Below are positions 1 to 64,000 of a DNA stretch of 64,000 nucleotides, piece after piece. The notes beneath the pieces are model-generated. The model had not been told where the DNA came from and did no database searches. It worked only from the letters and a program-made list of their open reading frames with translations. This stretch comes from Sphingomonas bisphenolicum (GTDB lineage Bacteria; Pseudomonadota; Alphaproteobacteria; Sphingomonadales; Sphingomonadaceae). Each line of letters starts with the position of its first letter. Within the stretch, counting starts at the first letter, position 1. Location: assembly GCF_024349785.1 (NCBI RefSeq), contig NZ_AP018818.1, forward strand, positions 1 through 64,000. The letters run 5' to 3'. Position numbers and translations under genes: made by a program.

Positions 1-774
1 ACCTATGCCGGGATAATGCTTGATCCGAACCGGAACGCCTGCCGCGCCGAGTTTCGCGGCCAGGGCTTCGCTGTTGCGTGGGCGCACGGTTTCGTCTGCA
101 TCGCCGACCAACAACAGGGTCGGAGGATCGCCCTTGCCGGCCCAGCGTACAGGCTGCGTCTCCGTCGGGTCTGGCCATGCGCCAAACGCGGCCTTGCTCG
201 CTGCGACATCGAACGGCGCGAAATCATAGGGGCCGGCGATCCCGGCCAGTCCCTTGATCGCCCTCCGATCCGCGCCCAGCCATCGATCATCGACCGCCAG
301 CATGGCGGCGATATAAGCGCCCGCTGAATGGCCGCACAGGATGATCGAATCCGGCGCGCCGCCATAATCCTGCCCATGCGCCATCACCCATCGGACTGCG
401 CTTGCGCCGTCCTCGACAAAATCGGGATAAAGATTGTCTGGTCCGATTCGATAATCGGGAATGACGACCAGGAAACCCTGCGCAGCCAGGGCGCGGCCCA
501 CAAAGGCGTAGCCCGCCCTTGTGCCACTGGCCCATGAACCGCCGTAGAAGAACAGGACGACAGGAAGTCTGGCGTCGGCGCGCCTGTAGCGCGGCGCATA
601 AATGTCCAGTTTTTGTCGAGGGCCTCGATCATAGGGAATATCCCGTGCGATCCTGACGCCATCGTTATCCTTGGGCACCAGCGCGTCGAATGTCAGGAGC
701 GGCGTACAGGCTGCACCGGCGAGGGCCGCCACTCCACATGCGCCCGCTGCCATCCATTTCCATCGTTTGCTCAT
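1..774 (-). CDS. Alpha/beta hydrolase (carboxylesterase type), 3' end outside window
   Basis: Esterase/lipase-like hydrolase of the alpha/beta fold, 258 codons visible. The ATG at 774 begins a short basic-then-hydrophobic N-terminus (MSKRWKWMAAGACGVAALAG) followed by AACTPL, so the protein is probably exported; the Cys suggests a lipoprotein, but the lipobox is not canonical. An oxyanion-hole motif FFYGGSW lies near residues 75-81 and the nucleophile elbow GHSAG at 148-152. The visible part ends in KHYPGIG, where this family normally continues with the catalytic His, so only the extreme C-terminus is missing. Substrate unknown. It is separated from pntB by about 350 bases and may be unrelated to it. 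Confidence 0.85.
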   Translation of the reverse strand, partial: MSKRWKWMAAGACGVAALAGAACTPLLTFDALVPKDNDGVRIARDIPYDRGPRQKLDIYAPRYRRADARLPVVLFFYGGSWASGTRAGYAFVGRALAAQGFLVVIPDYRIGPDNLYPDFVEDGASAVRWVMAHGQDYGGAPDSIILCGHSAGAYIAAMLAVDDRWLGADRRAIKGLAGIAGPYDFAPFDVAASKAAFGAWPDPTETQPVRWAGKGDPPTLLLVGDADETVRPRNSEALAAKLGAAGVPVRIKHYPGIG

Positions 775-1126
775 CACCTTCCCTAACATGAAGAGCGACG
801 ATGCCCAGAGTCACCGGGACGATCCCGAACGCGCAAGTGCATGATTGGCAAAGGCACTGCTTGCGTAACCGGTGCAACTTCAGGAACCGGACTCGCCTTT
901 GCAAGGGAATAGAATCATAAGATCGCAACCACAGCCGCGATGATCTGGTTAAACCGAATGTCGATCCGCTCTGATAAATCAATCCGCCCGCTCGGTTGGG
1001 TCAGATCATGAGCATTGGATTACACCCACTGAAGCCACAATGAATCCGGCGTCAGCATGTGCAATCTTGGCCAGCAGGCGGTATGGGCCTCCTGCTGGCA
1101 CTCCTTTTACATCATGCCGTTGGCGT
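775..1126. other. Intergenic region between hydrolase and pntB
   Basis: About 350 bases between two minus-strand genes. It must hold the promoter of the hydrolase (near 780-980) and the 3' end of the pnt transcript. The only structure I see is the inverted repeat at 1070-1099. No convincing gene is present; the short open frames here lack ribosome sites. Confidence 0.5.
1070..1099 (-). terminator. Inverted repeat downstream of pntB
   Basis: Perfect 9-bp arms GCCAGCAGG (1070-1078) and CCTGCTGGC (1091-1099) with a 12-base loop, 28 bases past the pntB stop on the minus strand. There is no T-run after it, so it may be a processing or Rho-assisted end rather than a classical terminator. Confidence 0.45.
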
Positions 1127-2578
1127 TCAGCTCAATTTCCCCAACAAACTGTCCACCGCGACCTTTGCGTCGCCGTAGAACATGCGGGTATTGTCCTTGT
1201 AGAAAAGCGGGTTTTCGATGCCGGAATAGCCAGTGCCCTGTCCGCGCTTCGACACGAAGACCTGCTTGGCCTTCCACACTTCCAGCACCGGCATCCCGGC
1301 GATCGGCGAGTTGGGATCATCCTGCGCCGCCGGATTGACGATGTCGTTCGATCCGATGACGATCACCACGTCGGTCGAGGGGAAGTCGTCATTGATCTCG
1401 TCCATTTCCAGCACGATGTCATACGGCACCTTGGCTTCGGCCAGCAGCACGTTCATATGCCCCGGCAGGCGGCCTGCGACCGGGTGGATGGCGAAACGCA
1501 CGGTCTTGCCGGCTGCCCGCAGCTTGCGAGTGAGTTCGCTCACGCTCTGCTGCGCCTGCGCCACCGCCATGCCATAGCCCGGCACGATGATGATGCTGTC
1601 CGCTTCGTTGAGCGCTGAGGCGACACCGTCGGCATCGATCGCGACCTGCTCGCCCTCGATCTCCGCCGCTGGGCCCGTCGTGCCGCCGAAGCCGCCCAGG
1701 ATCACCGACACGAAGGAGCGGTTCATCGCCTTGCACATGATATAGCTCAGGATTGCGCCCGACGAGCCGACCAAAGCGCCAGTGACGATGAGCAGGTCGT
1801 TGCCCAGGGTGAAGCCGATCGCCGCCGCCGCCCAGCCCGAATAGCTGTTGAGCATCGAGACGACGACGGGCATATCCGCGCCGCCAATCCCCATGACGAG
1901 GTGAAAGCCGATGAACAGCGCCAGCGCCGCCATGGCGAGCAGAACCGTCAGTTCGCGGCCTTCCACGCCGATATTGCCGACATACATCACCAGCAGCACG
2001 AGCGACGCCAGCAGCGCCGTGGCGTTGAGGACATGGCCGCCGGGTAGCTTCTTCGCCTTGCCGTCCAGCTTGCCCGCAAGCTTGCCGAACGCGACGATCG
2101 ATCCGGTGAAGGTGACCGCACCGATGAAGATGCCGAGAAACTCCTCGACCTTGAGGATGTTGATTTCCACCGGCGTTTTATGTGCGAGCAGGCCGGCAAA
2201 GCCGGTGAGCGCTTCACGCGCGGCCGGATCGAGCGTGTTCACCGTTTCCAGTTCGAAATGTGCGTTGAAGCCGATGAAGACGGCCGCAAGCCCGACGAAG
2301 CTGTGCAGCGCCGCGACGAGCTGGGGCATTTCGGTCATCTGGACCCGCATCGCCACGATCCAGCCGATAACGGCTGCGACGGCGAAGGTGCCGGCCACGA
2401 TCGGCAAATTGGCCGCCCCAGGGCCAAAGAGTGTGGCCAGCACGGCCAAAGCCATGCCGGCAATGCCGTACCATACGGCGCGCTTGGCGCTTTCCTGATT
2501 GGAAAGGCCGCCCAGCGACAGAATGAAAAGGACCGCAGCCGAGAGATAGGCTGCGGACACCACACCGGTATCGAACAT
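1127..2578 (-). CDS. pntB: NAD(P) transhydrogenase subunit beta
   Basis: Beta subunit (483 aa) of the proton-translocating nicotinamide nucleotide transhydrogenase of the inner membrane, which uses the proton gradient to transfer hydride from NADH to NADP+. The N-terminal half is a series of hydrophobic helices; the C-terminal NADP(H)-binding domain III carries [11 protein letters not shown] and the [18 protein letters not shown] signature. Length matches the family. A strong AAGGGGGG ribosome site precedes the ATG at 2578, only 14 bases after the pntA stop, so the two genes form one operon. It probably supplies NADPH for the many reductive enzymes of the cell. Confidence 0.97.
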
Positions 2579-2592
2579 GAAATCTACCCCCC

Positions 2593-4167
2593 TTAGGACC
2601 GCTGGAACATGGCCAGCATACGGCGCGTGACCAGGAAGCCGCCAACGATGTTGATCGACGCGATCAGGATCGAGATCGTCGCCAGCGCGAGCACCACGTT
2701 ATTGGATGACCCGACCTGGAGCATGGCCCCCACCACGATGATCCCGGAAATGGCGTTGGTCACCGCCATCAGTGGCGTATGCAGCGCATGGCTGACATTC
2801 CAGATCACCTGGAAGCCAACGAAACAGGCCAGCACGAACACCGTGAAATGCGCCATGAAGCTGGCGGGCGCCACGGCGCCGACCGCGATCAACAGGATCG
2901 CGGCGACGATCAAAGTCGTGACCTGCGACCGGGTCTGCGCCTTGAACGCGGCGACGTCCTTCGCACGTTTCTGTTCGGGCGTCAGTTCCTCGGCCTTGGG
3001 CTTTGGCTTCTGCGCCGCGATCGCCTTGATCTTGGGCGGGGGCGGCGGGAAGCTGACCTCCCCTTCAAAGGCGACGGTTGCCCCCCGGATCACGTCATCC
3101 TCCATATTATGGACGATCACGCCATCCTTGCCCGGCGTCAGGTCAAAGAGCATGTGGCGGATATTGCTGGCATAGAGCGAACTGGACTGCGCCGCCATCC
3201 GGCTGGGAAAGTCTGTATAGCCGATGATCGTGACGCCGTTCGGGGACATGATCTTCTCATCCGTGACGGTCAGCTCGCAATTGCCGCCGCGTTCCGCCGC
3301 CAGATCCACGATGACCGATCCGGGCCGCATGGCTTCGACCATGTCCTTCGTCCACAGGACCGGCGCATCACGACCCGGAATAAGCGCGGTGGAAATGACG
3401 ATGTCGACGGTCGGCGCCAGTTCACGGAACTTCTTGAGCTGGGCTTCGCGGAATTCGGGGCTGGACGGGGCGGCATAGCCACCGGTCGCCGCGCCGTCCT
3501 GCTGTTCCTCCGAAAAGTCGAGATAGACGAACTGCGCGCCCATCGATTCGATCTGTTCGGCGACTTCGGGCCGGACGTCGAAGGCCAGCGTGATCGCGCC
3601 GAGCGATGTGGCCGCGCCGATCGCGGCCAGGCCGGCGACGCCGGCGCCGATCACCAGCACCCTGGCCGGCGGCACCTTGCCCGCCGCCGTTACCTGCCCC
3701 GTGAAAAAGCGGCCGAAATTGGCGCCAGCCTCGATCACCGCGCGATAGCCGGCGATGTTCGCCATGGATGACAGCGCGTCCATCTTCTGCGCGCGCGAAA
3801 TGCGCGGCACCATGTCCATCGCAATGACATTGGCGCCAGTCTTGCTGATGGCGGCCAATTCTTCGCTGCGCTGGCCGGGATAGAAGAAGGAGATCAGCGT
3901 CTTGCCTGCGGCGAGCCGGGCTGCCTCATCTGCTTCGGGCGGACGTACCTTGACGATGACATCCGACGCGGCCCACAATTCGCCAGCGGTTGGAACCACA
4001 GCCACGCCTGCGGCGCGATAATTGTCGTCGTCAAAGCCGGCCGCTTTGCCGGCTCCGCTCTCGACAAAACATTCATGGCCTAGCTTTTGCAGTTGCAGGG
4101 CGCTGTCAGGTGTCAGCGCAACACGCGCTTCCCCCTTCGCCACTTCTCTGGGTGCACCTATTCTCAC
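2593..4167 (-). CDS. pntA: NAD(P) transhydrogenase subunit alpha (fused form)
   Basis: Alpha subunit (524 aa) of the same transhydrogenase. Residues 1-380 are the NAD-binding domain ([13 protein letters not shown]ossmann motif); a charged linker rich in Lys/Pro/Glu follows; the last 100 residues hold the alpha2 membrane segment ([19 protein letters not shown]). Many alphaproteobacteria split this into pntAA and pntAB, whereas here it is one chain. Translation starts at a GTG (4165-4167), placed behind an AGGAAGGAAGA ribosome site; the protein begins [20 protein letters not shown]. First gene of the pntAB operon. Confidence 0.97.
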
Positions 4168-4552
4168 TCTTCCTTCCTCCCCCTTTTTCTCGCGCGGATG
4201 CGACCTTGCAGACAGGCTAATGGTCGATCGATCCTCATTGGGCTATACTGAAAGACTTGAGGGCATAGAAGGTGAAGTTTAGTACTTCGATCGCTAAGTC
4301 TGCGTCATATCCGGCGGATGGGGCGCGCGACCGGGCGTGGTACGCGCCTGGCAGTTTGTTGGTCAGGTCATGCAAATGCGTAATTGGCGGCTTTTCGGCC
4401 TGCTTTTTGAGGCGACGATGATGGGTGCCCGTTGTCGGGCGGATAACGGATTTCTGCGCTCATGCCGTGGATCGGCATTTACATGCCAAATCAGATTGAT
4501 TGATGGCTCGCGAGCGGGATGATCGAGAATGCGAATGCAGGGGAAAGTCGAG
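4168..4552. other. Divergent intergenic region pntA / AraC regulator
   Basis: About 385 bases between divergent genes; it must contain both promoters. A TATACT box lies near 4243-4248, and a small inverted repeat GGCAT-TTAC-ATGCC is at 4474-4487, some 65 bases ahead of the regulator start, a reasonable place for an operator. A 61-codon open frame at 4337-4522 has no family resemblance and no good ribosome site; I do not call it. Confidence 0.4.
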
Positions 4553-5446
4553 ATGCCGACACAATCGTTCGAGGCTTCCGGTCCTCCGGATCGCGCAAGC
4601 CTGGATTTCCTATTTCCGCAGGAGTTCGAGACGTCGCTCGATGCTGCCGTCGCGGCGATGGGCGCGCGCTTTGAAGTTCGCCGCTTTTTCTGGCGGGAGC
4701 GTAAGGAGATCGCCTTTACGCCGCCGTGCAGCTATTTCGAGGTGACGCGCTTTCCCTCCATGGGCCGTTACCTCGCTTCCGCCGCCGACTTTTGTGCCCA
4801 GGGAGAAGTACGCTTCTATCCCTGGGCACGGCCGTTCCAGATGCATTGGGAGGAGCACGAACAGAGATCGCTTTTTTGTCGAATAGATGTTCGCGCGCTT
4901 ACCGGATTGTCGATGGAACTGTCCGACCGACAACTGCGTGATACCATCGATATGCGCAATCCCCATGTCAGGGCGCTCTTGCTGCGGGCACAACGGGAAT
5001 TGATGGCGCCGGGATTGTGTTCGCAGCTCGTCCTGGATTCGATCAGCATGGGATTGGCGGCCGAAATCGTGCAGCAATTCGGCCCGGAAACGCGATCGAA
5101 CTTCTCCAGCGGCCCAGCGTTGGACCAGCGTTATCTGGCCAGACTTGTCGCCTATATCCGAGAACAGCCCGGCAAGGTCGAGATAGCGAAGCTGGCGGCA
5201 GAACGAGGGGTCGGTGTCCGGCATTATGAACGCCTGTTCCGCGCCGCGACGGGCGAAAGTCCCGCGGCCTTTTGCCGACGTCATATGCTGGCCCTGGCGA
5301 AGGATCTGCTGATGGACCGGTCGCTTCTGGTCAAGGAAATCGCCTATCGCTGCGGCTTCGCCAATACGGCAAGTTTCGGCGTGGCCTTCCGCCAGATGGA
5401 AGGCTGTTCGCCGCAGCAGTTCCGTAACCGGTTTCTGACTCACTGA
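4553..5446 (+). CDS. AraC-family transcriptional regulator
   Basis: Regulator of about 297 aa. The last 100 residues are the AraC/XylS double helix-turn-helix: helix-turn-helix 1 around KVEIAKLAAERGVGVRHYERLFR and the second around LVKEIAYRCGFANTASFGVAFRQMEGCSPQQFR. The N-terminal 180 residues resemble the AraC-binding-like sensor of regulators of aromatic or alkanol catabolism, and the ligand is unknown. I prefer the ATG at 4553 (AGGGGAAA at 4539-4546) to an in-frame ATG at 4529 that lacks a ribosome site. It precedes the sulfotransferase operon on the same strand and is its likely controller. Confidence 0.9.
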   Translation: MPTQSFEASGPPDRASLDFLFPQEFETSLDAAVAAMGARFEVRRFFWRERKEIAFTPPCSYFEVTRFPSMGRYLASAADFCAQGEVRFYPWARPFQMHWEEHEQRSLFCRIDVRALTGLSMELSDRQLRDTIDMRNPHVRALLLRAQRELMAPGLCSQLVLDSISMGLAAEIVQQFGPETRSNFSSGPALDQRYLARLVAYIREQPGKVEIAKLAAERGVGVRHYERLFRAATGESPAAFCRRHMLALAKDLLMDRSLLVKEIAYRCGFANTASFGVAFRQMEGCSPQQFRNRFLTH

Positions 5447-5567
5447 GCCGCAATTTCCGACATCTGTTTTCGATAGGCGACATCGATGCCGCCTGCGCTT
5501 TTCAGCGGTGTCCGGACCAGTCATCCTGACCAAAATGGTCGTCAGACCGGCTTGAGAGAGGATGGCA

Positions 5568-6713
5568 ATGACATTTGGATTTCCCGAGGCGGACGCGCTG
5601 CTGGCACGATATCCGCTGCCCGATTATCTGCGGGACAATGTGCGGCCCGGACTGGAGCAGCTGCTCGCCTCGATGGCGGAAGACCGGGCGCTCAACGCCA
5701 ATGGCCATGCGCGGGCGCTGCACATCATCGCCGACGACCTGTCCCGGCTGAAGGCGATCGCCGACGACCGGGCACGCTATCCCGAGATTGCCGACGTCGA
5801 AATCCGGCAGCCGCTCTTCATCCTGGGCCTGCCCCGGTGCGGCACCAGTTTCCTGCACGCGCTGATGGAAGGCGACCCGCAGGTCCGTACGCCGCTGATG
5901 TGGGAAGTGGCCGAGCCATCGCCCCCGCCCGAAGCCGCAACCGCCGATACCGACCCGCGGATCGCCCGGTTCGACGAACATCTGCGCGCGCAACTGGGCG
6001 GTGACGCCGACGAATTGCTGAAGGCTCATCCGCTGGGCGCCAGAATTCCTCAGGAATGCGGGTCGTTCATGACGACCGCCTTTCAGAGCAGCAATCCGTG
6101 CATGTTCCAGCATCTCCCGCGCTTCTACGACTGGTTCAAGGGCATCGACGCGACCTTCCGCTACGAAGTCCACAAGATGTGGCTTCAGCATCTGGGCTGG
6201 CGCCATCCCGGCCGGCATTGGGTGCTCAAGATCCAGGAGCATATGTACAAGCTCCCGGCGCTGCGCAGGGTCTATCCCGATGCGCTCTTCATCCAGCCGC
6301 ATCGCGACCCGACCACCGTCATCGCCTCCATTTCCCAACTGATTAGCGTCATCCGCGGGCCGTCCTACGACCAGCTCGACTTGCATGCGCTCGGCGCCGA
6401 GTTCCTGCAACTCTGGTGGGACGGGGTGAAATGCTGCATGGATTACCGCAAGGCGCACACGGATCTGCCGATCTACGACATGCGCTACAAGGATCTGGTC
6501 GCGGACCCGGTCTCGACCATTCGGGCCGCCTATGACCATTTCGGCTGGGATTTCACGCCGGACTCGGAAGCCGGCATAGTGGGCTGGCTGCGGGAGAATC
6601 CGGCGGGCAAGCATGGACCGCGGAGCTATACGCTGGCCGATTATGGCCTGACTGCCGAACAGGTCAGCGACAGGTTCGCCGACTATATCGAGACCTACCA
6701 TGCCTATCTCTGA
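5568..6713 (+). CDS. Sulfotransferase family protein
   Basis: PAPS-dependent sulfotransferase-type protein (381 aa). The 5'-phosphosulfate loop is seen as LGLPRCGTSFLHALM near residues 85-100 and the 3'-phosphate-binding segment as PHRDPTTVIASISQL near 245-260. It would transfer sulfate to a hydroxyl group of a small molecule; acceptor unknown. The ATG at 5568 is preferred because GAGAGAGG (5554-5561) runs right up to the alternative ATG at 5562. Its 3' end overlaps the DUF1214 gene by 14 bases, indicating translational coupling. Confidence 0.88.
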   Translation: MTFGFPEADALLARYPLPDYLRDNVRPGLEQLLASMAEDRALNANGHARALHIIADDLSRLKAIADDRARYPEIADVEIRQPLFILGLPRCGTSFLHALMEGDPQVRTPLMWEVAEPSPPPEAATADTDPRIARFDEHLRAQLGGDADELLKAHPLGARIPQECGSFMTTAFQSSNPCMFQHLPRFYDWFKGIDATFRYEVHKMWLQHLGWRHPGRHWVLKIQEHMYKLPALRRVYPDALFIQPHRDPTTVIASISQLISVIRGPSYDQLDLHALGAEFLQLWWDGVKCCMDYRKAHTDLPIYDMRYKDLVADPVSTIRAAYDHFGWDFTPDSEAGIVGWLRENPAGKHGPRSYTLADYGLTAEQVSDRFADYIETYHAYL

Positions 6714-7878
6714 ACCGTCGCAATGGCGTGCCTGGCTGGACCGGATGGCGGGGGCGGACGGCGTGCTGGACAGGCTGGCCGATTCGGGCGACCCGCAGGC
6801 CAGAGCCGAAGCGCATCGGCTGTTGTTCGCCATCCTCGCCACCGGCTATCAGACCGCCTTCGCCGATCCCGATCATCCCGATTTCGTGCCGTCGGTCAGC
6901 AACATCCTCAACACGGTCGGAGTCAATCCCGACTTCATCTATGGCGCGGCGCGGATCGACGGCAGCGGCGTCTACAGGCTGTCGGGCACGCGCGGGGACG
7001 GGGTGTTCGTGTTCCTCGATCTGGTCGCGGGCGGGCTGGGACCGATGGAGGATCTGGGGCCTTCGGTGGGCATGATCGATCTGGATGCCTGTACATTGGG
7101 CCCGGACGGCGCATTCGACATCCTGTTGGGCGGTGAGCGGCCCAAGGATGGTGCGGGCGACTGGTTCCCGCTCGACCCGCGCGCCGTCACCATCGGCCTG
7201 CGCCATGCCTATTATGACTGGGGCGCGGGGCGCGATCTGCGCATCGCGATCGAACGGGTCGACCGGCGCGTGGGCGGCGGCCCGATGCCCGCGGCCGAGA
7301 TCGCCCATCGGCTCGATCGCCTGTCGGCCTTCGTCGAACGCTATGCCGCATTCGCCCTGGGCTATGGTCAGCGGCAGCGGACGCAGGGCTTCGTCAACAG
7401 GCTGGAATATGACGACTGGGCCGGTCGTGGCGGCGTTGCCGGGCAGCATTATTATCAGGGCATCTTCCGGCTGGAACCCGGCGAGGCGATGATCATCGAC
7501 ACGGCGGTGCCCGACCCGGTGCGCTACTGGAACGTGCAGCTCAACGATCCGCTTTGGAACACGATCGACTGGATCAACCATCAGAGCAGCCTCAACGCCG
7601 CGCAGGCGCGGCTGGACAGGGACGGCCGCTTCCGAGCCGTCATCGCTCTGGACGATCCGGGCGTGCCCAACTGGCTCGATCCGGCCGGCCGCGACGAAGG
7701 GTCGCTGATGCTGCGTTGGACCGGGGCGAGTTCCGGGCCTGAGCCGACGCTCAGGATCGTGCCGGCGGCGGAGTTGCGCTCGCATCTTCCAGGCGACACC
7801 CCGCTGGTCACGCCGGCGCAGCGCGACGAGACGATCCGTCGTCGCCGGCGTGGTGCGCAATGGCGACGGCGCTGGTGA
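6700..7878 (+). CDS. DUF1214 domain-containing protein
   Basis: 392-aa protein of unknown biochemical role. The C-terminal half carries the DUF1214 pattern: YWNVQLNDPLWNTIDWINHQSSLN followed by a Gly/Asp-rich strand region and DDPGVPNWLDPAGRDEG with a downstream RW. No signal peptide. The start ATG at 6700 lies inside the end of the sulfotransferase gene, so the two are co-translated and may act on the same compound. The C-terminus ends in an Arg-rich tail (RRRRRGAQWRRRW). Homologues are frequent beside SDRs and sulfotransferases in sphingomonad and actinobacterial catabolic regions (family knowledge). Confidence 0.85.
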   Translation: MPISEPSQWRAWLDRMAGADGVLDRLADSGDPQARAEAHRLLFAILATGYQTAFADPDHPDFVPSVSNILNTVGVNPDFIYGAARIDGSGVYRLSGTRGDGVFVFLDLVAGGLGPMEDLGPSVGMIDLDACTLGPDGAFDILLGGERPKDGAGDWFPLDPRAVTIGLRHAYYDWGAGRDLRIAIERVDRRVGGGPMPAAEIAHRLDRLSAFVERYAAFALGYGQRQRTQGFVNRLEYDDWAGRGGVAGQHYYQGIFRLEPGEAMIIDTAVPDPVRYWNVQLNDPLWNTIDWINHQSSLNAAQARLDRDGRFRAVIALDDPGVPNWLDPAGRDEGSLMLRWTGASSGPEPTLRIVPAAELRSHLPGDTPLVTPAQRDETIRRRRRGAQWRRRW

Positions 7879-7982
7879 CGGGATCGACCCCATCGGGCGA
7901 AAGGATGGCCGTGGGCCGCGCGCTGGTAGGATGACGACAGGGCGTGGCATTCTTCCGGCCCAGTTTTGGGAAGGGGACGCAC

Positions 7983-8732
7983 ATGGACTTTGCGGGGAAG
8001 GTCGTACTGGTCACTGGCGCCGGATCGGGGCTGGGCCGGGCGGCGAGCCTTGCGTTCGCACGGGAAGGCGCGGCGCTATGCCTGGTCGGGCGCAGGCGGG
8101 CCAAGCTGGAAGAGACCGGGCGTCTGATCCGCGAGGCAGGAGGCCGATCTGTCGAACTGGCGTGCGACCTTGGCGAGCCGCGTGGCTGCGTGAAGGTGAT
8201 CGAAGCGGCGATGACCGCCTTCGGCCGGCTGGATGTGCTGTGCAATATCGCCGCCGATGTCATGTTCCACCGCCTGGTGGACATTCAGGAGGAGGAATGG
8301 CACCGGACCATCGCCTCCAACCTGTCCGGGCCCTTCTTCCTCATGCAGGCGGCCATGCCGCACCTTATCGAGAGCAGGGGCAATATCGTCTGCGTCGCCT
8401 CGACCGCGGGTTTCATGGGACAGGCCTATCTGGCGCCCTATGCCGCCTCCAAATTCGGACTGGTCGGCCTGACGCTGTCGCTCGCGATGGAGATGATGGA
8501 CAGTCCCGTGCGGATCAACATCCTCTCGCCCGGCCCGATGCGGACGGAAATGACGCAGGGCATGTCTTTCCCAGACTTCGCCGATCCCCGGTTGCTGGCC
8601 CGCTATACGGGCATGCGTCCGCCATGCCCGCCCGAGGAGGTGGCCGAGCCGCTGCTGTTCCTCGCTTCCGATCGCGCGCGCCATGTGCATGGCGCGTGCT
8701 GGGCGGTCGATGGCGGCATCACCGCCGGCTAG
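7983..8732 (+). CDS. SDR family oxidoreductase
   Basis: Classical short-chain dehydrogenase/reductase (249 aa), NAD(P)-dependent alcohol/ketone interconversion. TGAGSGLG cofactor motif at residues 11-18; catalytic Ser in ASTAGFMG and YAASK active site; C-terminal HGACWAVDGGITAG is typical. The ATG at 7983 has a GGAAGGGGA ribosome site; an in-frame start at 7944 has none. It follows the DUF1214 gene by about 100 bases and probably belongs to the same transcript. Substrate unknown. Confidence 0.92.
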   Translation: MDFAGKVVLVTGAGSGLGRAASLAFAREGAALCLVGRRRAKLEETGRLIREAGGRSVELACDLGEPRGCVKVIEAAMTAFGRLDVLCNIAADVMFHRLVDIQEEEWHRTIASNLSGPFFLMQAAMPHLIESRGNIVCVASTAGFMGQAYLAPYAASKFGLVGLTLSLAMEMMDSPVRINILSPGPMRTEMTQGMSFPDFADPRLLARYTGMRPPCPPEEVAEPLLFLASDRARHVHGACWAVDGGITAG

Positions 8733-8741
8733 GCGGCTTCT

Positions 8742-10232
8742 CTATCGGCCGACCGGGTAGAAGACCGACTTCTGATTTTGATATTCGTGCAGCCAGTCCG
8801 GACCATATTCCCGTCCGACGCCGGAGCGCTTGTAGCCCCCGATCGGCGCATAGGTCATGCGCCCGGTGCCGCCGTTGAGCATGACGCTGCCGGCGCGGAT
8901 CTGCATCGCCATCTCATAGCCTTTGGCGGCGTCGGCGGTTTCGATGCCGCCGTTCAGGCCATAGCGGCTGTCGTTGGCGATGCGGATCGCCTCTTCGTCG
9001 GTATCGAAACCGATGACGCAGCCGACCGGGCCGAACACTTCTTCCTGGGCGATCGTCATCTTGTTGTCGACATCGTCGAAGATCGTGATGTCGGTGAAGA
9101 AGCCCTTGTCGAGGCCGGCCGGACGTCCGCCGCCATGCGCGATCCGCGCGCCCTCGTCGCGGCCGATGGCGATCAGCCTTTCGACCTTTGCCCGCTGCGA
9201 TTCGCGGATCAGCGGACCCATCGCCACGGTGGGATCGGCAGGATCGCCGATCCTGAACTGGCTGGCGATGGCACAGGCGGTTTCGACGAAGGCCTTGCGG
9301 ATGCTGTTATGGACGACGAGGCGCGTCAGCAGGGCGCAGCCCTGGCCCGCATTGACCGAAAGGACCGCGACCGCCATGCCGGCGGCGCGGGCGACGTCGG
9401 CGTCATGACGGACGATCAGCGCGGACTTGCCGCCCAGTTCCAGGTGCACGCGCTTCAGCGTGGGGGCGGCCTGCGCCATGATCGCGGCGCCCACGCCTTC
9501 GGACCCGGTGAAGGTGACGAGGTCGACGCGCGGATCGCTGGTCAGGGTCGTGCCGACCTCCGGTCCGCCGGTCACGACGTTCAGAACGCCCCTGGGCAGG
9601 TCGATCTCCTCGGCGATCTCCCCGAACAGCAGCGCGGAAAAGGGGGTGAAGGGCGACGGCTTCAAGACCATCGTATTGCCGGCGAGCAGCGCGGGCACGA
9701 TCTTCGCCAGATTGATGAGAAAGGGAAAATTATAGCCGGTGATGGCCGCGACGACGCCCACCGGCTCGCGTACCACGGTCGTCCCGCCGATCTTCTTCGG
9801 CCCGGTGGGATTGAAGGGATCGGGGGTGATGTCGACAGGCAGGCGGACGCTGTCGTCGCGTGTCGAATGGTCGAGCGCGGCCAACAGATGATCGAGCGGA
9901 TTGGCGACCTGCATGCCCTGGGTAATGCCCTGCGAACAGCCGACTTCCGCGACGATCAGCGCCGCGATCTGCTGCCTGCGTGCATCCAGCGCGCCATGCA
10001 TCCGGCGCAGGTACGTCGCGCGTTCGGACATGGCCATGCGCGGCCAGATGCCCGTGTCGAACGCATCGCGCGCGGCCCCGATCGCTGCCTCCACTGCGGC
10101 GGCATTGCCCACCGGCGCGTGGCCGATCACCGCTTCGGTGGCGGGATTGATGATAGCGTCGCGTTCGCTCCCGCCATCGACCCAGGCGCCATCGATATAG
10201 AGCTTGTCGAATGCGGTGAAAGGCACGGTCAT
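8742..10232 (-). CDS. Aldehyde dehydrogenase family protein
   Basis: NAD(P)+-dependent aldehyde dehydrogenase (496 aa). Glu general base in ELGGKSALIV, nucleophilic Cys in NAGQGCALLTRLVVH, and the C-terminal PIGGYKRSGVGREYG signature are all present. It would oxidise an aldehyde to an acid, probably one made by the GMC oxidoreductase whose stop codon overlaps this start (ATGA, 10229-10232). The gene ends 9 bases from the convergent SDR. Confidence 0.95.
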   Translation of the reverse strand: MTVPFTAFDKLYIDGAWVDGGSERDAIINPATEAVIGHAPVGNAAAVEAAIGAARDAFDTGIWPRMAMSERATYLRRMHGALDARRQQIAALIVAEVGCSQGITQGMQVANPLDHLLAALDHSTRDDSVRLPVDITPDPFNPTGPKKIGGTTVVREPVGVVAAITGYNFPFLINLAKIVPALLAGNTMVLKPSPFTPFSALLFGEIAEEIDLPRGVLNVVTGGPEVGTTLTSDPRVDLVTFTGSEGVGAAIMAQAAPTLKRVHLELGGKSALIVRHDADVARAAGMAVAVLSVNAGQGCALLTRLVVHNSIRKAFVETACAIASQFRIGDPADPTVAMGPLIRESQRAKVERLIAIGRDEGARIAHGGGRPAGLDKGFFTDITIFDDVDNKMTIAQEEVFGPVGCVIGFDTDEEAIRIANDSRYGLNGGIETADAAKGYEMAMQIRAGSVMLNGGTGRMTYAPIGGYKRSGVGREYGPDWLHEYQNQKSVFYPVGR

Positions 10233-11851
10233 ATCACGGGTTCCTGATGGGGCTGCAGAATCATGTCCGCGGCGTTGAGTGCGATGGCCATGGCCGGCGC
10301 ATTGGTATTGCCCGACACGATGGTCGGCATGATGGAGGTGTCGACCACGCGCAGACCGGTGACGCCGCGCACGCGAAGCTGGGGATCGACGACGGCGGCG
10401 TCATCCGCGCCCATGCGGCACGTCCCGCAAATGTGGAAGGATGTTCCGCCAAGGGCTATGGCGTTGGCCAGAATGTCCTCGTCTGCCTCTATGCCGACGG
10501 TCTTGCCCGTTTCCTCGACAATCCAGTCCTTGAGCGCGGGCTGTTGCGCAAGGCGGCGGAGCCAGCGGAAGAGGGCGACGAAATGGCGTCGGTCGGCATC
10601 CGTGGCCAGATGATTGGCGTCGATGACCGGCGGGACATCCGGATCGGCCGAGCTTATCCGGACATGGCCCTGGCTGTCCGGCCGCATATAATAGGCGATG
10701 ACGGTCATGCCGGGATAAGGGTCGAGAGCCACCGCCCCTTTGTCGTCCGTGTGGAAGGAATAGAGGCCCATGCCAACCTGCGCGTCGGGCCGGTCGAGCG
10801 TGGCATCGGTCTTGACGAAACCGCCCACTTCATGCGCCGCATGGGTCAGCGGGCCTTTCGATCCGAAGGCATAGCGCAAAGCCGACATGATGAGGCCCAG
10901 GCCGGACAGTTTTTGGTTCAGGCTGTTCCCCCGAACCCTGTAGTTGAAGCCCAGATAGCGATGTTCGCGAAGGTTGGCGCCGACGCCGGGCGCATCGACG
11001 ACGACGGGGATGTCGAGCGATTCGAGCAGGGCGCGGGGACCGATGCCGGACAATTGCAGCAGCTTGGGGCTGTGCACCGCGCCTGCGGACAGGATGATCT
11101 CCTGCAGTGCCGCGACCTCATGCACGCCATCCTTGTTGCGCAGCAGGACGCCGCTCGCCCGCTGCCCGTCGAACAGGATGCGCAGGACATCGGTACGCGG
11201 CACGACGTCCAGATTCGGCCGCCCTCGCACAGGCTTGAGAAAGGCGCGGGAAGCGGAGAAGCGCTTGCCGCGATAGGTGGATGTCGGCTGATAGCCCATG
11301 CCGCCCTCGGTCACGGCCGGCATGTCGTTCATGTCGTCCACCCGTTGCGTCCCGGCCTGTCCGGCGGCGGCCAGGAAGGCTTCGCAAAGCGGGTCGCCGG
11401 AAGGGTGGACGCTGATCTTGAGCGGGCCGCCGGCGCCGCGCCATGCCTTGGCGCCCAGCGCATGGTCCTCCAGCGCGACGAAATGCCGGCCCATGGTCTG
11501 CCAGCCCCAGCCCGTGCAGCCTGCCGCTTCCCAGCTATCGTAATCGGCCGGAGTCCCCCGCACATAGACCATGCCGTTGACCGAACTGGACCCGCCGACC
11601 GCGCGGCCCTTCAGCCATATTTCCTGGGGTGCGTTGCCGCCGGGCGATACGGCGTAATCCCACACATGAGGATTGCCCGGTGCCAGCAGCTTGCCGATAC
11701 CGCGCGGCATGGCGATCAACGGGCTGCTGTCGTCCGGCCCCGCCTCCACCAGCAGAACCTTGACGGTCGGGTCTGTCGACAATCGATTGGCCAGCACGCA
11801 GCCGGACGACCCCGCGCCCACGATGATATAGTCATAACAATCAGCCGGCAT
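10229..11851 (-). CDS. GMC family oxidoreductase (choline-dehydrogenase-like)
   Basis: FAD-dependent glucose-methanol-choline oxidoreductase (540 aa) oxidising a primary alcohol. The FAD-binding GAGSSGCVLANRL is at the N-terminus, GGSSSVNGMVYVRG follows near residue 80, and the C-terminal catalytic region has TSFHICGTCRMG and the SGNTNAP element. The ATG at 11851 has GAGAAAAGAG upstream; a longer start at 11890 lacks a ribosome site. It lies in a minus-strand operon with the SMP-30-like gene (93 bases upstream) and the aldehyde dehydrogenase (4-base overlap), fitting alcohol to aldehyde to acid. Confidence 0.94.
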   Translation of the reverse strand: MPADCYDYIIVGAGSSGCVLANRLSTDPTVKVLLVEAGPDDSSPLIAMPRGIGKLLAPGNPHVWDYAVSPGGNAPQEIWLKGRAVGGSSSVNGMVYVRGTPADYDSWEAAGCTGWGWQTMGRHFVALEDHALGAKAWRGAGGPLKISVHPSGDPLCEAFLAAAGQAGTQRVDDMNDMPAVTEGGMGYQPTSTYRGKRFSASRAFLKPVRGRPNLDVVPRTDVLRILFDGQRASGVLLRNKDGVHEVAALQEIILSAGAVHSPKLLQLSGIGPRALLESLDIPVVVDAPGVGANLREHRYLGFNYRVRGNSLNQKLSGLGLIMSALRYAFGSKGPLTHAAHEVGGFVKTDATLDRPDAQVGMGLYSFHTDDKGAVALDPYPGMTVIAYYMRPDSQGHVRISSADPDVPPVIDANHLATDADRRHFVALFRWLRRLAQQPALKDWIVEETGKTVGIEADEDILANAIALGGTSFHICGTCRMGADDAAVVDPQLRVRGVTGLRVVDTSIMPTIVSGNTNAPAMAIALNAADMILQPHQEPVI

Positions 11852-11944
11852 GTTCGCTCTTTTCTCGGGCATGGCGCGATGGAACAGCAATGCTTGTCCT
11901 AGTTGACCTGTCGGCGGGCAGGGTGGCGTGTTCGGAGGTGAGAG

Positions 11945-12856
11945 TCAGCCGAATGCCAAAGGCAGGCCGGGGACATCCCAGTCGATGCATATGACCTTGC
12001 CGGAACTCCCCAGCGTGATGAAGGCCTTCCGCCTGTCCGTACCGCCAAAGCAGATATTGGTCGTGAGGAAATCGCCTGTTTCGATCTGCTGAGGCGTTCC
12101 GCCCTCGGGCGGAAAGATCAATATTGCGCCCTGGCCGGGCGATGCGCAGCAGATGCGTCCGGTGCTGTCGACAGCGAGGCTGTCGAGGAATTGACCAGGT
12201 CCGGCCCGACCGACGATGCTGTGCCCGTCCGGGGCGGTTGAGGCCGTCTTGTCGATCATACCGGGCGCCGACAACCGATAGCGCAGCAAATGCGCCTCAT
12301 AGGTGAGGGCGACGTAGAGGGTGCCGCCATCGGGCGAGAGGCCGACGCCATTCGCCCCATCCAACGGTCCCGCGGCCAGTCGGATGTCCGACCCGTCGGC
12401 CTTGGCATAATAAAGCCCGCCCCGCATTCGCGCAGCGCCGCGATCCCTGCCGAAATCGGTGAACCAGAAGCCGCCGGTTTTATCAAAGACGAGGTCGTTC
12501 GGTCCCCAGAAGGGCGCCGCTTCGGTAGATGCGTATAAGGTATCGAAAGCGCCGCTGGCGGGATCGACGACCTGAATAGTGCCGGGCGGCGTATCGAGAG
12601 GCGCCTCAAGCGGTAAGAGGTCGCCGTTTGGCAGTATCATCTTTTCAAAACCGCCATTGTTGCAGACATAGATTCGCCCGTCGGGACCGATCGCCGCGCC
12701 ATTGGGGCCGCCGCCCAGATCGGCCAGGGTGGTGCGCGCGCCGTCCGCGCCAAGGCGTGACAGTCTGCCGCCAAGCACTTCCACCAATATCAGGCCGCCA
12801 TCGGGTTGTGCGATAGGCCCTTCGGGCATCAACAGCCCGCTTGCAAAATGGGTCAT
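11945..12856 (-). CDS. SMP-30/gluconolactonase/LRE family protein
   Basis: Six-bladed beta-propeller metallohydrolase (303 aa), usually a lactonase. Likely metal ligands are seen in MPEGP near the N-terminus, the WGPNDLVFD segment, DGANGVGLSPDG and FLDSLAVD. GAGAGGAAGAA precedes the ATG at 12856. First gene of the minus-strand operon with GMC oxidoreductase and aldehyde dehydrogenase; a lactone made by ring oxygenation elsewhere in the island is a plausible but unproven substrate. Confidence 0.88.
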   Translation of the reverse strand: MTHFASGLLMPEGPIAQPDGGLILVEVLGGRLSRLGADGARTTLADLGGGPNGAAIGPDGRIYVCNNGGFEKMILPNGDLLPLEAPLDTPPGTIQVVDPASGAFDTLYASTEAAPFWGPNDLVFDKTGGFWFTDFGRDRGAARMRGGLYYAKADGSDIRLAAGPLDGANGVGLSPDGGTLYVALTYEAHLLRYRLSAPGMIDKTASTAPDGHSIVGRAGPGQFLDSLAVDSTGRICCASPGQGAILIFPPEGGTPQQIETGDFLTTNICFGGTDRRKAFITLGSSGKVICIDWDVPGLPLAFG

Positions 12857-13195
12857 TTCTTCCTCTCCCGTCGGCAGACAGCCTTTTCGGCGCGTTCGTC
12901 ATCAGATGGATATTGGCGTGATCGCACATCGGACCCACCTTTCGACAGGTAATTGAAAGCGCGGATTGGCGTCTTATCCCCCGCACACCCGATCCATCGG
13001 GGAAATGCGGAGGGGATGGCGACATAGTGCGCAGACAGATCGGCATATTCAGCTGCCAGAAAAGCGCGATCGACGGGCATTGGCGCGCGGCGCAGTGCGA
13101 CAGCCATCCATCGTTGATCTCATGAAAAGGACAGGCCGGCGGCAGACCGGCTTTCAAAGACAATGGTCATGCTTTGACCGCCAGGGAGAAGAAGA
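12857..13195. other. Divergent intergenic region lactonase / TonB receptor
   Basis: About 340 bases between divergent genes, holding promoters for both. AGGGAGAAGAAG directly before 13196 is the receptor's ribosome site. Imperfect repeats (GCCGGC...GACCGGC near 13134-13151, CAAAG...CTTTG near 13156-13177) could be operator sequences but are too weak to call. The small open frames here look spurious. Confidence 0.4.
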
Positions 13196-15568
13196 ATGAA
13201 GATAACCGGTTTCATACTGCCATTGGGGTTGCTGCTGACGACGTCCCAGACGGCGCTGGCGCAGTCCTCCACCGCCGCGCCGCAGGAGGGGGCTTCCAGC
13301 GACATCGTAGTGACCGCGCGCCGCACCGCCGAGAATATTCAGGAGACGCCGGTTTCGGTCGTGGCTTTCGGGGCGGATTCGCTGCGGCAGGCCAATATCC
13401 GCGATACGCAGGATCTGCTGGTCAAGACGCCAGGCGTGTTCCTGGCGGGTTCGGGCGGGCGCGAAAACACCAATTTCTCCATTCGTGGCCAGTCCAAGGC
13501 GCTGGCCGGCAACAGTGCGCCCGGCGTCATCAGCTATTTCGCAGAAGTGCCGTCTCCTACGGTCGGGTCCAGCATTCCTACCTACGATCTGTCCTCGGTT
13601 CAGGTGCTCAAGGGGCCGCAGGGGACGTTGTTCGGCCGCAACACGACCGGCGGCGCGATCCTCTATTATCCGACGGCGCCGGACTATAAGCTGGGAGGAT
13701 ATGCCAAGGCGTCCTACGGCAATTACGACGCCAAGTTACTGGAAGCCGCAGTCAATATACCGTTGACATCGGATACGCTGGCCATCCGCGTCGCCGGGCA
13801 GATACAGAAGCGCGACGGCTGGACGAAGAATATCGGTATCGGCGGCGACCCGGACGATCTCAATTCGCGCGCGATCCGCGGGTCGATCCTGTTCGAGCCG
13901 AGCGCCGCGTTCCGCAACACGCTGATTGTCGATTATTATCACAATGACGCGGTCGGCGGCGCGTCCGTGCTGACCGATGTGCTGCCCGGCCCCAACGGGC
14001 TGACGGCGACGGGGACGGCCAAGGCAGCGCTGGCTCAGTTGGCGTTGCAACGCGCGCGCGGGCCGCGCGTGATCAATTCGGACATCGATGCGTTCGAAAA
14101 GGTCGAGCGTTTCGGTATTACCAACCGGACCGAGTTCGATCTGTCCGACGACATCACCTTCATCAATATCTTCGGTTATCGGCGTACCAAGATCGACTAT
14201 TATTCCAGTGTCGATGGATTGCCCACCTTGATCGCAGACGGCAGCGGTGCGATCCCCGCCGGGCTGCCGGTGACGATCGTGGGTGGGCGTCAGACATCCG
14301 ACGTCCGGCAGATCAGCGACGAAGTGCAATTGAAGGGATCGGCGCTCGGCAATCGTCTCGACTGGCTGGTCGGGGCCTTCTACCTGGACAGCAAGCCGCT
14401 CGGGCCGTCGGGCACCTATATTCCCGTCTTCACCCTGCCTGGTATTACCGATGCTCGCTTCAACTACAGTTTTTACAGCGAAAAGAGCCGGGCACTGTTC
14501 GGCAACGTCAATTATGAGATCGCGGAAGACCTGCACGTCAATCTGGGCGTGCGCCACACCTGGGACAAGATTGAGGCCTGCGTCGGCGGCAGCCTTAATA
14601 ACCAGCCCGTCGTTTCTCCGGATGAATGCGCCGAAGGCGCGGCAACGATCCGCAATTCGAGCGTCAACAAGACTTCGTCCAAGGCGCTGACCTGGCAACT
14701 GGGCATCGACTGGAAGGCGTCGGATGCGATCTTCCTCTACGCGATCACGCGCCGGGGCTATCGCGCCGGTGGCATCAACAGTCCGACGCTGGCCGGGCGG
14801 CTGGCACCCTTCCAGTCTTTTGCCCCGGAAAAGGTGACGGATGTGGAGGTCGGCATCCGCTCCGACTTCACCATGGGCGACGTCAAATTGCAGTTCAATG
14901 CGTCGCCCTTTGTCGGCTGGTATAATAATGTACAGGTGCCGATTTCGGGTCTCAATACCCAGGCCAGTTGCAGTACGACCGTACCGGGCGGGACCAATCC
15001 GCCAAAATCGCCGGACGGCGATTGCGACGCCAGCAACGATCCAAGCGGCGGTACGCTGCTGGTCAATGCTGGCAAGACCCGTGTCGCGGGCCTCGATCTT
15101 TCAACCCGCATCCAGCCGACGTCGACATTGTCGTTCGACGCCGGTGCAACCTTCCTCGATCTCAAGTCGCGCTCGTTGACGGTGCCTGCCGATCTGCAAT
15201 CCTATCTCGCTGCGCTCGAGGTGCCGTTCAATCTGGTTGCAAAGACGACGGTCACGGCTGGCATGCGCTGGACATTACCGGTGCCGCCCTCGCTGGCGGA
15301 AACCGTGTTCAGCCTGGACTATTATCATTCCAGCAAGGTTCGCTCCTCCGACCAGGTTCTGCCCGCCTATGACCTGGTCAATGGACGACTGGACCTGAAT
15401 GGTGTGGGTGGAAGCAAGGCCGACATCAGCTTTTTCGTGCGCAACCTGTTCGACAAGAAATATCTGGCGTCGAGCAATGTGGGATCGGCGGCGCTGGGGA
15501 TATTCAGCGGATTCTACGGCGCGCCGCGCACCTATGGCGTGGAGGTCCGCTATCGGTTCGGCGACTGA
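13196..15568 (+). CDS. TonB-dependent receptor
   Basis: Outer-membrane, proton-motive-force-driven importer (790 aa). Signal peptide MKITGFILPLGLLLTTSQTA with cleavage after ALA; plug domain begins DIVVTARRTAENIQETPVSV and includes VQVLKGPQGTLFGRNTTGGAI; the rest is beta-barrel. The C-terminus ends RYRFGD, whereas most outer-membrane barrels end in an aromatic residue (Phe at -3 here). The ligand is likely a hydrophobic catabolic substrate or conjugate rather than a siderophore, judging from the lack of iron genes nearby. It is followed by a phosphotransferase on the same strand. Confidence 0.95.
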   Translation: MKITGFILPLGLLLTTSQTALAQSSTAAPQEGASSDIVVTARRTAENIQETPVSVVAFGADSLRQANIRDTQDLLVKTPGVFLAGSGGRENTNFSIRGQSKALAGNSAPGVISYFAEVPSPTVGSSIPTYDLSSVQVLKGPQGTLFGRNTTGGAILYYPTAPDYKLGGYAKASYGNYDAKLLEAAVNIPLTSDTLAIRVAGQIQKRDGWTKNIGIGGDPDDLNSRAIRGSILFEPSAAFRNTLIVDYYHNDAVGGASVLTDVLPGPNGLTATGTAKAALAQLALQRARGPRVINSDIDAFEKVERFGITNRTEFDLSDDITFINIFGYRRTKIDYYSSVDGLPTLIADGSGAIPAGLPVTIVGGRQTSDVRQISDEVQLKGSALGNRLDWLVGAFYLDSKPLGPSGTYIPVFTLPGITDARFNYSFYSEKSRALFGNVNYEIAEDLHVNLGVRHTWDKIEACVGGSLNNQPVVSPDECAEGAATIRNSSVNKTSSKALTWQLGIDWKASDAIFLYAITRRGYRAGGINSPTLAGRLAPFQSFAPEKVTDVEVGIRSDFTMGDVKLQFNASPFVGWYNNVQVPISGLNTQASCSTTVPGGTNPPKSPDGDCDASNDPSGGTLLVNAGKTRVAGLDLSTRIQPTSTLSFDAGATFLDLKSRSLTVPADLQSYLAALEVPFNLVAKTTVTAGMRWTLPVPPSLAETVFSLDYYHSSKVRSSDQVLPAYDLVNGRLDLNGVGGSKADISFFVRNLFDKKYLASSNVGSAALGIFSGFYGAPRTYGVEVRYRFGD

Positions 15569-15585
15569 CGGCAGGCACTGAACGC

Positions 15586-15646
15586 GGTGCGTCAATTCCG
15601 TCCTGTCCGCAACGGCCGCCTGGCCGCGTAAGGCGGATGACGCACC
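15586..15646 (+). repeat. Inverted repeat after TonB receptor
   Basis: Perfect 9-bp arms GGTGCGTCA (15586-15594) and TGACGCACC (15638-15646) enclose a GC-rich loop that can form a smaller internal hairpin (GGCCGCCTGGCCGC). It lies between the receptor stop and the phosphotransferase start and may be a terminator or mRNA-stability structure. Confidence 0.4.
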
Positions 15647-15686
15647 AGCCATAATGCACAGAAAAAGACTATAGGGAGGACCGTCG

Positions 15687-17081
15687 ATGGCGCAGACCGA
15701 AGCCGATCAGGATCAGGCCGAAAGCCGCGAACAACTTAGCCGGTGGCTTGAGGATGTCCTGGGCTGTTCCGAAGTCATGCTGGAAAAGCAGCGGCGCTGG
15801 CGTCCGGTATGGCGCGCCACGGCGCAACAAAATGGCGTGAAGCGCGACTTTCTGCTCAAGGGCGACCGCACCTGGCCGACCCATCCCTATCCGCTCGTGT
15901 ATGAAATGCGCATGCAGCGCGCGCTCCATGAAAATGGCATTCCCATTCCCGCCATATTGGGCATGTGCGACCAACCCAACACCATCGTGATGGAGTGGAT
16001 AGAAGGCGGGCGGGATCCCGGCCTGGTCCAGCAGGCGATCGAAAGCGCGTCGGTCATGACCGAGGATCGGTGGGCCGCATCCCTGCGCTACATGGAGATA
16101 TTGGCGGATATACACCGCTTGCCGAGCCAGCCCTTCGTCGAGGGCGGTGCCTATTTGCCGCAGGGTTCACGCGAGATCGCCCTGCACAATTTCGAACGCT
16201 TTCATGCCATGACGGCCGAGCAGGGCATCACCGATCCGCTGCTGGAATTTTGTGCGCGTTGGCTGCGTCGCAACTATCCCCGACATCGGGAATCCCTCTC
16301 CTTCGTTACGGGCGATTGCGGCCAGTTCCTTTCGGATGGCGTCGAGGTGACCGGCATATTGGATGTGGAAATCGGGCATCTGGCGGATCCCATGCGCGAT
16401 CTGGCCTGCTTCCGGGGGCGTCACCCGATCGAGAATATGGGCGATGTCGCCGCCCTGTTCCGTCACTATGAAACGGCAATCGGTGTGCCGCTCGACTATG
16501 ATGCGATCGCCTATCACACCGTGTCATTTCTGGCCGAAGCCATTTACGGCCCTCTGTTCGGGATGCACGAGATGGGACGCGGCGGTGATTGGGTCGAGGC
16601 GGCTGTACAGGTGCCTATGATCGCACGGCGATGCATGGAGGCCTTGGCCGAGATATTGGACGTGCCGCTCGATGACATCGTGCTTCCGCCTCCCGCCGCC
16701 GTCGACCAGAATGACTTGGCGCTTCAAAAATTGCAGGCCGAGATTGAGCGTTTGCCGGAAAGCGGATCGCTGCAAGGATGGCAACGCAATATCCTTGCCT
16801 CCATTCCTCACTATCTCCGGAACCAGTTGCGCTATCGCGATTGGCTGCGCGAAGAGGATGCCAAGGACGTCGAGGCGCTGCTGGGTGCTGCCTATGCCGA
16901 TGCCGCCGAGGGTCAGGTCGCATTGATGCGCTTAATCGAGAAGAGCGCGCCTGCTGATGATGCCGCCCTCACACGCTTCTTTCACCGGAGGATGCTGCGC
17001 CAGTGCCTGGTGATCGCAGGCCACGATGCGCCTGCCGATCATCTTGTTCTGGTGCCTATGGAGCCCTTGTTGCGGGGATAG
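15687..17081 (+). CDS. Phosphotransferase family protein (APH fold, atypical catalytic loop)
   Basis: 464-aa protein of the aminoglycoside-phosphotransferase/kinase fold. The catalytic loop reads TGDCGQFL (208-215) where canonical members have HGDxHxGN, and the metal-binding element is ILDVEIGHLADPMRDLA (Asp226). The Asp is kept but the loop is shorter and the Asn is replaced by Gln, so activity is uncertain. AGGGAGG precedes the ATG. A 230-residue C-terminal extension is shared with the protein at 37667-39040, its apparent paralogue. It sits between two TonB receptors. Confidence 0.82.
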   Translation: MAQTEADQDQAESREQLSRWLEDVLGCSEVMLEKQRRWRPVWRATAQQNGVKRDFLLKGDRTWPTHPYPLVYEMRMQRALHENGIPIPAILGMCDQPNTIVMEWIEGGRDPGLVQQAIESASVMTEDRWAASLRYMEILADIHRLPSQPFVEGGAYLPQGSREIALHNFERFHAMTAEQGITDPLLEFCARWLRRNYPRHRESLSFVTGDCGQFLSDGVEVTGILDVEIGHLADPMRDLACFRGRHPIENMGDVAALFRHYETAIGVPLDYDAIAYHTVSFLAEAIYGPLFGMHEMGRGGDWVEAAVQVPMIARRCMEALAEILDVPLDDIVLPPPAAVDQNDLALQKLQAEIERLPESGSLQGWQRNILASIPHYLRNQLRYRDWLREEDAKDVEALLGAAYADAAEGQVALMRLIEKSAPADDAALTRFFHRRMLRQCLVIAGHDAPADHLVLVPMEPLLRG

Positions 17082-17413
17082 GCGCATGGGCGCCCCGTGG
17101 GCTGTGGGAATATCTATCTCGCATTGGCTTTCGATGGGGTCGAGATACCTATCCAACGATATGTGTCTTCTCCGTATGAAAAGATAAAATGCTTGGATAG
17201 AAATATCAGGCGGTAGCGAACAGCGTGATGCGTAATAATTGTGTGATGTCCTGCCGTTGTAGGCATTCAAAATGCTTTGAGCGAAAAAAATAATAATAAA
17301 TCAATAATATGCGCCATTTTATTTAAAGAAATGTCAAATAAAAACGAAAAATGAAATAATAATAAATAATTTAAACTTCGTAATTTCATAATATTAATGG
17401 TGGAGGGGATGAC
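17082..17413. other. AT-rich intergenic region ahead of second TonB receptor
   Basis: About 330 bases, strikingly A/T-rich from 17270 to 17400 (runs such as AATAATAATAAATCAATAATA) in otherwise GC-rich DNA. ACCTATCC occurs at 17148-17155. It must hold the promoter of the receptor at 17414; GGTGGAGGGG is its ribosome site. A minus-strand open frame across it is low-complexity and not called. Confidence 0.5.
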
Positions 17414-19846
17414 ATGGGTAAAATATTCCGCGCAATCCTTATGGTCGGTACGGCAATGGGTGTCGGATGTGCAGGCGCAGGCCATGCAGCAGAAATGGCC
17501 GAGCAAGGCGCCAGCGCCGATGACAATGGCGGCGTACGCGATATCATCGTGACGGCTCGCCGCACTTCGGAGAATCTGCAGACGGTTCCTGTGGCCGTTA
17601 CGGCACTCGATCCGACGGCGTTGCTAGAACGGCAGATCGTCGAAGTAGCGGATGTGGGCCGCGCGGCACCGGGTTTGTCGGTGCAATCCGGCGGCACCGG
17701 CAACGCATCGCTCATATATCTCGCTATCCGGGGCAATGCGCAGAACAGCCCCAATTCATTTTCCGATCCTGCGGTCGGCATCTATGTCGATGGCGTCTAT
17801 TACGGGCGACCGATCGCCGGGAATCTCGGGCTTCTCGATCTGGCTTCGGTCGAGGTCTTGCGCGGAACCCAGGGAACCTTGTTCGGACGCAACACGACGG
17901 GTGGCGCATTGAACATGACGACCGTGCAGCCGGACGGCAATTTCGGCGGCTATGTCACTGGACGCATCGGCAACTATGAAAGCTGGTCGATCGAATCCGC
18001 GCTGACTCTGCCGATTTCGGGTGACGAATTGTCCCTGCGCTTGGCTGGACGCTATGGCGAGAGGGGCAAGGGCTTTGGCGACAATCCCATAAGAGGGGTC
18101 GATGCAGCCCGTATCGATCACGACATCGCGGCCCGTGGTACGCTGAACTGGGAGCCGTCGGCGATCCCGATGACCGTATCCCTGTCGGCCGACTATGCCA
18201 ATATCAAGGATACGTACAATAATGTCGCTCTACGCGGTATCAACCCGACAGGACCGGCACTGGCACTCTATTCCGGCCAATTCGACATTGCGAGCTTCCT
18301 CCAGAGCAAGAGCCGCTTTTACAGAACTTATAATGATCCCAACACGGGCAACGCCAACATCGATACGCCATATAATTATAACAAGACATGGGGTGTCCGT
18401 GCTACCATCGAATATGACCTGGGCGACGTTAAGATCAAATCAATAACGGCGTATCGGGAGGCGGATACCGGGGATGGCACCGATCTTGACGGTACGCCTG
18501 CCAAGATCGCGGCCTATGCGAGCGATTATTCGCAAAAACAGCGTAGCGAGGAACTGCAATTCTCCGGCAACCTGGGGAAATTGGAGTTCATTTTCGGTGG
18601 TTTCTATTTCAAGGAAACGGGTGATGAGCAATCCCAGTCGCTCGTCTTCCAGGATACCGATTTCGGCTTTAATCTGGCCCCGGCCAACACCAACCTGGCC
18701 ACGTACAAATCGGAATCCAAGGCTCTGTTCGCGCAGGCCAATTACAGCCTGACCGAGCGGCTGCGCGTGACGGGTGGCTTCCGCTATACCTGGGACAAGC
18801 GTTCGATCAACCGCATGGGCTATATCGGTGGGATACCGGGCTTTTCCGGTTCGTTCCTCTCCAACGGCAAACTGGTCACGCTGCCTCCTACGGGGCTATG
18901 CGCCGTGGGGGCCAATGCGAATCTGGTAGCCCCTGGCCCTGATTGTATTGACCCCGTCACCGCCAAGTTTGATTATCCCGCCTGGCTGGCCAGCGTGGAC
19001 TATGATCTGGGAGATGGAAAACTCGTCTATGTAAAGACAGGCGGCGCTGCATTGGCCGGTGGTCTCAATTCGCGACCCACTCCGCCCGATGCCAGTTCCT
19101 TTGCGCCGGAAAAGGTCAAGGACGCCGAAATCGGTTTCAAGGGCGACTTTTTCGACCGGCATCTGCGAACCAATTTTGCGGGTTTCTACATTTGGCGGAA
19201 TGGCGCGCAGAATGTCGTCAATGCGCTGGTCGGCGCCAATCTAACGCAGTTCGTCCAGAATGCTGGAGACGTGAAAGCCTATGGCGTCGAGTTTGAAAGC
19301 ACCCTCATTCCTTGGCAGGGCATGGAAATCAGCGGCGCCATATCCTGGCTGAAAGCCAAATATGCTGCGGGATCGTTCACGGCGGCAGGGCTGGGCGGCA
19401 CAGTGGATCGCAGTGGTGAAGTCGTGCCGCGCGCGCCGCGATGGACATGGAATGTCGGCGCAACGCAGCGTTTCCCCGTCAAGGGCGGCGAAATCGCGGT
19501 ACATGCCGATTATGCCTACACATCTGCCGTTTATCAGGACTATGCCACCGCGGATTTGACGACGCCTGGGCTTAACGACGGCGTCAACGACGCGGCGGAG
19601 CGTGCGGCGGCGATCAGCTTCATCGATACCCAGAACAGCTTCAGTCGGCTCAAGGCCTATGGGGTGCTGAACGGGAGCGTGAACTTCAAGCTCGACGGCG
19701 GAATGGAGTTCACCCTTTGGGGCCGCAACCTGACGCGAGAGAAATATTATAACGCGATCTTCAACGGCTATGGGACTTTCGGCACCGCGATCGGCTTTAC
19801 CGCAGCGCCGCGCACATGGGGCGCAACGGTTTCCTATCGTTTCTGA
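17414..19846 (+). CDS. TonB-dependent receptor
   Basis: Second outer-membrane TonB-dependent importer (810 aa). Signal peptide ending around AGAGHAAEM; plug domain begins RDIIVTARRTSENLQTVPVAV and contains VEVLRGTQGTLFGRNTTGGAL; the barrel ends in the expected aromatic ATVSYRF. It has a long upstream region of its own and therefore probably its own promoter. Ligand unknown; the two receptors differ substantially in sequence, so they may import different substrates or forms of one. Confidence 0.96.
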   Translation: MGKIFRAILMVGTAMGVGCAGAGHAAEMAEQGASADDNGGVRDIIVTARRTSENLQTVPVAVTALDPTALLERQIVEVADVGRAAPGLSVQSGGTGNASLIYLAIRGNAQNSPNSFSDPAVGIYVDGVYYGRPIAGNLGLLDLASVEVLRGTQGTLFGRNTTGGALNMTTVQPDGNFGGYVTGRIGNYESWSIESALTLPISGDELSLRLAGRYGERGKGFGDNPIRGVDAARIDHDIAARGTLNWEPSAIPMTVSLSADYANIKDTYNNVALRGINPTGPALALYSGQFDIASFLQSKSRFYRTYNDPNTGNANIDTPYNYNKTWGVRATIEYDLGDVKIKSITAYREADTGDGTDLDGTPAKIAAYASDYSQKQRSEELQFSGNLGKLEFIFGGFYFKETGDEQSQSLVFQDTDFGFNLAPANTNLATYKSESKALFAQANYSLTERLRVTGGFRYTWDKRSINRMGYIGGIPGFSGSFLSNGKLVTLPPTGLCAVGANANLVAPGPDCIDPVTAKFDYPAWLASVDYDLGDGKLVYVKTGGAALAGGLNSRPTPPDASSFAPEKVKDAEIGFKGDFFDRHLRTNFAGFYIWRNGAQNVVNALVGANLTQFVQNAGDVKAYGVEFESTLIPWQGMEISGAISWLKAKYAAGSFTAAGLGGTVDRSGEVVPRAPRWTWNVGATQRFPVKGGEIAVHADYAYTSAVYQDYATADLTTPGLNDGVNDAAERAAAISFIDTQNSFSRLKAYGVLNGSVNFKLDGGMEFTLWGRNLTREKYYNAIFNGYGTFGTAIGFTAAPRTWGATVSYRF

Positions 19847-19855
19847 CATAGGGTC

Positions 19856-19887
19856 ATGGGTGAGGTGGCGTCGTCCACTTCACCCAT
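19856..19887 (+). terminator. Hairpin after second TonB receptor
   Basis: ATGGGTGAGGTGG (19856-19868) pairs with CCACTTCACCCAT (19875-19887), 13 bp with one G:U pair and a 6-base loop, 9 bases after the receptor stop. No T-run follows. It occupies the first codons of a longer reading of the next gene, arguing against that upstream start. Confidence 0.65.
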
Positions 19888-20011
19888 AGACTGGATCCGG
19901 CCTGCATGGACGATCCTATCTTTCGTCAGGGGTTCCATCGCTGATTTACCGCATAACCGGCCGTTCACGAGGCGGACGGTCATGCCGTGTTTCAACGTTC
20001 AAGGTCGAAAA

Positions 20012-20260
20012 ATGGATATCAGTCAATCGGTGGACAGTGGCGACAAGGCTATGATCATATTGCAAAGCCTGGTCTGCTATTTGCGTGAAAAGAACATTCT
20101 TTCACGATGCGATATCGAGGAATTGTGCGAGCGCGTCGAGGCGCGCGAAAAGGAATTTCCCTGCGATCAGCACCAGGCTGCGGCAGCGGCGAAGGATATG
20201 CGCGACCTGGGCGAATATTGCGGGAAGCGATATGGCGGGAAGCGGCGTCGCTGCCTTTAG
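20012..20260 (+). CDS. Small conserved-looking hypothetical protein
   Basis: 82-aa cytosolic protein beginning MDISQSVDSGDKAMIILQSL. It is predicted largely helical (LVCYLREKNILSRCDIEELCERVEAREKEFP) and ends in a basic tail (GKRYGGKRRRC). The ATG at 20012 has AAGG 8 bases upstream; the in-frame extension to 19856 runs through the receptor terminator hairpin and is rejected. I do not recognise a named family. Its helical EELCERVEAREKEF stretch and sphingomonad-like composition make it a plausible real gene. Confidence 0.6.
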   Translation: MDISQSVDSGDKAMIILQSLVCYLREKNILSRCDIEELCERVEAREKEFPCDQHQAAAAAKDMRDLGEYCGKRYGGKRRRCL

Positions 20261-20542
20261 GTCGCTGCTCGACGGGTCATGATGGGGTTCTGCATTACGC
20301 GATTTTACCAAACGGCCGTCCGCAGATCGAAATAGCGGAACCGGGGGCTGCGATCATCGTCAATCGTCCGCTTTGCCTGTGTTTGTTGTGCAATATTCGG
20401 GGAATGGATGGGGGAGGCATATAGGAAAGGAATATGTCTCCTGCGCGACATATGTCGTCCCGGCGATAGTCGTGGCGGGGGCATGGGATGCGCTGTTGGC
20501 ATAGCCTTCGTCACAGTGGATAAAAATGAAATAGGATGAGTG

Positions 20543-21922
20543 ATGCGCAATCCGTCAATAATGGATGCCGGTCCGCAAGCGATACCGGAAAACGCATCGC
20601 TTTCCGCTGATGGGCGATCACTGCTTTCGTGGACAATTGTCGCGCTGTTTCTGCTCAACTGCCTTAATTATATTGATCGCCTGCTCTTCTCGGTCGCCCA
20701 GGAAATGATCAAGGTCGATCTCCATCTTAGCGATTTCCAACTGGGCCTGATTGGCGGACCCGCGTTCGCCATACTGTACACCGTTTTCAGTTTCCCGATC
20801 GCGCGGGCTGCAGACCGCGGTCGACGGGTGGGGATCATCGCCATTTCGCTGACATTGTGGAGTGCAATGACGGCCTTTTGCGGAATTGCGGCCAATTTCG
20901 TCCAGATGCTCATCGGGCGCGCCGCCGTCAGCATTGGCGAAGCGGGATGCACGCCAGCCTCGCATTCTCTGATCTCCGACGCATTCCCCGCGCAACGTCG
21001 AGCGACTGCCATCGCCATCTTTGCGGTTGCCGGTCCCTTTGGCGCAATCGTCGCAGCGGTGGGCGGAGGCGCTCTGATTGCCGCTTATGGTTGGCGCACG
21101 GCTTTCGTCATCTGCGGGATGGCCGGTATCGTCATGGCCCTGCTGTTCCGCACCACCGTAGCGGAACCGCCGCGCAGCCAAAACCGACCGCACCATTCCG
21201 CGTCGTTCGTCGACACGGTCCGCCAGTTGCTGGCCCGGCGCAGCTTCGCCCTGGTGGCTATAGCGGGGGGTGTTGCCGGGATCGGCTCCTACGCCAATCA
21301 ACAATATATGGTATCCTTCCTCATGCGTGGGCATGGTCTGTCCCTCGCCAATGCGTCGGCGTTGATGGGGCTGGTGATTGGTGGCGTCGGCATCGTCTGC
21401 ACGCTGCTGGGCGGCCCGATGATGGATCTCGGCGCGCGTCGCTACCCCCGGATCAAAGCCTGGCTCCCTTCCTTCGGCTTGCTCTGGTGCGGGGCGCTAT
21501 ATGCTGTCGCATTTCAGATTCCGACGGTTGGGCTTGCGGTGATGTTGATGGTGCTCGGGTCCATGGGGCAGCATTTCTACATGCCCGCCATGTATGCGCA
21601 CGGGCAGGACGTGGCCCCCCCGCATATGCGCGCCATGGCCTCCGCCATGATTATCGCCACAAGTTCCATATTGGGCTATGGATTGGGCCCGCCGCTGATC
21701 GGTCTTGCCAGCGATATATTGGGGGAAAGCGCGCGGGTGTCGGCAGGCCTCAGCCTGGCCGATTGCGCCAAGGGGGCAGTCGCGGCCTGCGAGGCGGCAA
21801 GCGCACAGGGGTTGCGCCTGTCGCTCAGCCTGGGATCCTGCTTCTTCATCCTGGCCGCTGGTTTGTTTGCGTGGGCGAGCCGATGGATAGTCGCGGACGT
21901 GCACGATGATGATCGGCACTGA
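20543..21922 (+). CDS. MFS transporter (Spinster-like)
   Basis: Inner-membrane major facilitator superfamily carrier (459 aa, about 12 membrane helices). FLLNCLNYIDRLLFSVAQEMIKVDLHLSD and the following GLIGGPAFAILYTVFSFPIARAADRGRR (a DRxGRR-type loop) are typical of the Spinster-like subgroup found in sphingomonad catabolic regions. AGGATGAG precedes the ATG at 20543; a GTG at 20540 is in frame but less likely. It probably moves the substrate delivered by the TonB receptors from periplasm to cytoplasm. Confidence 0.93.
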   Translation: MRNPSIMDAGPQAIPENASLSADGRSLLSWTIVALFLLNCLNYIDRLLFSVAQEMIKVDLHLSDFQLGLIGGPAFAILYTVFSFPIARAADRGRRVGIIAISLTLWSAMTAFCGIAANFVQMLIGRAAVSIGEAGCTPASHSLISDAFPAQRRATAIAIFAVAGPFGAIVAAVGGGALIAAYGWRTAFVICGMAGIVMALLFRTTVAEPPRSQNRPHHSASFVDTVRQLLARRSFALVAIAGGVAGIGSYANQQYMVSFLMRGHGLSLANASALMGLVIGGVGIVCTLLGGPMMDLGARRYPRIKAWLPSFGLLWCGALYAVAFQIPTVGLAVMLMVLGSMGQHFYMPAMYAHGQDVAPPHMRAMASAMIIATSSILGYGLGPPLIGLASDILGESARVSAGLSLADCAKGAVAACEAASAQGLRLSLSLGSCFFILAAGLFAWASRWIVADVHDDDRH

Positions 21923-22006
21923 CTTGCCATTCGCGATCTACAGGGAAATAATGATCCTGCACCTTAGGATCGAACCAAGATTCGATCGGGGGCGAGGAGG
22001 TTGAGG

Positions 22007-22894
22007 ATGCGACCTGAAGCCGACCTTGGTCTGCCGCTCTGTGCCCCGCACACTGCGTCGCACTTCCATGTCGAACGGCGGTTCCATACGAATGGCATTT
22101 TCGCCGATATCCGTCACTTCGGATGGACCCAGAGCAGCCGATCTGTTTTTCGACCCGATTCCTACTATCTGGATTTTTCCATCGGCCCGCGCTGCCCCAC
22201 GGCGCGTTTCTTCAACAGCGAACGCCAACTGGCGGATCCGCCAGGCGACGTCGTCTTTCTGCCCAAGGGCGGCGCATTTGCGACCCTGAGCGAACCGGGC
22301 GAGCACAGCCTGCTGTGCCTGACATTTGAAAACGACCGGGCGATGCAACTGTTCGAGGATGACAGCGTCGCCGATCTGGCGGCATGTCAGGATGTTCAGA
22401 TCGGTCGGGTGCGTCAGGGCCTTGCCCGGCTGGTGGAGGAATTGCGCAATCCGGGCTTTGGACAGGATATATTGCTCGAAAGCATGGCGTTGATGCTCGT
22501 CGTCGAACTGTGCCGGCATTTTCGCCAAGCCCAATATGATGACCGCAGCGCACATGGGCAGATGCCCGGCTGGCGCTTGCGTCGCATCAAGGATAAAATA
22601 GAGGCCGATCTGGCCGAGATGCTTTCGGTCGCCGATCTGGCCGCCGAAATCCGCACCAGCCCGCGTCACTTGATCCGGACTTTCCGGGCCACCACCGGCA
22701 TCACGTTGACCGATTATATCGCCAGCCGCCGGATCGCGCGTGCGCAAGACCTGCTTGTCCGTGACGAGGCGATGATCAAGGTGATCGCCGGCAATTGCGG
22801 CTTCCAAAGCGCTGCCGCTTTCTCGGCCGCCTTCCGGAAGGCGACCGGCATGACACCTCGAGAATATCGCGAAGAGCGTGGTGTATCGCGTTGA
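22007..22894 (+). CDS. AraC-family transcriptional regulator
   Basis: Regulator of about 295 aa with a C-terminal AraC/XylS double helix-turn-helix: SVADLAAEIRTSPRHLIRTFRATTG and IKVIAGNCGFQSAAAFSAAFRKATGMTPREYR. The N-terminal 180 residues form the presumed ligand sensor. The ATG at 22007 sits 6 bases after GAGGAGG (21994-22000); an in-frame TTG at 22001 is less likely. It is placed between the MFS gene and the first LuxE-LuxC-like module on the same strand, so it may control either. Confidence 0.92.
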   Translation: MRPEADLGLPLCAPHTASHFHVERRFHTNGIFADIRHFGWTQSSRSVFRPDSYYLDFSIGPRCPTARFFNSERQLADPPGDVVFLPKGGAFATLSEPGEHSLLCLTFENDRAMQLFEDDSVADLAACQDVQIGRVRQGLARLVEELRNPGFGQDILLESMALMLVVELCRHFRQAQYDDRSAHGQMPGWRLRRIKDKIEADLAEMLSVADLAAEIRTSPRHLIRTFRATTGITLTDYIASRRIARAQDLLVRDEAMIKVIAGNCGFQSAAAFSAAFRKATGMTPREYREERGVSR

Positions 22895-22908
22895 ACCAGT
22901 TCTACGTT

Positions 22909-22947
22909 GGATAGCCTATCCGATATGATGTGAAGCAGCGTGCTTCA
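22909..22947 (+). promoter_or_regulatory. Two palindromes upstream of first LuxE-like gene
   Basis: GGATAG-C-CTATCC (22909-22921) and TGAAGCA-GCG-TGCTTCA (22931-22947) are both perfect and 9 bases apart, about 100-140 bases before the start at 23052. The first contains the CCTATCC core seen upstream of other genes in the window. Either could be an operator for the neighbouring AraC regulator; the second could also terminate that regulator's transcript. Confidence 0.5.
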
Positions 22948-23051
22948 TGTCCGCCTGACGATGTTTGGGCGTTCCGGCTGTAGGCATCGGCATTGCGGGA
23001 AATGCCCCGCCGCCGTCACAATCCGTCCCATCAAGAAGGACGGATTTTCTC

Positions 23052-24467
23052 ATGAGCAGCTATCTCGATCGACTGATCGCCGATCCTACCAGTTTCCACG
23101 ACGCGCCCTATACACAGGCCTTCACGCTCAGTCGCGAAGAGATCGACCGGCTGCATCTGGAAGGCGCGCGCAAGCGCTTTGCCGAATTGCGGCCCGGCCT
23201 GTCCGTGCTGGACAAGCTGGCGCGCGAGCAGGGTATCGACGCGATCAAGACGATCGACGATCTGGCGCCGCTGCTGTTTCCGCACACCGTCTACAAATCC
23301 TATCCGATCAGCTATCTGGAGCGCAGCCGCTTCGACAAGCTGACCAAATGGCTCGCCGGCCTGACGACCAGCGACATTTCCCATGTCGACGCCAGCGGGG
23401 TCGAGACGATCGACGACTGGATCGACCTGCTCGACGCGGAAACGGACCTGACCGTCCAGCACACGTCCGGCACTACCGGTAAGCTGAGTTTCGTCCCTCG
23501 CAGCAAGAAGCAGTGGCGCGAGACGATTGTCCATTCGGGGGTCATCATCCGCGACTGGTGGCCGGACCGGGGGCCAGACATCGTCAAAGACGGGATGCCG
23601 ATCATCATTCCGGGCTATCGCTATGGCGCTGCCGCGATGCAGCGCGGCAACGGCATCCAGGTTGACCTCTATGCCAAGGGCGAAGAAAACACTCTGTTCC
23701 TTTACCCCAACGCCCGGTTCAGCGCGGACATCGCCTCGCTGGGCGGTCGCCTGCGCGCGGCGGAGGCGCGGGGCGAGGCCGGCATGGTCGACATTCCGCC
23801 GGTCCTGCTGGAACGGCGGGAGGCGCTGCTGGAGCTGGAGCGCCGCCGGCCCGACGACCTCAAGCATTTCTTCAGCGAGGCGCAGCGCCGCTTCGGCGGG
23901 CGCGACGTCTATGTGACGGCGATGTGGGCGATCCTCTACGACTGGGCCGAGGAGGGGCTGAAACGCGGTCTCAAGAACGTCTTCGGCAAGGGCAGCGTGC
24001 TGCTGACCGGCGGCGGCAAGAAGGGCAAGGAACTGCCCGACGACTGGCGCGAGCGCGTGATCGAATTTCTGGGTTTCGATACGATCTATGAAATGTACGC
24101 CACATCCGAGCAGATGGGTCTGTCGATGATGTGCGAGCATGGCCATTATCACGTCCCACCCATCCAGATCCCCTTCCTGCTCGATCCGGCGACCGGAAAG
24201 CCCCTGCCGCGCAAGGACGGCCTGACCGGCCGCTATGCCTCGTTCGACCTGATGCCCAACAGCTATTGGGCCGGACTGGTGACGGGGGATGAGATCACTT
24301 TGGCAGGCTGGGAAAAGCCCTGCGCCTGCGGTCGCACCGGGCCGTACGTCATTCCGCCGGTGCGCCGCTACAGCGAGCAGGAAGGCGGCGATGACCGCAT
24401 CGTGTGCGCCGGCGCCCCCGAGGCGCACGACCGCGCCCTCGAATTTCTTGCCGAACTGTCGATGTGA
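23052..24467 (+). CDS. LuxE-like acyl-protein synthetase / AMP-forming acid activase (module 1)
   Basis: 471-aa adenylate-forming enzyme of the LuxE/phenylacetate-CoA-ligase-like group, predicted to activate a carboxylic acid as acyl-AMP and pass it to the LuxC-like partner. The phosphate-binding loop TSGTTGK is at 138-144, TGGGKKGKELPDDWR in the middle, EMYATSEQM is the A5-like element, and a CACG pair lies near the C-terminus. It is longer than Vibrio LuxE (about 370 aa). AAGGACGG precedes the ATG. The reductase gene follows after 8 bases. Paralogous to the minus-strand protein at 30166-31542 (shared YKSYP and DDW/DEW-IDL/LDR blocks). Substrate unknown. Confidence 0.85.
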   Translation: MSSYLDRLIADPTSFHDAPYTQAFTLSREEIDRLHLEGARKRFAELRPGLSVLDKLAREQGIDAIKTIDDLAPLLFPHTVYKSYPISYLERSRFDKLTKWLAGLTTSDISHVDASGVETIDDWIDLLDAETDLTVQHTSGTTGKLSFVPRSKKQWRETIVHSGVIIRDWWPDRGPDIVKDGMPIIIPGYRYGAAAMQRGNGIQVDLYAKGEENTLFLYPNARFSADIASLGGRLRAAEARGEAGMVDIPPVLLERREALLELERRRPDDLKHFFSEAQRRFGGRDVYVTAMWAILYDWAEEGLKRGLKNVFGKGSVLLTGGGKKGKELPDDWRERVIEFLGFDTIYEMYATSEQMGLSMMCEHGHYHVPPIQIPFLLDPATGKPLPRKDGLTGRYASFDLMPNSYWAGLVTGDEITLAGWEKPCACGRTGPYVIPPVRRYSEQEGGDDRIVCAGAPEAHDRALEFLAELSM

Positions 24468-24475
24468 GTAGAGCC

Positions 24476-25933
24476 ATGACCGATCCATTCCGCGTGCCCC
24501 TAATCATCCGGGGCCAGATTATCGATGATGCCGAGGTCGACTATGGCGGCCGCCGGGGTGGCGTCAGCTTCTCGGTGCCCGACATCGCCAAACATGTGGC
24601 GCGCCTGCCGCTGCGCACGCCTTCGGCCATGGCCGACCTCTATGCGCTGAGCTTTGACGAGATACTGGATTTCCTCGTCGCCCTGGGGCAGCGGCTCGAT
24701 TTCGGTCAGAACCGGCATTTGCAGGAAGCGTTTCGCCTGTCCTGCCAGACCTCCGGCCTGTCCGAGAGCATATTGCGCGTCCACTTCCAGCATATCGGCG
24801 CGGCCTTCGATCGCACCGAAATGCGCCGGATGATGGAACGCTCCTGTGGTGTCGACTATCTGGAAGGCTGGGTGGATCAGGGAGTCGGTAGATTTCCCGG
24901 ACTGACCGCCCGCACTCGCGCCTTTGGCGCGCGGACGGTGCATGTGATCGCCGGAAATGCGCCCATCGTGTCGATCCTGACGGTGATCCGCAATGCGTTG
25001 ACCCGGTCGGACGCGATCATCAAGCTGCCCTCCAACGATCCGCTGACTGCCGCCGCACTGGTGCGCACGATGGTCGAGATGGACCCCGACCATCCGCTGT
25101 CGAAACATGTCTCCGTCGCCTATTGGAAGGGTGGCGACGATCAGGTGGAATCGGCGATATACGATCCGCGCGGCGTCGAGAAGATCGTCGCCTGGGGCGG
25201 GTTCGATTCGGTCAAGCATATCACCCGCTATCTGCAACCGGGCATCGACCTCATCACCCAGGATCCCAAGCTGTCGGGGACGATCATCGGTCGCGAAGCC
25301 TTTGCCGATGAAACGACGCTGGTTCAGGTGGCGCGCCGTCTGGCGCTCGATATCGGCGCGCAAAATCAGGAAGGATGCGTGTCCGCACGCGTCATCTACG
25401 TCGAATGCGGCACGGACGAAGCCGGGCTGGAACGGGCCAATCGACTGGGGCAGATGACCTTCGACGCGCTCCTGCGCCTGCCCGATCATCTGAGCACGCC
25501 GCACAAGGCGTTCGACGGCGCGCTTAAAGCCGAGATCGACGGCATCCGCCTCAATGACGAGGATTATCGCATCTTCGGCGGTCGCACTAACGAGGGGGCG
25601 GTGATCGTCAGTCAGGAAGAATATCCGGTCGATTTCTCCCGCGCTCTCGCCTGCCGCGTGGGCAATATCGTGCCCATCGACAGCAGGGAAACGGCCGTCA
25701 GCGCAGTCAACGCCTATACACAGACGATCGGCATCTTTCCCGAAAGCCTCAAGGACGAGCTGCGCGACCGCCTCGCTTTCCAGGGCGCACAGCGGATCGT
25801 GTCGCTGGGCGGTGCGGCGACGATGCAGCATAATATGGAACGGCAGGACGCGATCGAGCCGGTCCGCCGCATGCTGAAATGGGTGACGGAAGAACAGGCA
25901 TCGGGCGAGATGCTGGCCGCGCTCGCAGGCTGA
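24476..25933 (+). CDS. LuxC-like acyl-CoA/acyl-protein reductase (module 1)
   Basis: 485-aa member of the LuxC (PF05893-type) branch of the aldehyde dehydrogenase superfamily, reducing an activated acyl group to the aldehyde with NADPH. VHVIAGNAPIVSILTVIRNAL (residues 156-176, read as two blocks) and KLPSNDPLTAAALVRTM are LuxC hallmarks; the probable acyl-accepting Cys is C301 in AQNQEGCVSAR. Starts at 24476, 8 bases after the LuxE-like stop; the amidohydrolase follows 14 bases on. With its partner it would act as a two-subunit carboxylic acid reductase. Clear paralogue of the gene at 28737-30149. Confidence 0.87.
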   Translation: MTDPFRVPLIIRGQIIDDAEVDYGGRRGGVSFSVPDIAKHVARLPLRTPSAMADLYALSFDEILDFLVALGQRLDFGQNRHLQEAFRLSCQTSGLSESILRVHFQHIGAAFDRTEMRRMMERSCGVDYLEGWVDQGVGRFPGLTARTRAFGARTVHVIAGNAPIVSILTVIRNALTRSDAIIKLPSNDPLTAAALVRTMVEMDPDHPLSKHVSVAYWKGGDDQVESAIYDPRGVEKIVAWGGFDSVKHITRYLQPGIDLITQDPKLSGTIIGREAFADETTLVQVARRLALDIGAQNQEGCVSARVIYVECGTDEAGLERANRLGQMTFDALLRLPDHLSTPHKAFDGALKAEIDGIRLNDEDYRIFGGRTNEGAVIVSQEEYPVDFSRALACRVGNIVPIDSRETAVSAVNAYTQTIGIFPESLKDELRDRLAFQGAQRIVSLGGAATMQHNMERQDAIEPVRRMLKWVTEEQASGEMLAALAG

Positions 25934-25947
25934 GAGGAGCCAGGGAC

Positions 25948-27660
25948 ATGGTGGAAGCTGATCTGGTGATTCGGGGCGGCACGATCGTCGACGGGCAGGG
26001 CGGTGAGCCGTTCGAGGCGGACATCGCCATCATGGGTGGCCGGATCGCGGCGATCGGTGCTGATGTCGGGCGGGGCCGCGAGGAGATCGATGCCCGCGAC
26101 CTGCTCGTCACGCCCGGCTTCGTCGATGTCCACACCCATTATGACGGGCAGGTCACCCGGTCTGACAGTCTGGTGCCGTCCGCCGACGATGGCGTCACCA
26201 CCATCGTCATCGGCAATTGCGGGGTCGGCTTCGCCCCATGCCGGCCGGAGGACCGCGAGGCGCTGGTCAATGTCATGGAGGGGGTAGAGGACATTCCCGA
26301 AGCGGTGATGGCGAAGGGCCTGCCCTGGAACTGGGAAAGCTTCCCGGACTATCTGAAATCCCTGGAAGCGCGCGCCTGGGATGCCGATGTCGGCGCCTAT
26401 ATTCCCCATTCGCCCCTGCGCGTCTATGCGATGGGCCAGCGCGGGCTGGACCGCGAGCCGGCCACCGCGGCCGATGTCGCGCGGATGGCGGATCTGGTGG
26501 CGGAAGGGATGGCGGCCGGCGCGCTCGGCTTCGCGACGTCGCGATCGCTGGTACATCGGCGCGGTGACGGCGCCTTCATCCCCTCCTTTCAGGCAGACAG
26601 CGACGAACTGGTGGCGATCGCCCGATCGGTCGGGGATGCCGGGCGCGGCGTGCTGCAGATGATCCCCAATCTCGATACCGCCGACTGGTCCAGCGATCTT
26701 GACCTGATGAAGCGCATGACCAGCGCCTCGGGGCGTCCGCTGACCTATTCGCTGGCCCAATGGTCGACCGATCCGCAGGGCTGGCGGCGGACCATGGATG
26801 CGCTGGCCGAACATAATCGCAGCGGTGCAGGGCCGGTGCTGGCGCAGGTGTTCCCCCGGCCGATGGGCGCGATGTGCGGCCTGTCGACATCGGCCAACGC
26901 GTTCAGCCATTGTGCAAGCTATCGCGCGATCGCCGACCGGCTGCTGGCCGAAAAGGTGGCCATCATGCGCGATCCCGCTTTTCGCGCGCGACTGATCGCG
27001 GAGGAGCCGGACGAGACGCCGACGCCGCTGCATCGCTTGCTGCGCACCTGGGACAATATCTATCCGCTCGGCGCCGAGCCGGACTATGAACCTTCACCTG
27101 ACCAGAGCATCGCCGCGCTGGCCACAAAGCGCGGCGTTAGTCCGGTCGAGCTGGTCTATGACCTGATGCTGGAACAGGACGGGCATACGCTGATCCTGAT
27201 GCCCTTTTCGAACTATGCGGAAAAGTCGCTCGATCCCGCCCTGGCCATGATGCGCGATCCCTACAGCATCGTGGGACTGGGCGACGGCGGCGCGCATTAT
27301 GGCATCATCTGCGATGCCAGCTATCCGACGACCATGCTGGCCTACTGGACCCGCGATCGGGCTGGCGAGCAACTGACGATCCCGGCGGCGGTCAAGGCGT
27401 TGAGCGCGGATAATGCCGATTTTCTGGGGCTGCGCGACCGGGGACGGCTGACACCGGGGTTGAAGGCCGACATCAACCTGATCGATCATGGCGCGCTGCG
27501 CCTGCATACCCCCCATGTCGTGCATGACCTGCCCGGCGGCGGACGTCGCCTGGCGCAGCAGGCCACCGGCTATCGCGCCACGATGGTCAGCGGGATCATC
27601 ACCCGGCGGGACGGCGCCGATACCGGCGCGCGTCCCGGAAGGCTGATCCGCGCCGCCTGA
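25948..27660 (+). CDS. Amidohydrolase family protein (D-aminoacylase-like)
   Basis: 570-aa metal-dependent hydrolase of the D-aminoacylase branch of the amidohydrolase superfamily. The N-terminal metal motif VDVHTHYDGQV is at about 60-70, GNCGVGFAPC follows, and GLGDGGAHYG near residue 450 carries the C-terminal metal Asp. The ATG has GAGAGGAGC upstream and lies 14 bases after the LuxC-like stop, so it is co-transcribed with module 1. It may release an acid or amine from an amide or cyclic imide that feeds or follows the reductase; the substrate is not inferable from sequence. Confidence 0.88.
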   Translation: MVEADLVIRGGTIVDGQGGEPFEADIAIMGGRIAAIGADVGRGREEIDARDLLVTPGFVDVHTHYDGQVTRSDSLVPSADDGVTTIVIGNCGVGFAPCRPEDREALVNVMEGVEDIPEAVMAKGLPWNWESFPDYLKSLEARAWDADVGAYIPHSPLRVYAMGQRGLDREPATAADVARMADLVAEGMAAGALGFATSRSLVHRRGDGAFIPSFQADSDELVAIARSVGDAGRGVLQMIPNLDTADWSSDLDLMKRMTSASGRPLTYSLAQWSTDPQGWRRTMDALAEHNRSGAGPVLAQVFPRPMGAMCGLSTSANAFSHCASYRAIADRLLAEKVAIMRDPAFRARLIAEEPDETPTPLHRLLRTWDNIYPLGAEPDYEPSPDQSIAALATKRGVSPVELVYDLMLEQDGHTLILMPFSNYAEKSLDPALAMMRDPYSIVGLGDGGAHYGIICDASYPTTMLAYWTRDRAGEQLTIPAAVKALSADNADFLGLRDRGRLTPGLKADINLIDHGALRLHTPHVVHDLPGGGRRLAQQATGYRATMVSGIITRRDGADTGARPGRLIRAA

Positions 27661-27666
27661 TCAGGC
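27655..27666. terminator. Shared palindrome over two convergent stop codons
   Basis: GCCTGATCAGGC is a perfect 12-bp palindrome that contains the stop TGA of the amidohydrolase (27658-27660) and, on the other strand, the stop TGA of the aldo/keto reductase (27661-27663). Flanking GCGC blocks can extend the pairing with a one-base bulge. The two genes abut with no gap. Confidence 0.5.
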
Positions 27667-28728
27667 GCGCGGCCGGATGTTCGTCCCGCCCGTCAGTCCA
27701 TGGCGGATGAAGGGTGAGGCAAGGAAATCATGCGGAAAGCCGAGCGGTGTACGGCTCACTGCATCCAGCCGTTTCAGTTGCGCGGGCTCCAGCGTGACGC
27801 CAAGCGCGGCGACATTGTCCGCATATTGGCGCATCGTCCGTGCACCCAGCAGCGGCGATACGACCGCTGGATTGGCAAGGGTCCAGGCGATCGCCACTTG
27901 CGCCGAGGTGACGCCCATCTCGTCGGCGACGCCCTTGACCGCGTCCGCAATGGCCACCACGCGCGCATCGACGCGGCCTCCCGCTTCGAGCAGAGCACCG
28001 CGACCGCCAGTCTCGCCGGCATGGGCGCTGCCGCCGGTCGCATATTTGCCCGACAACATGCCGCTCGCCAGCGGCGACCAGGGCATGACGCCGATACCCA
28101 GCGCCTTGGCGGCGGGGATAAGGTCGCGCTCGGCCGTGCGCTCCACCAGATTATATTCGGACTGCAAGGCCACCAACTGGCTCCAGCCACGCAATTCCGC
28201 CATGGTCTGCAACCGGGCCATCTGCCAGGCGGGGGTGTCCGACAGGCCAAGATAGAGGATCTTGCCCTGTGTCACGAGGTCGTCGAACGCGCGCAATATC
28301 TCGTCTGCGGGCGTGGTGTCGTCCCAGACATGGAGGAAGAACAGGTCGATCCGATCCGTCTTCAGCCGCTTGAGGCTCGCTTCCACCGTTTGCACCATAT
28401 TGCGGCGGCTGTTGCCGGCGGCATTGGGGTTGCCGACCGAATGAGTCAGCGAATATTTGGTGGAAAGGACCAGCCGTTCGCGCTTCGCCTCCGCGAACTT
28501 GCCCGTCAATATCTCCGACGCGCCGTCGGCATAATAGCCCGCCGTGTCGATAAAATTGCCGCCCTGATCGACATAGCTGTCGAAGATGCGGCGGGATTCC
28601 TGTTCGTCGGCGCCCCATTCTTCGCCAAAGGTCATGGTTCCCAGCGCCAGCGGCGAAACGCGCAGGCCCGAGCGGCCAAGCAGGCGATAGCTGTCGAGCG
28701 ACAGCGGCTGAGTAGTCGTCTGTGTCAT
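27661..28728 (-). CDS. Aldo/keto reductase
   Basis: NADPH-dependent aldo/keto reductase (355 aa), normally aldehyde or ketone to alcohol. FIDTAGYYADGASE holds the catalytic Asp and Tyr, VLSTKYS the Lys and FFLHVWDD the His; the C-terminal nucleotide-binding segment is LGARTMRQYADN. True start is the ATG at 28728 (MTQTTTQPLSLDSYRLLG): the frame stays open to 29247 through the upstream gene, but that part is not AKR-like. Lies 8 bases after the LuxC-like gene of module 2, so the module would run acid to aldehyde to alcohol. Confidence 0.92.
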   Translation of the reverse strand: MTQTTTQPLSLDSYRLLGRSGLRVSPLALGTMTFGEEWGADEQESRRIFDSYVDQGGNFIDTAGYYADGASEILTGKFAEAKRERLVLSTKYSLTHSVGNPNAAGNSRRNMVQTVEASLKRLKTDRIDLFFLHVWDDTTPADEILRAFDDLVTQGKILYLGLSDTPAWQMARLQTMAELRGWSQLVALQSEYNLVERTAERDLIPAAKALGIGVMPWSPLASGMLSGKYATGGSAHAGETGGRGALLEAGGRVDARVVAIADAVKGVADEMGVTSAQVAIAWTLANPAVVSPLLGARTMRQYADNVAALGVTLEPAQLKRLDAVSRTPLGFPHDFLASPFIRHGLTGGTNIRPRA

Positions 28729-28736
28729 GATCTGGT

Positions 28737-30149
28737 TCAATCTTTCGCTGCTTCCGTGACGACCCAGTGCATCATCTTGTGCACGGGCCATCCCCCATCG
28801 TGCGGCAGGCCGCCGAATTTTCCGGTGTTGATGTTGCCGAGGCCGACGATGCGCTGGGCGCCCGCCGAGGAAAGCCCGTCGCGCACCTCGGCAATGCGGG
28901 AGGGGGGATAGACGCCGACCGACTGGGTCGCGACGGTGACATGCTGTATCGCATCGGCCAGCCGGTCCACTGCGACGACATTGACGAGCTTGCCACCCGG
29001 ATTGAACGACACGGGCTCGCTGGAGCGGATGACCATGCCTTTGCCGTCGGGACGTCCGAACAGGCGGTAGATGGGTTCCAGATTGCCCAGCATGTCCAGT
29101 TCGTCGATCAGCATGGCGGGTGGCAGCGGGCCATCGGGACCAGTACCATAGCGGATGTCTTGGCCCATCGCCTCCACCAGCGCTTCGCAATAGCGGTCGA
29201 CCTCTTCGTCCGATCCCTCGACGAACTGGAAGCGGGCGCAACTGCACGCATCCTGGTTGAAGGCGATGATGTCGGCTGCGCTCCTCTCGGCGATGGTCGC
29301 GAGGGGCACGCCGTCGAACGCTTCGCGACCGATCAGCGAGATGGACACCTTAGGATCGAAGGACATGATCTCGAAGCCCGGTGCGGCATATTGCATGGCA
29401 TGGCGTACCGCCGCCTCGCCGCCCCAGACCGCGAGCTTGTCGAAATATTGCGAGCGCAGGATGTGATTTTCGATGCTGACATCGCCGCCGCGCCAATAGG
29501 CGGCGGAGAAGGAGCGCGTCACAGGATGGTTGGGGCCGACATCCGCCATCGTCCGTAGCAGGGCGGTCGCCGTGAACATGTCGTTGGACGGCATCTTCAG
29601 CAGGTGGACGCCCTTGCTGATCGCCCCTCGCACGATCGTGACCGGCGGCACGATCGGGGCGTTGCCGGCCAGAACATGCACCATCCGCGGCGGGAAGGCG
29701 CGGATGTCGAAGGCCGTGCCCTGAATATCGCGTCGCGCCCAGCCATCCAGCACGTCGAGCGATCCCAGCGACTGTTCGGCTTCCGCCTCGACCGCGTCGC
29801 GGGTGAAGAACCAGGCGATGTCGCGATAGCAATTCTCCAGGATGCGGGCGCCCAGACTGTTGCAGCGCAGATTATAGGCCGCGGCTTCCTGGAGATGGAT
29901 GTTCCGGTCGAAATCGAGCGCCTTGCCGACTTCGACGAGAAAATCCACGATCTCCGCAAGCGGCGTGTCGAAGGCGGGACCGGGCTGGCTTCGCGGCCAG
30001 ATCAGGGAGTCCAGATCGATCGACGGGGTCATGACCGTCGAGCCGCTGGCCCGCGAACGATGCTCCACGGCGGCGTCGAGTTGGACCACGCCCTTGATCA
30101 CATGGGGAACGAGCAACCGGTCATTATCGGGGATGATTTCATGCAGCAT
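28737..30149 (-). CDS. LuxC-like acyl-CoA/acyl-protein reductase (module 2)
   Basis: 470-aa LuxC-type reductase, paralogous to the one at 24476-25933: VHVLAGNAPIVPPVTIVRGA, KMPSNDMFTATALLRTM, AYWRGGD and DPKVSISLIGREAF all have counterparts. The presumed catalytic Cys is C302 in FNQDACSCAR, with a second Cys two residues on that module 1 lacks. GGGAGACAGAC precedes the ATG at 30149. It follows the LuxE-like gene after 16 bases and precedes the aldo/keto reductase. Substrate specificity presumably differs from module 1, but this cannot be read from sequence. Confidence 0.87.
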   Translation of the reverse strand: MLHEIIPDNDRLLVPHVIKGVVQLDAAVEHRSRASGSTVMTPSIDLDSLIWPRSQPGPAFDTPLAEIVDFLVEVGKALDFDRNIHLQEAAAYNLRCNSLGARILENCYRDIAWFFTRDAVEAEAEQSLGSLDVLDGWARRDIQGTAFDIRAFPPRMVHVLAGNAPIVPPVTIVRGAISKGVHLLKMPSNDMFTATALLRTMADVGPNHPVTRSFSAAYWRGGDVSIENHILRSQYFDKLAVWGGEAAVRHAMQYAAPGFEIMSFDPKVSISLIGREAFDGVPLATIAERSAADIIAFNQDACSCARFQFVEGSDEEVDRYCEALVEAMGQDIRYGTGPDGPLPPAMLIDELDMLGNLEPIYRLFGRPDGKGMVIRSSEPVSFNPGGKLVNVVAVDRLADAIQHVTVATQSVGVYPPSRIAEVRDGLSSAGAQRIVGLGNINTGKFGGLPHDGGWPVHKMMHWVVTEAAKD

Positions 30150-30165
30150 GTCTGTCTCCCGTCGT

Positions 30166-31542
30166 TCAGGCCGCGACCGGCTGAGGTGCGGTGATCGATC
30201 CGCGCACATAGGAATCGATCGACCCGGCGCAGCTCAGCTTGTCCTCGCCCTCCTCCAGATCGGCGTAGCGGGCGATCGCATGGACGACCGGCGTCTTCAC
30301 GCCTTCCAGGCCGGAGCCGAACTCCACCTGCACCTTGTCGCCGGAAATGATGCCGCCCCAGCGGCCGTCGGCCAATATGTCGAAAAATGCCATGCGGCCT
30401 TCGACCCGACCGATATCCCTGGTCGTGCCCAGCAGCGTTTCGCCCGGCTTGTCGAGGATGAGGGGAATGATCCATGGCGGCACCGCATAGGATTCGGTCG
30501 GCTGGATCTTGGCGCAGAAGCCGCTCATTTCGACCATGGCATAGGAACTGGTGATGCGGTCCGGCGTGACGCCGAAAAAGCCCATAATCTGTTCCTTATA
30601 GTCGGCCGGCACAGCCGCCCCCTTGGTGCCGCCGCCAAAGCTCATCAGCGTGTCGGGATGGAAATCGCCGTCCTTGATCCCGCGCGCGCGCAGGGCCTGC
30701 ACGATCTGCCAGGCGACGCCATACATGACGCCGATATAGAGCGGGCGATCCCGGCGGCTGACGAGCAGGTCCATCCAGGCGTCGAACTCGCCGGCCCGCG
30801 TCTGCTGGCGCGCCTCGACCTCCGCCTCATAGGCGGCGACCTCGCCGGGACCGACCTTGCCCGCCGCCAGCAGACGGCGTAGCTGCGCGGGGCGCATGGC
30901 GTCGAAGGCGCGCATCGGATAGTCGCTCAGGCGATGAAATTCGCCCGGCGCAGCCCAGCGCGGGAAATGGACGTTGCAGAAGTCGATCATCTTGTGGGTG
31001 CCGCGCGGCGGCATCATGGTGAAGACCGAGCGGCCATGATCGGGGACATAGGCCGGTGTCGACAGGTCGGCGGCCGCCAGACAGGCGGCGAGCGACAGGT
31101 CGCGGTCCTGCGTCGACTGGTTGAGGAAGGAGGATTTGCCCGAGGTCCCGCTCGACGCGAAGACATGGTGGCCCGCCGCCCTAGCGCGGTCCAGCCATTC
31201 GTCGATGTCGCGCACATCCGCAACGTCGATATTGTCGGTGGCATGGCTGCTCAGCGTGCCGAGCCACATGTTCATATGCTTCCACTGACCATTGTCGACG
31301 AAGGCCTCGGGATAGCTTTTATAATTGGTGTGGGCGAACAGGAGCGGGACGAGGTCGGTCAGGCTGTCGATGCTGTCGATACCGGCTTCTTTCGCCCGCT
31401 TGTCGAGAACCCTGATCTGCTGGCGGCGCTCCACGAAGCGCTCGCGCGCCGCTTCCAGTTGCAGTTCGGCCAGATCGTCCGGGGCATTACGGAAAGGATC
31501 GGGCGACCGGGCAAGGGCGATCAATTCGTCAACGGCGCTCAT
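30166..31542 (-). CDS. LuxE-like acyl-protein synthetase / AMP-forming acid activase (module 2)
   Basis: 458-aa adenylate-forming enzyme, paralogue of the module 1 protein. The loop is SSGTSGKSSF (130-139), FGGGTKGAAVPADYK matches TGGGKKGKELPDDWR of the paralogue, and SSYAMVEM matches the A5-like element. Unlike module 1 it lacks the C-terminal CACG pair. GAGAGGAG precedes the ATG. First gene of a minus-strand operon with the LuxC-like and aldo/keto reductase genes, divergent from the SnoaL/LEH-like gene at 31761 across 218 bases. Confidence 0.83.
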   Translation of the reverse strand: MSAVDELIALARSPDPFRNAPDDLAELQLEAARERFVERRQQIRVLDKRAKEAGIDSIDSLTDLVPLLFAHTNYKSYPEAFVDNGQWKHMNMWLGTLSSHATDNIDVADVRDIDEWLDRARAAGHHVFASSGTSGKSSFLNQSTQDRDLSLAACLAAADLSTPAYVPDHGRSVFTMMPPRGTHKMIDFCNVHFPRWAAPGEFHRLSDYPMRAFDAMRPAQLRRLLAAGKVGPGEVAAYEAEVEARQQTRAGEFDAWMDLLVSRRDRPLYIGVMYGVAWQIVQALRARGIKDGDFHPDTLMSFGGGTKGAAVPADYKEQIMGFFGVTPDRITSSYAMVEMSGFCAKIQPTESYAVPPWIIPLILDKPGETLLGTTRDIGRVEGRMAFFDILADGRWGGIISGDKVQVEFGSGLEGVKTPVVHAIARYADLEEGEDKLSCAGSIDSYVRGSITAPQPVAA

Positions 31543-31760
31543 CAGTGAAAACTCCTCTCAGCTTTGCCGGTGAGTATAGGCGACGCCCGATATTTGGCCG
31601 CTCGATTCACTGTTATGGGGAGGACATACTATTCTCAGCATGACCTTTCTGCCCGATGACGTACCGCTCCCCCGTCAAAATCAGGCTGCTATCTTTCGGC
31701 AGGGCAGAAGGCCGACTCCCCGCGCCATGATGCCCGCGCAACACAGGAGCAGGGGGTGAC

Positions 31761-32135
31761 ATGCCCGGTCCACTGGACGAAGCATTGGCGTTTTTTCGGG
31801 AAAGCAGCGGCGCGCGCGAAGATATGCTGTCCGCCATGGAGCGCCGGTTCACGGTGGATACGCGCTGGGAAAATGTCGGCGTGGCGACGACCGTCGGGAT
31901 CGATCAGGCAAGGGCGTTCGTCGAGGGTTTTCTGGGCCGGATTCCTTTCGAACGCTGCGCGGTCGTGGTCCATCATGCGGCGGCCGCGGGCAATGTCGTC
32001 CTGACCGAGCGCAGCGATATTTTTTACGGGCCGGACGGGCAGGAAATATTCTCGCTGCGGCTGATGGGCACGCTGGAAATGGACGGCCCCCATATCGTCG
32101 CCTGGCGCGACTATTTCGACACAAGCGGTTTTTAA
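31761..32135 (+). CDS. SnoaL/limonene-epoxide-hydrolase-like protein
   Basis: Small 124-aa protein of the NTF2/SnoaL cone fold. The ending HIVAWRDYFDTSGF has the Arg-Asp spacing of limonene-1,2-epoxide-hydrolase-type catalytic strands, and TRWENVGVATTVGIDQARAFVEGF fits the N-terminal half, so epoxide opening or a cyclase/isomerase role are both possible. GGAGCAGGGGG precedes the ATG. First gene of an operon with the luciferase-like monooxygenase (11 bases later). Confidence 0.78.
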   Translation: MPGPLDEALAFFRESSGAREDMLSAMERRFTVDTRWENVGVATTVGIDQARAFVEGFLGRIPFERCAVVVHHAAAAGNVVLTERSDIFYGPDGQEIFSLRLMGTLEMDGPHIVAWRDYFDTSGF

Positions 32136-32146
32136 AAGGGGATGCT

Positions 32147-33169
32147 ATGACCGATCGCAAGGCTGTCTGGGCGCAGATCGTCCCGATGCCGGGGGCCAAT
32201 CTGTCGGCGCTGGCGCAGAGCTACGAAGCAGCGGGTGTGGAAGGGGTATGGGCGCCCCAGATGTTCGGCGCGCCCTTCACGACGCTGGCCGCCGTCGCGC
32301 CCGCTACGCAGCGCATCAAGCTGGGGACCGGCATTGCGCTGGCCTTTGTGCGCAGTCCGCTGGAGACAGCGTGCGGCGCCATCGATCTGGACCTCATCAG
32401 CAATGGTCGGGTGGTGCTGGGGCTGGGATCCAGCGCGCAGAGCCAGATCGAGGGATCGTTCGGCAGCGCCTATGGCAAGCCGCTCGCCCATATGCGCGAG
32501 ATCGTGGGCATGATCCGCGCGATCGTGGCGCGCGGGCATACGGGCGAACTCACCGAATTGGCGGGCGACTATCACCGGCTCGACCTTTCGCACTTCCGCC
32601 TGCTGCACAAACCGGTGCGCGGCGACATTCCCATCGTCCTGCCGGCGGTGTTCCAGAAGGCCTGTGCGCAGGCGGCGGAAATTGCCGATGGGCTGCTGGG
32701 CCATCCGCTTTGGAACGATGCCTGGATCGAGCGGGAAGTGGCCGCACATGTGAAGGCTGGGCTGGATCGGGCCGGGCGTGCGCGCAAGGATTTCTCGCTC
32801 AACATTTCGATCTTCACCGCGATTTCCGACGACAGGTACGAGGCGATCGAGGATTGCCGGGGGACCGTGGCCTATTATAGCCAGTCACCGCAATATCTGC
32901 GCTATTTCGAGGAAATCGGTTTCGGCCGCGAGGCCTCGGCGATCCAGGCCGCTTTTGCGCAGGGCGACATGGCGGGCATGGCGACGGCTTGCACCGACGA
33001 GATGGTAGAGAGCATCGCCGTGGTCGGTACGGCGGACGAGGTGCGGGGGCGGGTCGCGCGGCGCGCCGCCCTGGCCGATGCGATCACGCCGGTCATTCCG
33101 CATTATGGCCTGTCGCCCGAAAAGAGCGCGATCTACACGCAGCGCATTGCGGAGACATTCTATGGCTGA
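32147..33169 (+). CDS. LLM class flavin-dependent oxidoreductase (luciferase-like)
   Basis: 340-aa TIM-barrel enzyme of the bacterial-luciferase-like superfamily (same fold as LuxA/LuxB), using FMNH2 or F420H2. GVWAPQMFGAPFTTLAAVAPATQRIKLGTGIAL, the RSPLETA and NGRVVLGLGSSAQ segments are standard for the family. Could be a Baeyer-Villiger-type monooxygenase, an aldehyde/amine monooxygenase or an F420 dehydrogenase. Its stop overlaps the methyltransferase start by 8 bases, showing tight coupling. No dedicated flavin reductase is adjacent. Confidence 0.88.
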   Translation: MTDRKAVWAQIVPMPGANLSALAQSYEAAGVEGVWAPQMFGAPFTTLAAVAPATQRIKLGTGIALAFVRSPLETACGAIDLDLISNGRVVLGLGSSAQSQIEGSFGSAYGKPLAHMREIVGMIRAIVARGHTGELTELAGDYHRLDLSHFRLLHKPVRGDIPIVLPAVFQKACAQAAEIADGLLGHPLWNDAWIEREVAAHVKAGLDRAGRARKDFSLNISIFTAISDDRYEAIEDCRGTVAYYSQSPQYLRYFEEIGFGREASAIQAAFAQGDMAGMATACTDEMVESIAVVGTADEVRGRVARRAALADAITPVIPHYGLSPEKSAIYTQRIAETFYG

Positions 33170-34214
33170 TCCCACTGCTGTCGCGGCCATGGCGGGGGAC
33201 GGACTCTACAACCGGCATTCGGGCCTGCAACAGGCCAATCTGCAATCCGCGCTCCCGCTGCTGGAGGATGCGGCGCAGGCCGTCGGCGACGGTTCGGCTG
33301 GTCCTGTCACTATCGTCGACTATGGCGCGTCGCAGGGGCTCAATTCGATGGCACCGATGGCGACGGCCATCGATCTGGTGCGCGCGCATGACGCGCGGCG
33401 GCCGGTGCAGGTCGTGCATACGGACTTGCCCTCCAACGACTTCACGTCGCTATTCGGCCTGCTGGACCGGGACCCGGCCAGCTATCTGAACGGCCGGCAG
33501 GGCGTCTTTCCGTCCGCCATCGGCCGGTCCTATTTCGATACGATATTGCCACCCGCCAGCGTGGATCTCGGCTGGTCCTCCAACGCGCTGCACTGGATGA
33601 GCCGCAACCCGGTCGACGTCGCCGATCATGGCTGGGCGATCTTCAGCCGATCCGCGGAGGCGCGGGCCGCCGTCGAGGCGGTGCTGGCGGATGACTGGCT
33701 GGCCTTCCTGAAGGCGCGCGCCGTCGAATTGCGGCCGGGAGGGCGCCTGATCTGCCAGTTCATGGGCCGGGGCGCCGACAGCCACGGATTCGAATGGATG
33801 GCCGGAAACTTCTGGCAATCGATCGTCGCCATGGAAGGCGAAGGACTGTTCAGCGCCGACGAGACGCTGAGGATGACGGCGCCCTCGGCGGGGCGTTCGA
33901 TCGATCAGATACGCGCGCCTTTCGATGCCGGGCTGGTGCCAGAGCTGGAACTGGAGCATCTCGCAGCGATCCCATCCCCCGACCCCTATTGGGACGCCTA
34001 TCAGCGGAGCGGCGACGCGGCCGAACTGGGGCGACAATGGGCGACCATGATGGGCGCGGCCAACGGCCCTAACTTCCTGGCACGGGTCGATGCATCTCGT
34101 GATCGGGACGCCTTGCTGGCCAGTCTGGTCCAACGGGTCGCGGACCGGGTCGAGGCCGATCCGCAGCGCAGCCGTGCCTTCATCCTGATCCTGTCGATCC
34201 GGAAGGCGGTTTGA
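33162..34214 (+). CDS. SABATH-type SAM-dependent carboxyl methyltransferase
   Basis: 350-aa methyltransferase resembling the SABATH family (plant salicylate/jasmonate/farnesoate carboxyl methyltransferases). Landmarks in order: GLYNRHSGLQQANLQ (14-28, the YxxNSxxQ-like SAM/substrate motif), IVDYGASQGLNSM (51-63), HTDLPSNDFTSLF (86-98, counterpart of NDLPxNDFN) and GWSSNALHWMSRNP (137-150, counterpart of SSxxLxWLSxxP). It would convert a carboxylic acid into its methyl ester. Overlaps the monooxygenase gene by 8 bases. The acceptor is unknown; a terpenoid-like acid is a guess from context. Confidence 0.85.
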   Translation: MADPTAVAAMAGDGLYNRHSGLQQANLQSALPLLEDAAQAVGDGSAGPVTIVDYGASQGLNSMAPMATAIDLVRAHDARRPVQVVHTDLPSNDFTSLFGLLDRDPASYLNGRQGVFPSAIGRSYFDTILPPASVDLGWSSNALHWMSRNPVDVADHGWAIFSRSAEARAAVEAVLADDWLAFLKARAVELRPGGRLICQFMGRGADSHGFEWMAGNFWQSIVAMEGEGLFSADETLRMTAPSAGRSIDQIRAPFDAGLVPELELEHLAAIPSPDPYWDAYQRSGDAAELGRQWATMMGAANGPNFLARVDASRDRDALLASLVQRVADRVEADPQRSRAFILILSIRKAV

Positions 34215-34285
34215 GGCGCGACGGGCGCCGATCAAAGCGGCGGGATCGCCCCCCCGTCAATGAACCATAAGTGAGAGGACGCTGC

Positions 34286-35092
34286 ATGACCCGACTGGCC
34301 GACAAAATCTGCATCATCACCGGCAGCGGGAGCGGCATCGGACGCGCCAGCGCGCTGATGTTCGCGCGGGAAGGAGCGACGGTGATCGTTGCGGACATCC
34401 GCGCCGAAGCTGCCGAGACGACCGCACAGGCCGTTGTCGAGGCCGGCGGATCGGCGCGCGCGATCACCGTCGATGTCGGCGAACAGTCCGATCTGGAGAA
34501 GATGGTCAGCCAGACGATCGCCGACTTCGGTCGCATCGACGTACTCTTCAACAACGCCCTGTACGTCAACCAGCACCACGCCCTGCGCGACATGGATTTC
34601 CTGGCCTTCGACCCCGACATCTTCCTCGCCAATCTGAGGGTGAATGTATTGGGCGCGGTTCTGGCGAGCAAGCTTGCCATCCCGCATATGCTGGAGCGCG
34701 GCACGGGGTCGATCATCTCCACCTCGTCCGGCAGCTCCATGGGCGGGGATATCACCGCCTACAGCTATGGATCGTCCAAGGCCGCGCTCAACTGGTTCGT
34801 GCAGGCGATCGCCGCCACCTATGGCAAGCGGGGCATCCGCAGCAATGCGATCCTGCCCGGTCCGACGCAGACGCCGGCCAAGTTGCAATGGTCGACGCCC
34901 GAGATGGACCGGCTGTTTCTGGAGGTGCTCAACACTCCCTTCATCGGCGAGCCGGAAGACATTGCCGCCATGGCGCTGTTTCTGGCGTCCGACGAGTCCC
35001 GCTACGTCAACGGCATGTTGTATCCCGTCGATGGCGGTCAGAGCTGCACCGTGCCGTTCATCGGCGTGACGCGGGCACTGTCTGCTGGATGA
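34286..35092 (+). CDS. SDR family oxidoreductase
   Basis: 268-aa short-chain dehydrogenase/reductase. TGSGSGIGRA cofactor motif near residue 12-20, NNALYVNQH in place of NNAG, SSGSSMG for the catalytic Ser and YGSSKAAL for Tyr/Lys; C-terminal VNGMLYPVDGGQS. The ATG at 34286 follows GAGAGGA by a few bases; the in-frame GTG at 34271 is not needed. Same strand as the methyltransferase, 71 bases on. Confidence 0.92.
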   Translation: MTRLADKICIITGSGSGIGRASALMFAREGATVIVADIRAEAAETTAQAVVEAGGSARAITVDVGEQSDLEKMVSQTIADFGRIDVLFNNALYVNQHHALRDMDFLAFDPDIFLANLRVNVLGAVLASKLAIPHMLERGTGSIISTSSGSSMGGDITAYSYGSSKAALNWFVQAIAATYGKRGIRSNAILPGPTQTPAKLQWSTPEMDRLFLEVLNTPFIGEPEDIAAMALFLASDESRYVNGMLYPVDGGQSCTVPFIGVTRALSAG

Positions 35093-35131
35093 GTGGCAAA
35101 ATCAGGCAAGATAGCACAGGAAGAGGAGAGA

Positions 35132-35572
35132 ATGATGAGCGTCGAACTGGAACGGAAGGTGCGGGAATTTTGCGATGCCTGGGGCGACGGCAGCGACGCC
35201 AGCAGACCGGACGTCGAAAAGATTCTGTCGATGATGGCGGAGGAGGCCGAATGGCAGCTCTGGGTTCCCGGCGGTCCCGTCGTGAAGGGCAAGACGGCGT
35301 TGCGCGAAGAGATCGAGCGACAAATGGCCTTCGCCACCAACAACAAATGCAATGAGGTGAATATTCTCTCCAACGACCGGATGGTGATGCAGGAGCGGTC
35401 GGATACCGCCATCATCATGGGACGGCCCTGTCCGCACCAGATGGTCGCCATCTACGAGTTCGACGATGACGGGCTGATTGCGCGCTGGCGCGAATATCTC
35501 GATATGGCCGACCTCACGCGCAAGATGGGCATAGACGAGGCCGCCGCCGGCGGGACGCAAGTGCCGGCCTGA
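35132..35572 (+). CDS. SnoaL/limonene-epoxide-hydrolase-like protein
   Basis: About 146-aa NTF2-like protein with the C-terminal GLIARWREYLDMADL, again reminiscent of limonene-epoxide-hydrolase catalytic strands. Two ATGs, 35132 and 35135, follow AGGAAGAGGAGAG; either may be used. It lies 39 bases after the SDR and closes this plus-strand operon. Different in sequence from the homologue at 31761, so not a recent duplicate. Confidence 0.78.
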   Translation: MMSVELERKVREFCDAWGDGSDASRPDVEKILSMMAEEAEWQLWVPGGPVVKGKTALREEIERQMAFATNNKCNEVNILSNDRMVMQERSDTAIIMGRPCPHQMVAIYEFDDDGLIARWREYLDMADLTRKMGIDEAAAGGTQVPA

Positions 35573-35583
35573 TTGCCTCAGGC
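35567..35583. terminator. Hairpin containing two convergent stop codons
   Basis: GCCTGA (35567-35572) and TCAGGC (35578-35583) pair around a TTGCC loop. Each arm is the Ala-stop end (GCC TGA) of one of the two convergent genes. Short for a terminator, but the same arrangement recurs at 27655 and 40765. Confidence 0.4.
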
Positions 35584-35835
35584 GCGGAACAGGGCGATCA
35601 GGATCAGGCAGGTCAGGATCGCCCAGCTCTGAAACCCCCAGAGCAGCCAGCGCGGCGCGTGCCGCAACTCCATGAACTCGCGCCCGACGAGCAGTACCTT
35701 CGAGAAGGCGATGACGAGGATGGCGGAGCGCAGCAGAAAGGCATTGCCTAACGCCATCGTCTCGAACGACAGAAAGGTCGCGGCGATCAGCATCGCCCAG
35801 ACCCATGTGATGCGGCTACGCCAGATCATGGCCAT
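35578..35835 (-). CDS. Cytochrome c oxidase subunit IV-like (NorF-like) small membrane protein
   Basis: 85-aa protein with three hydrophobic helices (WVWAMLIAATFLSF, LLRSAILVIAFSKVLLVG, GFQSWAILTCLILIALF) and the conserved-looking REFMELRHAP loop of prokaryotic COX4/NorF-like subunits. AGGAAA precedes the ATG at 35835. Last gene of a three-gene minus-strand operon with the NorE-like gene 12 bases upstream. No catalytic oxidase or NO reductase subunit is nearby. Confidence 0.75.
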   Translation of the reverse strand: MAMIWRSRITWVWAMLIAATFLSFETMALGNAFLLRSAILVIAFSKVLLVGREFMELRHAPRWLLWGFQSWAILTCLILIALFRA

Positions 35836-35847
35836 GAAACAGCTTTC

Positions 35848-36432
35848 CTAGAGCAGGTAGAGGAGGGCGAAGAGGATGATCCAGAGCAGGTCCACCAGAT
35901 GCCAGAAGGCGCCGCTCCCCTCGATCAGGGCGACGCCACCCTGCATCCGGCCGGACCGGTCGAAGCGTGACAGGGTGAAGCACAACACGCCCAAGCCGAT
36001 CAGCACATGCACCAGATGGATGCCCGTAAACATATAATAATAGATCGAAAAACTGTTGCTGTTGAGCGTGAAGCCCTGCGCGATCTTGGCCGAATATTCG
36101 AACGCCTTGACGACCACGAAGCCGCTGCCGAGCAGGATCGCCCCCAGCAGCAACCGGCGCGCCCTGTCGTCGCCCCGGCGGACCGCCGCAACGGCCTGCG
36201 CGACGAAGCAGCTGCTGGTCAGCAGCAGCAGCGTGTTGAGCAGGCCCAGGCGCCGGTCGAGCAGCGCCTGCGCACTTTCGAACAGCGCCAGTTCCTGCTG
36301 CCGGGCGAGCGCATAGGTGACGAAGAAGACGGCAAAGACGATGAGATCGCCGCCAATGAACACCCATACGCCTTCCTCGCCCGGCACATGGCCGCGCGGA
36401 GGCGAAGCGGCGGCTTGCGACGCCGCCATCAT
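35848..36432 (-). CDS. Cytochrome c oxidase subunit III / NorE-like protein
   Basis: 194-aa, five-helix inner-membrane protein of the heme-copper oxidase subunit III/NorE family: GEEGVWVFIGGDLIVFAVFFVTYA, KAFEYSAKI, and GIHLVHVLIGLG (the HxxHV motif) and EGSGAFWHLVDLLWIILFALLYLL at the C-terminus. The ATG at 36432 overlaps the stop of the preceding gene (ATGATG/TGA). The frame is open far upstream, to 37266, but only this part matches the family. Role without subunit I is unclear. Confidence 0.85.
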   Translation of the reverse strand: MMAASQAAASPPRGHVPGEEGVWVFIGGDLIVFAVFFVTYALARQQELALFESAQALLDRRLGLLNTLLLLTSSCFVAQAVAAVRRGDDRARRLLLGAILLGSGFVVVKAFEYSAKIAQGFTLNSNSFSIYYYMFTGIHLVHVLIGLGVLCFTLSRFDRSGRMQGGVALIEGSGAFWHLVDLLWIILFALLYLL

Positions 36433-37130
36433 TCGCCGCCCAGCGCGTCGCGCTTGATCGCGCCGAGCATGGCGACAATCATCAGGTTGAACCAGATACC
36501 GAACACGACGGCAGGCATCCAGAAGGCCAGGGCGCCATTCCAGGCGAAGGGGCCGGTCTTGAACAGGCCAATCGCCAGTCCGGGCAGCAGCAGCACGCCG
36601 GTCCACAGGTTCATATAGCCCAGCCAGCGCGGCAGGATGGGTTGCGCGCGGCGATCGCCCAGAATGACGAAGCCGGTCAGAAGATTCTGCACGAAAGCGG
36701 GCACGGCCGGCATGACGAACAGCAGAAAGGCGATATCGCTCAGCGCGCTGACGACGGCGTCCGGCCGGTCGAGCCGATAGGCGGCCGCCGTGAAGATCAA
36801 TCCGGCGAAGAACAGCGTGACGAAGCCGAAGGCCACGACCATCACAAAGGCCCAGGTCAAAGGCGAAACCGGGCCTTCGATCTTCTTCATGAAGGTGGCG
36901 ACCGCCGCGAGGAAAGGGAAGAACAGCACCGAGGAAGAGGCGATCAGGATGGCGCCCGCCAATATGCCGATCTGGTGGCTGCGATAATAGGCTGCGACCT
37001 CTGCGGCGGGCATGGACGGATCCAGAGGCGGGAACATGTGCGCGACCGGCCATATGCCGACGAACATCATTGTCCCGGCTATTGCGCCCATATAGGTGCA
37101 TAGCTTCATCGTCATGCTCTTGGTCGTCAT
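36429..37130 (-). CDS. Six-helix membrane protein of unknown function
   Basis: 233-aa inner-membrane protein with about six helices (e.g. LCTYMGAIAGTMMFVGIWPV, IGILAGAILIASSSVLFF, LTWAFVMVVAFGFVTLFF, IAFLLFVMPAVPAFV). I do not recognise a characterised family. GGAGGGGGAGA precedes the ATG at 37130; the frame upstream of that is not protein-like. First gene of the operon with the NorE- and NorF-like genes, and the most likely functional partner of those orphan subunits. Confidence 0.8.
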   Translation of the reverse strand: MTTKSMTMKLCTYMGAIAGTMMFVGIWPVAHMFPPLDPSMPAAEVAAYYRSHQIGILAGAILIASSSVLFFPFLAAVATFMKKIEGPVSPLTWAFVMVVAFGFVTLFFAGLIFTAAAYRLDRPDAVVSALSDIAFLLFVMPAVPAFVQNLLTGFVILGDRRAQPILPRWLGYMNLWTGVLLLPGLAIGLFKTGPFAWNGALAFWMPAVVFGIWFNLMIVAMLGAIKRDALGGE

Positions 37131-37200
37131 GCGTTCTCCCCCTCCACTTTCTTGTGCGAGCGAAGATTGTGGAGCGATCGCGACGAGGCCACCCGCCCAT

Positions 37201-37209
37201 GGATAGGGT
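37201..37209 (-). promoter_or_regulatory. ACCCTATCC motif, copy in NorEF/SnoaL intergenic region
   Basis: ACCCTATCC read on the minus strand, about 70 bases before the start at 37130 and on the same strand as that gene. Identical to the copies at 44828 and 55302. Could be a promoter element or operator shared by the three. Confidence 0.4.
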
Positions 37210-37277
37210 TCCTGACAGCGGTCCCACCTGCACAAGGGCAATCCACGGCCATGGACCTGGAAGCATCGGAGAGGGTG

Positions 37278-37670
37278 ATGAGCGATATCGAAGCGAACAA
37301 GGCGGTGGCCCGCCGCTATATGCGGGCCGTGGAAGAGGGCGATGTCGAGATGATCGAAGCGCTTCAGCATCCCGATTGCCAGTGGTGGATATTGGGCCAT
37401 GGCGATATGAGCCGGGCCGACTTCATCGCCAGCGTGAAGGGCGGCTTGCTGAGCGCCCAGAAGCGCACGGCCGAGGTGATCGCGATCACCGCCGAAGGGG
37501 ACCGGGTTGCGGTGGAAGTCCGGGGCGAGATGGTGTTTCCGGACCGGGTCTATCGCAACGCATATCATAATCTGCTGATCATCCGGGACGGACAGATCAT
37601 TTCGGGCAAGGAATATATGGACACCCGCGCCGTGGCCGAGGCTTTTTCGGCCGGGGAGGGCGCGCAGTGA
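37278..37670 (+). CDS. SnoaL/NTF2-like protein
   Basis: 130-aa NTF2-fold protein (ANKAVARRYMRAVEEGDVEMIEALQHPDCQWWILGHGDMSRADFI..., SnoaL-like pattern). GGAGAGG precedes the ATG at 37278; an upstream in-frame ATG at 37251 is possible. Likely an isomerase, cyclase or dehydratase with an unidentified substrate. Its TGA overlaps the GTG start of the phosphotransferase (GTGA), so both are translated together. Confidence 0.75.
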   Translation: MSDIEANKAVARRYMRAVEEGDVEMIEALQHPDCQWWILGHGDMSRADFIASVKGGLLSAQKRTAEVIAITAEGDRVAVEVRGEMVFPDRVYRNAYHNLLIIRDGQIISGKEYMDTRAVAEAFSAGEGAQ

Positions 37671-39040
37671 CAAATGCCGCGCCGCTGAACAATTATGATG
37701 ATGCCGCGGTCGGCCGGATCACCGCCTTTGTCGAACAACTGACCGGCGGCAAGGTCGTCGGGCTTGAACGCCTCGTCCGCTGGCGTCCCTCCTGGTTCGT
37801 CGAGGTCGAAACGGAAGGGACGGTTCGCCGCCTGCACCTGCGCGGCGACCGGGGCGGCGATGTGTCGATCTTCCCCGACCTCAAGCGCGAGGCGGACGTT
37901 ATCGCCGTGCTGCACGGCCATGGGCTGCCGGTGCCGGAGATTTACGGCTATCTCGCCGATCCGCCCTGCATCGTGATGGAGGCGATCGAAGGGACGCGCG
38001 ATTTTTCGGCGCTCGATGCCGCCACGAAAAGCGCTATCGGCCGCGTTTATATGCGGGCGGTGGCTGCGATGCACCGGTTGCCGGTGGAACCCTTTATGGC
38101 TGCCGGCGTGCATCGGCCCGAGGGCGCCGAGGCGATCGCGCTGGTCGGTCTCGACGCCTACATGCCGCATTACCGGCGCACCAAGAGCCGGCCCGAGCCG
38201 TTGCTGGAATTCGTCATCGGCTGGCTGCGCCGCAATGTGCCCCGGCACCGTGATCGCGCCAGCTTCATCCAGTTCGATTCCGGGCAATATCTGGTCGATC
38301 AGGGCGCGATGACCAAGCTCTATGATTTCGAATTTTCCATGATCGGCGATCCGCTGGTCGACATCGCTACCATGGGGATGCGCAACAGCTATGAACCGTT
38401 GGGCGCACCGCTGCCGGAACTGGTGCGCTATTATGAGGAAGCGACGGGCGAGCCGGTCGATCATGACGCGGTGGTGTTCCACGTCCTGCAATTTTCCCTG
38501 CTCGGCACGATGCAGTTCACCGGGACGGTCGGCAAGCCATGCCCCGGCGATCCGCATTCGGTCTATCTCATGTTCGATCTTGCGCTGCGCCGCTCCATCC
38601 TGCTGGCACTGTCGCACCTGACCGGCGATCCGCTGCCCGACCTGCCGCCGCTGGAGCAGCGCAGGGGCGACAATGCACCGCTGCTTGCCAAGCTGGTCGA
38701 TACGCTTGGAACGCTGCCGGTAACGGGGGAGGCGGCGGAAGCGCACAAGGCGCAGGTCGCCGAACTGATCGAATGGGTGCAGCGCGCCGACGACCATGGG
38801 GCGGAGATGATCGCGCGCAACATTGCGGATGTCTCCGCGCTTCTCGGCCGCCGCTTCGACCGCTGGGTCGATGCCGCCGAAGCGCTGGAGGCGCATATCC
38901 TCAAAGCGGGTCCGGAGGAGGACGCCGTGCTCATAACGCTGCTTGCGACCATCGAGGAGCGGCGGCTGCAACTGTTCGGGCCGACGAAGCTGGGCGAGGC
39001 GGCGTGTCATGTCGTCCTGCCGGCGACTCGTCCGGACTGA
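37667..39040 (+). CDS. Phosphotransferase family protein (APH fold, atypical catalytic loop)
   Basis: 457-aa protein paralogous to the one at 15687: same length, same LRRN-PRH block before the loop and the same long C-terminal extension. The loop here is QFDSGQYL (202-209) where active kinases have HGDxHxGN, and the metal site is LYDFEFSMIGDPLVD (Asp220). The catalytic Asp204 remains but the His, second Gly and Asn are gone. GTG start at 37667 overlapping the upstream stop. Whether it still phosphorylates a small molecule is uncertain. Confidence 0.82.
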   Translation: MTNAAPLNNYDDAAVGRITAFVEQLTGGKVVGLERLVRWRPSWFVEVETEGTVRRLHLRGDRGGDVSIFPDLKREADVIAVLHGHGLPVPEIYGYLADPPCIVMEAIEGTRDFSALDAATKSAIGRVYMRAVAAMHRLPVEPFMAAGVHRPEGAEAIALVGLDAYMPHYRRTKSRPEPLLEFVIGWLRRNVPRHRDRASFIQFDSGQYLVDQGAMTKLYDFEFSMIGDPLVDIATMGMRNSYEPLGAPLPELVRYYEEATGEPVDHDAVVFHVLQFSLLGTMQFTGTVGKPCPGDPHSVYLMFDLALRRSILLALSHLTGDPLPDLPPLEQRRGDNAPLLAKLVDTLGTLPVTGEAAEAHKAQVAELIEWVQRADDHGAEMIARNIADVSALLGRRFDRWVDAAEALEAHILKAGPEEDAVLITLLATIEERRLQLFGPTKLGEAACHVVLPATRPD

Positions 39041-39063
39041 CGGGCACCGCGCTCTTGGTGTCG

Positions 39064-39082
39064 GACAGGTTACGTTCCTGTC
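39064..39082 (+). promoter_or_regulatory. Inverted repeat ahead of SDR gene
   Basis: GACAGG-TTACGTT-CCTGTC (6-bp arms) lies 32 bases before the SDR start at 39115 and 24 bases after the phosphotransferase stop. Possible operator or weak terminator. Confidence 0.3.
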
Positions 39083-39114
39083 TGTCATGCCGATAATGTG
39101 GACAGGAGAGGGAT

Positions 39115-39957
39115 ATGAGTGACAGAATAGTGCTGGTGACGGGCGCGACGCGCGGGCTGGGACGCGGCATGGCGCGGGGTCTGGCTTCTCGGGGCCATGT
39201 GGTGGCGGTCACCGGGCGCGACCAGGCGCAACTTGCCGCAGTCGTGGAGGAAATCGAACAGGCTGGCGGCAAGGGCATCGCGCTGCTGTGCGATCATCGG
39301 GATGATGACGCGGTCGAAAGGGCGTTCGCACATCTGGCGGAGCGGACGGACGGCAGGCTGGACCTGCTCGTCAACAATGCCGCCGCTGTCTACGGACCGG
39401 AACTGGTCGCGCCGGGCGGCTTCTGGGAAAAGCCGCTGAGGCTCGCGGACATGATCGCGGTCGGCCTGCGCTCCAGCTATGTCGCGGCCTATCATGCCGC
39501 GCCGTTGATGGTGGCGGCGGGCAGGGGGCTGATCGCCAGCATTTCCTTCTATGGCGCGGTATCCTATTTCCACGGGCCAGCTTATGGCGCGGCCAAGGCG
39601 GGAACGGACAAGATGACCGCCGACATGGCGGTCGATCTCGCGCCGTACGGCGTGTCCGTCGTGTCCTTCTGGCCTGGCTTCATCCTCACCGACGCGGTGA
39701 AAGCCATGCCGCCTGAAATGATCCCCGAAGAGTTGCGCGCCGCCATGCCCCATTGGGAAACGCCGGAATTTTCGGGCCTGATCCTAGACCGCCTCACGCA
39801 GGACCCGGAACTTCCCGCCTTGTCGGGGCAGGCGCTGATCGGCGCGGAACTGGGAGAGCGCTACGGTATACGGGATACGGACGGCAAGCAGCCCCTGTCC
39901 TATCGGGCGACGATGGGCGCGCCGACGCCCTTTATGCCGCCCGTCCGGCACGGTTGA
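39115..39957 (+). CDS. SDR family oxidoreductase
   Basis: 280-aa short-chain dehydrogenase. VTGATRGLGRGMARGLASRG near the N-terminus, NNAAAVYG for NNAG, and SISFYGAV with YGAAKAG as the active site. GGACAGGAGAGGG precedes the ATG. An extra 40-residue C-terminal tail beyond the usual SDR core may extend the substrate pocket. Leads an operon with the dimeric-barrel protein (30 bases on). Confidence 0.9.
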   Translation: MSDRIVLVTGATRGLGRGMARGLASRGHVVAVTGRDQAQLAAVVEEIEQAGGKGIALLCDHRDDDAVERAFAHLAERTDGRLDLLVNNAAAVYGPELVAPGGFWEKPLRLADMIAVGLRSSYVAAYHAAPLMVAAGRGLIASISFYGAVSYFHGPAYGAAKAGTDKMTADMAVDLAPYGVSVVSFWPGFILTDAVKAMPPEMIPEELRAAMPHWETPEFSGLILDRLTQDPELPALSGQALIGAELGERYGIRDTDGKQPLSYRATMGAPTPFMPPVRHG

Positions 39958-39987
39958 GAGGATAGCAAGAGAGGAGAGGCAAAAGAG

Positions 39988-40770
39988 ATGATCGATGCCG
40001 TGCTGGTCGTTCTGACCAAAGCCGTTCCGGGCCGGGAGGCCGATATGGAGGATTGGTACAGCAACATCCATATTCGCGATGCGCTGCGTTTCCGGGGATC
40101 GGTCACGGCGCAGCGTTTCCGACTCGCCGGGAAGCAGCCCTGCACGCTCGAAGGCTTCGACTGGCAGTATCTCGCTCTCTACGATGTCTTCGATCCGGTG
40201 CGCTTCAGTCGCGAGCATCTGGACAATGCGCTGACGTCGCGGATGCAGGTGTCGGACGCCATTGATGATGGCGTTCTGTATGACTTTCACTATTATCCGC
40301 TGTTCTTTCAGGACAATGATCCGGATGCCGCGCATTCTGGCGGCGTCATCCTGGAGGAATTGAACCCGCCTGCGGACTGCGACGACCGTTTCAGAACATT
40401 TTATGCGGAAAGCTATTTCCGTGAAGCCGCTGCCCGACCCGGCGTCAAATCGGCCGCTTTCCTGACCTTTCGCACCTTTGGCCAGATGATCCCGATGACG
40501 CCCGACTATCGCTATGTCGCGATCTACAAGATCAACGATCCGGCGGCGGCGCATGAAGCATGGCGAGGCGCCGACGCCCTGCTGGCGAACAGCGGCCTGT
40601 TGCAACCGGATGGGCTGCGTATAACCCAATGGGATTGCGTGACACCGCGTCTCACCAAGGACGATGTGCAGCATCCGACCGCCGCTGGCCTGGCGGAGGA
40701 GGAGCGCGCCCGCGCCCATATGGGCGACCGGGTCCGCACCGGCGGCGCGGAAAAGCTGGCGATGGCCTGA
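39988..40770 (+). CDS. Dimeric alpha/beta-barrel (ferredoxin-like) domain protein
   Basis: 260-aa protein built of two ferredoxin-like repeats: an N-terminal one starting VLVVLTKAVPGREADMEDWYSNIHIRDALRFRG, and a second after residue 125. GREADFxxWYxxxHxxDxLxFRG is the usual signature of dimeric alpha/beta-barrel proteins such as EthD-like or ABM-like enzymes. Often found near aromatic or polyketide catabolism genes (family knowledge). AAGAGAGGAGAGG precedes the ATG. Specific reaction unknown. Confidence 0.8.
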   Translation: MIDAVLVVLTKAVPGREADMEDWYSNIHIRDALRFRGSVTAQRFRLAGKQPCTLEGFDWQYLALYDVFDPVRFSREHLDNALTSRMQVSDAIDDGVLYDFHYYPLFFQDNDPDAAHSGGVILEELNPPADCDDRFRTFYAESYFREAAARPGVKSAAFLTFRTFGQMIPMTPDYRYVAIYKINDPAAAHEAWRGADALLANSGLLQPDGLRITQWDCVTPRLTKDDVQHPTAAGLAEEERARAHMGDRVRTGGAEKLAMA

Positions 40771-40780
40771 TCCGTCAGGC
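40765..40780. terminator. Hairpin containing two convergent stop codons
   Basis: GCCTGA (40765-40770) and TCAGGC (40775-40780) around a TCCG loop. The arms are the Ala-stop ends of the dimeric-barrel gene (plus) and the glutathione transferase gene (minus), as at 27655 and 35567. Confidence 0.4.
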
Positions 40781-41407
40781 GGTCTGAGGGCGATCGACAA
40801 TGGCGCGCATCCGGCGATAGGCCGGGCGCGCCGCCATCCGCCCGACATAGGCGGCGATGTTTGGATGCCCCTCCACGTCGACGGACATGAACAGGCGCGT
40901 GGTGGTGAAGGGAAAGGTCATCATGATGTCGGCCGCTGTGAATCGGTCGCCCGCCAAATAGGGGGCATGCGCCAGCCGGTCATTGACCAGTGTCAGCAAG
41001 CGCGCCGCATGAGACCGGCCTGCGACGCGGGAAGGGTGATCCTGCGCGATGCCTGCGCGTTCAGCCATGATCTCTGTCACCAACGCCGGCATCAGGGAGG
41101 ATTCGGCGAAATGGAACCAGAAAAGATAGTCCGCATAGTCCGCGTCGCCGGGATTGGCGCGGAGCGCACCGTTCGCCCGCGTCGTGGCGAGATAGTCCAT
41201 GACCGCCCCGCTTTCGGCGATGCGTTGTCCGTCGGCCTCGATCACGGGTGACGAACCCAGCGGATGCAAGGCCTTGTAGGCCGGTTCCGCCGCGAGCGTT
41301 TCCAGCCGTGCAAAGAAGCGAATGTCATAGGGACACTCCATTTCCTCCATCAGCCAGACAGCACGTTCGGAGCGCGACCGGTCGAGTTGAAAGATGGTGA
41401 CGCTCAT
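40775..41407 (-). CDS. Glutathione S-transferase family protein
   Basis: 210-aa cytosolic GST. The N-terminal thioredoxin-like domain (SRSERAVWLMEEMECPYDI, then LGSSPVIEADGQRIAESGAVMDYL with the ES pair that binds the gamma-glutamyl group) is followed by an all-helical domain ending DRFTAADIMMTFPF. It could conjugate epoxides or serve in isomerisation. Divergent from the SDR at 41561, sharing a 150-base regulatory region. Confidence 0.92.
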   Translation of the reverse strand: MSVTIFQLDRSRSERAVWLMEEMECPYDIRFFARLETLAAEPAYKALHPLGSSPVIEADGQRIAESGAVMDYLATTRANGALRANPGDADYADYLFWFHFAESSLMPALVTEIMAERAGIAQDHPSRVAGRSHAARLLTLVNDRLAHAPYLAGDRFTAADIMMTFPFTTTRLFMSVDVEGHPNIAAYVGRMAARPAYRRMRAIVDRPQTA

Positions 41408-41462
41408 GAAGGGCTCTCCGCTTGAGGAGCGCCATAGATGCGCTGCTTATCAATTCCACCAA

Positions 41463-41480
41463 ACCTATCTTTATCTAGGT
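41463..41480. promoter_or_regulatory. Inverted repeat in GST/SDR divergent region
   Basis: ACCTA (41463-41467) and TAGGT (41476-41480) separated by TCTTTATC, between divergent genes. Suggests a shared operator, but the arms are short. Confidence 0.3.
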
Positions 41481-41560
41481 ATCTCCGGACGCCTGCCGTG
41501 GCAGCGATCCGACGCGGCGGAAGTCCGGCTGCCCCCGCGCACATGAGAAACAGGAGAGAA

Positions 41561-42379
41561 ATGCCCATGACGGATCTATCGGGACGCGTCGCTATCGTCA
41601 CCGGATCGGGCGCCAATATCGGGGAAGCCTGCGCGCGAGCTCTGGCAAAGGCCGGCGCGACGGTAATCCTGGCGGATATAGCGGCCGAACGGGCAGAGGC
41701 CGTCGCGCGGTCGATCCAGGCATCGGGCGGGCAGGCACAGGGGATGGCGCTCGACCTTGCGCAGGAGGACAGCATCACGGCGCTGGTTGCAGATGTGATG
41801 CGGGAACATGAGCGCATCGACATCCTCCACAACAATGCCGCCGACACGCGGCTGGAGCAGATGGCGGCCGATGGCTCGCTTCTCGATCTCGACGCCGCGA
41901 CCTGGGATCGCGCCTTCCATGTCAATGCGCGGGGCACGATGCTGATGATCAAGGCGGTCGCGCCGCACATGATTGCGGGCGGCGGTGGCTCCATCATCAA
42001 CACCTCGACCGGCGTGGCGCTGACCGGCGACATCAACAATCCGTCCTATTCCGCGTCGAAGGCGGCCGTGAACGCGCTGACCCGCAATGCGGCGGTGCAG
42101 TTCGGCCGGTTCAACATCCGGGTCAATGCGGTCGCGCCGGGCCTCGTGCTCTCCCCGCTGGCCCGGGAGATGATGACCCCCGATCAGATCGCCATGGTCC
42201 AGCGGCATGTCCTTCTGCCGCGCGAGAGCGTGCCGGAGGATATTGCCGGTGCGGTGCTGTTCCTGGCATCGGATGGCGCGGCCTTCATTACTGGTCAGGT
42301 GATCGGCGTGGATGGCGGAATCGTTCACCACACGCCCTATGTCGCCGATATGCTGGAAGGCATGAGCAGGGCGCACTGA
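41561..42379 (+). CDS. SDR family oxidoreductase
   Basis: About 272-aa short-chain dehydrogenase. VTGSGANIGEACARAL, NNAADTR, STGVALTGDINNPSYSASKAAV (Ser, Tyr, Lys) and GQVIGVDGGIVHHTP are all family-typical. AGGAG at 41552-41556 serves either the ATG at 41561 or that at 41567. The longer open frame to 41438 is not used. Closely resembles the SDR at 42835 in its HMIAGGGGSIINT/LPVMIAGGGGSLIHS segment, so the two are probably paralogues bracketing the VOC gene. Confidence 0.92.
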   Translation: MPMTDLSGRVAIVTGSGANIGEACARALAKAGATVILADIAAERAEAVARSIQASGGQAQGMALDLAQEDSITALVADVMREHERIDILHNNAADTRLEQMAADGSLLDLDAATWDRAFHVNARGTMLMIKAVAPHMIAGGGGSIINTSTGVALTGDINNPSYSASKAAVNALTRNAAVQFGRFNIRVNAVAPGLVLSPLAREMMTPDQIAMVQRHVLLPRESVPEDIAGAVLFLASDGAAFITGQVIGVDGGIVHHTPYVADMLEGMSRAH

Positions 42380-42395
42380 GCGGATAGAAAGCGCG

Positions 42396-42776
42396 ATGGG
42401 CATCTTCACGCATGTCTGCCTTGGCAGCGACGATCTGGCACGATCCGCCCGTTTCTACGATGCGGTGCTTGCGCCGCTGGGGATCGTCAATCTCGGTCCG
42501 TTTCTGGATCAGGGCATCGGTTATGGGCGACGGGTGCCCGAATTGCTGATCCTGCGCCCACTCCAGGGCCCGGCAGCATGCGGCAATGGTGCGACATTGG
42601 GATTGAAGGCGCCGGATCGCCGTGCGGTCGATGACTTTCATCGCGCGGGTTTGGCGGCGGGCGGGGAAGATGCCGGACTGCCGGGCCCCCGTGGAGCGGT
42701 GCCCCACGCCTATGGCGCCTATCTGCTGGACCCCGACGGTAACAAGATCTGCGCCTATTGTTTCGATCCGCCCTAG
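42396..42776 (+). CDS. VOC family protein (glyoxalase/bleomycin-resistance fold)
   Basis: 126-aa vicinal-oxygen-chelate protein. THVCLGSDDLARSARFYDAVLAPLG at the N-terminus and HAYGAYLLDPDGNKICAYCFD at the end are typical; potential metal ligands are His6, and the Glu position of the last strand is Cys/Tyr-rich instead. It lies 16 bases after the SDR and may be a lyase or isomerase in the pathway, or a binding protein. Confidence 0.88.
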   Translation: MGIFTHVCLGSDDLARSARFYDAVLAPLGIVNLGPFLDQGIGYGRRVPELLILRPLQGPAACGNGATLGLKAPDRRAVDDFHRAGLAAGGEDAGLPGPRGAVPHAYGAYLLDPDGNKICAYCFDPP

Positions 42777-42834
42777 GCGGCTAGGTATCGCTGGTCGGCG
42801 CCCAGCGTTTGTCAGGTGGATAGAAGGAGGCGGA

Positions 42835-43662
42835 ATGGTGGAATCTTTGGACGGTCGCGTGGCGATCGTGACGGGCGCGGCGCAGGGCATCGGGCTGGAG
42901 GTCGCGACCGTGCTGGCGGAAAGGGGCGCGACCGTGATGCTCGCCGACATCTTGGCCGATCGGGTGGAGGCGGCGGCGGATTCGCTGCGCGGCAAGGGGC
43001 TCAGGGCCGAGGCGGAGACGTTCGACCTGACCGACGAGGACAGCGTTTCCGCCGCTGTCGCGCGGATCGCAAGCAGGCATGGCCGGATCGACATCATCCA
43101 TAATAATGCCGCCTATCAGACGGTCGAGCAGCGCGGGCTCGACCGGGATGTCGTCCATCTCGACACCGGCGCCTGGGACAAGGCCTTTGCCGTCAATGCG
43201 CGGGGTCCGATGCTGCTGTGCAAACATGCGTTGCCGGTCATGATCGCGGGCGGCGGCGGATCGCTCATCCATTCCGCGTCCGGTTTCGGCCTGTTGGGGG
43301 AAATGACGCTGACGGCCTATGGCGCGTCCAAGGCGGCGCTCATAAACCTCAGTCGCTTCCTCGCGACCCAATATGGCAAGCAGGGCATCCGGTCCAATGT
43401 CATCGCCATCGGCTTCGTCCTCAGCGACACAGCCGTCGAGACGACGCCGCAGGTGGTCAAGGACGTGCTGCTCGACCATCATCTCAACCCGGAGCTGGGC
43501 AGCCCGCGCGACATCGCCCATGTCGTCGCCTTCCTGGCGTCGAACGAGTCCCGTTTCATCAACGGCGCGATGATCCCGGTGGACGGCGGCTTTACCGCGC
43601 ACCAGCCCACGATGGTCGATTTCCAGCGGCTGTTCGCGGCATCGGGGAGCAATCAGCTATAG
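42835..43662 (+). CDS. SDR family oxidoreductase
   Basis: 275-aa short-chain dehydrogenase. VTGAAQGIGLEVATVL, NNAAYQT, SASGFGLLGEMTLTAYGASKAAL and INGAMIPVDGGFTAHQP. AAGGAGG precedes the ATG at 42835, which removes most of a long upstream open frame. Last gene of the plus-strand group 41561-43662; paralogous to the SDR at 41561. Confidence 0.92.
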   Translation: MVESLDGRVAIVTGAAQGIGLEVATVLAERGATVMLADILADRVEAAADSLRGKGLRAEAETFDLTDEDSVSAAVARIASRHGRIDIIHNNAAYQTVEQRGLDRDVVHLDTGAWDKAFAVNARGPMLLCKHALPVMIAGGGGSLIHSASGFGLLGEMTLTAYGASKAALINLSRFLATQYGKQGIRSNVIAIGFVLSDTAVETTPQVVKDVLLDHHLNPELGSPRDIAHVVAFLASNESRFINGAMIPVDGGFTAHQPTMVDFQRLFAASGSNQL

Positions 43663-43677
43663 CTGGTCAACGCGCTG

Positions 43678-44784
43678 TCAAAACAGTGCGTCGACCAGCT
43701 TCGCGGTTTCGAGATCCTCATAGGCGGTGGTCAGTCGCAGATGGTTCATGACGTTGATCTCCCAGCCATAGTTGACGACCGGGGTGGTCAGCCAGCCGAT
43801 ATAGACGCCCCATATCAGGGTCCGCCGATATTCGTCCCAGGCGCTGTCGAAGGCGGGCGGGCGCGCGACGCCTTCCTGTCCCAGGCGGTCCAGATAATAG
43901 CCCAGAAGATCGCGCTCATGCGCTCGCCGGTCCGCGACGGAAAGGCCGGTGGTCACGATATAGTTGACGTCGTGCATCGCATAGCCGCGCACCATGAGCT
44001 GCCAGTCAAGCAGACCGGCGGTGCCGTCGGGCAGGCGATAGCTGTTGCCAAGATGCGTGTCGCCATGCAGCAGCGTCTGGGGCAGGGTCGATTGATGCCG
44101 TTGCACCGCCTGCACGCCGGCAAGCAGCCTATCGGGCGTCGTGCGGAGGCGCTGCACCATTTCCCGTTTGAAATTTTCCGTCTCGACCTCGTGCGCGATA
44201 TAGGCGGGCGCAAGTTCGTTCATCATCGTTGCGACCGCGCCTTGGATATGGGTTTCTACCCAGCCGAGATCCGCGTCGAAGCGAGGCGATTCCCAGAAGC
44301 GCGCGTGCAGCCTGGCTAGTTGATCTAGCAAGGCGCGCACATCATCCGGCCCGGTTCGCATGGTGGTATTAGGGAAGGTCGCGCCCCGCACGCCTAGATC
44401 TTCGAGCAGCAGCCCGAAATGCGTGGTCGACGGATCGAAGGCGCCACCGAAAAAGCGCGGCGCTTCCATCGCGAGTTCCGGCCGGATGCCTCGGTAGAAG
44501 GCGACTTCATTGGCGTAGAAGGGGGCCATGATCTCATCGACCGCCCGGGTCAGTTTGAGCACCAGACGGGTGGGCAGGTCCGGGGACGTGTCATCGCGAT
44601 AATCGACCTCGATCGCCACGCGACCCGCCGTCGACACCATCTGCTCGCCATAGGTCTTGGCGTCGATGATGCGCAAGGCGGTGACGGTCGCCCCCTTGCT
44701 CGCCGTGGCCAGTAGCTGGTTGATATAAGCGACCGTGATTCCGTCCGTGGATGTGGGATGTTTCAAGACCATAAGCATACTCAT
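43678..44784 (-). CDS. Phosphotransferase family protein (ecdysteroid-kinase-like)
   Basis: 368-aa APH-fold kinase with an intact active site: LLHGDTHLGNSYRLPDG (catalytic loop) and GLLDWQLMVRG (Asp of the metal site in a DWQ motif, as in ecdysteroid-kinase-like proteins instead of DFG/DFE). It would phosphorylate a hydroxyl group of a small lipophilic molecule using ATP. Similar to the kinases at 46211 and 48657. No clear ribosome site before the ATG at 44784. Divergent from the Rieske oxygenase gene over 130 bases. Confidence 0.85.
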   Translation of the reverse strand: MSMLMVLKHPTSTDGITVAYINQLLATASKGATVTALRIIDAKTYGEQMVSTAGRVAIEVDYRDDTSPDLPTRLVLKLTRAVDEIMAPFYANEVAFYRGIRPELAMEAPRFFGGAFDPSTTHFGLLLEDLGVRGATFPNTTMRTGPDDVRALLDQLARLHARFWESPRFDADLGWVETHIQGAVATMMNELAPAYIAHEVETENFKREMVQRLRTTPDRLLAGVQAVQRHQSTLPQTLLHGDTHLGNSYRLPDGTAGLLDWQLMVRGYAMHDVNYIVTTGLSVADRRAHERDLLGYYLDRLGQEGVARPPAFDSAWDEYRRTLIWGVYIGWLTTPVVNYGWEINVMNHLRLTTAYEDLETAKLVDALF

Positions 44785-44827
44785 CGGGACAGAGGGCGAT
44801 CAGCTTGCCGGGACTGTGACAGTGACG

Positions 44828-44856
44828 ACCCTATCCAATTGCAGGTTCCGTGAACC
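44828..44856 (+). promoter_or_regulatory. ACCCTATCC motif and palindrome upstream of Rieske oxygenase
   Basis: ACCCTATCC at 44828-44836 (identical to copies at 37201 and 55302) is followed by the perfect palindrome GGTTC-CGT-GAACC at 44844-44856. Both lie between the divergent kinase and oxygenase genes, about 60-80 bases before the oxygenase start, and are candidate regulator-binding sites. Confidence 0.45.
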
Positions 44857-44914
44857 GTGACGTGGCCAGTGTGACGGAAAATGAGCCTGCGGGCTTCTGA
44901 GACAGGAGAGAGCT

Positions 44915-46129
44915 ATGCGTGAAGCTGCGTTGGAATTGCTCAACCGGACGATGGACGAGCAGTTGAAGCGATCCGAGCATCCCAGCGATTTTCCGGCCCT
45001 TCCACCGATTCCCGCCGGCCGCTACACCGACCCGCGTTTCGAGGCGCTGGAGAAGGACAGGCTTTGGAACCGCACCTGGCTGCTGGCCGGCATTGCATCG
45101 GACCTGCCCACGCCGGGTTCATACCGGCTGTTTCAGCATCTGGACCGCTCGGTCATTCTCTCCCATGGCAAGGATGGCCGGATCCGGGCCTTTCACAACG
45201 CCTGCCGGCACCGCGGTTCTCCGCTCCTGCTCGAACCGCAGGGGCGCGCCATGCGCTTCATTTGCCCATATCATGCCTGGGGCTACGACCTTGAAGGCAC
45301 GCTCAAATCAGTCCCCAGCCAGCATGATTTCGCTTGCCTCGACAAGGCGGAAAACGGCCTGATCGAAGTGCAGTGCGATACCTATCGCGGCTTCGTCTTC
45401 ATCAATTTCGATGATGATGCAGAACCGCTGCGGGACTTCCTGGGGGAATTCGTGGCGCTAACCGAAGGGTATCCGCTCGAACGCATGGTGGTGAAAGATC
45501 ATTTCTTCGTCGAAATGGCGTGCAACTGGAAGATCGCCTATCACAACTTCCTAGAAATCTACCATGTGAACACGGTTCATCCCACGACGCTGGCGCCACA
45601 TCTGGATTCGCGCAGTTTCGTGATAGCGCTTTACGAAGGTGGTCACATGCGGTTCGGGACCCGGAAGAAGGGCGGGGAGTCGCTGTTCAAGACGCCGCCG
45701 GTCAAACCGGACGACATCGCGCCGGTTTTCCTGGAAAATACGGTTGCGCTGCCGACCTTCCCCAACACATTTTTCTCGCTCGATCCGGTGGGATTCAACC
45801 TGCAATGTTTCTGGCCGATGGGGTCCGACCGGTCTGTCATGGAAGTGCGCCAGATGGGATGGGCGACCGACAGCGAGGAGGACAAGCTCTACTGGCAGGG
45901 GATGCGTGCGGCGACCGAGCATATCTTGTCCGAAGATCTGTGCCTGTTCGAAAATATCCAGCAGTCGCTGCGCAACGGGACGATCCCGTCGATCTGGGCG
46001 GGCTATCAGGAGCGCGCGCTTTACTGGTTCGAGGAAGAAATCGATCGGCGCATCGGGCCGGACCGGGTGCCGGCGGACTTGCGCGTTCAGCCGCGTATCG
46101 CGTCCTTCATGGCGCCGCGCAGCGCATGA
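44915..46129 (+). CDS. Rieske non-heme iron oxygenase, alpha subunit
   Basis: 404-aa aromatic-ring-hydroxylating-type dioxygenase or monooxygenase. The Rieske [2Fe-2S] ligands are C97/H99 (ACRHRG) and C117/H120 (CPYH); the mononuclear iron ligands are H217 and H222 in NFLEIYHVNTVH with Glu214, and a carboxylate from EDLCLFENIQQ near the C-terminus. CAGGAGAGAG precedes the ATG. No ferredoxin, reductase or beta subunit gene is adjacent, so it depends on electron carriers encoded elsewhere. It stands alone between divergent and convergent neighbours. Confidence 0.93.
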   Translation: MREAALELLNRTMDEQLKRSEHPSDFPALPPIPAGRYTDPRFEALEKDRLWNRTWLLAGIASDLPTPGSYRLFQHLDRSVILSHGKDGRIRAFHNACRHRGSPLLLEPQGRAMRFICPYHAWGYDLEGTLKSVPSQHDFACLDKAENGLIEVQCDTYRGFVFINFDDDAEPLRDFLGEFVALTEGYPLERMVVKDHFFVEMACNWKIAYHNFLEIYHVNTVHPTTLAPHLDSRSFVIALYEGGHMRFGTRKKGGESLFKTPPVKPDDIAPVFLENTVALPTFPNTFFSLDPVGFNLQCFWPMGSDRSVMEVRQMGWATDSEEDKLYWQGMRAATEHILSEDLCLFENIQQSLRNGTIPSIWAGYQERALYWFEEEIDRRIGPDRVPADLRVQPRIASFMAPRSA

Positions 46130-46169
46130 TCGCGCCGGTCGAGGCGGGGCAGCAGCGTTAGAATCGATC

Positions 46170-46202
46170 GCCCCCTGCCGCGACCCGTGCGCGGCAGGGG
46201 GC
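46170..46202. terminator. Strong bidirectional hairpin terminator
   Basis: GCCCCCTGCCGCG (46170-46182) and CGCGGCAGGGGGC (46190-46202) are perfectly complementary, 13 bp with a 7-base loop, placed between the convergent Rieske and kinase genes. No T-run is needed for a bidirectional GC hairpin to separate them. Confidence 0.85.
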
Positions 46203-46210
46203 CATGACCG

Positions 46211-47359
46211 TCATTCACCCAGCAGTTTCCAGCTACCCAGGTCCTCGCCAGCAGCGAAGAACCGCTCGTTCATCGGCAGGCCGTTCTGGCCCCAATGGTC
46301 CATGTTCGCCACCCAGGCCTGAATACCGTACATCACCCAGCGCGGTACCTGTTCATTCCAGATGGTGTCGAGATCGATGATGTTGGTCGCGCCTTCCCTG
46401 ATCAGGCAGTCGCGATAATGGGCGATCAGGTCGCGATGATTTTGGCGGCGCTCCTCGATCGTCAGCGATCCGACGGTGAAATAGGTGAGGTCGCGCCATG
46501 GCCGGCCGCGCCGGCCCAACTGCCAGTCAACCCACATGCGCTCGCCATCGGGCTGGATATAGGTGTTGCCCTGGTGGCAGTCGCCCAGGATGATGCAATA
46601 GGGGGCGTCAAAGGCGCGTTCGAATGTGACCAGCCGGTCATAGGCGCGCTCGACCCGTCGCGCGTCGTCCAGATAATGTCTGGGCGCGATGGCGCGGAAA
46701 TTGGGGTCTTTCAGATTTTCCTCGATCCAGTGCCACATGATGCGGACCTGGTCATAGTCGACCGGCACCGCCATGGATGTCGGTAGCCAGGGCGCAGCTT
46801 CGGGCGTGATCACAGGACTTTCCCACAGGCCGGCATGCAGCTTTGCCAGGTCCGCCAGCGCTGACGCGACACCGTCGACACCGGCATGTTGGGTCGAGTG
46901 GCCGAACTTGCCGCCCCGATCGCTGAGACCCTCCAGCACGATGACGCCCCGCGCCGATCCGTCATCGTCCCAGTCTGCATAATAGCAGGTGGCCGTGTTG
47001 GCGGTGAGCTTGTCCGTCAGGAAATGGTAGAAGCGCGCTTCGAGCGCATGAATGTCGACATCGTCGAACATGCCCGACCAGTTCGACTTGATGCACAGAT
47101 TGCGGGGCAGCCCGGCCGCCTGTCCGGCCTCGTTCCAGTCCACCGCGACACGCAATTTCGTAGTGTGGCTGTCGAACAGCTGCACGACCTCCATCGATTG
47201 CGCGACGACGCCCGGATATTTGTGGGCCAGCAACGATCCCAGCCACGCGGCGTCCGGCGTAAACCGGCCATGAGGCAGGGACGCGGTGCGGGCGGGATAG
47301 GGGCGGGGAACAAGATGCCGGTCGATGACGGCCGGGGTGGCGACGGCGGTCTCGCTCAT
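46211..47359 (-). CDS. Phosphotransferase family protein (ecdysteroid-kinase-like)
   Basis: 382-aa APH-fold kinase: the loop reads ILGDCHQGNTYIQPDG (D260, N265) and the metal site VDWQLGRRGRPWRDLTYF (D278). The usual His of HGD is Leu, while Asp and Asn are kept. Near-identical architecture to the kinase at 48657 (QGN-Y-QPDGER-WVDWQL-RRGRP). GAGAGAGAGGA precedes the ATG. Last gene of the minus-strand series, 139 bases after the epoxide hydrolase. Confidence 0.86.
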   Translation of the reverse strand: MSETAVATPAVIDRHLVPRPYPARTASLPHGRFTPDAAWLGSLLAHKYPGVVAQSMEVVQLFDSHTTKLRVAVDWNEAGQAAGLPRNLCIKSNWSGMFDDVDIHALEARFYHFLTDKLTANTATCYYADWDDDGSARGVIVLEGLSDRGGKFGHSTQHAGVDGVASALADLAKLHAGLWESPVITPEAAPWLPTSMAVPVDYDQVRIMWHWIEENLKDPNFRAIAPRHYLDDARRVERAYDRLVTFERAFDAPYCIILGDCHQGNTYIQPDGERMWVDWQLGRRGRPWRDLTYFTVGSLTIEERRQNHRDLIAHYRDCLIREGATNIIDLDTIWNEQVPRWVMYGIQAWVANMDHWGQNGLPMNERFFAAGEDLGSWKLLGE

Positions 47360-47498
47360 GCACTATCCTCTCTCTCTTGTGGGCTGCGCCGCCGTCCTGC
47401 ATCGGTGCAGTCATCCGGCACGATCCTGATACGAGGGCGATTTTGATCGACGGAAGACAAATCGAGCCTGCCGCGCGATAGGTCGATTGCGAGAGGCG

Positions 47499-48641
47499 CT
47501 ACCCTTGCATCGCGCTGAAGCAGGCCCGCAATTCTTTGACGAACAGCGCCGGCTGCTCGAAGGCCGCGAAATGGCCACCGGCGTCCAGCTCGTTCCAGTG
47601 AACGAGGCGCGGGTAGCTGCGTTTGGCCCAGCGCCGCGATGGCCGGAAAATCTCCTGCGCGAAGATGCTGACGCCGACCGGAAGGTCCAGCTTGCGCGCC
47701 TGAAAGGCATTGGCGCTTTCCCAATAAAGCCGCGCGGACGACGCGCCGCTGTTGGTGAACCAGTAGAGGCTGATGACGTCCAGTATTTCGTCTCGCGTCA
47801 GGGCATCTTCCGGTACGCCCCGATTATCGGTCCACGCCTGGAACTTCTCGTAGATCCAGGCGGCTTGCGCCACCGGCGAGTCCGCCAGCCCATAGCCGAT
47901 CGTCTGCGGTCGGGTGCCCTGCAGCTTGGCGTAGCCGGAATCATGCTCCTGATAATATTGCATGCGCTCGACCGTTTTGGCCTCGGCGGGGGTCAGGTCG
48001 GCAAAGTCGCTTTCCTCCGGAAAGACGAGCGGCATGTTGAGGTGGATGCCGATACATTCCGGCGGCGCGGCCATGGCGATGGCGGACGTGACCGCCGCAC
48101 CCCAATCGCCGCCCTGCGCGGCGAAGCGGTCATAGCCCAGGCGCCGCATGAGCTGGATCCAGCTCTGCGCGATCGTCTCGACGCCCCAGCCCGTGGCCGT
48201 CGGCTTGCCCGAAAAGCCGTAGCCCGGCAGCGAGGGGACGACGACATGAAAGGCCGGTGCGTCGGGCGCGCCATGGGCAGCGGGATCGGTCAGCGGTTCG
48301 ATCACCTTCAGAAATTCCAGCACCGATCCCGGCCAGCCGTGGGTCAGGATCAGCGGCAGCGCATCCGGGCGGGGACTGCGCACATGGATGAAGTGAATGG
48401 ACAGGCCGTCGATCGCGGTGGTGAACTGGGGCAGGGCATTGAGCGTCGCCTCACACCGCCGCCAGTCATAGCCGTCCGCCCAATAGTCGCACAGATCGCG
48501 CAGCGCCGTGAGCGGGACGCCCTGGCTCCAGTCTCCGACCGTCTGCGGTTCGGGCCAGCGGGTGCTGCGCAACCGGAGGCGCAGATCGTCCAGTGCCTCC
48601 TGCGGAACGTCGGCGCGAAAGGCGGTGATGGCGTTGGTCAT
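47499..48641 (-). CDS. Epoxide hydrolase family protein (EHN domain)
   Basis: 380-aa alpha/beta-hydrolase with the N-terminal EHN domain (FRADVPQEALDDLRLRLRSTRWPEPQ) of microsomal/juvenile-hormone-type epoxide hydrolases. Oxyanion HGWPGS near residue 120, nucleophile Asp in AAQGGDWGAAV, and the C-terminal acid/His in the last 60 residues (HWNELDAGGHFAAFE). It would open an epoxide to a diol. Fifteen bases after the kinase at 48657 and cotranscribed with it. Confidence 0.93.
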   Translation of the reverse strand: MTNAITAFRADVPQEALDDLRLRLRSTRWPEPQTVGDWSQGVPLTALRDLCDYWADGYDWRRCEATLNALPQFTTAIDGLSIHFIHVRSPRPDALPLILTHGWPGSVLEFLKVIEPLTDPAAHGAPDAPAFHVVVPSLPGYGFSGKPTATGWGVETIAQSWIQLMRRLGYDRFAAQGGDWGAAVTSAIAMAAPPECIGIHLNMPLVFPEESDFADLTPAEAKTVERMQYYQEHDSGYAKLQGTRPQTIGYGLADSPVAQAAWIYEKFQAWTDNRGVPEDALTRDEILDVISLYWFTNSGASSARLYWESANAFQARKLDLPVGVSIFAQEIFRPSRRWAKRSYPRLVHWNELDAGGHFAAFEQPALFVKELRACFSAMQG

Positions 48642-48656
48642 CCGATCATCTCGTCA

Positions 48657-49751
48657 TCAAAATTGGACGCCGAGCGCGGCGACCGTGCCCAAATCCTCGC
48701 CCGCGACGAAAATACGCTCGACAATGTGCATGCCCTTCTGGCCCCATTCGTCCATGTTCGCGATCCACGCCTGCATCGCATAGGGCGGCCAGCGGCGATA
48801 ATATTCCCAGAGCGTGTCGTCGTCCGGGACGCCGAGCGCCCCCGTTTCGACCAGACAGCGGCGATAATGGCGCAGCAATTCGCGGTCATGCGCGCGCCGT
48901 TCCTCGATCGTGAGCGCGCCCAGCACGAAATAGGTGAAGTCGCGGATCGGCCGCCCTTTGCGGACCAGTTGCCAGTCGAGCCATACCCGCTCGCCATCGG
49001 GGCGGACATAGCTATTGCCCTGATGGCTGTCGCCATGGACCAGACACCATGGCCCCTGTTCCTTGGTCTGCGCAAAATCGATCAGCGCATTGTAGACGCC
49101 ATGCAGGCGGGAGAGATCGCCCTTGATCCAGCCGGGCAGGAAGGCCTGATAGTCGGGCTTGGCATGGTTCTGCTCGGCAAAGCCGTACATCATCGTCAGT
49201 TGCTGCGTGTCCACCGGCGTCGCCATGGAGACGGGCAGCCAGTCGGCCGCGTGAAGGACCGGGCTGTCCCAGAAGGCGCCATGGATGCGCGCCAGGCTGG
49301 CGATCGCGCGGGCCGCTTGCTCCACGCCCATATGGTCGGTGCTGATGCCGAAATGACCGCCCTCAATGGACAAATCCTCCATCACGACCAGCCCCTGACC
49401 GCTGTCGGAGCGTGGATCCCATGCCTCGAAATAGGATCGCGGGGCGGGGAAGGCGACGTGGCGGCGGAAATCCTCATAGAAACGCGCTTCGAGACGGCAG
49501 ATGCCCTGGCTGTCGAACAGCGCCCAATTGGCCTTGAGGCAGACATTGTCGGGAATGCCCGCTGCCTTGCCCACATCGTTGAGGACCAGCTTCACCTGAT
49601 ATTTGGTGGTGTGGCTGTTGCGGAGGAACACCTGCTCCATCCCCTCGACCACGATGCCGGGATAGCGCGGCTGCATGATCTGCGTCAGCCATTGCGCCGT
49701 CACATCGTCCAGATGGGCGGGGATGCCGACGGGATTGGGTTTGCTCGACAT
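48657..49751 (-). CDS. Phosphotransferase family protein (ecdysteroid-kinase-like)
   Basis: 364-aa kinase with an intact catalytic loop LVHGDSHQGNSYVRPDG (D241, N246) and metal site WLDWQLVRKGRPIRDFTYF (D259). Substrate unknown; by family it should be an alcohol on a lipophilic scaffold. It starts 3 bases after the FAD-oxidoreductase stop, so they are cotranscribed and the kinase may act on that enzyme's product. Confidence 0.88.
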   Translation of the reverse strand: MSSKPNPVGIPAHLDDVTAQWLTQIMQPRYPGIVVEGMEQVFLRNSHTTKYQVKLVLNDVGKAAGIPDNVCLKANWALFDSQGICRLEARFYEDFRRHVAFPAPRSYFEAWDPRSDSGQGLVVMEDLSIEGGHFGISTDHMGVEQAARAIASLARIHGAFWDSPVLHAADWLPVSMATPVDTQQLTMMYGFAEQNHAKPDYQAFLPGWIKGDLSRLHGVYNALIDFAQTKEQGPWCLVHGDSHQGNSYVRPDGERVWLDWQLVRKGRPIRDFTYFVLGALTIEERRAHDRELLRHYRRCLVETGALGVPDDDTLWEYYRRWPPYAMQAWIANMDEWGQKGMHIVERIFVAGEDLGTVAALGVQF

Positions 49752-49754
49752 CGC

Positions 49755-51332
49755 TTATTTGATCTTCTTGAGTTCACGCAGCGCGCGGTTGGCGGCGATC
49801 CGCCCGGCGATGCCGGATACGCCCCCGCCCGGATGCGCGCCCGCGCCGCCGATCAGGAAGCCGGGGAAGGGCGGCTTGGGGCCGCCGAAACCGGTGGCCG
49901 GGCGATGGACGCCCGAACGCAGCGCGCCGAAATCGATATGGGTCACGCAGCCATTGGTGACGTTGAGCCGCTTCTCGCGTTCCCGCGCGGTCTCGACGAA
50001 GCGGCCGACTTCCGTATCCAGACCGTCGTAAAATTCACCCAGATGGGTGATGACGGAGGCCATTGTCCGGTCCTTGAGCGCGGGCGACCAGCCCTCCCGC
50101 GCGTCCACGGCGACGCCGGGCAGATAGACGTAGGCGAGCGATCCGCCCGGAGGCGCCTGCGTCGGGTCGGAATTGGACAAGGGGCTGAGCGACATGGCGT
50201 GCCGGTCGGGAATGTCGCCGCGCCGCGCCATGGCGAAGGATTCGCGCACCTCCTCCGGCGTGCCGATCAGGCCGACCGCCTTGTTGAGATCGGCGTCGTC
50301 ATGCCGCAGATCCTGATGCTTCTTGAGGCTGAGCGGCCCCGACATGGCGATATTCGCGAGGAAGGGCGCGGCGTTCGACCGGTTCGCCGGCGCATGTTCG
50401 ATCCGCTGGGTCAACGCCCGCGGCACGCCGCCGGGCGTCGTGAGGCGCATGGCCGTGCGGGGATCGCAGGTCGCGATGACCATCTTCGCGCGGATGACCC
50501 GGCCGTCCTCCAGTCGCACGCCCTTCGCCGCGCCGTCATCGACGATGATCTCGGCCACGGGCGCATTGAGTTCGATCGTCGCGCCGGACGCCTCAATGCT
50601 GCGCGCGAGAGAGTCGGAGAAGGATTGCAGGCTGCCGATGGGCTTGCCGGTGCCATATTTGTGGGTGACGGCGAAGATCATATAGGCGGCGGCATTGCCG
50701 TCGTCATCGACCGGGCCAGCGCCCGCCGCGATGCCCAGCAGCAGGGCGATCGTCGCCGGATGCTCGAACCGTTCGCAGGCGATCTGGTCCGCCGTCGCCT
50801 TCGACATGGCGATCAGTTCGTCCTTCAGCCGGACATTGCGAACCGCGCTGCCGATCATCTTCGACAGGTTCTTGACGTCCGGCCGCCCCGGCTCGGCCAT
50901 CATCAGCGGAAAGCCGATGTCCATCATGACGTTCAGTGTCTTCATGAAGTCCAGATAGGCTTTACCGTCATTGCGGTTGATGCGGGCAATATCCTCCGCC
51001 GTGCGATGATAGTCGTAGAAGAGCGCGATCGAGCTGCCGTCGGGATGGAGATAGGCGTAGGTCGGATCGGGATCGACGGTGCGCAGGCCATATTTGGGCA
51101 GGTCGAAATCCTCGATGATGCCCGATTTGCGGGCGAACAGCAGTTCGACCGCGCAGGGCGTCACCAGATGGTCGGGGGCTTCGGGGATCATATAGCCCGA
51201 ACTGGTCATGCCGCCGACCTTGGCCAGACGCTCGACCACGACGACCTTCTTGCCGGCCTTGGCCAGATATCCGGCGGCGGCCATGCCATTATGTCCTGCG
51301 CCGATGACGACGACGTCGACCTGATCCGTCAT
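49755..51332 (-). CDS. FAD-dependent oxidoreductase (phytoene-desaturase-like)
   Basis: 525-aa NAD(P)/FAD-dependent oxidoreductase of the phytoene desaturase/amine oxidase type. VVVIGAGHNGMAAAGYLAKAGKKVVVVERLAKVGG is the N-terminal dinucleotide fold; GGAGAHPGGGVSGIAGRIAA closes the C-terminus. Could desaturate or oxidise a hydrophobic polyene or terpenoid. ATG at 51332 with AAGAGGAAA upstream; the extension to 51395 is not supported. Cotranscribed with the SDR upstream and the kinase downstream. Confidence 0.9.
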   Translation of the reverse strand: MTDQVDVVVIGAGHNGMAAAGYLAKAGKKVVVVERLAKVGGMTSSGYMIPEAPDHLVTPCAVELLFARKSGIIEDFDLPKYGLRTVDPDPTYAYLHPDGSSIALFYDYHRTAEDIARINRNDGKAYLDFMKTLNVMMDIGFPLMMAEPGRPDVKNLSKMIGSAVRNVRLKDELIAMSKATADQIACERFEHPATIALLLGIAAGAGPVDDDGNAAAYMIFAVTHKYGTGKPIGSLQSFSDSLARSIEASGATIELNAPVAEIIVDDGAAKGVRLEDGRVIRAKMVIATCDPRTAMRLTTPGGVPRALTQRIEHAPANRSNAAPFLANIAMSGPLSLKKHQDLRHDDADLNKAVGLIGTPEEVRESFAMARRGDIPDRHAMSLSPLSNSDPTQAPPGGSLAYVYLPGVAVDAREGWSPALKDRTMASVITHLGEFYDGLDTEVGRFVETAREREKRLNVTNGCVTHIDFGALRSGVHRPATGFGGPKPPFPGFLIGGAGAHPGGGVSGIAGRIAANRALRELKKIK

Positions 51333-51358
51333 TTCCTCTTCCCCTTGTTCGTGCCCGA

Positions 51359-52195
51359 TCAGCCGTTCGCTGCGGCGGTATAGGCCTTGCCCCATTCGGC
51401 CAGCGCGACGAGGCGGGTCTTTCGATCGGCCTGGATCTGCGGGATTTTTTCCTCGTCCGGGCCATCGGGAACGATCACCAACGGTTCCTTGCCAAGGCTG
51501 GCAAGGGCGAGCGCGCAGACATCTGCCGGATCATAGGCCATGGAATAATCCATCCCCAGCCCTTCGGTCGCGCGGCGCAGAGTCGGCGTGTCCATGATCG
51601 GCGCGGCGATGCCGACGATATCGACATTCTGCCCTTCCAGCTCGGCCCAGAGCGATTCGACGAAATTGAGTTCGAACGCCTTGGTCGCGGAATACATGAC
51701 CAGCCAGGGCTGCCCGCCAAGGCCTGCGCCGGACGACATGACGACGACACCGCCCTTGCCGCGCTTGAGGAAGCGGTTGCCGAAGCCATGCACCGCCTCC
51801 AGCACATTGGCGGCATTCATGGTCAGCAGCCGCAGCGATCGATCGGCGGGTTCGCCGAAGAAGCTGTTGCCCGCACCGTCCGCGCCGGCATTGGAAATAT
51901 AGAGACCGATGTCGAGATCGGCGGTCGCCTCGACCAGCCGGCTTCCGGCGCCTTGTTCGGTGAGGTCGGCGGTGATGGCCCGATATTCAATGCCATGTTC
52001 GGTTGCCAGCCGCTGACCCAGGGCATCGAGCGCTTCGTGTCGACGCGAGACGAGCACCAGGTGGATGCCCATCGCGGCGAGCTGCTCCGCATAGCAGGCG
52101 CCGGTGCCTTCGGACGCGCCGGCAATGATGGCCCAGGGACCATATTTTTCGGTGAAAGCGGCGCGATCGAAGGGCGGAAGATCGATTTTACGCAT
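51359..52195 (-). CDS. SDR family oxidoreductase
   Basis: 278-aa SDR, less classical: IIAGASEGTGACYAEQLA instead of TGxxxGIG, ISNAGADG, MSSGAGLGGQPWLVMYSATKAFEL. The extra N-terminal segment and the C-terminal tail are typical of fatty-acyl-type SDRs. First gene of the minus-strand operon ending at 47499 or 46211, divergent from the flavin monooxygenase at 52420, and so under the palindrome at 52364. Confidence 0.9.
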   Translation of the reverse strand: MRKIDLPPFDRAAFTEKYGPWAIIAGASEGTGACYAEQLAAMGIHLVLVSRRHEALDALGQRLATEHGIEYRAITADLTEQGAGSRLVEATADLDIGLYISNAGADGAGNSFFGEPADRSLRLLTMNAANVLEAVHGFGNRFLKRGKGGVVVMSSGAGLGGQPWLVMYSATKAFELNFVESLWAELEGQNVDIVGIAAPIMDTPTLRRATEGLGMDYSMAYDPADVCALALASLGKEPLVIVPDGPDEEKIPQIQADRKTRLVALAEWGKAYTAAANG

Positions 52196-52363
52196 CGGTG
52201 CAAGTCCTCTCTTGGTGCCGGCCTTACCGGCGCTGTCGGCGATTGCGCGGACCCTAGAAGAGGAGCGTTCGCCGACAGCCTATCGGGAGGCAGGGCGCGT
52301 CAAAACGAAGATGCAGCGGCCCGCCGGAAGGCAGGGCAAGTATGGCCGCCCGGATCATGCTTG

Positions 52364-52393
52364 CAATATAATGACAATAACGTCATTATATTG
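52364..52393. promoter_or_regulatory. 30-bp perfect palindrome, probable operator
   Basis: CAATATAATGAC (52364-52375) and GTCATTATATTG (52382-52393) are perfectly complementary 12-bp arms separated by AATAAC, in the divergent region between the SDR at 51359 and the flavin monooxygenase at 52420. AT-rich unlike its surroundings. Size and symmetry fit a TetR-family operator, and a TetR gene lies in the same operon (54061). It also overlaps where both promoters should be, 27 bases before the monooxygenase start. Confidence 0.8.
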
Positions 52394-52419
52394 AGAAATA
52401 AAAAGGGAGGATGATTCGG

Positions 52420-53670
52420 ATGCGATCTGAAACGGTAGAAACGCGCCCGGCGCACAAGCGGCCCGCGGCCTTCGTGGCCGATCCCTTAGAGATCGCTGCA
52501 TCGCTGCGGCCGTTGCTGGAGGACCACGCCGCCGCCTGCGAACGCGAGCGGCGGATCGTTCCGGCGGTGATGGAGGCGTTGCGTGCGTCCGGCCTGTTCC
52601 ATATCACGGCACCCGAACGCGCCGGTGGGCCGGGCCACAGGCTGACCACCCATATCGAGACCGTCGCTGAGCTGGCCAAGGGCTGCGTCGGCACCGCCTG
52701 GGCCTATGGTCTGCTGTCAGGAATTACCGGAACGGCGTTCGCGTTGCCGCCGGCTATGACGGAGCGGCTGTTCCAGACCGGCGAGGAATTGTTTTGCAGC
52801 GCCTCCGCGCCTTCGGGCAAAGCGGTTGCGGTGTCGGGCGGCTATCGCGTGTCGGGGCGCTGGGGCTATGGATCGGGGTGCCTGCACGCCGATTGGGCGC
52901 TGAACGGCGCCATGATCGAAACGGACCGGGGCGTTGAACCCGCTCTGGCATTTCTGGACCTGCGCGATCCGGCCTGTTCGATCGAGGATAATTGGCATGT
53001 TGCGGGCATGGCCGGTTCCGGCAGCAACATGATCGTCGCGCAGGATCTGTTCGTGCCGGACGACCTGATCCTCTGGTCGTCGCGCACGCCGCCTGCCGAG
53101 GCTATCCTGGCGATGGAGGGGCTGGAGCCGCGCGACCGCTGGCCGATGGAGCCTCTATTCCCCCTGGGTGTGCTCGCGCCGATGCTCGGCGCGGCGACGG
53201 CGCTGCTCGAAGGCGTGGCGCAGGCGATGCCCAGGCGGCAGGTGGTGGGCTGGACCTATGCGGGGCAGAGCGGTTCGGAGGCGTTGGTCGGCATGACCGG
53301 CCGCGCGGCGATGGAGATTGATTCGGCCTGGCTGCATGTGCGCCGTGCCGCCGGGATGCTGGACGAAACCGCGCAATGCCGCGTATTAACAGGCTTTGAC
53401 AAGGCGCAGATCCAGGCCGATTGCGGCTATGCGATGGAATTGCTGCGCGCGGCGGGCAACCGGTTGATGGATGTCGCCGGGCCGGGCGCCTTCGCCCTTT
53501 CCAGCCCCTTGCAGCGGATCTGGCGCGACCTGAGCGTCGGCACCCGCCACAATGCGCTGAACGGGCAACTCTCGCTGGAGCTTTATGGCCGGGCGATCAC
53601 CGGCCGGCCGTCCAATATCGCCCTGCTGCCCGACATCACGCCAGCACCGAACTGGGCGGAACCGAAATGA
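52420..53670 (+). CDS. Group D flavin monooxygenase / acyl-CoA-dehydrogenase-fold hydroxylase
   Basis: 416-aa protein of the acyl-CoA dehydrogenase fold resembling FADH2-dependent hydroxylases of the HsaA/HpaB type: GRWGYGSGCLHADWALNG and a hydrophobic NMIVAQDLFVPDD segment. It would hydroxylate a phenol or ring with reduced flavin from a separate reductase. GGAGG ends directly at the ATG at 52411, so the ATG at 52420 is the likelier start. Opens the operon with SnoaL and TetR genes and sits directly under the 52364 palindrome. Confidence 0.87.
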   Translation: MRSETVETRPAHKRPAAFVADPLEIAASLRPLLEDHAAACERERRIVPAVMEALRASGLFHITAPERAGGPGHRLTTHIETVAELAKGCVGTAWAYGLLSGITGTAFALPPAMTERLFQTGEELFCSASAPSGKAVAVSGGYRVSGRWGYGSGCLHADWALNGAMIETDRGVEPALAFLDLRDPACSIEDNWHVAGMAGSGSNMIVAQDLFVPDDLILWSSRTPPAEAILAMEGLEPRDRWPMEPLFPLGVLAPMLGAATALLEGVAQAMPRRQVVGWTYAGQSGSEALVGMTGRAAMEIDSAWLHVRRAAGMLDETAQCRVLTGFDKAQIQADCGYAMELLRAAGNRLMDVAGPGAFALSSPLQRIWRDLSVGTRHNALNGQLSLELYGRAITGRPSNIALLPDITPAPNWAEPK

Positions 53671-53687
53671 CAGGAGAAGGACATATC

Positions 53688-54053
53688 ATGACACGACCGA
53701 CCGTGCAGGAAATCGCGACATTCCTGAAGACCCAGGCCCAGATGTTCAGCGAGGGCCGTATCGACGATTTCATGGCGGCGTTCCGCGCGATCGCGCCGGG
53801 CGGCTTCAAGGTGCAGGATCCGGCTACCGGCCCGGTGCAGGAAGGCTGGGACAAGCTGGAGGCGCTGTGCAAGCAATATGTCGGATGGAAGCTGATCGTC
53901 GAGGATGTGAAGGTGAGCGGCAACGAAGCGGTCATCTATGTCCGCAACGAAGGCGAATATGACGGGCATCCTGTGTGCGTATACAGCATCGAACATTATA
54001 TATTCGGGGAGGATGGCAGCCTGCTTGCGCGCTATTTCCACCCGATGCAATAG
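53688..54053 (+). CDS. SnoaL/NTF2-like protein
   Basis: 121-aa cone-fold protein (TVQEIATFLKTQAQMFSEGRIDDFMAAFRAIAPGGF; C-terminal EHYIFGEDGSLLARYFHP). GGAGAAGGA precedes the ATG at 53688. Also possible is an ATG at 53667 overlapping the monooxygenase stop. It differs from the other three SnoaL-like proteins and lacks the Arg-Glu/Asp pair of the epoxide-hydrolase type. Cotranscribed with the monooxygenase and TetR genes. Confidence 0.75.
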   Translation: MTRPTVQEIATFLKTQAQMFSEGRIDDFMAAFRAIAPGGFKVQDPATGPVQEGWDKLEALCKQYVGWKLIVEDVKVSGNEAVIYVRNEGEYDGHPVCVYSIEHYIFGEDGSLLARYFHPMQ

Positions 54054-54060
54054 GGAGGCG

Positions 54061-54786
54061 ATGTTCGACGCCGCACCTGCTCATCCCGCTGTCGATCCGC
54101 GCACGGCGGCGGCGGCGATCAGGCGCGCCCGGATGCGCGAGCGCCTGCTGGACGCCGTGCTCGACCTGTATCAGCCAGGGCAGGGCAGCGGCAGTCTGGT
54201 GATCGACGATGTGATCCGCGTGGCGGACGTATCGCGCGGCAGCTTCTACAAATATTTCGACTCCCTCGACGCTGCGGTGAATGAACTGGGCGAGCGGATG
54301 ACGGCGGACCTGATCGCCGATTTCCGCAGGCTGTTCGACGATGTGGCGGACCCGCTGGTCCGGGCGGTCGGCGGCGCGGCGATGGCGATGGCGCGGGCCT
54401 GGCATGATCCGCGCTGGGGCGGTTTTACCTGCCGTGTCGACTATGTCGATTATTTCGCGCGAGCGAGCATGTTCGACCTGTTGGTGCGCGACGCGCTGGA
54501 GGCCGCGCGGGACGGCGGGCAGATGACATTCCGGTCGCTCGACGTGGCGGTGGACCTGATCGTCGGCATGACGATCGAGGCGCGGCGGCGCCTGATGCTC
54601 CGCTCGGTTGAGCCACGTACCTATATCGACGAGATGATCGAGCGCACCTTCGCCGGTCTGGGTGCGGACCCAGCCGCCATCGAAGCGGCGGGAGCGCAGA
54701 CATGGGATATGATGATAAGGGCCGCACCCGGCCTTGGCTGGTGGCGGAACGGGGAGGGGTTCGGCTTACAGTCGGACCCGGACTGA
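54061..54786 (+). CDS. TetR-family transcriptional regulator
   Basis: 241-aa regulator. N-terminal helix-turn-helix: SLVIDDVIRVADVSRGSFYKYFDSLDAAVNEL, the classical TetR recognition segment; the remainder is the ligand-binding domain. GGGAGG precedes the ATG at 54061, 7 bases after the SnoaL stop. Its own operon begins under the 52364 palindrome, making autoregulation likely. Confidence 0.92.
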   Translation: MFDAAPAHPAVDPRTAAAAIRRARMRERLLDAVLDLYQPGQGSGSLVIDDVIRVADVSRGSFYKYFDSLDAAVNELGERMTADLIADFRRLFDDVADPLVRAVGGAAMAMARAWHDPRWGGFTCRVDYVDYFARASMFDLLVRDALEAARDGGQMTFRSLDVAVDLIVGMTIEARRRLMLRSVEPRTYIDEMIERTFAGLGADPAAIEAAGAQTWDMMIRAAPGLGWWRNGEGFGLQSDPD

Positions 54787-54822
54787 AATCGGGCAGCGTT
54801 GGCTTCAGGAAAGGCCGGCGCC

Positions 54823-55269
54823 CTAGAGCCGGGTCCAGCAGGGCGTCCCGGCCTTGTCCAGCGGACCGCAGTTGGCAATCCGTGTCGCGCCGTTGGACGC
54901 GATCAGGACCAGCCAGTCGCCGCTATCCTCGCAGCGTAGCGCCCAAGCCGCGTTAGGGCCGATATCCCCCCTGAACAGGGACTTCGACGTGCGCGTGCAT
55001 GTTTGCCCCGCGTCATGCATGAGTTTGGCAAAGGCGACGCTACGGCCGGCCGCATCCTGGGTTTCGATAGCGTTGCTGTAGATGTTACGGCTGCTGCCCT
55101 GTCGCGTGATTTCGGCATAGGCGATCCTGCCGAGCAATAGAGCCGCGATGATCGATGTGGGTATCAAGGTCCACAGCATCGCGCGGCGAGCATTGCCGCC
55201 AGCATGGCCGCAAGCGCGACACGATCCGCCATAGCCGTCCTGTGGCATTTTACATTTCGGGCATTTCAT
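54823..55269 (-). CDS. Zinc-ribbon plus membrane helix hypothetical protein
   Basis: 148-aa protein: an N-terminal zinc ribbon (MKCPKCKMPQDGYGGSCRACGHAGG, Cys at 3, 6, 17 and 20), one membrane helix (MLWTLIPTSIIAALLLGRIAYA), and a periplasmic domain of about 90 residues with several Cys. No known family. Likely membrane-anchored with the zinc ribbon in the cytoplasm. Divergent from the GntR regulator. Confidence 0.65.
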   Translation of the reverse strand: MKCPKCKMPQDGYGGSCRACGHAGGNARRAMLWTLIPTSIIAALLLGRIAYAEITRQGSSRNIYSNAIETQDAAGRSVAFAKLMHDAGQTCTRTSKSLFRGDIGPNAAWALRCEDSGDWLVLIASNGATRIANCGPLDKAGTPCWTRL

Positions 55270-55301
55270 GCGGCCGCTCTATAGCGGTTCGCCAACTCGG
55301 C

Positions 55302-55354
55302 ACCCTATCCTTGGAGAGGAACGCATCGTTCCATTCTGTTCCATTCTATAGAAT
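55302..55354 (+). promoter_or_regulatory. Control region of the GntR gene
   Basis: Contains ACCCTATCC (55302-55310), a perfect tandem repeat of GTTCCATTCT (55328-55337 and 55338-55347), and the 12-bp perfect palindrome ATTCTATAGAAT (55343-55354) that ends one base before the start codon. No ribosome site is visible before the ATG. The palindrome is the best candidate for an autoregulatory operator of the GntR protein. Confidence 0.55.
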
Positions 55355-56098
55355 ATGGAATCGCAGGATACACTATCCATCGCTTATTGGGGATCGGCCC
55401 TTGATCGGCTTGATTCGCCAGAGATTTTGCAATCTCCCGCGACGCGGCGCCAGGCCGTGGCGGCGGCGTTGCGATCAAGGATCGTGGCGGGCGTCATTCC
55501 GCCCGGCACGCTGCTGCGGGAAACGGCGCTGGCACAGGATTTGAATGTAAGCGCGACGCCGGTCAGGGAAGCGCTGGGCATGCTGGCCGCCGAAGGGTTG
55601 GTCGAAGTCGAAACCCACCGGCTGAAGCGGGCGACGCCGATCGACCTTCATGTGACCCGTGATCTGATCCGCGTGCAGGCCGAACTGTGGCGACTGGGCT
55701 ACAACTGGGGCATGGCCCGCATCGGCGCGACGGAGATCGCGGCGCTGGAACGGGCGATAGCGCGCTATCGGGCCGCAGTGGAAAGCGGCGAATATATGGC
55801 CGCTGTCATGGCCGGCCTCGATTTCCATACGATTTTCATCAAGGCATCCGAGAGCCGCGAACTGTTGCGCTCGACACTTGATCGGCGCGGGCTGATCGCC
55901 CGCTTCATTTTCCTGCACGGCATCGCCACCCTCCGCGAAAACGGTCTCCGCCAGCATGAAGCGATATTGCAAGCCTTTCTGGCGGGCGATCGGGACGGCG
56001 TACTGGCCTGCCTCGACCGGATGGCGGCGCGCCTGATTGGCCTGTGCGACAGCCAGGCAGGGTCAGACGGCAATCAAGACCAACACCAAAAGGACTGA
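55355..56098 (+). CDS. GntR-family transcriptional regulator
   Basis: 247-aa regulator. Winged helix: LRSRIVAGVIPPGTLLRETALAQDLNVSATPVREALGMLAAEGLVEV; the C-terminal helical domain is of the FCD (FadR) type with VAGLDFHTIFIKASESRELL and REHEAI-like RQHEAILQAFLAGDRDGVLAC segments. No clear ribosome site lies before the ATG at 55355, and translation may be leaderless or weak. The acyl-CoA dehydrogenase gene starts 2 bases after its stop. It probably senses an acid or acyl intermediate. Confidence 0.92.
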   Translation: MESQDTLSIAYWGSALDRLDSPEILQSPATRRQAVAAALRSRIVAGVIPPGTLLRETALAQDLNVSATPVREALGMLAAEGLVEVETHRLKRATPIDLHVTRDLIRVQAELWRLGYNWGMARIGATEIAALERAIARYRAAVESGEYMAAVMAGLDFHTIFIKASESRELLRSTLDRRGLIARFIFLHGIATLRENGLRQHEAILQAFLAGDRDGVLACLDRMAARLIGLCDSQAGSDGNQDQHQKD

Positions 56099-56100
56099 CA

Positions 56101-57264
56101 ATGGATTTCGAACTGCCCGAAGAATATCGTTCCTTCCGCGACATGGTGCGCCGTTGGATCGACAAGGAAGTGCCCAAGGAATGGGCGCGTGCGCTCGAAA
56201 AGGACGAGCATAATTATCCCTTTGCCCTTTGGGACAAGTTCACAGAAGCCGGATTCCACGGCGTGGGCATAGCCGAGGAGTATGACGGGCAGGGCGGCGA
56301 CGTGGTCATGCAGATGCTGCTGGCGCGGGAACTGGCACGCTCGCTGGGCGGGCTGGCATGGATATGGGGTATCACGAGCTTTGCCGGGTCCAAATCCATC
56401 GGGCTTTACGGGTCGGCCGAACAGAAGGCAAAATATCTGCCGCTGATCGCGACGGGCCAGTTGAAGGCCGCGATCGCCTTTACCGAGCCGGGCGGCGGCA
56501 CGGACTTGCTGGGGGCGATGGCCACCACTGCCGACCGGGTCGATGGCGGGTGGAAACTCAATGGCGAGAAGATCTGGTCCTCCTCCGCCCATGTCGCCGA
56601 TTATCTGCTGGTGATCGCGCGCAGCGACAGGACCGTCGAGAAGAAGCATCAGGGTCTGACCCTCTTCTGGGTGCCGACGAAGACCCCGGGTGTGAAGATC
56701 ACACCGCTGGCCAAACTGGGTATGCGGTCGATGGGGAGCTGCTCCGTTCATTTCGAGGATGCGTTCGTTGCGGACGATCATGTTCTGGGTGAGCCCGACA
56801 AGGCCTGGTATATGTTGCTGCCTACGCTCAACAATGAGCGCATCATGGTCGGTGCCTTCTGCCTGGGCGTCATCGACGGCGTGCTGGAAGACGCGCTCGA
56901 CTATATGAAACAGCGCAAGGCCTTTGGCGGGATCATCGGCCGGTTCCAGAGCTTGCAACATTATGTCGCTGACATCGCGACCATGCAGAAGACGACCGAA
57001 CTGATGCTGCATTACTGCGCCGACAAGCAGAGCCGGGGCGAGACTGTTGGCGTCGAGGCCAATATGCTCAAGCTCATGGCGTCCGAAAACGCCAATGCCG
57101 CGGCGGACATGGGTATCCAGATATTGGGCGGCATGGGCTATTCGGCGGAAACCGACATGCAGCGCTACTGGCGCGACAGCCGCCTGTGGCGCATCGGTCC
57201 CATCACCAACGAAATGGTGCGCAATGGCATCGCGGAGAGTCTGGGCCTGCCGCGATCCTTCTGA
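56101..57264 (+). CDS. Acyl-CoA dehydrogenase family protein
   Basis: 387-aa FAD flavoprotein. FTEPGGGTDLLGAM (flavin/substrate loop) and ILGGMGYSAETDMQRYWRDSR are typical. In the place of the catalytic Glu (YEGT in medium-chain enzymes) I read RIGPITNEM, so the base is absent or provided by another residue, as in some subfamilies (IVD-type). Starts at 56101, 2 bases after the GntR stop, so it is coupled to the regulator. May introduce a 2,3-double bond in a CoA ester. Confidence 0.88.
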   Translation: MDFELPEEYRSFRDMVRRWIDKEVPKEWARALEKDEHNYPFALWDKFTEAGFHGVGIAEEYDGQGGDVVMQMLLARELARSLGGLAWIWGITSFAGSKSIGLYGSAEQKAKYLPLIATGQLKAAIAFTEPGGGTDLLGAMATTADRVDGGWKLNGEKIWSSSAHVADYLLVIARSDRTVEKKHQGLTLFWVPTKTPGVKITPLAKLGMRSMGSCSVHFEDAFVADDHVLGEPDKAWYMLLPTLNNERIMVGAFCLGVIDGVLEDALDYMKQRKAFGGIIGRFQSLQHYVADIATMQKTTELMLHYCADKQSRGETVGVEANMLKLMASENANAAADMGIQILGGMGYSAETDMQRYWRDSRLWRIGPITNEMVRNGIAESLGLPRSF

Positions 57265-57356
57265 AAGACAGGTGATTGGCGGGTGGACGTGTCCCAATGT
57301 CCACCCGACATTCCCAGTAATAATTCACGGTCAAAGGTTCAAGGAGAGTAAGTGCG

Positions 57357-58580
57357 ATGATGTTTCCGGAGCAGCCGATCCCCGATCATGTGGCGCCCGA
57401 GCTGGTGAGCAAGGATTTTCCCTTCATCTTCGGCGTGACGACGGCAAAGGACCCATTCGACGAGCTGGCGATGCAGGTGCATGAGGGACCTGACATCATC
57501 TATGCCGCCCATGCCTATCCCGGCGGAACCGGCGCCTGGGTGCCACGGCGCATGGCGCATCTGCGCGAAATCTATCTCGACACCGATCATTTTTCCTCGA
57601 CCGACTTTTCGCCTTTCTCCAAGCTTGTGGGCGGAAACTGGATCAACTCGCCGGCGGAACTCGATCCGCCGGCCCACGGGCCCTTTCGCCAGATGGTCAA
57701 TCCGGCCTTCACGCCCAAGGCGATGGCGGCGCTGGAGGACAAGATCCGGCAATATGCGGTGGAATATATCGACGCCTTCGCCCTGCGCGGCGAGTGCGAG
57801 TTCATGGGCGATTTCGCCTTTGAATTTCCGATCAAGGTGTTCATGGAACTGATGGGCCTGCCGCATGACCGGATGAGCGAGTTCATGGCATGGGAAATGA
57901 ACCTGCTCCACAATCACGACCTGTCCAAGATTGCGGAGGCGACCCGCAGCGTGCTCGCCTATCTGGGCGGAGAGATCGAGGACAGACGCGCACATCCGCG
58001 CAACGACCTCATCAGTTTCGGCGTGCAGGGGCAAATCAATGGCCGGGCGTTGACCGACGACGAACTGCTGGGCTTCATGTTCAACCTGTTCATTGGCGGG
58101 CTGGATACGGTTTCGACCAATATGGGCCTGCACTTCCGCCATCTGGGCAGCCACGCCGAGGATCAGGCCTATCTGCGCGCCAATCCGTCGGAAATCCCGC
58201 ACGCCATAGATGAGCTGATGCGGGCCTATGGCGCGGTGACCACCTTCAGAACCTGCAAGAAGGAGACGGAAGTGGCCGGCATCCGATTCATGCCCGGCGA
58301 CAAGGTGGCGATGTCGACCACGCTCGCCGGTCGCGATCCGGCCGAGTTCGACGCGCCTGCGGAGGTTCGGCTCGACCGGCGGCCGCGGCATGTCGGTTTC
58401 GGTTTCGGCATCCATACCTGCGTCGGCATGCATCTGGCGCGGCGCGAGCTGCGGATCGCGATGGAGGAATTTCTCGCGCGCATTCCCGACTTCCGCATCG
58501 CACCGGGCCATCAGGTGGAATGCCATCTTGGGATGATCCAGCCGGTCGCCCTGCCTCTGGTGTGGACACCCGCAAGCTGA
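57357..58580 (+). CDS. Cytochrome P450
   Basis: 407-aa soluble P450. Heme-thiolate motif GFGFGIHTCVGMHLARREL with Cys355; I-helix FIGGLDTVSTN; ExxR in IDELMRAYGAV; FDAPAEVRLDRRPRHVGFGFG. It hydroxylates a hydrophobic compound, with electrons from a ferredoxin and reductase not present in this operon. AAGGAG lies 10 bases before the ATG at 57357. It follows the acyl-CoA dehydrogenase by 92 bases and ends at a strong terminator. Confidence 0.95.
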   Translation: MMFPEQPIPDHVAPELVSKDFPFIFGVTTAKDPFDELAMQVHEGPDIIYAAHAYPGGTGAWVPRRMAHLREIYLDTDHFSSTDFSPFSKLVGGNWINSPAELDPPAHGPFRQMVNPAFTPKAMAALEDKIRQYAVEYIDAFALRGECEFMGDFAFEFPIKVFMELMGLPHDRMSEFMAWEMNLLHNHDLSKIAEATRSVLAYLGGEIEDRRAHPRNDLISFGVQGQINGRALTDDELLGFMFNLFIGGLDTVSTNMGLHFRHLGSHAEDQAYLRANPSEIPHAIDELMRAYGAVTTFRTCKKETEVAGIRFMPGDKVAMSTTLAGRDPAEFDAPAEVRLDRRPRHVGFGFGIHTCVGMHLARRELRIAMEEFLARIPDFRIAPGHQVECHLGMIQPVALPLVWTPAS

Positions 58581-58581
58581 A

Positions 58582-58621
58582 CGGAGGGAGGCGTTCGCCT
58601 TCTGGCGGACGCCTCCCTCCG
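58582..58621. terminator. Strong bidirectional hairpin terminator
   Basis: An 18-bp stem (58582-58599 against 58604-58621, arms starting CGGAGGGAGGCG and ending CGCCTCCCTCCG) with one G:U pair and a 4-base loop, between the convergent P450 and nitroreductase-type genes. Confidence 0.88.
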
Positions 58622-58623
58622 CA

Positions 58624-59223
58624 TCACAGGTCGAGACAGGCCTCTTCGAAATCGAGCCGGGGGTTGCGCGGAAAGAGCCCGGCCGGGTCGCCATAGCCGA
58701 TATTACACAGGAAATTGCTCTTCCACCGGCCGTTCGGGAAAAATTCCGCATCGGTGCCGCCCTGGTCGAAGCCCGACATCGGCCCGCAATCCAGGCCCAG
58801 CGCCCGGGCCGCCATGATCAGATAGGCGCCCTGGAGTGTCGAAGAACGCGCCACGGTGTCCGCGATCAGCGCGTCCTTGCCCTCGAACGTGCCGCGCATG
58901 TCGCGCGACGGGAACAGCTTGCCGTAAAATTCGTAGAAGCGCGTGTCGCCCGCGATGATCACGGTGCAGGGGGCCTGCGTCACCTTGTCTACATTGCCCG
59001 CGCTCAGATGGGGTTTGAGGCGCGCCTTGGCGGCGGCGGAACGGACGAAGACGAAGCGGCCCGGATTGCTGTTCGCCGTCGTCGGACCCCATTTGGCGAG
59101 ATCGTACAGGCTTCGGACGGTTTCGTCCGTCACCGGCCGATGGCTCCATTGGTTATGGGTTCGGGCGTCGCGGAACAGCAGGTCCAGCATGGCGTCTTTG
59201 GCAATATCGGTCGTGTCGGGCAT
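58624..59223 (-). CDS. Nitroreductase family protein (RutE-like)
   Basis: 199-aa FMN enzyme of the RutE/malonic-semialdehyde-reductase branch of the nitroreductase fold: ATTHNQW and WGPTTANSNPGRFVFVRS at the start, AYLIMAARALGLDCGPMSGFD in the middle, FLCNIGYGDPAGLFPRNPRLDFEEACL at the end. True start MPDTTDIAKDAML at 59223. No other rut genes nearby, so it probably acts as a general or pathway-specific reductase. Last gene of the minus-strand operon starting near 64000. Confidence 0.88.
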   Translation of the reverse strand: MPDTTDIAKDAMLDLLFRDARTHNQWSHRPVTDETVRSLYDLAKWGPTTANSNPGRFVFVRSAAAKARLKPHLSAGNVDKVTQAPCTVIIAGDTRFYEFYGKLFPSRDMRGTFEGKDALIADTVARSSTLQGAYLIMAARALGLDCGPMSGFDQGGTDAEFFPNGRWKSNFLCNIGYGDPAGLFPRNPRLDFEEACLDL

Positions 59224-59233
59224 GGTCGCTCTC

Positions 59234-59818
59234 TTATTCTGTGGTGGCTTCGCCGATACCCCGTTCATTCCAGCCACCGGCTTCGCGTGCAAGGATATCG
59301 TTGGCCTCTTCGCCCAGCTTCGCCATGTCGGCACTTTCCCATATGCGATGGTCGCCGGAGGCGTAGGCGCGTCCATTATCCCGATACAGCAGCGCATCGA
59401 CTATGTTCGCACGCAGCTTGTCGATGCGGCGGACGACACGGCCGGGCGTGCCCATGACAAGCGAATGCGGCGGGATCACGCTGTCGGGCGGCAGGAAACT
59501 ATGTCCGGCGATGATGGATCCGCGCCCTATGACGCAGCGCTCCATGATAGTTGCGCCGATGCCGATCAGGCAGGCGGGCTCTATGGTGCAGCCATGGATC
59601 ACTGCGCGGTGGCCGATCGTGCAATAGTCGCCGATGATCGTGGGATCATCCCAGCCGATGTGGACCATCGCATGGTCCTGCACGCTGGTGCAGCGCCCGA
59701 TCGAGACATGCGCTCGTTCGGAACGCACGACGGCATAGGGCCAGAGACTGCAATCATCGCCCAGCCGCACATCGCCGAACAGGCGGACGGTGGGGTCGAT
59801 GTAGGCGGGCCTTCCCAT
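59234..59818 (-). CDS. Gamma-carbonic-anhydrase-like left-handed beta-helix protein
   Basis: 194-aa trimeric beta-helix protein of the PaaY/CaiE/YrdA kind. Hexapeptide repeats run from RLFGDVRLGDDCSLWPYAVVRSERAHVSIGRC on; likely zinc ligands are the His in VQDHAMVHIG and IGHRAVIHG. PaaY-like members are CoA-thioesterases or chaperones in acyl catabolism. Starts at 59818, 4 bases after the oxidoreductase stop, and precedes the nitroreductase. Specific role unknown. Confidence 0.87.
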   Translation of the reverse strand: MGRPAYIDPTVRLFGDVRLGDDCSLWPYAVVRSERAHVSIGRCTSVQDHAMVHIGWDDPTIIGDYCTIGHRAVIHGCTIEPACLIGIGATIMERCVIGRGSIIAGHSFLPPDSVIPPHSLVMGTPGRVVRRIDKLRANIVDALLYRDNGRAYASGDHRIWESADMAKLGEEANDILAREAGGWNERGIGEATTE

Positions 59819-59822
59819 GCGA

Positions 59823-60743
59823 TTATCGAGTGATGACGATCTTGCCATGGGGACTGCCGGCCTGCGCTGCCCAGGCGTCGGCGGCATCCGCAAAGGCATA
59901 GCGGCATGTGTCGACGGTCAAACCCTGCGTCATCGCCATGTGGGTCAGCCGGTCATAGGCGGCACGGCGCTCGCTGGCCGGGCGTTGCCCGGTGCCGACG
60001 CCGACATGGCTGCGAAAGACGAGATCGCGCAGGGACAGCGTGACCGTTGGCCCGGCCTGCACGCCGATGCTCATCATGCGCGCGCCGGGTCGGGTAGCGC
60101 GCATCGCCGCTTGCGCGGGTGGGCCATAGATGATGTCCAGAACGACATCATAGCCGCCTTGCGAAACCGCCTGCAGCGTCGCCTCGTCATCGCTTTCGCC
60201 CAGCAGGGCGATCGCATCGGCATGACCGGCGGCCTGCATCGCCTCCAGCCGGTCGCGGCTGCGCGCCGCCGCCACGACGCGGCCCGCGCCCAGCAGCCGC
60301 GCGACCTGCGCGCCGATCTGCCCGACCGGCCCGGTCGCGCCGAGAATGAGGACGGACTCGCCCTTGGCGATCCGCGCCTCTTCCAGCGGGATCAGCGCGC
60401 CGGTGCCGGAGATGGCGAGGGCGATCAACTGGTCGTCCGAAAGGCCGTCGGGGGCAGGCCAGATTTCCTCTTCCGCCACCAGCGTGCGTTCCGCGATCGC
60501 GCCGAAGGGCGCTCTGCTATGGCCGAAATAGACGCGGCTGCCGTCATCCAGCCGGCCGACCCCCTCGCCGCCCGGCACATAAGGCGCATCGACGGGGCCG
60601 AAAAAGCCCTTCGCGCGCATGAGATCCGTCGGGCCGATTCCCGCGGCCGCAACGTCAACGACGCGATAGCCGGGCTGCGTGGCAGGCTCGGGATGATCGG
60701 CCAGCGCGAAGCCGCCATCGCTGTCGATCAGGGCGGCCCGCAT
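59823..60743 (-). CDS. Zinc-less medium-chain dehydrogenase (quinone-oxidoreductase-like)
   Basis: 306-aa MDR. VPGGEGVGRLDDGSRVYFGHS, ILGATGPVGQIGAQVARLLGAGRVVAAARS (NADPH fold) and a GKIVI C-terminus are standard; the zinc-binding Cys residues of alcohol dehydrogenases are missing. Start MRAALID at 60743 with AAAAGGGGG upstream. Could reduce an enone to a ketone. It is preceded on the transcript by the group D flavin monooxygenase and a hairpin at 60791. Confidence 0.9.
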   Translation of the reverse strand: MRAALIDSDGGFALADHPEPATQPGYRVVDVAAAGIGPTDLMRAKGFFGPVDAPYVPGGEGVGRLDDGSRVYFGHSRAPFGAIAERTLVAEEEIWPAPDGLSDDQLIALAISGTGALIPLEEARIAKGESVLILGATGPVGQIGAQVARLLGAGRVVAAARSRDRLEAMQAAGHADAIALLGESDDEATLQAVSQGGYDVVLDIIYGPPAQAAMRATRPGARMMSIGVQAGPTVTLSLRDLVFRSHVGVGTGQRPASERRAAYDRLTHMAMTQGLTVDTCRYAFADAADAWAAQAGSPHGKIVITR

Positions 60744-60790
60744 GGTGTTCCCCCTTTTAACTGTCCTGAATGCGGCAGGGCCGCGAAAAG

Positions 60791-60825
60791 GGGAGGGCCA
60801 CCCGCTCGTCCGGGGCGACCCTCCC
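60791..60825 (-). repeat. Inverted repeat within minus-strand operon
   Basis: GGGAGGG (60791-60797) pairs with CCCTCCC (60819-60825), with a partial inner stem around CCACCCG/CCGGGGC, between the flavin monooxygenase stop and the MDR start. It may attenuate or stabilise the transcript. Confidence 0.45.
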
Positions 60826-60832
60826 TTCGCCC

Positions 60833-62059
60833 TCAATAGGCACCCGGCGGCGAGATCGGATCGGCCCCGGCCAGGTTGCGGCCATAGATTTCATAGCCAA
60901 TGGTGGGGATATTCTGGATGTGCCGCAGCGCCATGGAAATGTCGCGCCAGTAGCGGTTGATCGGCTTGTCCAGTGCGAAGCCCGACGAACCGGCCTGGAA
61001 CATAAGCGACTCGCTGGCGCCATGAACCAGTTCGATCATCTGCGCGCCGCCTGCGCGCTGCTTCGCCTTTTCCGCAAGCGTGAACTCTTCGCCCAGACCG
61101 ACGCGATCCAGCTTGGCAGTCAGGTCGAACAGGATCAGCTTGGCGGTGTCGATCATTGCCGCCGCTTCGCCCAGATCGCGCATATAGGCGCCTGACTTGA
61201 TGCGCGGGCCGATAATCGTCGTCAGCACCGGCTTCTTGGGGGCTTCGGCGGTGACGATCTCCAGCATGGCCTCGACCGCGCCGATCAGTTGGGCGATGCC
61301 TGTGGTGCGGACGACGGGCACGGCGGGCAACAGATCGGAAGGGGCGCCGAAATGGCGCTTGGTCCGGTCGATCTGGCCGGCGCGTTCATCCATCAGCACC
61401 ATCTGGGCTTCGGGAATGAAGACATCCTTGGCGACCGCCGTGTCGGATCCGGTGCCCTGCATGCCGGAAACGAACCAGGTATCTTCGATGGTCATGCTGT
61501 TCATCGGCAGATAGCACATGCTGATGCCGGGAACGACGGGGCCGTCATAGCCCTCCAGCACCACGCCCTGTTGCGCCCAGTTCGACTGCCGCGACCCGGA
61601 CATATAGGGCCATGTTCCATTGATGATCCAGCCGCCATCGACCTTGCGGGCCTTGCCGGGGGGGTTGTAGGCGCCACAGACCGGCTGGGGACCGTCGCCG
61701 AACACAGCCTCCTGCACGCCGTCGGGTGCAAGGCTGGTGATCCAGCTCGTGCCGTTGATGATCTGGATGACCCAACTGATCGCCGGATCGCCCTTGGCGA
61801 TTTCCATCTGCACGCGGCAGAAATCCGTGGGGGACAGGCCCATGCCGCCCAGCCGTTGCGGCAGCAGCATGCGCAGGAACCCCTCTTCCTTCAGCATCTT
61901 GTCGACGGCGGGCGTAGGGCTGCGTCGTTTTTCGCCCTCGGGCGCTTCGCCCTGCAGGAACGCGCGGAAACTGCGTGCCTTTTCCACCATCGCGTCGGCG
62001 ACGGCCTTTTCGGCGAAGCCGCACTGGATCTCATTGTCCACCTTGGGGGCAGTAGCCAT
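60833..62059 (-). CDS. Group D flavin monooxygenase / acyl-CoA-dehydrogenase-fold hydroxylase
   Basis: 408-aa flavoprotein of the acyl-CoA dehydrogenase fold and hydroxylase type: GGMGLSPTDFCRVQMEIAKGDPAISWVIQIINGTSW, SGMQGTGSDTAVAKDVFIPEAQ. It resembles HsaA/DszC-like enzymes using reduced flavin. It differs from the protein at 52420, so both may act at different ring positions. AAGAAAGGATG precedes the ATG at 62059, which lies 4 bases after the TetR stop. Confidence 0.86.
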   Translation of the reverse strand: MATAPKVDNEIQCGFAEKAVADAMVEKARSFRAFLQGEAPEGEKRRSPTPAVDKMLKEEGFLRMLLPQRLGGMGLSPTDFCRVQMEIAKGDPAISWVIQIINGTSWITSLAPDGVQEAVFGDGPQPVCGAYNPPGKARKVDGGWIINGTWPYMSGSRQSNWAQQGVVLEGYDGPVVPGISMCYLPMNSMTIEDTWFVSGMQGTGSDTAVAKDVFIPEAQMVLMDERAGQIDRTKRHFGAPSDLLPAVPVVRTTGIAQLIGAVEAMLEIVTAEAPKKPVLTTIIGPRIKSGAYMRDLGEAAAMIDTAKLILFDLTAKLDRVGLGEEFTLAEKAKQRAGGAQMIELVHGASESLMFQAGSSGFALDKPINRYWRDISMALRHIQNIPTIGYEIYGRNLAGADPISPPGAY

Positions 62060-62063
62060 CAGT

Positions 62064-62696
62064 TCATCCTTTCTTATGGTCGCTATGGTGTCCGGCGATC
62101 TGTAAAGCCCAGTCGCACAAACGATCCGGCGCGCTGTTCCAGATCGTCAGCCACTCCGCGGTGGCGGGAATGATAAGGGTGCTCAGTTGCAGGCGAACCA
62201 TCGTGTCGCAAAACGCATCGCGGTTGATTCGATGACCAATGAGGTTATCGAAATGATCGAACACGGGTTCGAGCGCATGCTGGACAGCGGCTTTATGCCG
62301 GCCGAAATGGCTGCGCAGGAAATTGAGATGGAAGGCGGGTTCGACCTCGAAAATGCCTTCGGGCGAGCGCTCGATCGTGAAGCGGCCGTAAAAGCGCATC
62401 ACCGCGCGGAAGCGCTCGATCGGTTCGGCAATGCCTTCGCCCGATTCCACAATGCCCTTTTCGAAACTGCTGCACACATATTCGCTGAAGGCCGCCAGCA
62501 CTTCCTCCTTGGAGGCGAAGTAACGGTAGAGCGTACCGCGCGACACGCCACTGCTCTCGCTGATGTCGCTCATCGACAGTCGGCGCGCACCGATGGAATT
62601 GATCGCGCGCAACGTGCCGTCCATGATCTTCTGGACGCTGCCCGACTGATCCGTGGCGGCAATTTCGTTCCAGTCGGCGTGCGGCATCAGCTTCAT
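62064..62696 (-). CDS. TetR-family transcriptional regulator
   Basis: 210-aa regulator with a classical TetR helix-turn-helix (ARRLSMSDISESSGVSRGTLYRYFASKEEVL) and a ligand-binding half. Its ATG overlaps the stop of the SDR upstream (ATGA, 62693-62696), so it is translated with it. It may control this operon. No operator palindrome is visible within the window because the operon's promoter lies beyond 64000. Confidence 0.93.
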   Translation of the reverse strand: MKLMPHADWNEIAATDQSGSVQKIMDGTLRAINSIGARRLSMSDISESSGVSRGTLYRYFASKEEVLAAFSEYVCSSFEKGIVESGEGIAEPIERFRAVMRFYGRFTIERSPEGIFEVEPAFHLNFLRSHFGRHKAAVQHALEPVFDHFDNLIGHRINRDAFCDTMVRLQLSTLIIPATAEWLTIWNSAPDRLCDWALQIAGHHSDHKKG

Positions 62697-63505
62697 GTCT
62701 GGGCTTCCATTTCTGCCAGATTATGCGGAACGCTTACATAGCCCGGCAGATGCTGACCGCCATCCACATTGATCAGCTCGCCATTGACGAAGCGCGACAT
62801 CTCCGACGCCAGGAACAGGACGACGGGGCCAATGTCCTTCTCCGGATCGCCCGCGCGCTTGAGCGGATTGCTGGCGGTCGCCATTTCGAGAAAGCCGGGA
62901 ACGTTTTCGGCGAGTTCCGCGAACACCTGTCCCATGCCGGTCGGTGCGATGGCGTTGGTGCGGATGTTGAAGCGGCCCCATTCGACCGCCGCGGTCCGGG
63001 TCAGCCCCAGGATTGCGCCCTTGTTCATATTATAATCGGCGTGGAGCCAGGCGCCGGTCTGGGCGTCGATCGAATAGAAGTTGATGATCGAACCGCCGCC
63101 GCGCGCCTTCATATGCGGGAAGGCGGCGCGCATGGCCCACCAGCTGCCCCAGGTACCGATCTCGAGCGTCCGCTGGAGCATCTCGTCCGTCTTCTGTTCG
63201 AGGAGGACGTTGGGCGAAAGCTGAGAGGCATTGTTGACCAATATGTCCAGCCCGCCAAATTCGCCGACGGCGCGCTCGATCATCGCCTCCACTTCGGTCT
63301 TGACGCCCATGTCCGCGGACATGCCGACGGCGCGGACGCCGAAGCTGTGCGTGATGTCCGCCGCGACCGCTTCAGCGGCAGCGCCATCCCGGCCTGTAAT
63401 CAGGAGATGGGCGCCTGCCTCGGCAAGGCAGCGGGAAATACCGTAACCCAGCCCCTTTGCGCCGCCCGTGACGATTGCGACCTTGTCCTTCACCAATCCC
63501 GTCAC
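62693..63505 (-). CDS. SDR family oxidoreductase
   Basis: 270-aa short-chain dehydrogenase: VTGGAKGLGYGISRCL, NNASQLS, FYSIDAQTGAWLHADYNMNKGAI (Ser/Tyr/Lys) and NGELINVDGGQHLPGY. I place the start at the GTG at 63505 because AGGAG stands 7 bases upstream and it overlaps the preceding stop (GTGA); the open frame reaching 63565 lacks a ribosome site. Between the reductase and TetR genes in one operon. Confidence 0.9.
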   Translation of the reverse strand: MTGLVKDKVAIVTGGAKGLGYGISRCLAEAGAHLLITGRDGAAAEAVAADITHSFGVRAVGMSADMGVKTEVEAMIERAVGEFGGLDILVNNASQLSPNVLLEQKTDEMLQRTLEIGTWGSWWAMRAAFPHMKARGGGSIINFYSIDAQTGAWLHADYNMNKGAILGLTRTAAVEWGRFNIRTNAIAPTGMGQVFAELAENVPGFLEMATASNPLKRAGDPEKDIGPVVLFLASEMSRFVNGELINVDGGQHLPGYVSVPHNLAEMEAQT

Positions 63506-64000
63506 GCCACTACTCCTGTCATCTGCTCGCTCAGGGCACGGTCCATGTCCATGCGGTCCTGGCAATAGTCTTTCGTGAAAACATAGCCGCGGATCGCCCC
63601 GTCGGCGTCGTGATAATGATATTTCAGCCCGCGCTCGTCATTGGCGACTTCCTGCCATTGCCCGTCTACGCCGACAGGCGCGGGCAGCAGGACGACGGGA
63701 TAGGCGGTGGTCTTCACCTGCACCGACAGCGGCGGAAAGCGGATATCCGTCGGCGTGCCCAGCGCGCTGGGCGCGATGGCGCGGGCGGCCGCCATGATCG
63801 GGGTGACATAGGCCGCCAACCCCTGCGGATATTCGGCGCAATCGCCGATCGCATAGATGGCGGGATCGCTGGTGCGGCCGGTCTGGTCGACCTTGATGCC
63901 GCGCGCGACCTCCAGCCCGGCCTCCTGCGCAAGCGCGATGTGCGGGCGCAGGCCCACGGCGGACAGGACCGCCGCCGCCTCGATCACCAGGCCGTCGTCC
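63502..64000 (-). CDS. FAD-dependent rubredoxin/ferredoxin-type reductase, 5' part outside window
   Basis: C-terminal 165 codons of a pyridine-nucleotide-disulfide-type oxidoreductase: DPAIYAIGDCAEYPQGLAAYVTPIMAAARAIA (FAD-binding GD motif) and VQVKTTAYPVVLLPAPVGVDGQW, which resembles the C-terminal rubredoxin-binding domain of rubredoxin-NAD+ reductases. It could supply electrons to the oxygenases of the region, but its partner gene is not seen. Stop at 63502 overlaps the SDR start. Confidence 0.85.
   Translation of the reverse strand, partial: DDGLVIEAAAVLSAVGLRPHIALAQEAGLEVARGIKVDQTGRTSDPAIYAIGDCAEYPQGLAAYVTPIMAAARAIAPSALGTPTDIRFPPLSVQVKTTAYPVVLLPAPVGVDGQWQEVANDERGLKYHYHDADGAIRGYVFTKDYCQDRMDMDRALSEQMTGVVA

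Follow-up and report, generated by a model that had tools for sequence, protein, structure and literature searches.

In luminous bacteria, LuxE and LuxC act through a C-terminal cysteine of LuxE and a cysteine of LuxC, and the acid is freed in luminescence by LuxD. In CARs, the adenylation, carrier and reductase domains are carried on one chain. Adjoining LuxE-like and LuxC-like genes also occur among oxidoreductase genes on plasmids, in Sphingobium TomTYG46, Caballeronia Sq4a, Mycobacterium avium pP7a, Paraburkholderia sprentiae and Pseudonocardia pLS1-1. In the plasmid records examined, these LuxC relatives from dark bacteria are named acyl-CoA reductases, the GO term, where given, is bioluminescence, and the LuxE-like partners are hypothetical proteins. 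LuxE-LuxC systems are therefore known, and dark-bacterium pairs are already present in annotated records under other names; a limited literature check turned up no title describing paired LuxE-LuxC modules in any setting other than luminescence.

Two such pairs, E1-C1 (module 1) and E2-C2 (module 2), face each other in a 64,000-nucleotide stretch of Sphingomonas bisphenolicum DNA, the whole of which is referred to here as the window. The six genes of the two modules are as follows.

23052-24467, plus strand: E1, LuxE-like adenylating protein, 471 aa
24476-25933, plus strand: C1, LuxC-like acyl reductase (PF05893), 485 aa, catalytic-type C301
25948-27660, plus strand: amidohydrolase (PF07969, D-aminoacylase-like), downstream of E1-C1
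27661-28728, minus strand: aldo/keto reductase (AKR; PF00248), 355 aa, downstream of E2-C2
28737-30149, minus strand: C2, LuxC-like acyl reductase (PF05893), 470 aa, catalytic-type C302
30166-31542, minus strand: E2, LuxE-like adenylating protein, 458 aa

E1, C1 and the amidohydrolase form one operon and E2, C2 and the AKR the other, with intergenic gaps of 8, 14, 8 and 16 nt, and the operons lie tail to tail with 0 nt separating the two stop codons. The gene order, strands and coordinates given for both modules in the first-pass annotation were all correct. The C2 frame can be read from 30209, the ATG at 30149 being preceded by GGGAG, and the amidohydrolase probably starts at 25948 rather than at 25879. 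The AGNAPIV, SND and YKSYP motifs reported earlier are present in the translations, and the two pairs are indeed paralogous (C1 and C2 are 36% identical, E1 and E2 29%), but the paralogues are old.

Each module resembles the LuxC-LuxE fatty acid reductase (PDB 7xc6) in having two genes, the LuxC family cysteine and an adenylating partner with a C-terminal cysteine. The differences from the luminous system are that E1 and E2 are ∼90 residues longer and fall below Pfam recognition, that there are two modules, and that the setting looks catabolic. No luxAB/luxD arrangement was found; the single luciferase-like protein of the window has its best match in another subfamily, and no LuxD-type acyl-transferase family was recognised among the window proteins scanned, which were part of the ORFs. 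The proposed net reaction, acid + ATP + NADPH to aldehyde, would be that of the CARs, whereas here E and C are separate proteins encoded by separate genes, the reductase is of LuxC type and no carrier domain was matched. In contrast to the plasmid pairs, the two modules are convergent, a layout absent from the plasmid stretches examined; the P. sprentiae locus has one C gene and two E2-type genes. At the sequence level, what is new is the C-terminal cysteine (C452 in E1, C438 in E2) shared with Photorhabdus LuxE, beside the LuxC cysteine.

The assignment of the C proteins is straightforward. C1 and C2 score 142.7 and 163.5 bits against PF05893 (curated cut-off 21), and both match solved LuxC. 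With the NCBIfam equivalog for bioluminescence LuxC (NF052251) they reach 131.5 and 139.9 bits against a cut-off of 750, and they are thus PF05893 members and not bioluminescence LuxC by that cut-off. C301 and C302, earlier named as the catalytic cysteines, both align with the cysteine of solved LuxC. Loss of this residue across homologues, which would have told against the earlier reading, was looked for, and the column holds cysteine in all 80 LuxC rows. Placement in unrelated families, the other such possibility, does not apply to C1 and C2, which fall in the LuxC family; the E proteins are only remotely of the LuxE kind.

E1 and E2 carry the loops TSGTTGKLSF and SSGTSGKSSF, respectively, and in the 28-row alignment of each family the Gly/Thr/Lys loop, the Glu of the Y..E motif and the Asp of GD are invariant. 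Neither protein matched the Pfam acyl-protein synthetase (LuxE) model, which we take to be PF04443, at an E-value limit of 10, with HMMER filters dropping most matches above ∼0.1. Among 120 homologues listed, PF04443 is assigned to one (P0091). E1 has only a weak PF00501 match, below the cut-off of that family, and E2 has no Pfam match. In profile searches solved LuxE was the first match of both E1 and E2 (E = 0.001 and 0.006), and hhalign gave a 9% probability for E2 against Photorhabdus LuxE. With E1 as a single sequence against the PDB, the best match was a phenylacetate-CoA ligase (0.049) and LuxE came third (0.17). The best fold matches of both proteins are PaaK-type CoA ligases, and the match ends before the last domain of the ligases; E1 and E2 are thus an adenylating fold without the usual last domain, and have in its place a short cysteine-bearing tail. 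Solved LuxE (7xc6) is absent among the fold matches listed, which we give no weight for or against. The LuxE label given in the first-pass annotation is therefore upheld by profile, fold and terminal cysteine, but not by Pfam. Because the design is of LuxE type and the Pfam LuxE model is not passed, we call these proteins LuxE-like only, their relation to LuxE being remote.

The C452/C438 column, in which C360 near the C-terminus of Photorhabdus LuxE also sits, holds cysteine in 95 of 96 E rows and a gap in the other. These rows are E1, E2, Photorhabdus LuxE and 93 stretches from the fetched loci, near-copies included, after stretches containing a stop or with <80% coverage had been left out. 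C361, C424 and C426 of E1 do not vary among the 28 aligned rows of its own family. C361, which follows the adenylation motif, was considered as a shared acyl acceptor and ruled out, since only 78 of the 96 rows have cysteine there. As the LuxC cysteine and the LuxE-like C-terminal cysteine are both conserved, both ends of a putative acyl relay are present.

The E and C genes also stay together. Among 72 E genes with enough flank in loci L036-L114, 63 adjoin a LuxC gene on the same strand, two have a LuxC neighbour on the opposite strand only, and none was detected for seven. C lies downstream of E in 65 of 74 pairs and upstream in nine. Over 71 pairs, E and C distances correlate at 0.966 (maximum of 1000 permutations, 0.157), a value that species relatedness alone would raise and that supports joint inheritance, not contact. 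Thus the earlier reading of each pair as a two-subunit acid reductase is supported in part, by the adenylation motifs, the terminal E cysteine, the LuxC cysteine, and the adjacency and co-variation of E and C. The same data bear on the possibility that E is a PaaK-type acyl-CoA ligase and C an acyl-CoA reductase, with CoA and not a protein cysteine carrying the acyl group. PaaK-type ligases are, after all, the best fold matches, a CoA ligase is the best single-sequence PDB match of E1, and the LuxC-like partner is named acyl-CoA reductase in plasmid records. We nevertheless consider this unlikely: the fold match stops short of the last ligase domain, where 95 of 96 rows have the terminal cysteine instead, and a diffusible CoA ester would need neither the adjacency nor the co-variation of the two genes.

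The first-pass annotation had proposed co-occurrence of the two pairs as a check. E1 is found at 95–98% identity in five named Sphingobium genomes, which places the window in Sphingobium, and a full-length E2 orthologue (≥73% identity) in nine of 94 Sphingobium genomes searched. All nine, several of which are near-copies of L036-L040, have an E1-type gene starting ∼7 kb away and convergent with E2, and the convergent two-module arrangement therefore exceeds chance. Of 396 genomes sampled from the order, an E-like match at 1e-20 occurs in 18. Both modules are present in 11 of 79 loci fetched with the E1 profile, from three bacterial groups. Nine of these are convergent (L036-L042, L049 and L064; S. 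abikonense NBRC 16140 is L037), their hosts being Sphingobium, a Hirschia MAG, Novosphingobium lentum and two sphingomonad MAGs. The other two, from a Verrucomicrobiaceae MAG (L043) and the gammaproteobacterium MAG BRH_c0 (L044), are tandem, in the order E2-C2-MFS-amidohydrolase-E1-C1, with the MFS family scanned in L043 only. The AKR is present in all nine convergent loci, and no relative of it was found in the two tandem loci. The amidohydrolase is present in seven convergent loci, being missing in L042 and L049, and in both tandem loci. Six Burkholderia-group loci (L045-L048, L050 and L051) have E1-C1 without E2 in their flanks, and genome G357 has E2-C2, its sole E1 match being E2 itself; the modules are therefore able to stand alone.

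Four further genes flank the modules in the window.

20540-21922, plus strand: MFS transporter next to module 1, also near E1 in L036-L041 and L064
22001-22894, plus strand: AraC-type regulator directly upstream of E1
31761-32135, plus strand: SnoaL/limonene-epoxide-hydrolase-like small protein, divergent from E2
32147-33169, plus strand: luciferase-like flavin or F420 oxidoreductase (PF00296)

Relatives of the AraC regulator lie upstream of E1 in L036-L040, L042, L052 and L064 and, at 33–40% identity, in six Burkholderia-group loci. Two TonB receptors stand upstream with the MFS transporter and the regulator. Farther out are, besides the luciferase-like oxidoreductase, a carboxyl methyltransferase (PF03492, presumably of SABATH type), SDRs, a Rieske oxygenase, three ecdysteroid-kinase-like proteins, an epoxide hydrolase, acyl-CoA dehydrogenases and a P450. 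These surroundings look like an inducible catabolic island. Their TonB receptors, MFS transporter, AraC regulators, Rieske oxygenase, P450 and acyl-CoA dehydrogenases speak against the modules making a small molecule, an aldehyde or alcohol, by biosynthesis rather than serving catabolism, and no polyketide synthase was seen among the window proteins scanned. Biosynthesis would fit the Pseudonocardia pLS1-1 pair, which is part of an operon, immediately preceded by a type I polyketide synthase (KS-AT-KR-carrier) and followed by a P450, and for the present modules we regard it as quite improbable.

The isoprenoid flavour of the setting is circumstantial. A CrtO-like FAD protein in the window scores far below the CrtO family cut-off; its relatives (41–42%) adjoin E1-C1 in all six of the Burkholderia-group loci L045-L048, L050 and L051, and direct comparison with the L051 relative gives 42%. 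The E1-C1 locus of LB400 is on the 1.47 Mb replicon, which we take to hold the diterpenoid (dit) cluster, and it may lie within that cluster. The parts of PMC10710418 and PMC13063091 examined give no dit-gene coordinates by which to place it. As to a steroid or tomatine link of the Sphingobium Tom-strain pairs, ‘reductase’ and ‘acyl’ are absent from the main text of PMC10653915, which concerns strain RC1.

Some other genes of the window were set aside. An NAD(P) transhydrogenase (1127-4167) resembles two genes at the P. sprentiae locus. It was rejected as a dedicated NADPH supply: its alpha subunit (≥90%) occurs in eight of 41 Sphingobium genomes, seven of them without an E-like match, and G211 has both modules and no ≥90% copy. 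Sulfotransferase/DUF1214 was rejected as part of the system, as DUF1214 relatives at ≥85% also occur in genomes without a ≥70% E2 match (G468, G424, G459, G417 and G452). The best NCBIfam model of the luciferase-like protein is TIGR03617, whose cut-off it does not reach. At least four of 12 contig-matched genomes (14 searched) have a PF00296 gene no more than 10 kb from an E-like gene, against ∼1.2 expected for all 14 by a rough hand estimate, and a lux-type link was judged too weak. A CofD-family gene in the genome that holds the window, of a Pfam family that also matches in E. coli, means that the luciferase-like protein may have an F420 role.

Quick trees with SH-aLRT support place type-1 and type-2 LuxC proteins in two separate groups, ruling out a recent local duplication. 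One clade (96) unites the C1 of the window with those of ten two-module loci, and the Burkholderia-group single modules stand next to it. The first LuxC tree lacked type-2 relatives from single-module genomes, so that its C2 clade was no test. In trees enlarged with such relatives, all two-module C2 proteins fall in one 20-row clade (99) and all two-module E2 proteins in another (95), with seven rows labelled ‘other’ (L025, L026 and L140-L144) being two-module Sphingobium genomes. The P. sprentiae proteins (L128) come next outside both clades, and single-module G357 (L027; 61% to E2, 69% to C2) lies inside both. Inner branching agrees between the modules: L043 goes with L044, the Sphingobium loci group together, and the other sphingomonad and Hirschia loci fall between. 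This is most simply read as a single joining of two modules that were already distinct and that thereafter moved as a unit; module 1 would then have been lost at least once later, or module 2 would have spread separately. Purifying selection acts on all six genes, with dN/dS of 0.03–0.12 when L039 and L040 are the reference; the comparisons using L041 and L064 approach saturation. That module 2 is a spare copy of module 1 for the same substrate, as identical families and gene logic and the occurrence of each module alone in some genomes might suggest, is very hard to reconcile with 29%/36% identity, separate old clades and purifying selection on both modules where they occur together.

Downstream genes were counted for 80 E-C pairs with flank, four being cut by an edge and near-identical Sphingobium loci counted separately. 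Directly downstream lie an SDR in 15 cases (possibly an undercount, the query protein SDR3 being out of frame), the AKR in ten (nine in two-module loci) and the amidohydrolase in six, whilst 45 pairs have a neighbour unmatched by the window's own proteins. Of ten such neighbours that were scanned, three proved to be LysR regulators; an MFS transporter, an FMO-like flavoprotein and an extradiol-dioxygenase-like protein followed by a CoA-transferase occurred once each, and no match was obtained for three. Outside two-module loci, the AKR directly follows one E-C pair (L075) and is near two more (L019 and L073), a placement that agrees with flow to an alcohol through the AKR. Its closest solved relative is DepB, presumably a ketone reductase of mycotoxin breakdown, followed by other aldo/keto reductases.

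Taken together, we think it reasonably probable that each pair makes up an acid reductase of LuxE-LuxC type, with two subunits and dependent on ATP and NADPH, and that the two act together in an inducible catabolic island. We infer the following reaction, cofactors and acyl relay. The LuxE-like subunit would adenylate a free acid and load the acyl group on the cysteine of its flexible C-terminal tail (C452 or C438); this tail would then swing into the LuxC-like partner and pass the acyl group to C301 or C302, from which NADPH would release the aldehyde. The two pairs may cooperate on two acids of one pathway or on two carboxyls of one substrate. By analogy with LuxD in luminescence, the amidohydrolase could release the free acid; it probably supplies or consumes one acid, and the AKR would remove one aldehyde. 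The island itself would be horizontally spread and inducible.

The substrate is a guess, namely a bulky isoprenoid-type (terpenoid-type) acid, made because the window has P450, epoxide hydrolase, ecdysteroid-kinase-like and carboxyl methyltransferase genes. A more specific proposal, possible if rather doubtful, is that the lux relay was recruited as two co-inherited complexes into a catabolic pathway in which hindered carboxyls of isoprenoid-type acids would be removed or opened up, starting with their CoA-free reduction to aldehydes, followed by the flavin/F420 enzyme, the P450 or the AKR. If true, acids beyond the reach of ordinary beta-oxidation would enter breakdown by a reductive step.

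Since both relay cysteines are retained and the two-module version recurs in bacteria as distant as the Verrucomicrobiaceae MAG and Sphingobium, a definite and testable claim can be made, namely that a route by which two proteins convert free acids to aldehydes is widespread. If true, biocatalysis would gain a new tool alongside the single-chain CARs, and a function could be assigned to a protein family whose members number in the hundreds (560 and 382 matches in searches).

The features discussed here, inside and outside the window, include these:
Window 5562-7878: sulfotransferase and DUF1214 genes, with a 14-base overlap
Window 33165-34214: carboxyl methyltransferase (PF03492), adjoining the luciferase-like gene
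Window 43678-51395: stretch of under 8 kb that encodes three ecdysteroid-kinase-like proteins together with a Rieske oxygenase, an epoxide hydrolase (EHN) and a CrtO-like FAD protein
G000:C2:108661-109458 (own genome), 45 kb beyond the window: CofD-family gene
L129 3638-14025, Pseudonocardia plasmid pLS1-1: single gene run of a type I polyketide synthase, LuxE-like, LuxC-like, unknown protein and P450

Relatives of the window's CrtO-like FAD protein adjoin the module 1 pair, E1-C1, in Burkholderia-group loci. On a Paraburkholderia sprentiae plasmid (L128), sulfotransferase and DUF1214 relatives adjoin each other close to genes of the module 2 (E2/C2) type, with the sulfate-activation genes CysN, CysD and CysQ also nearby. 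The carboxyl methyltransferase is conserved at 90-93% in the two-module loci L036-L039. With the CofD-family gene, the host may synthesise coenzyme F420, although the gene's Pfam family also gives matches in E. coli.

Module 2 has relatives in other sphingomonads. One genome without module 1 carries an E2-C2 module (L027, G357:C4:314417-315772) at 61-69% identity, and in the trees this module branches inside the group formed by the two-module loci. In another Sphingobium (G248:C11:49872-50649), the E2 orthologue is broken into two overlapping pieces (83% and 77% identity) covering residues 1-259. Further afield, four Hodarchaeota MAG contigs (L076, L077, L089 and L111) each hold LuxE-like and LuxC-like genes, 37-40% identical to E1 and 51-54% to C1, respectively.

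In the Pseudonocardia run, the polyketide synthase has the domain order KS-AT-KR-carrier, and the run likely represents a biosynthetic use of the same putative acid-reducing pair.
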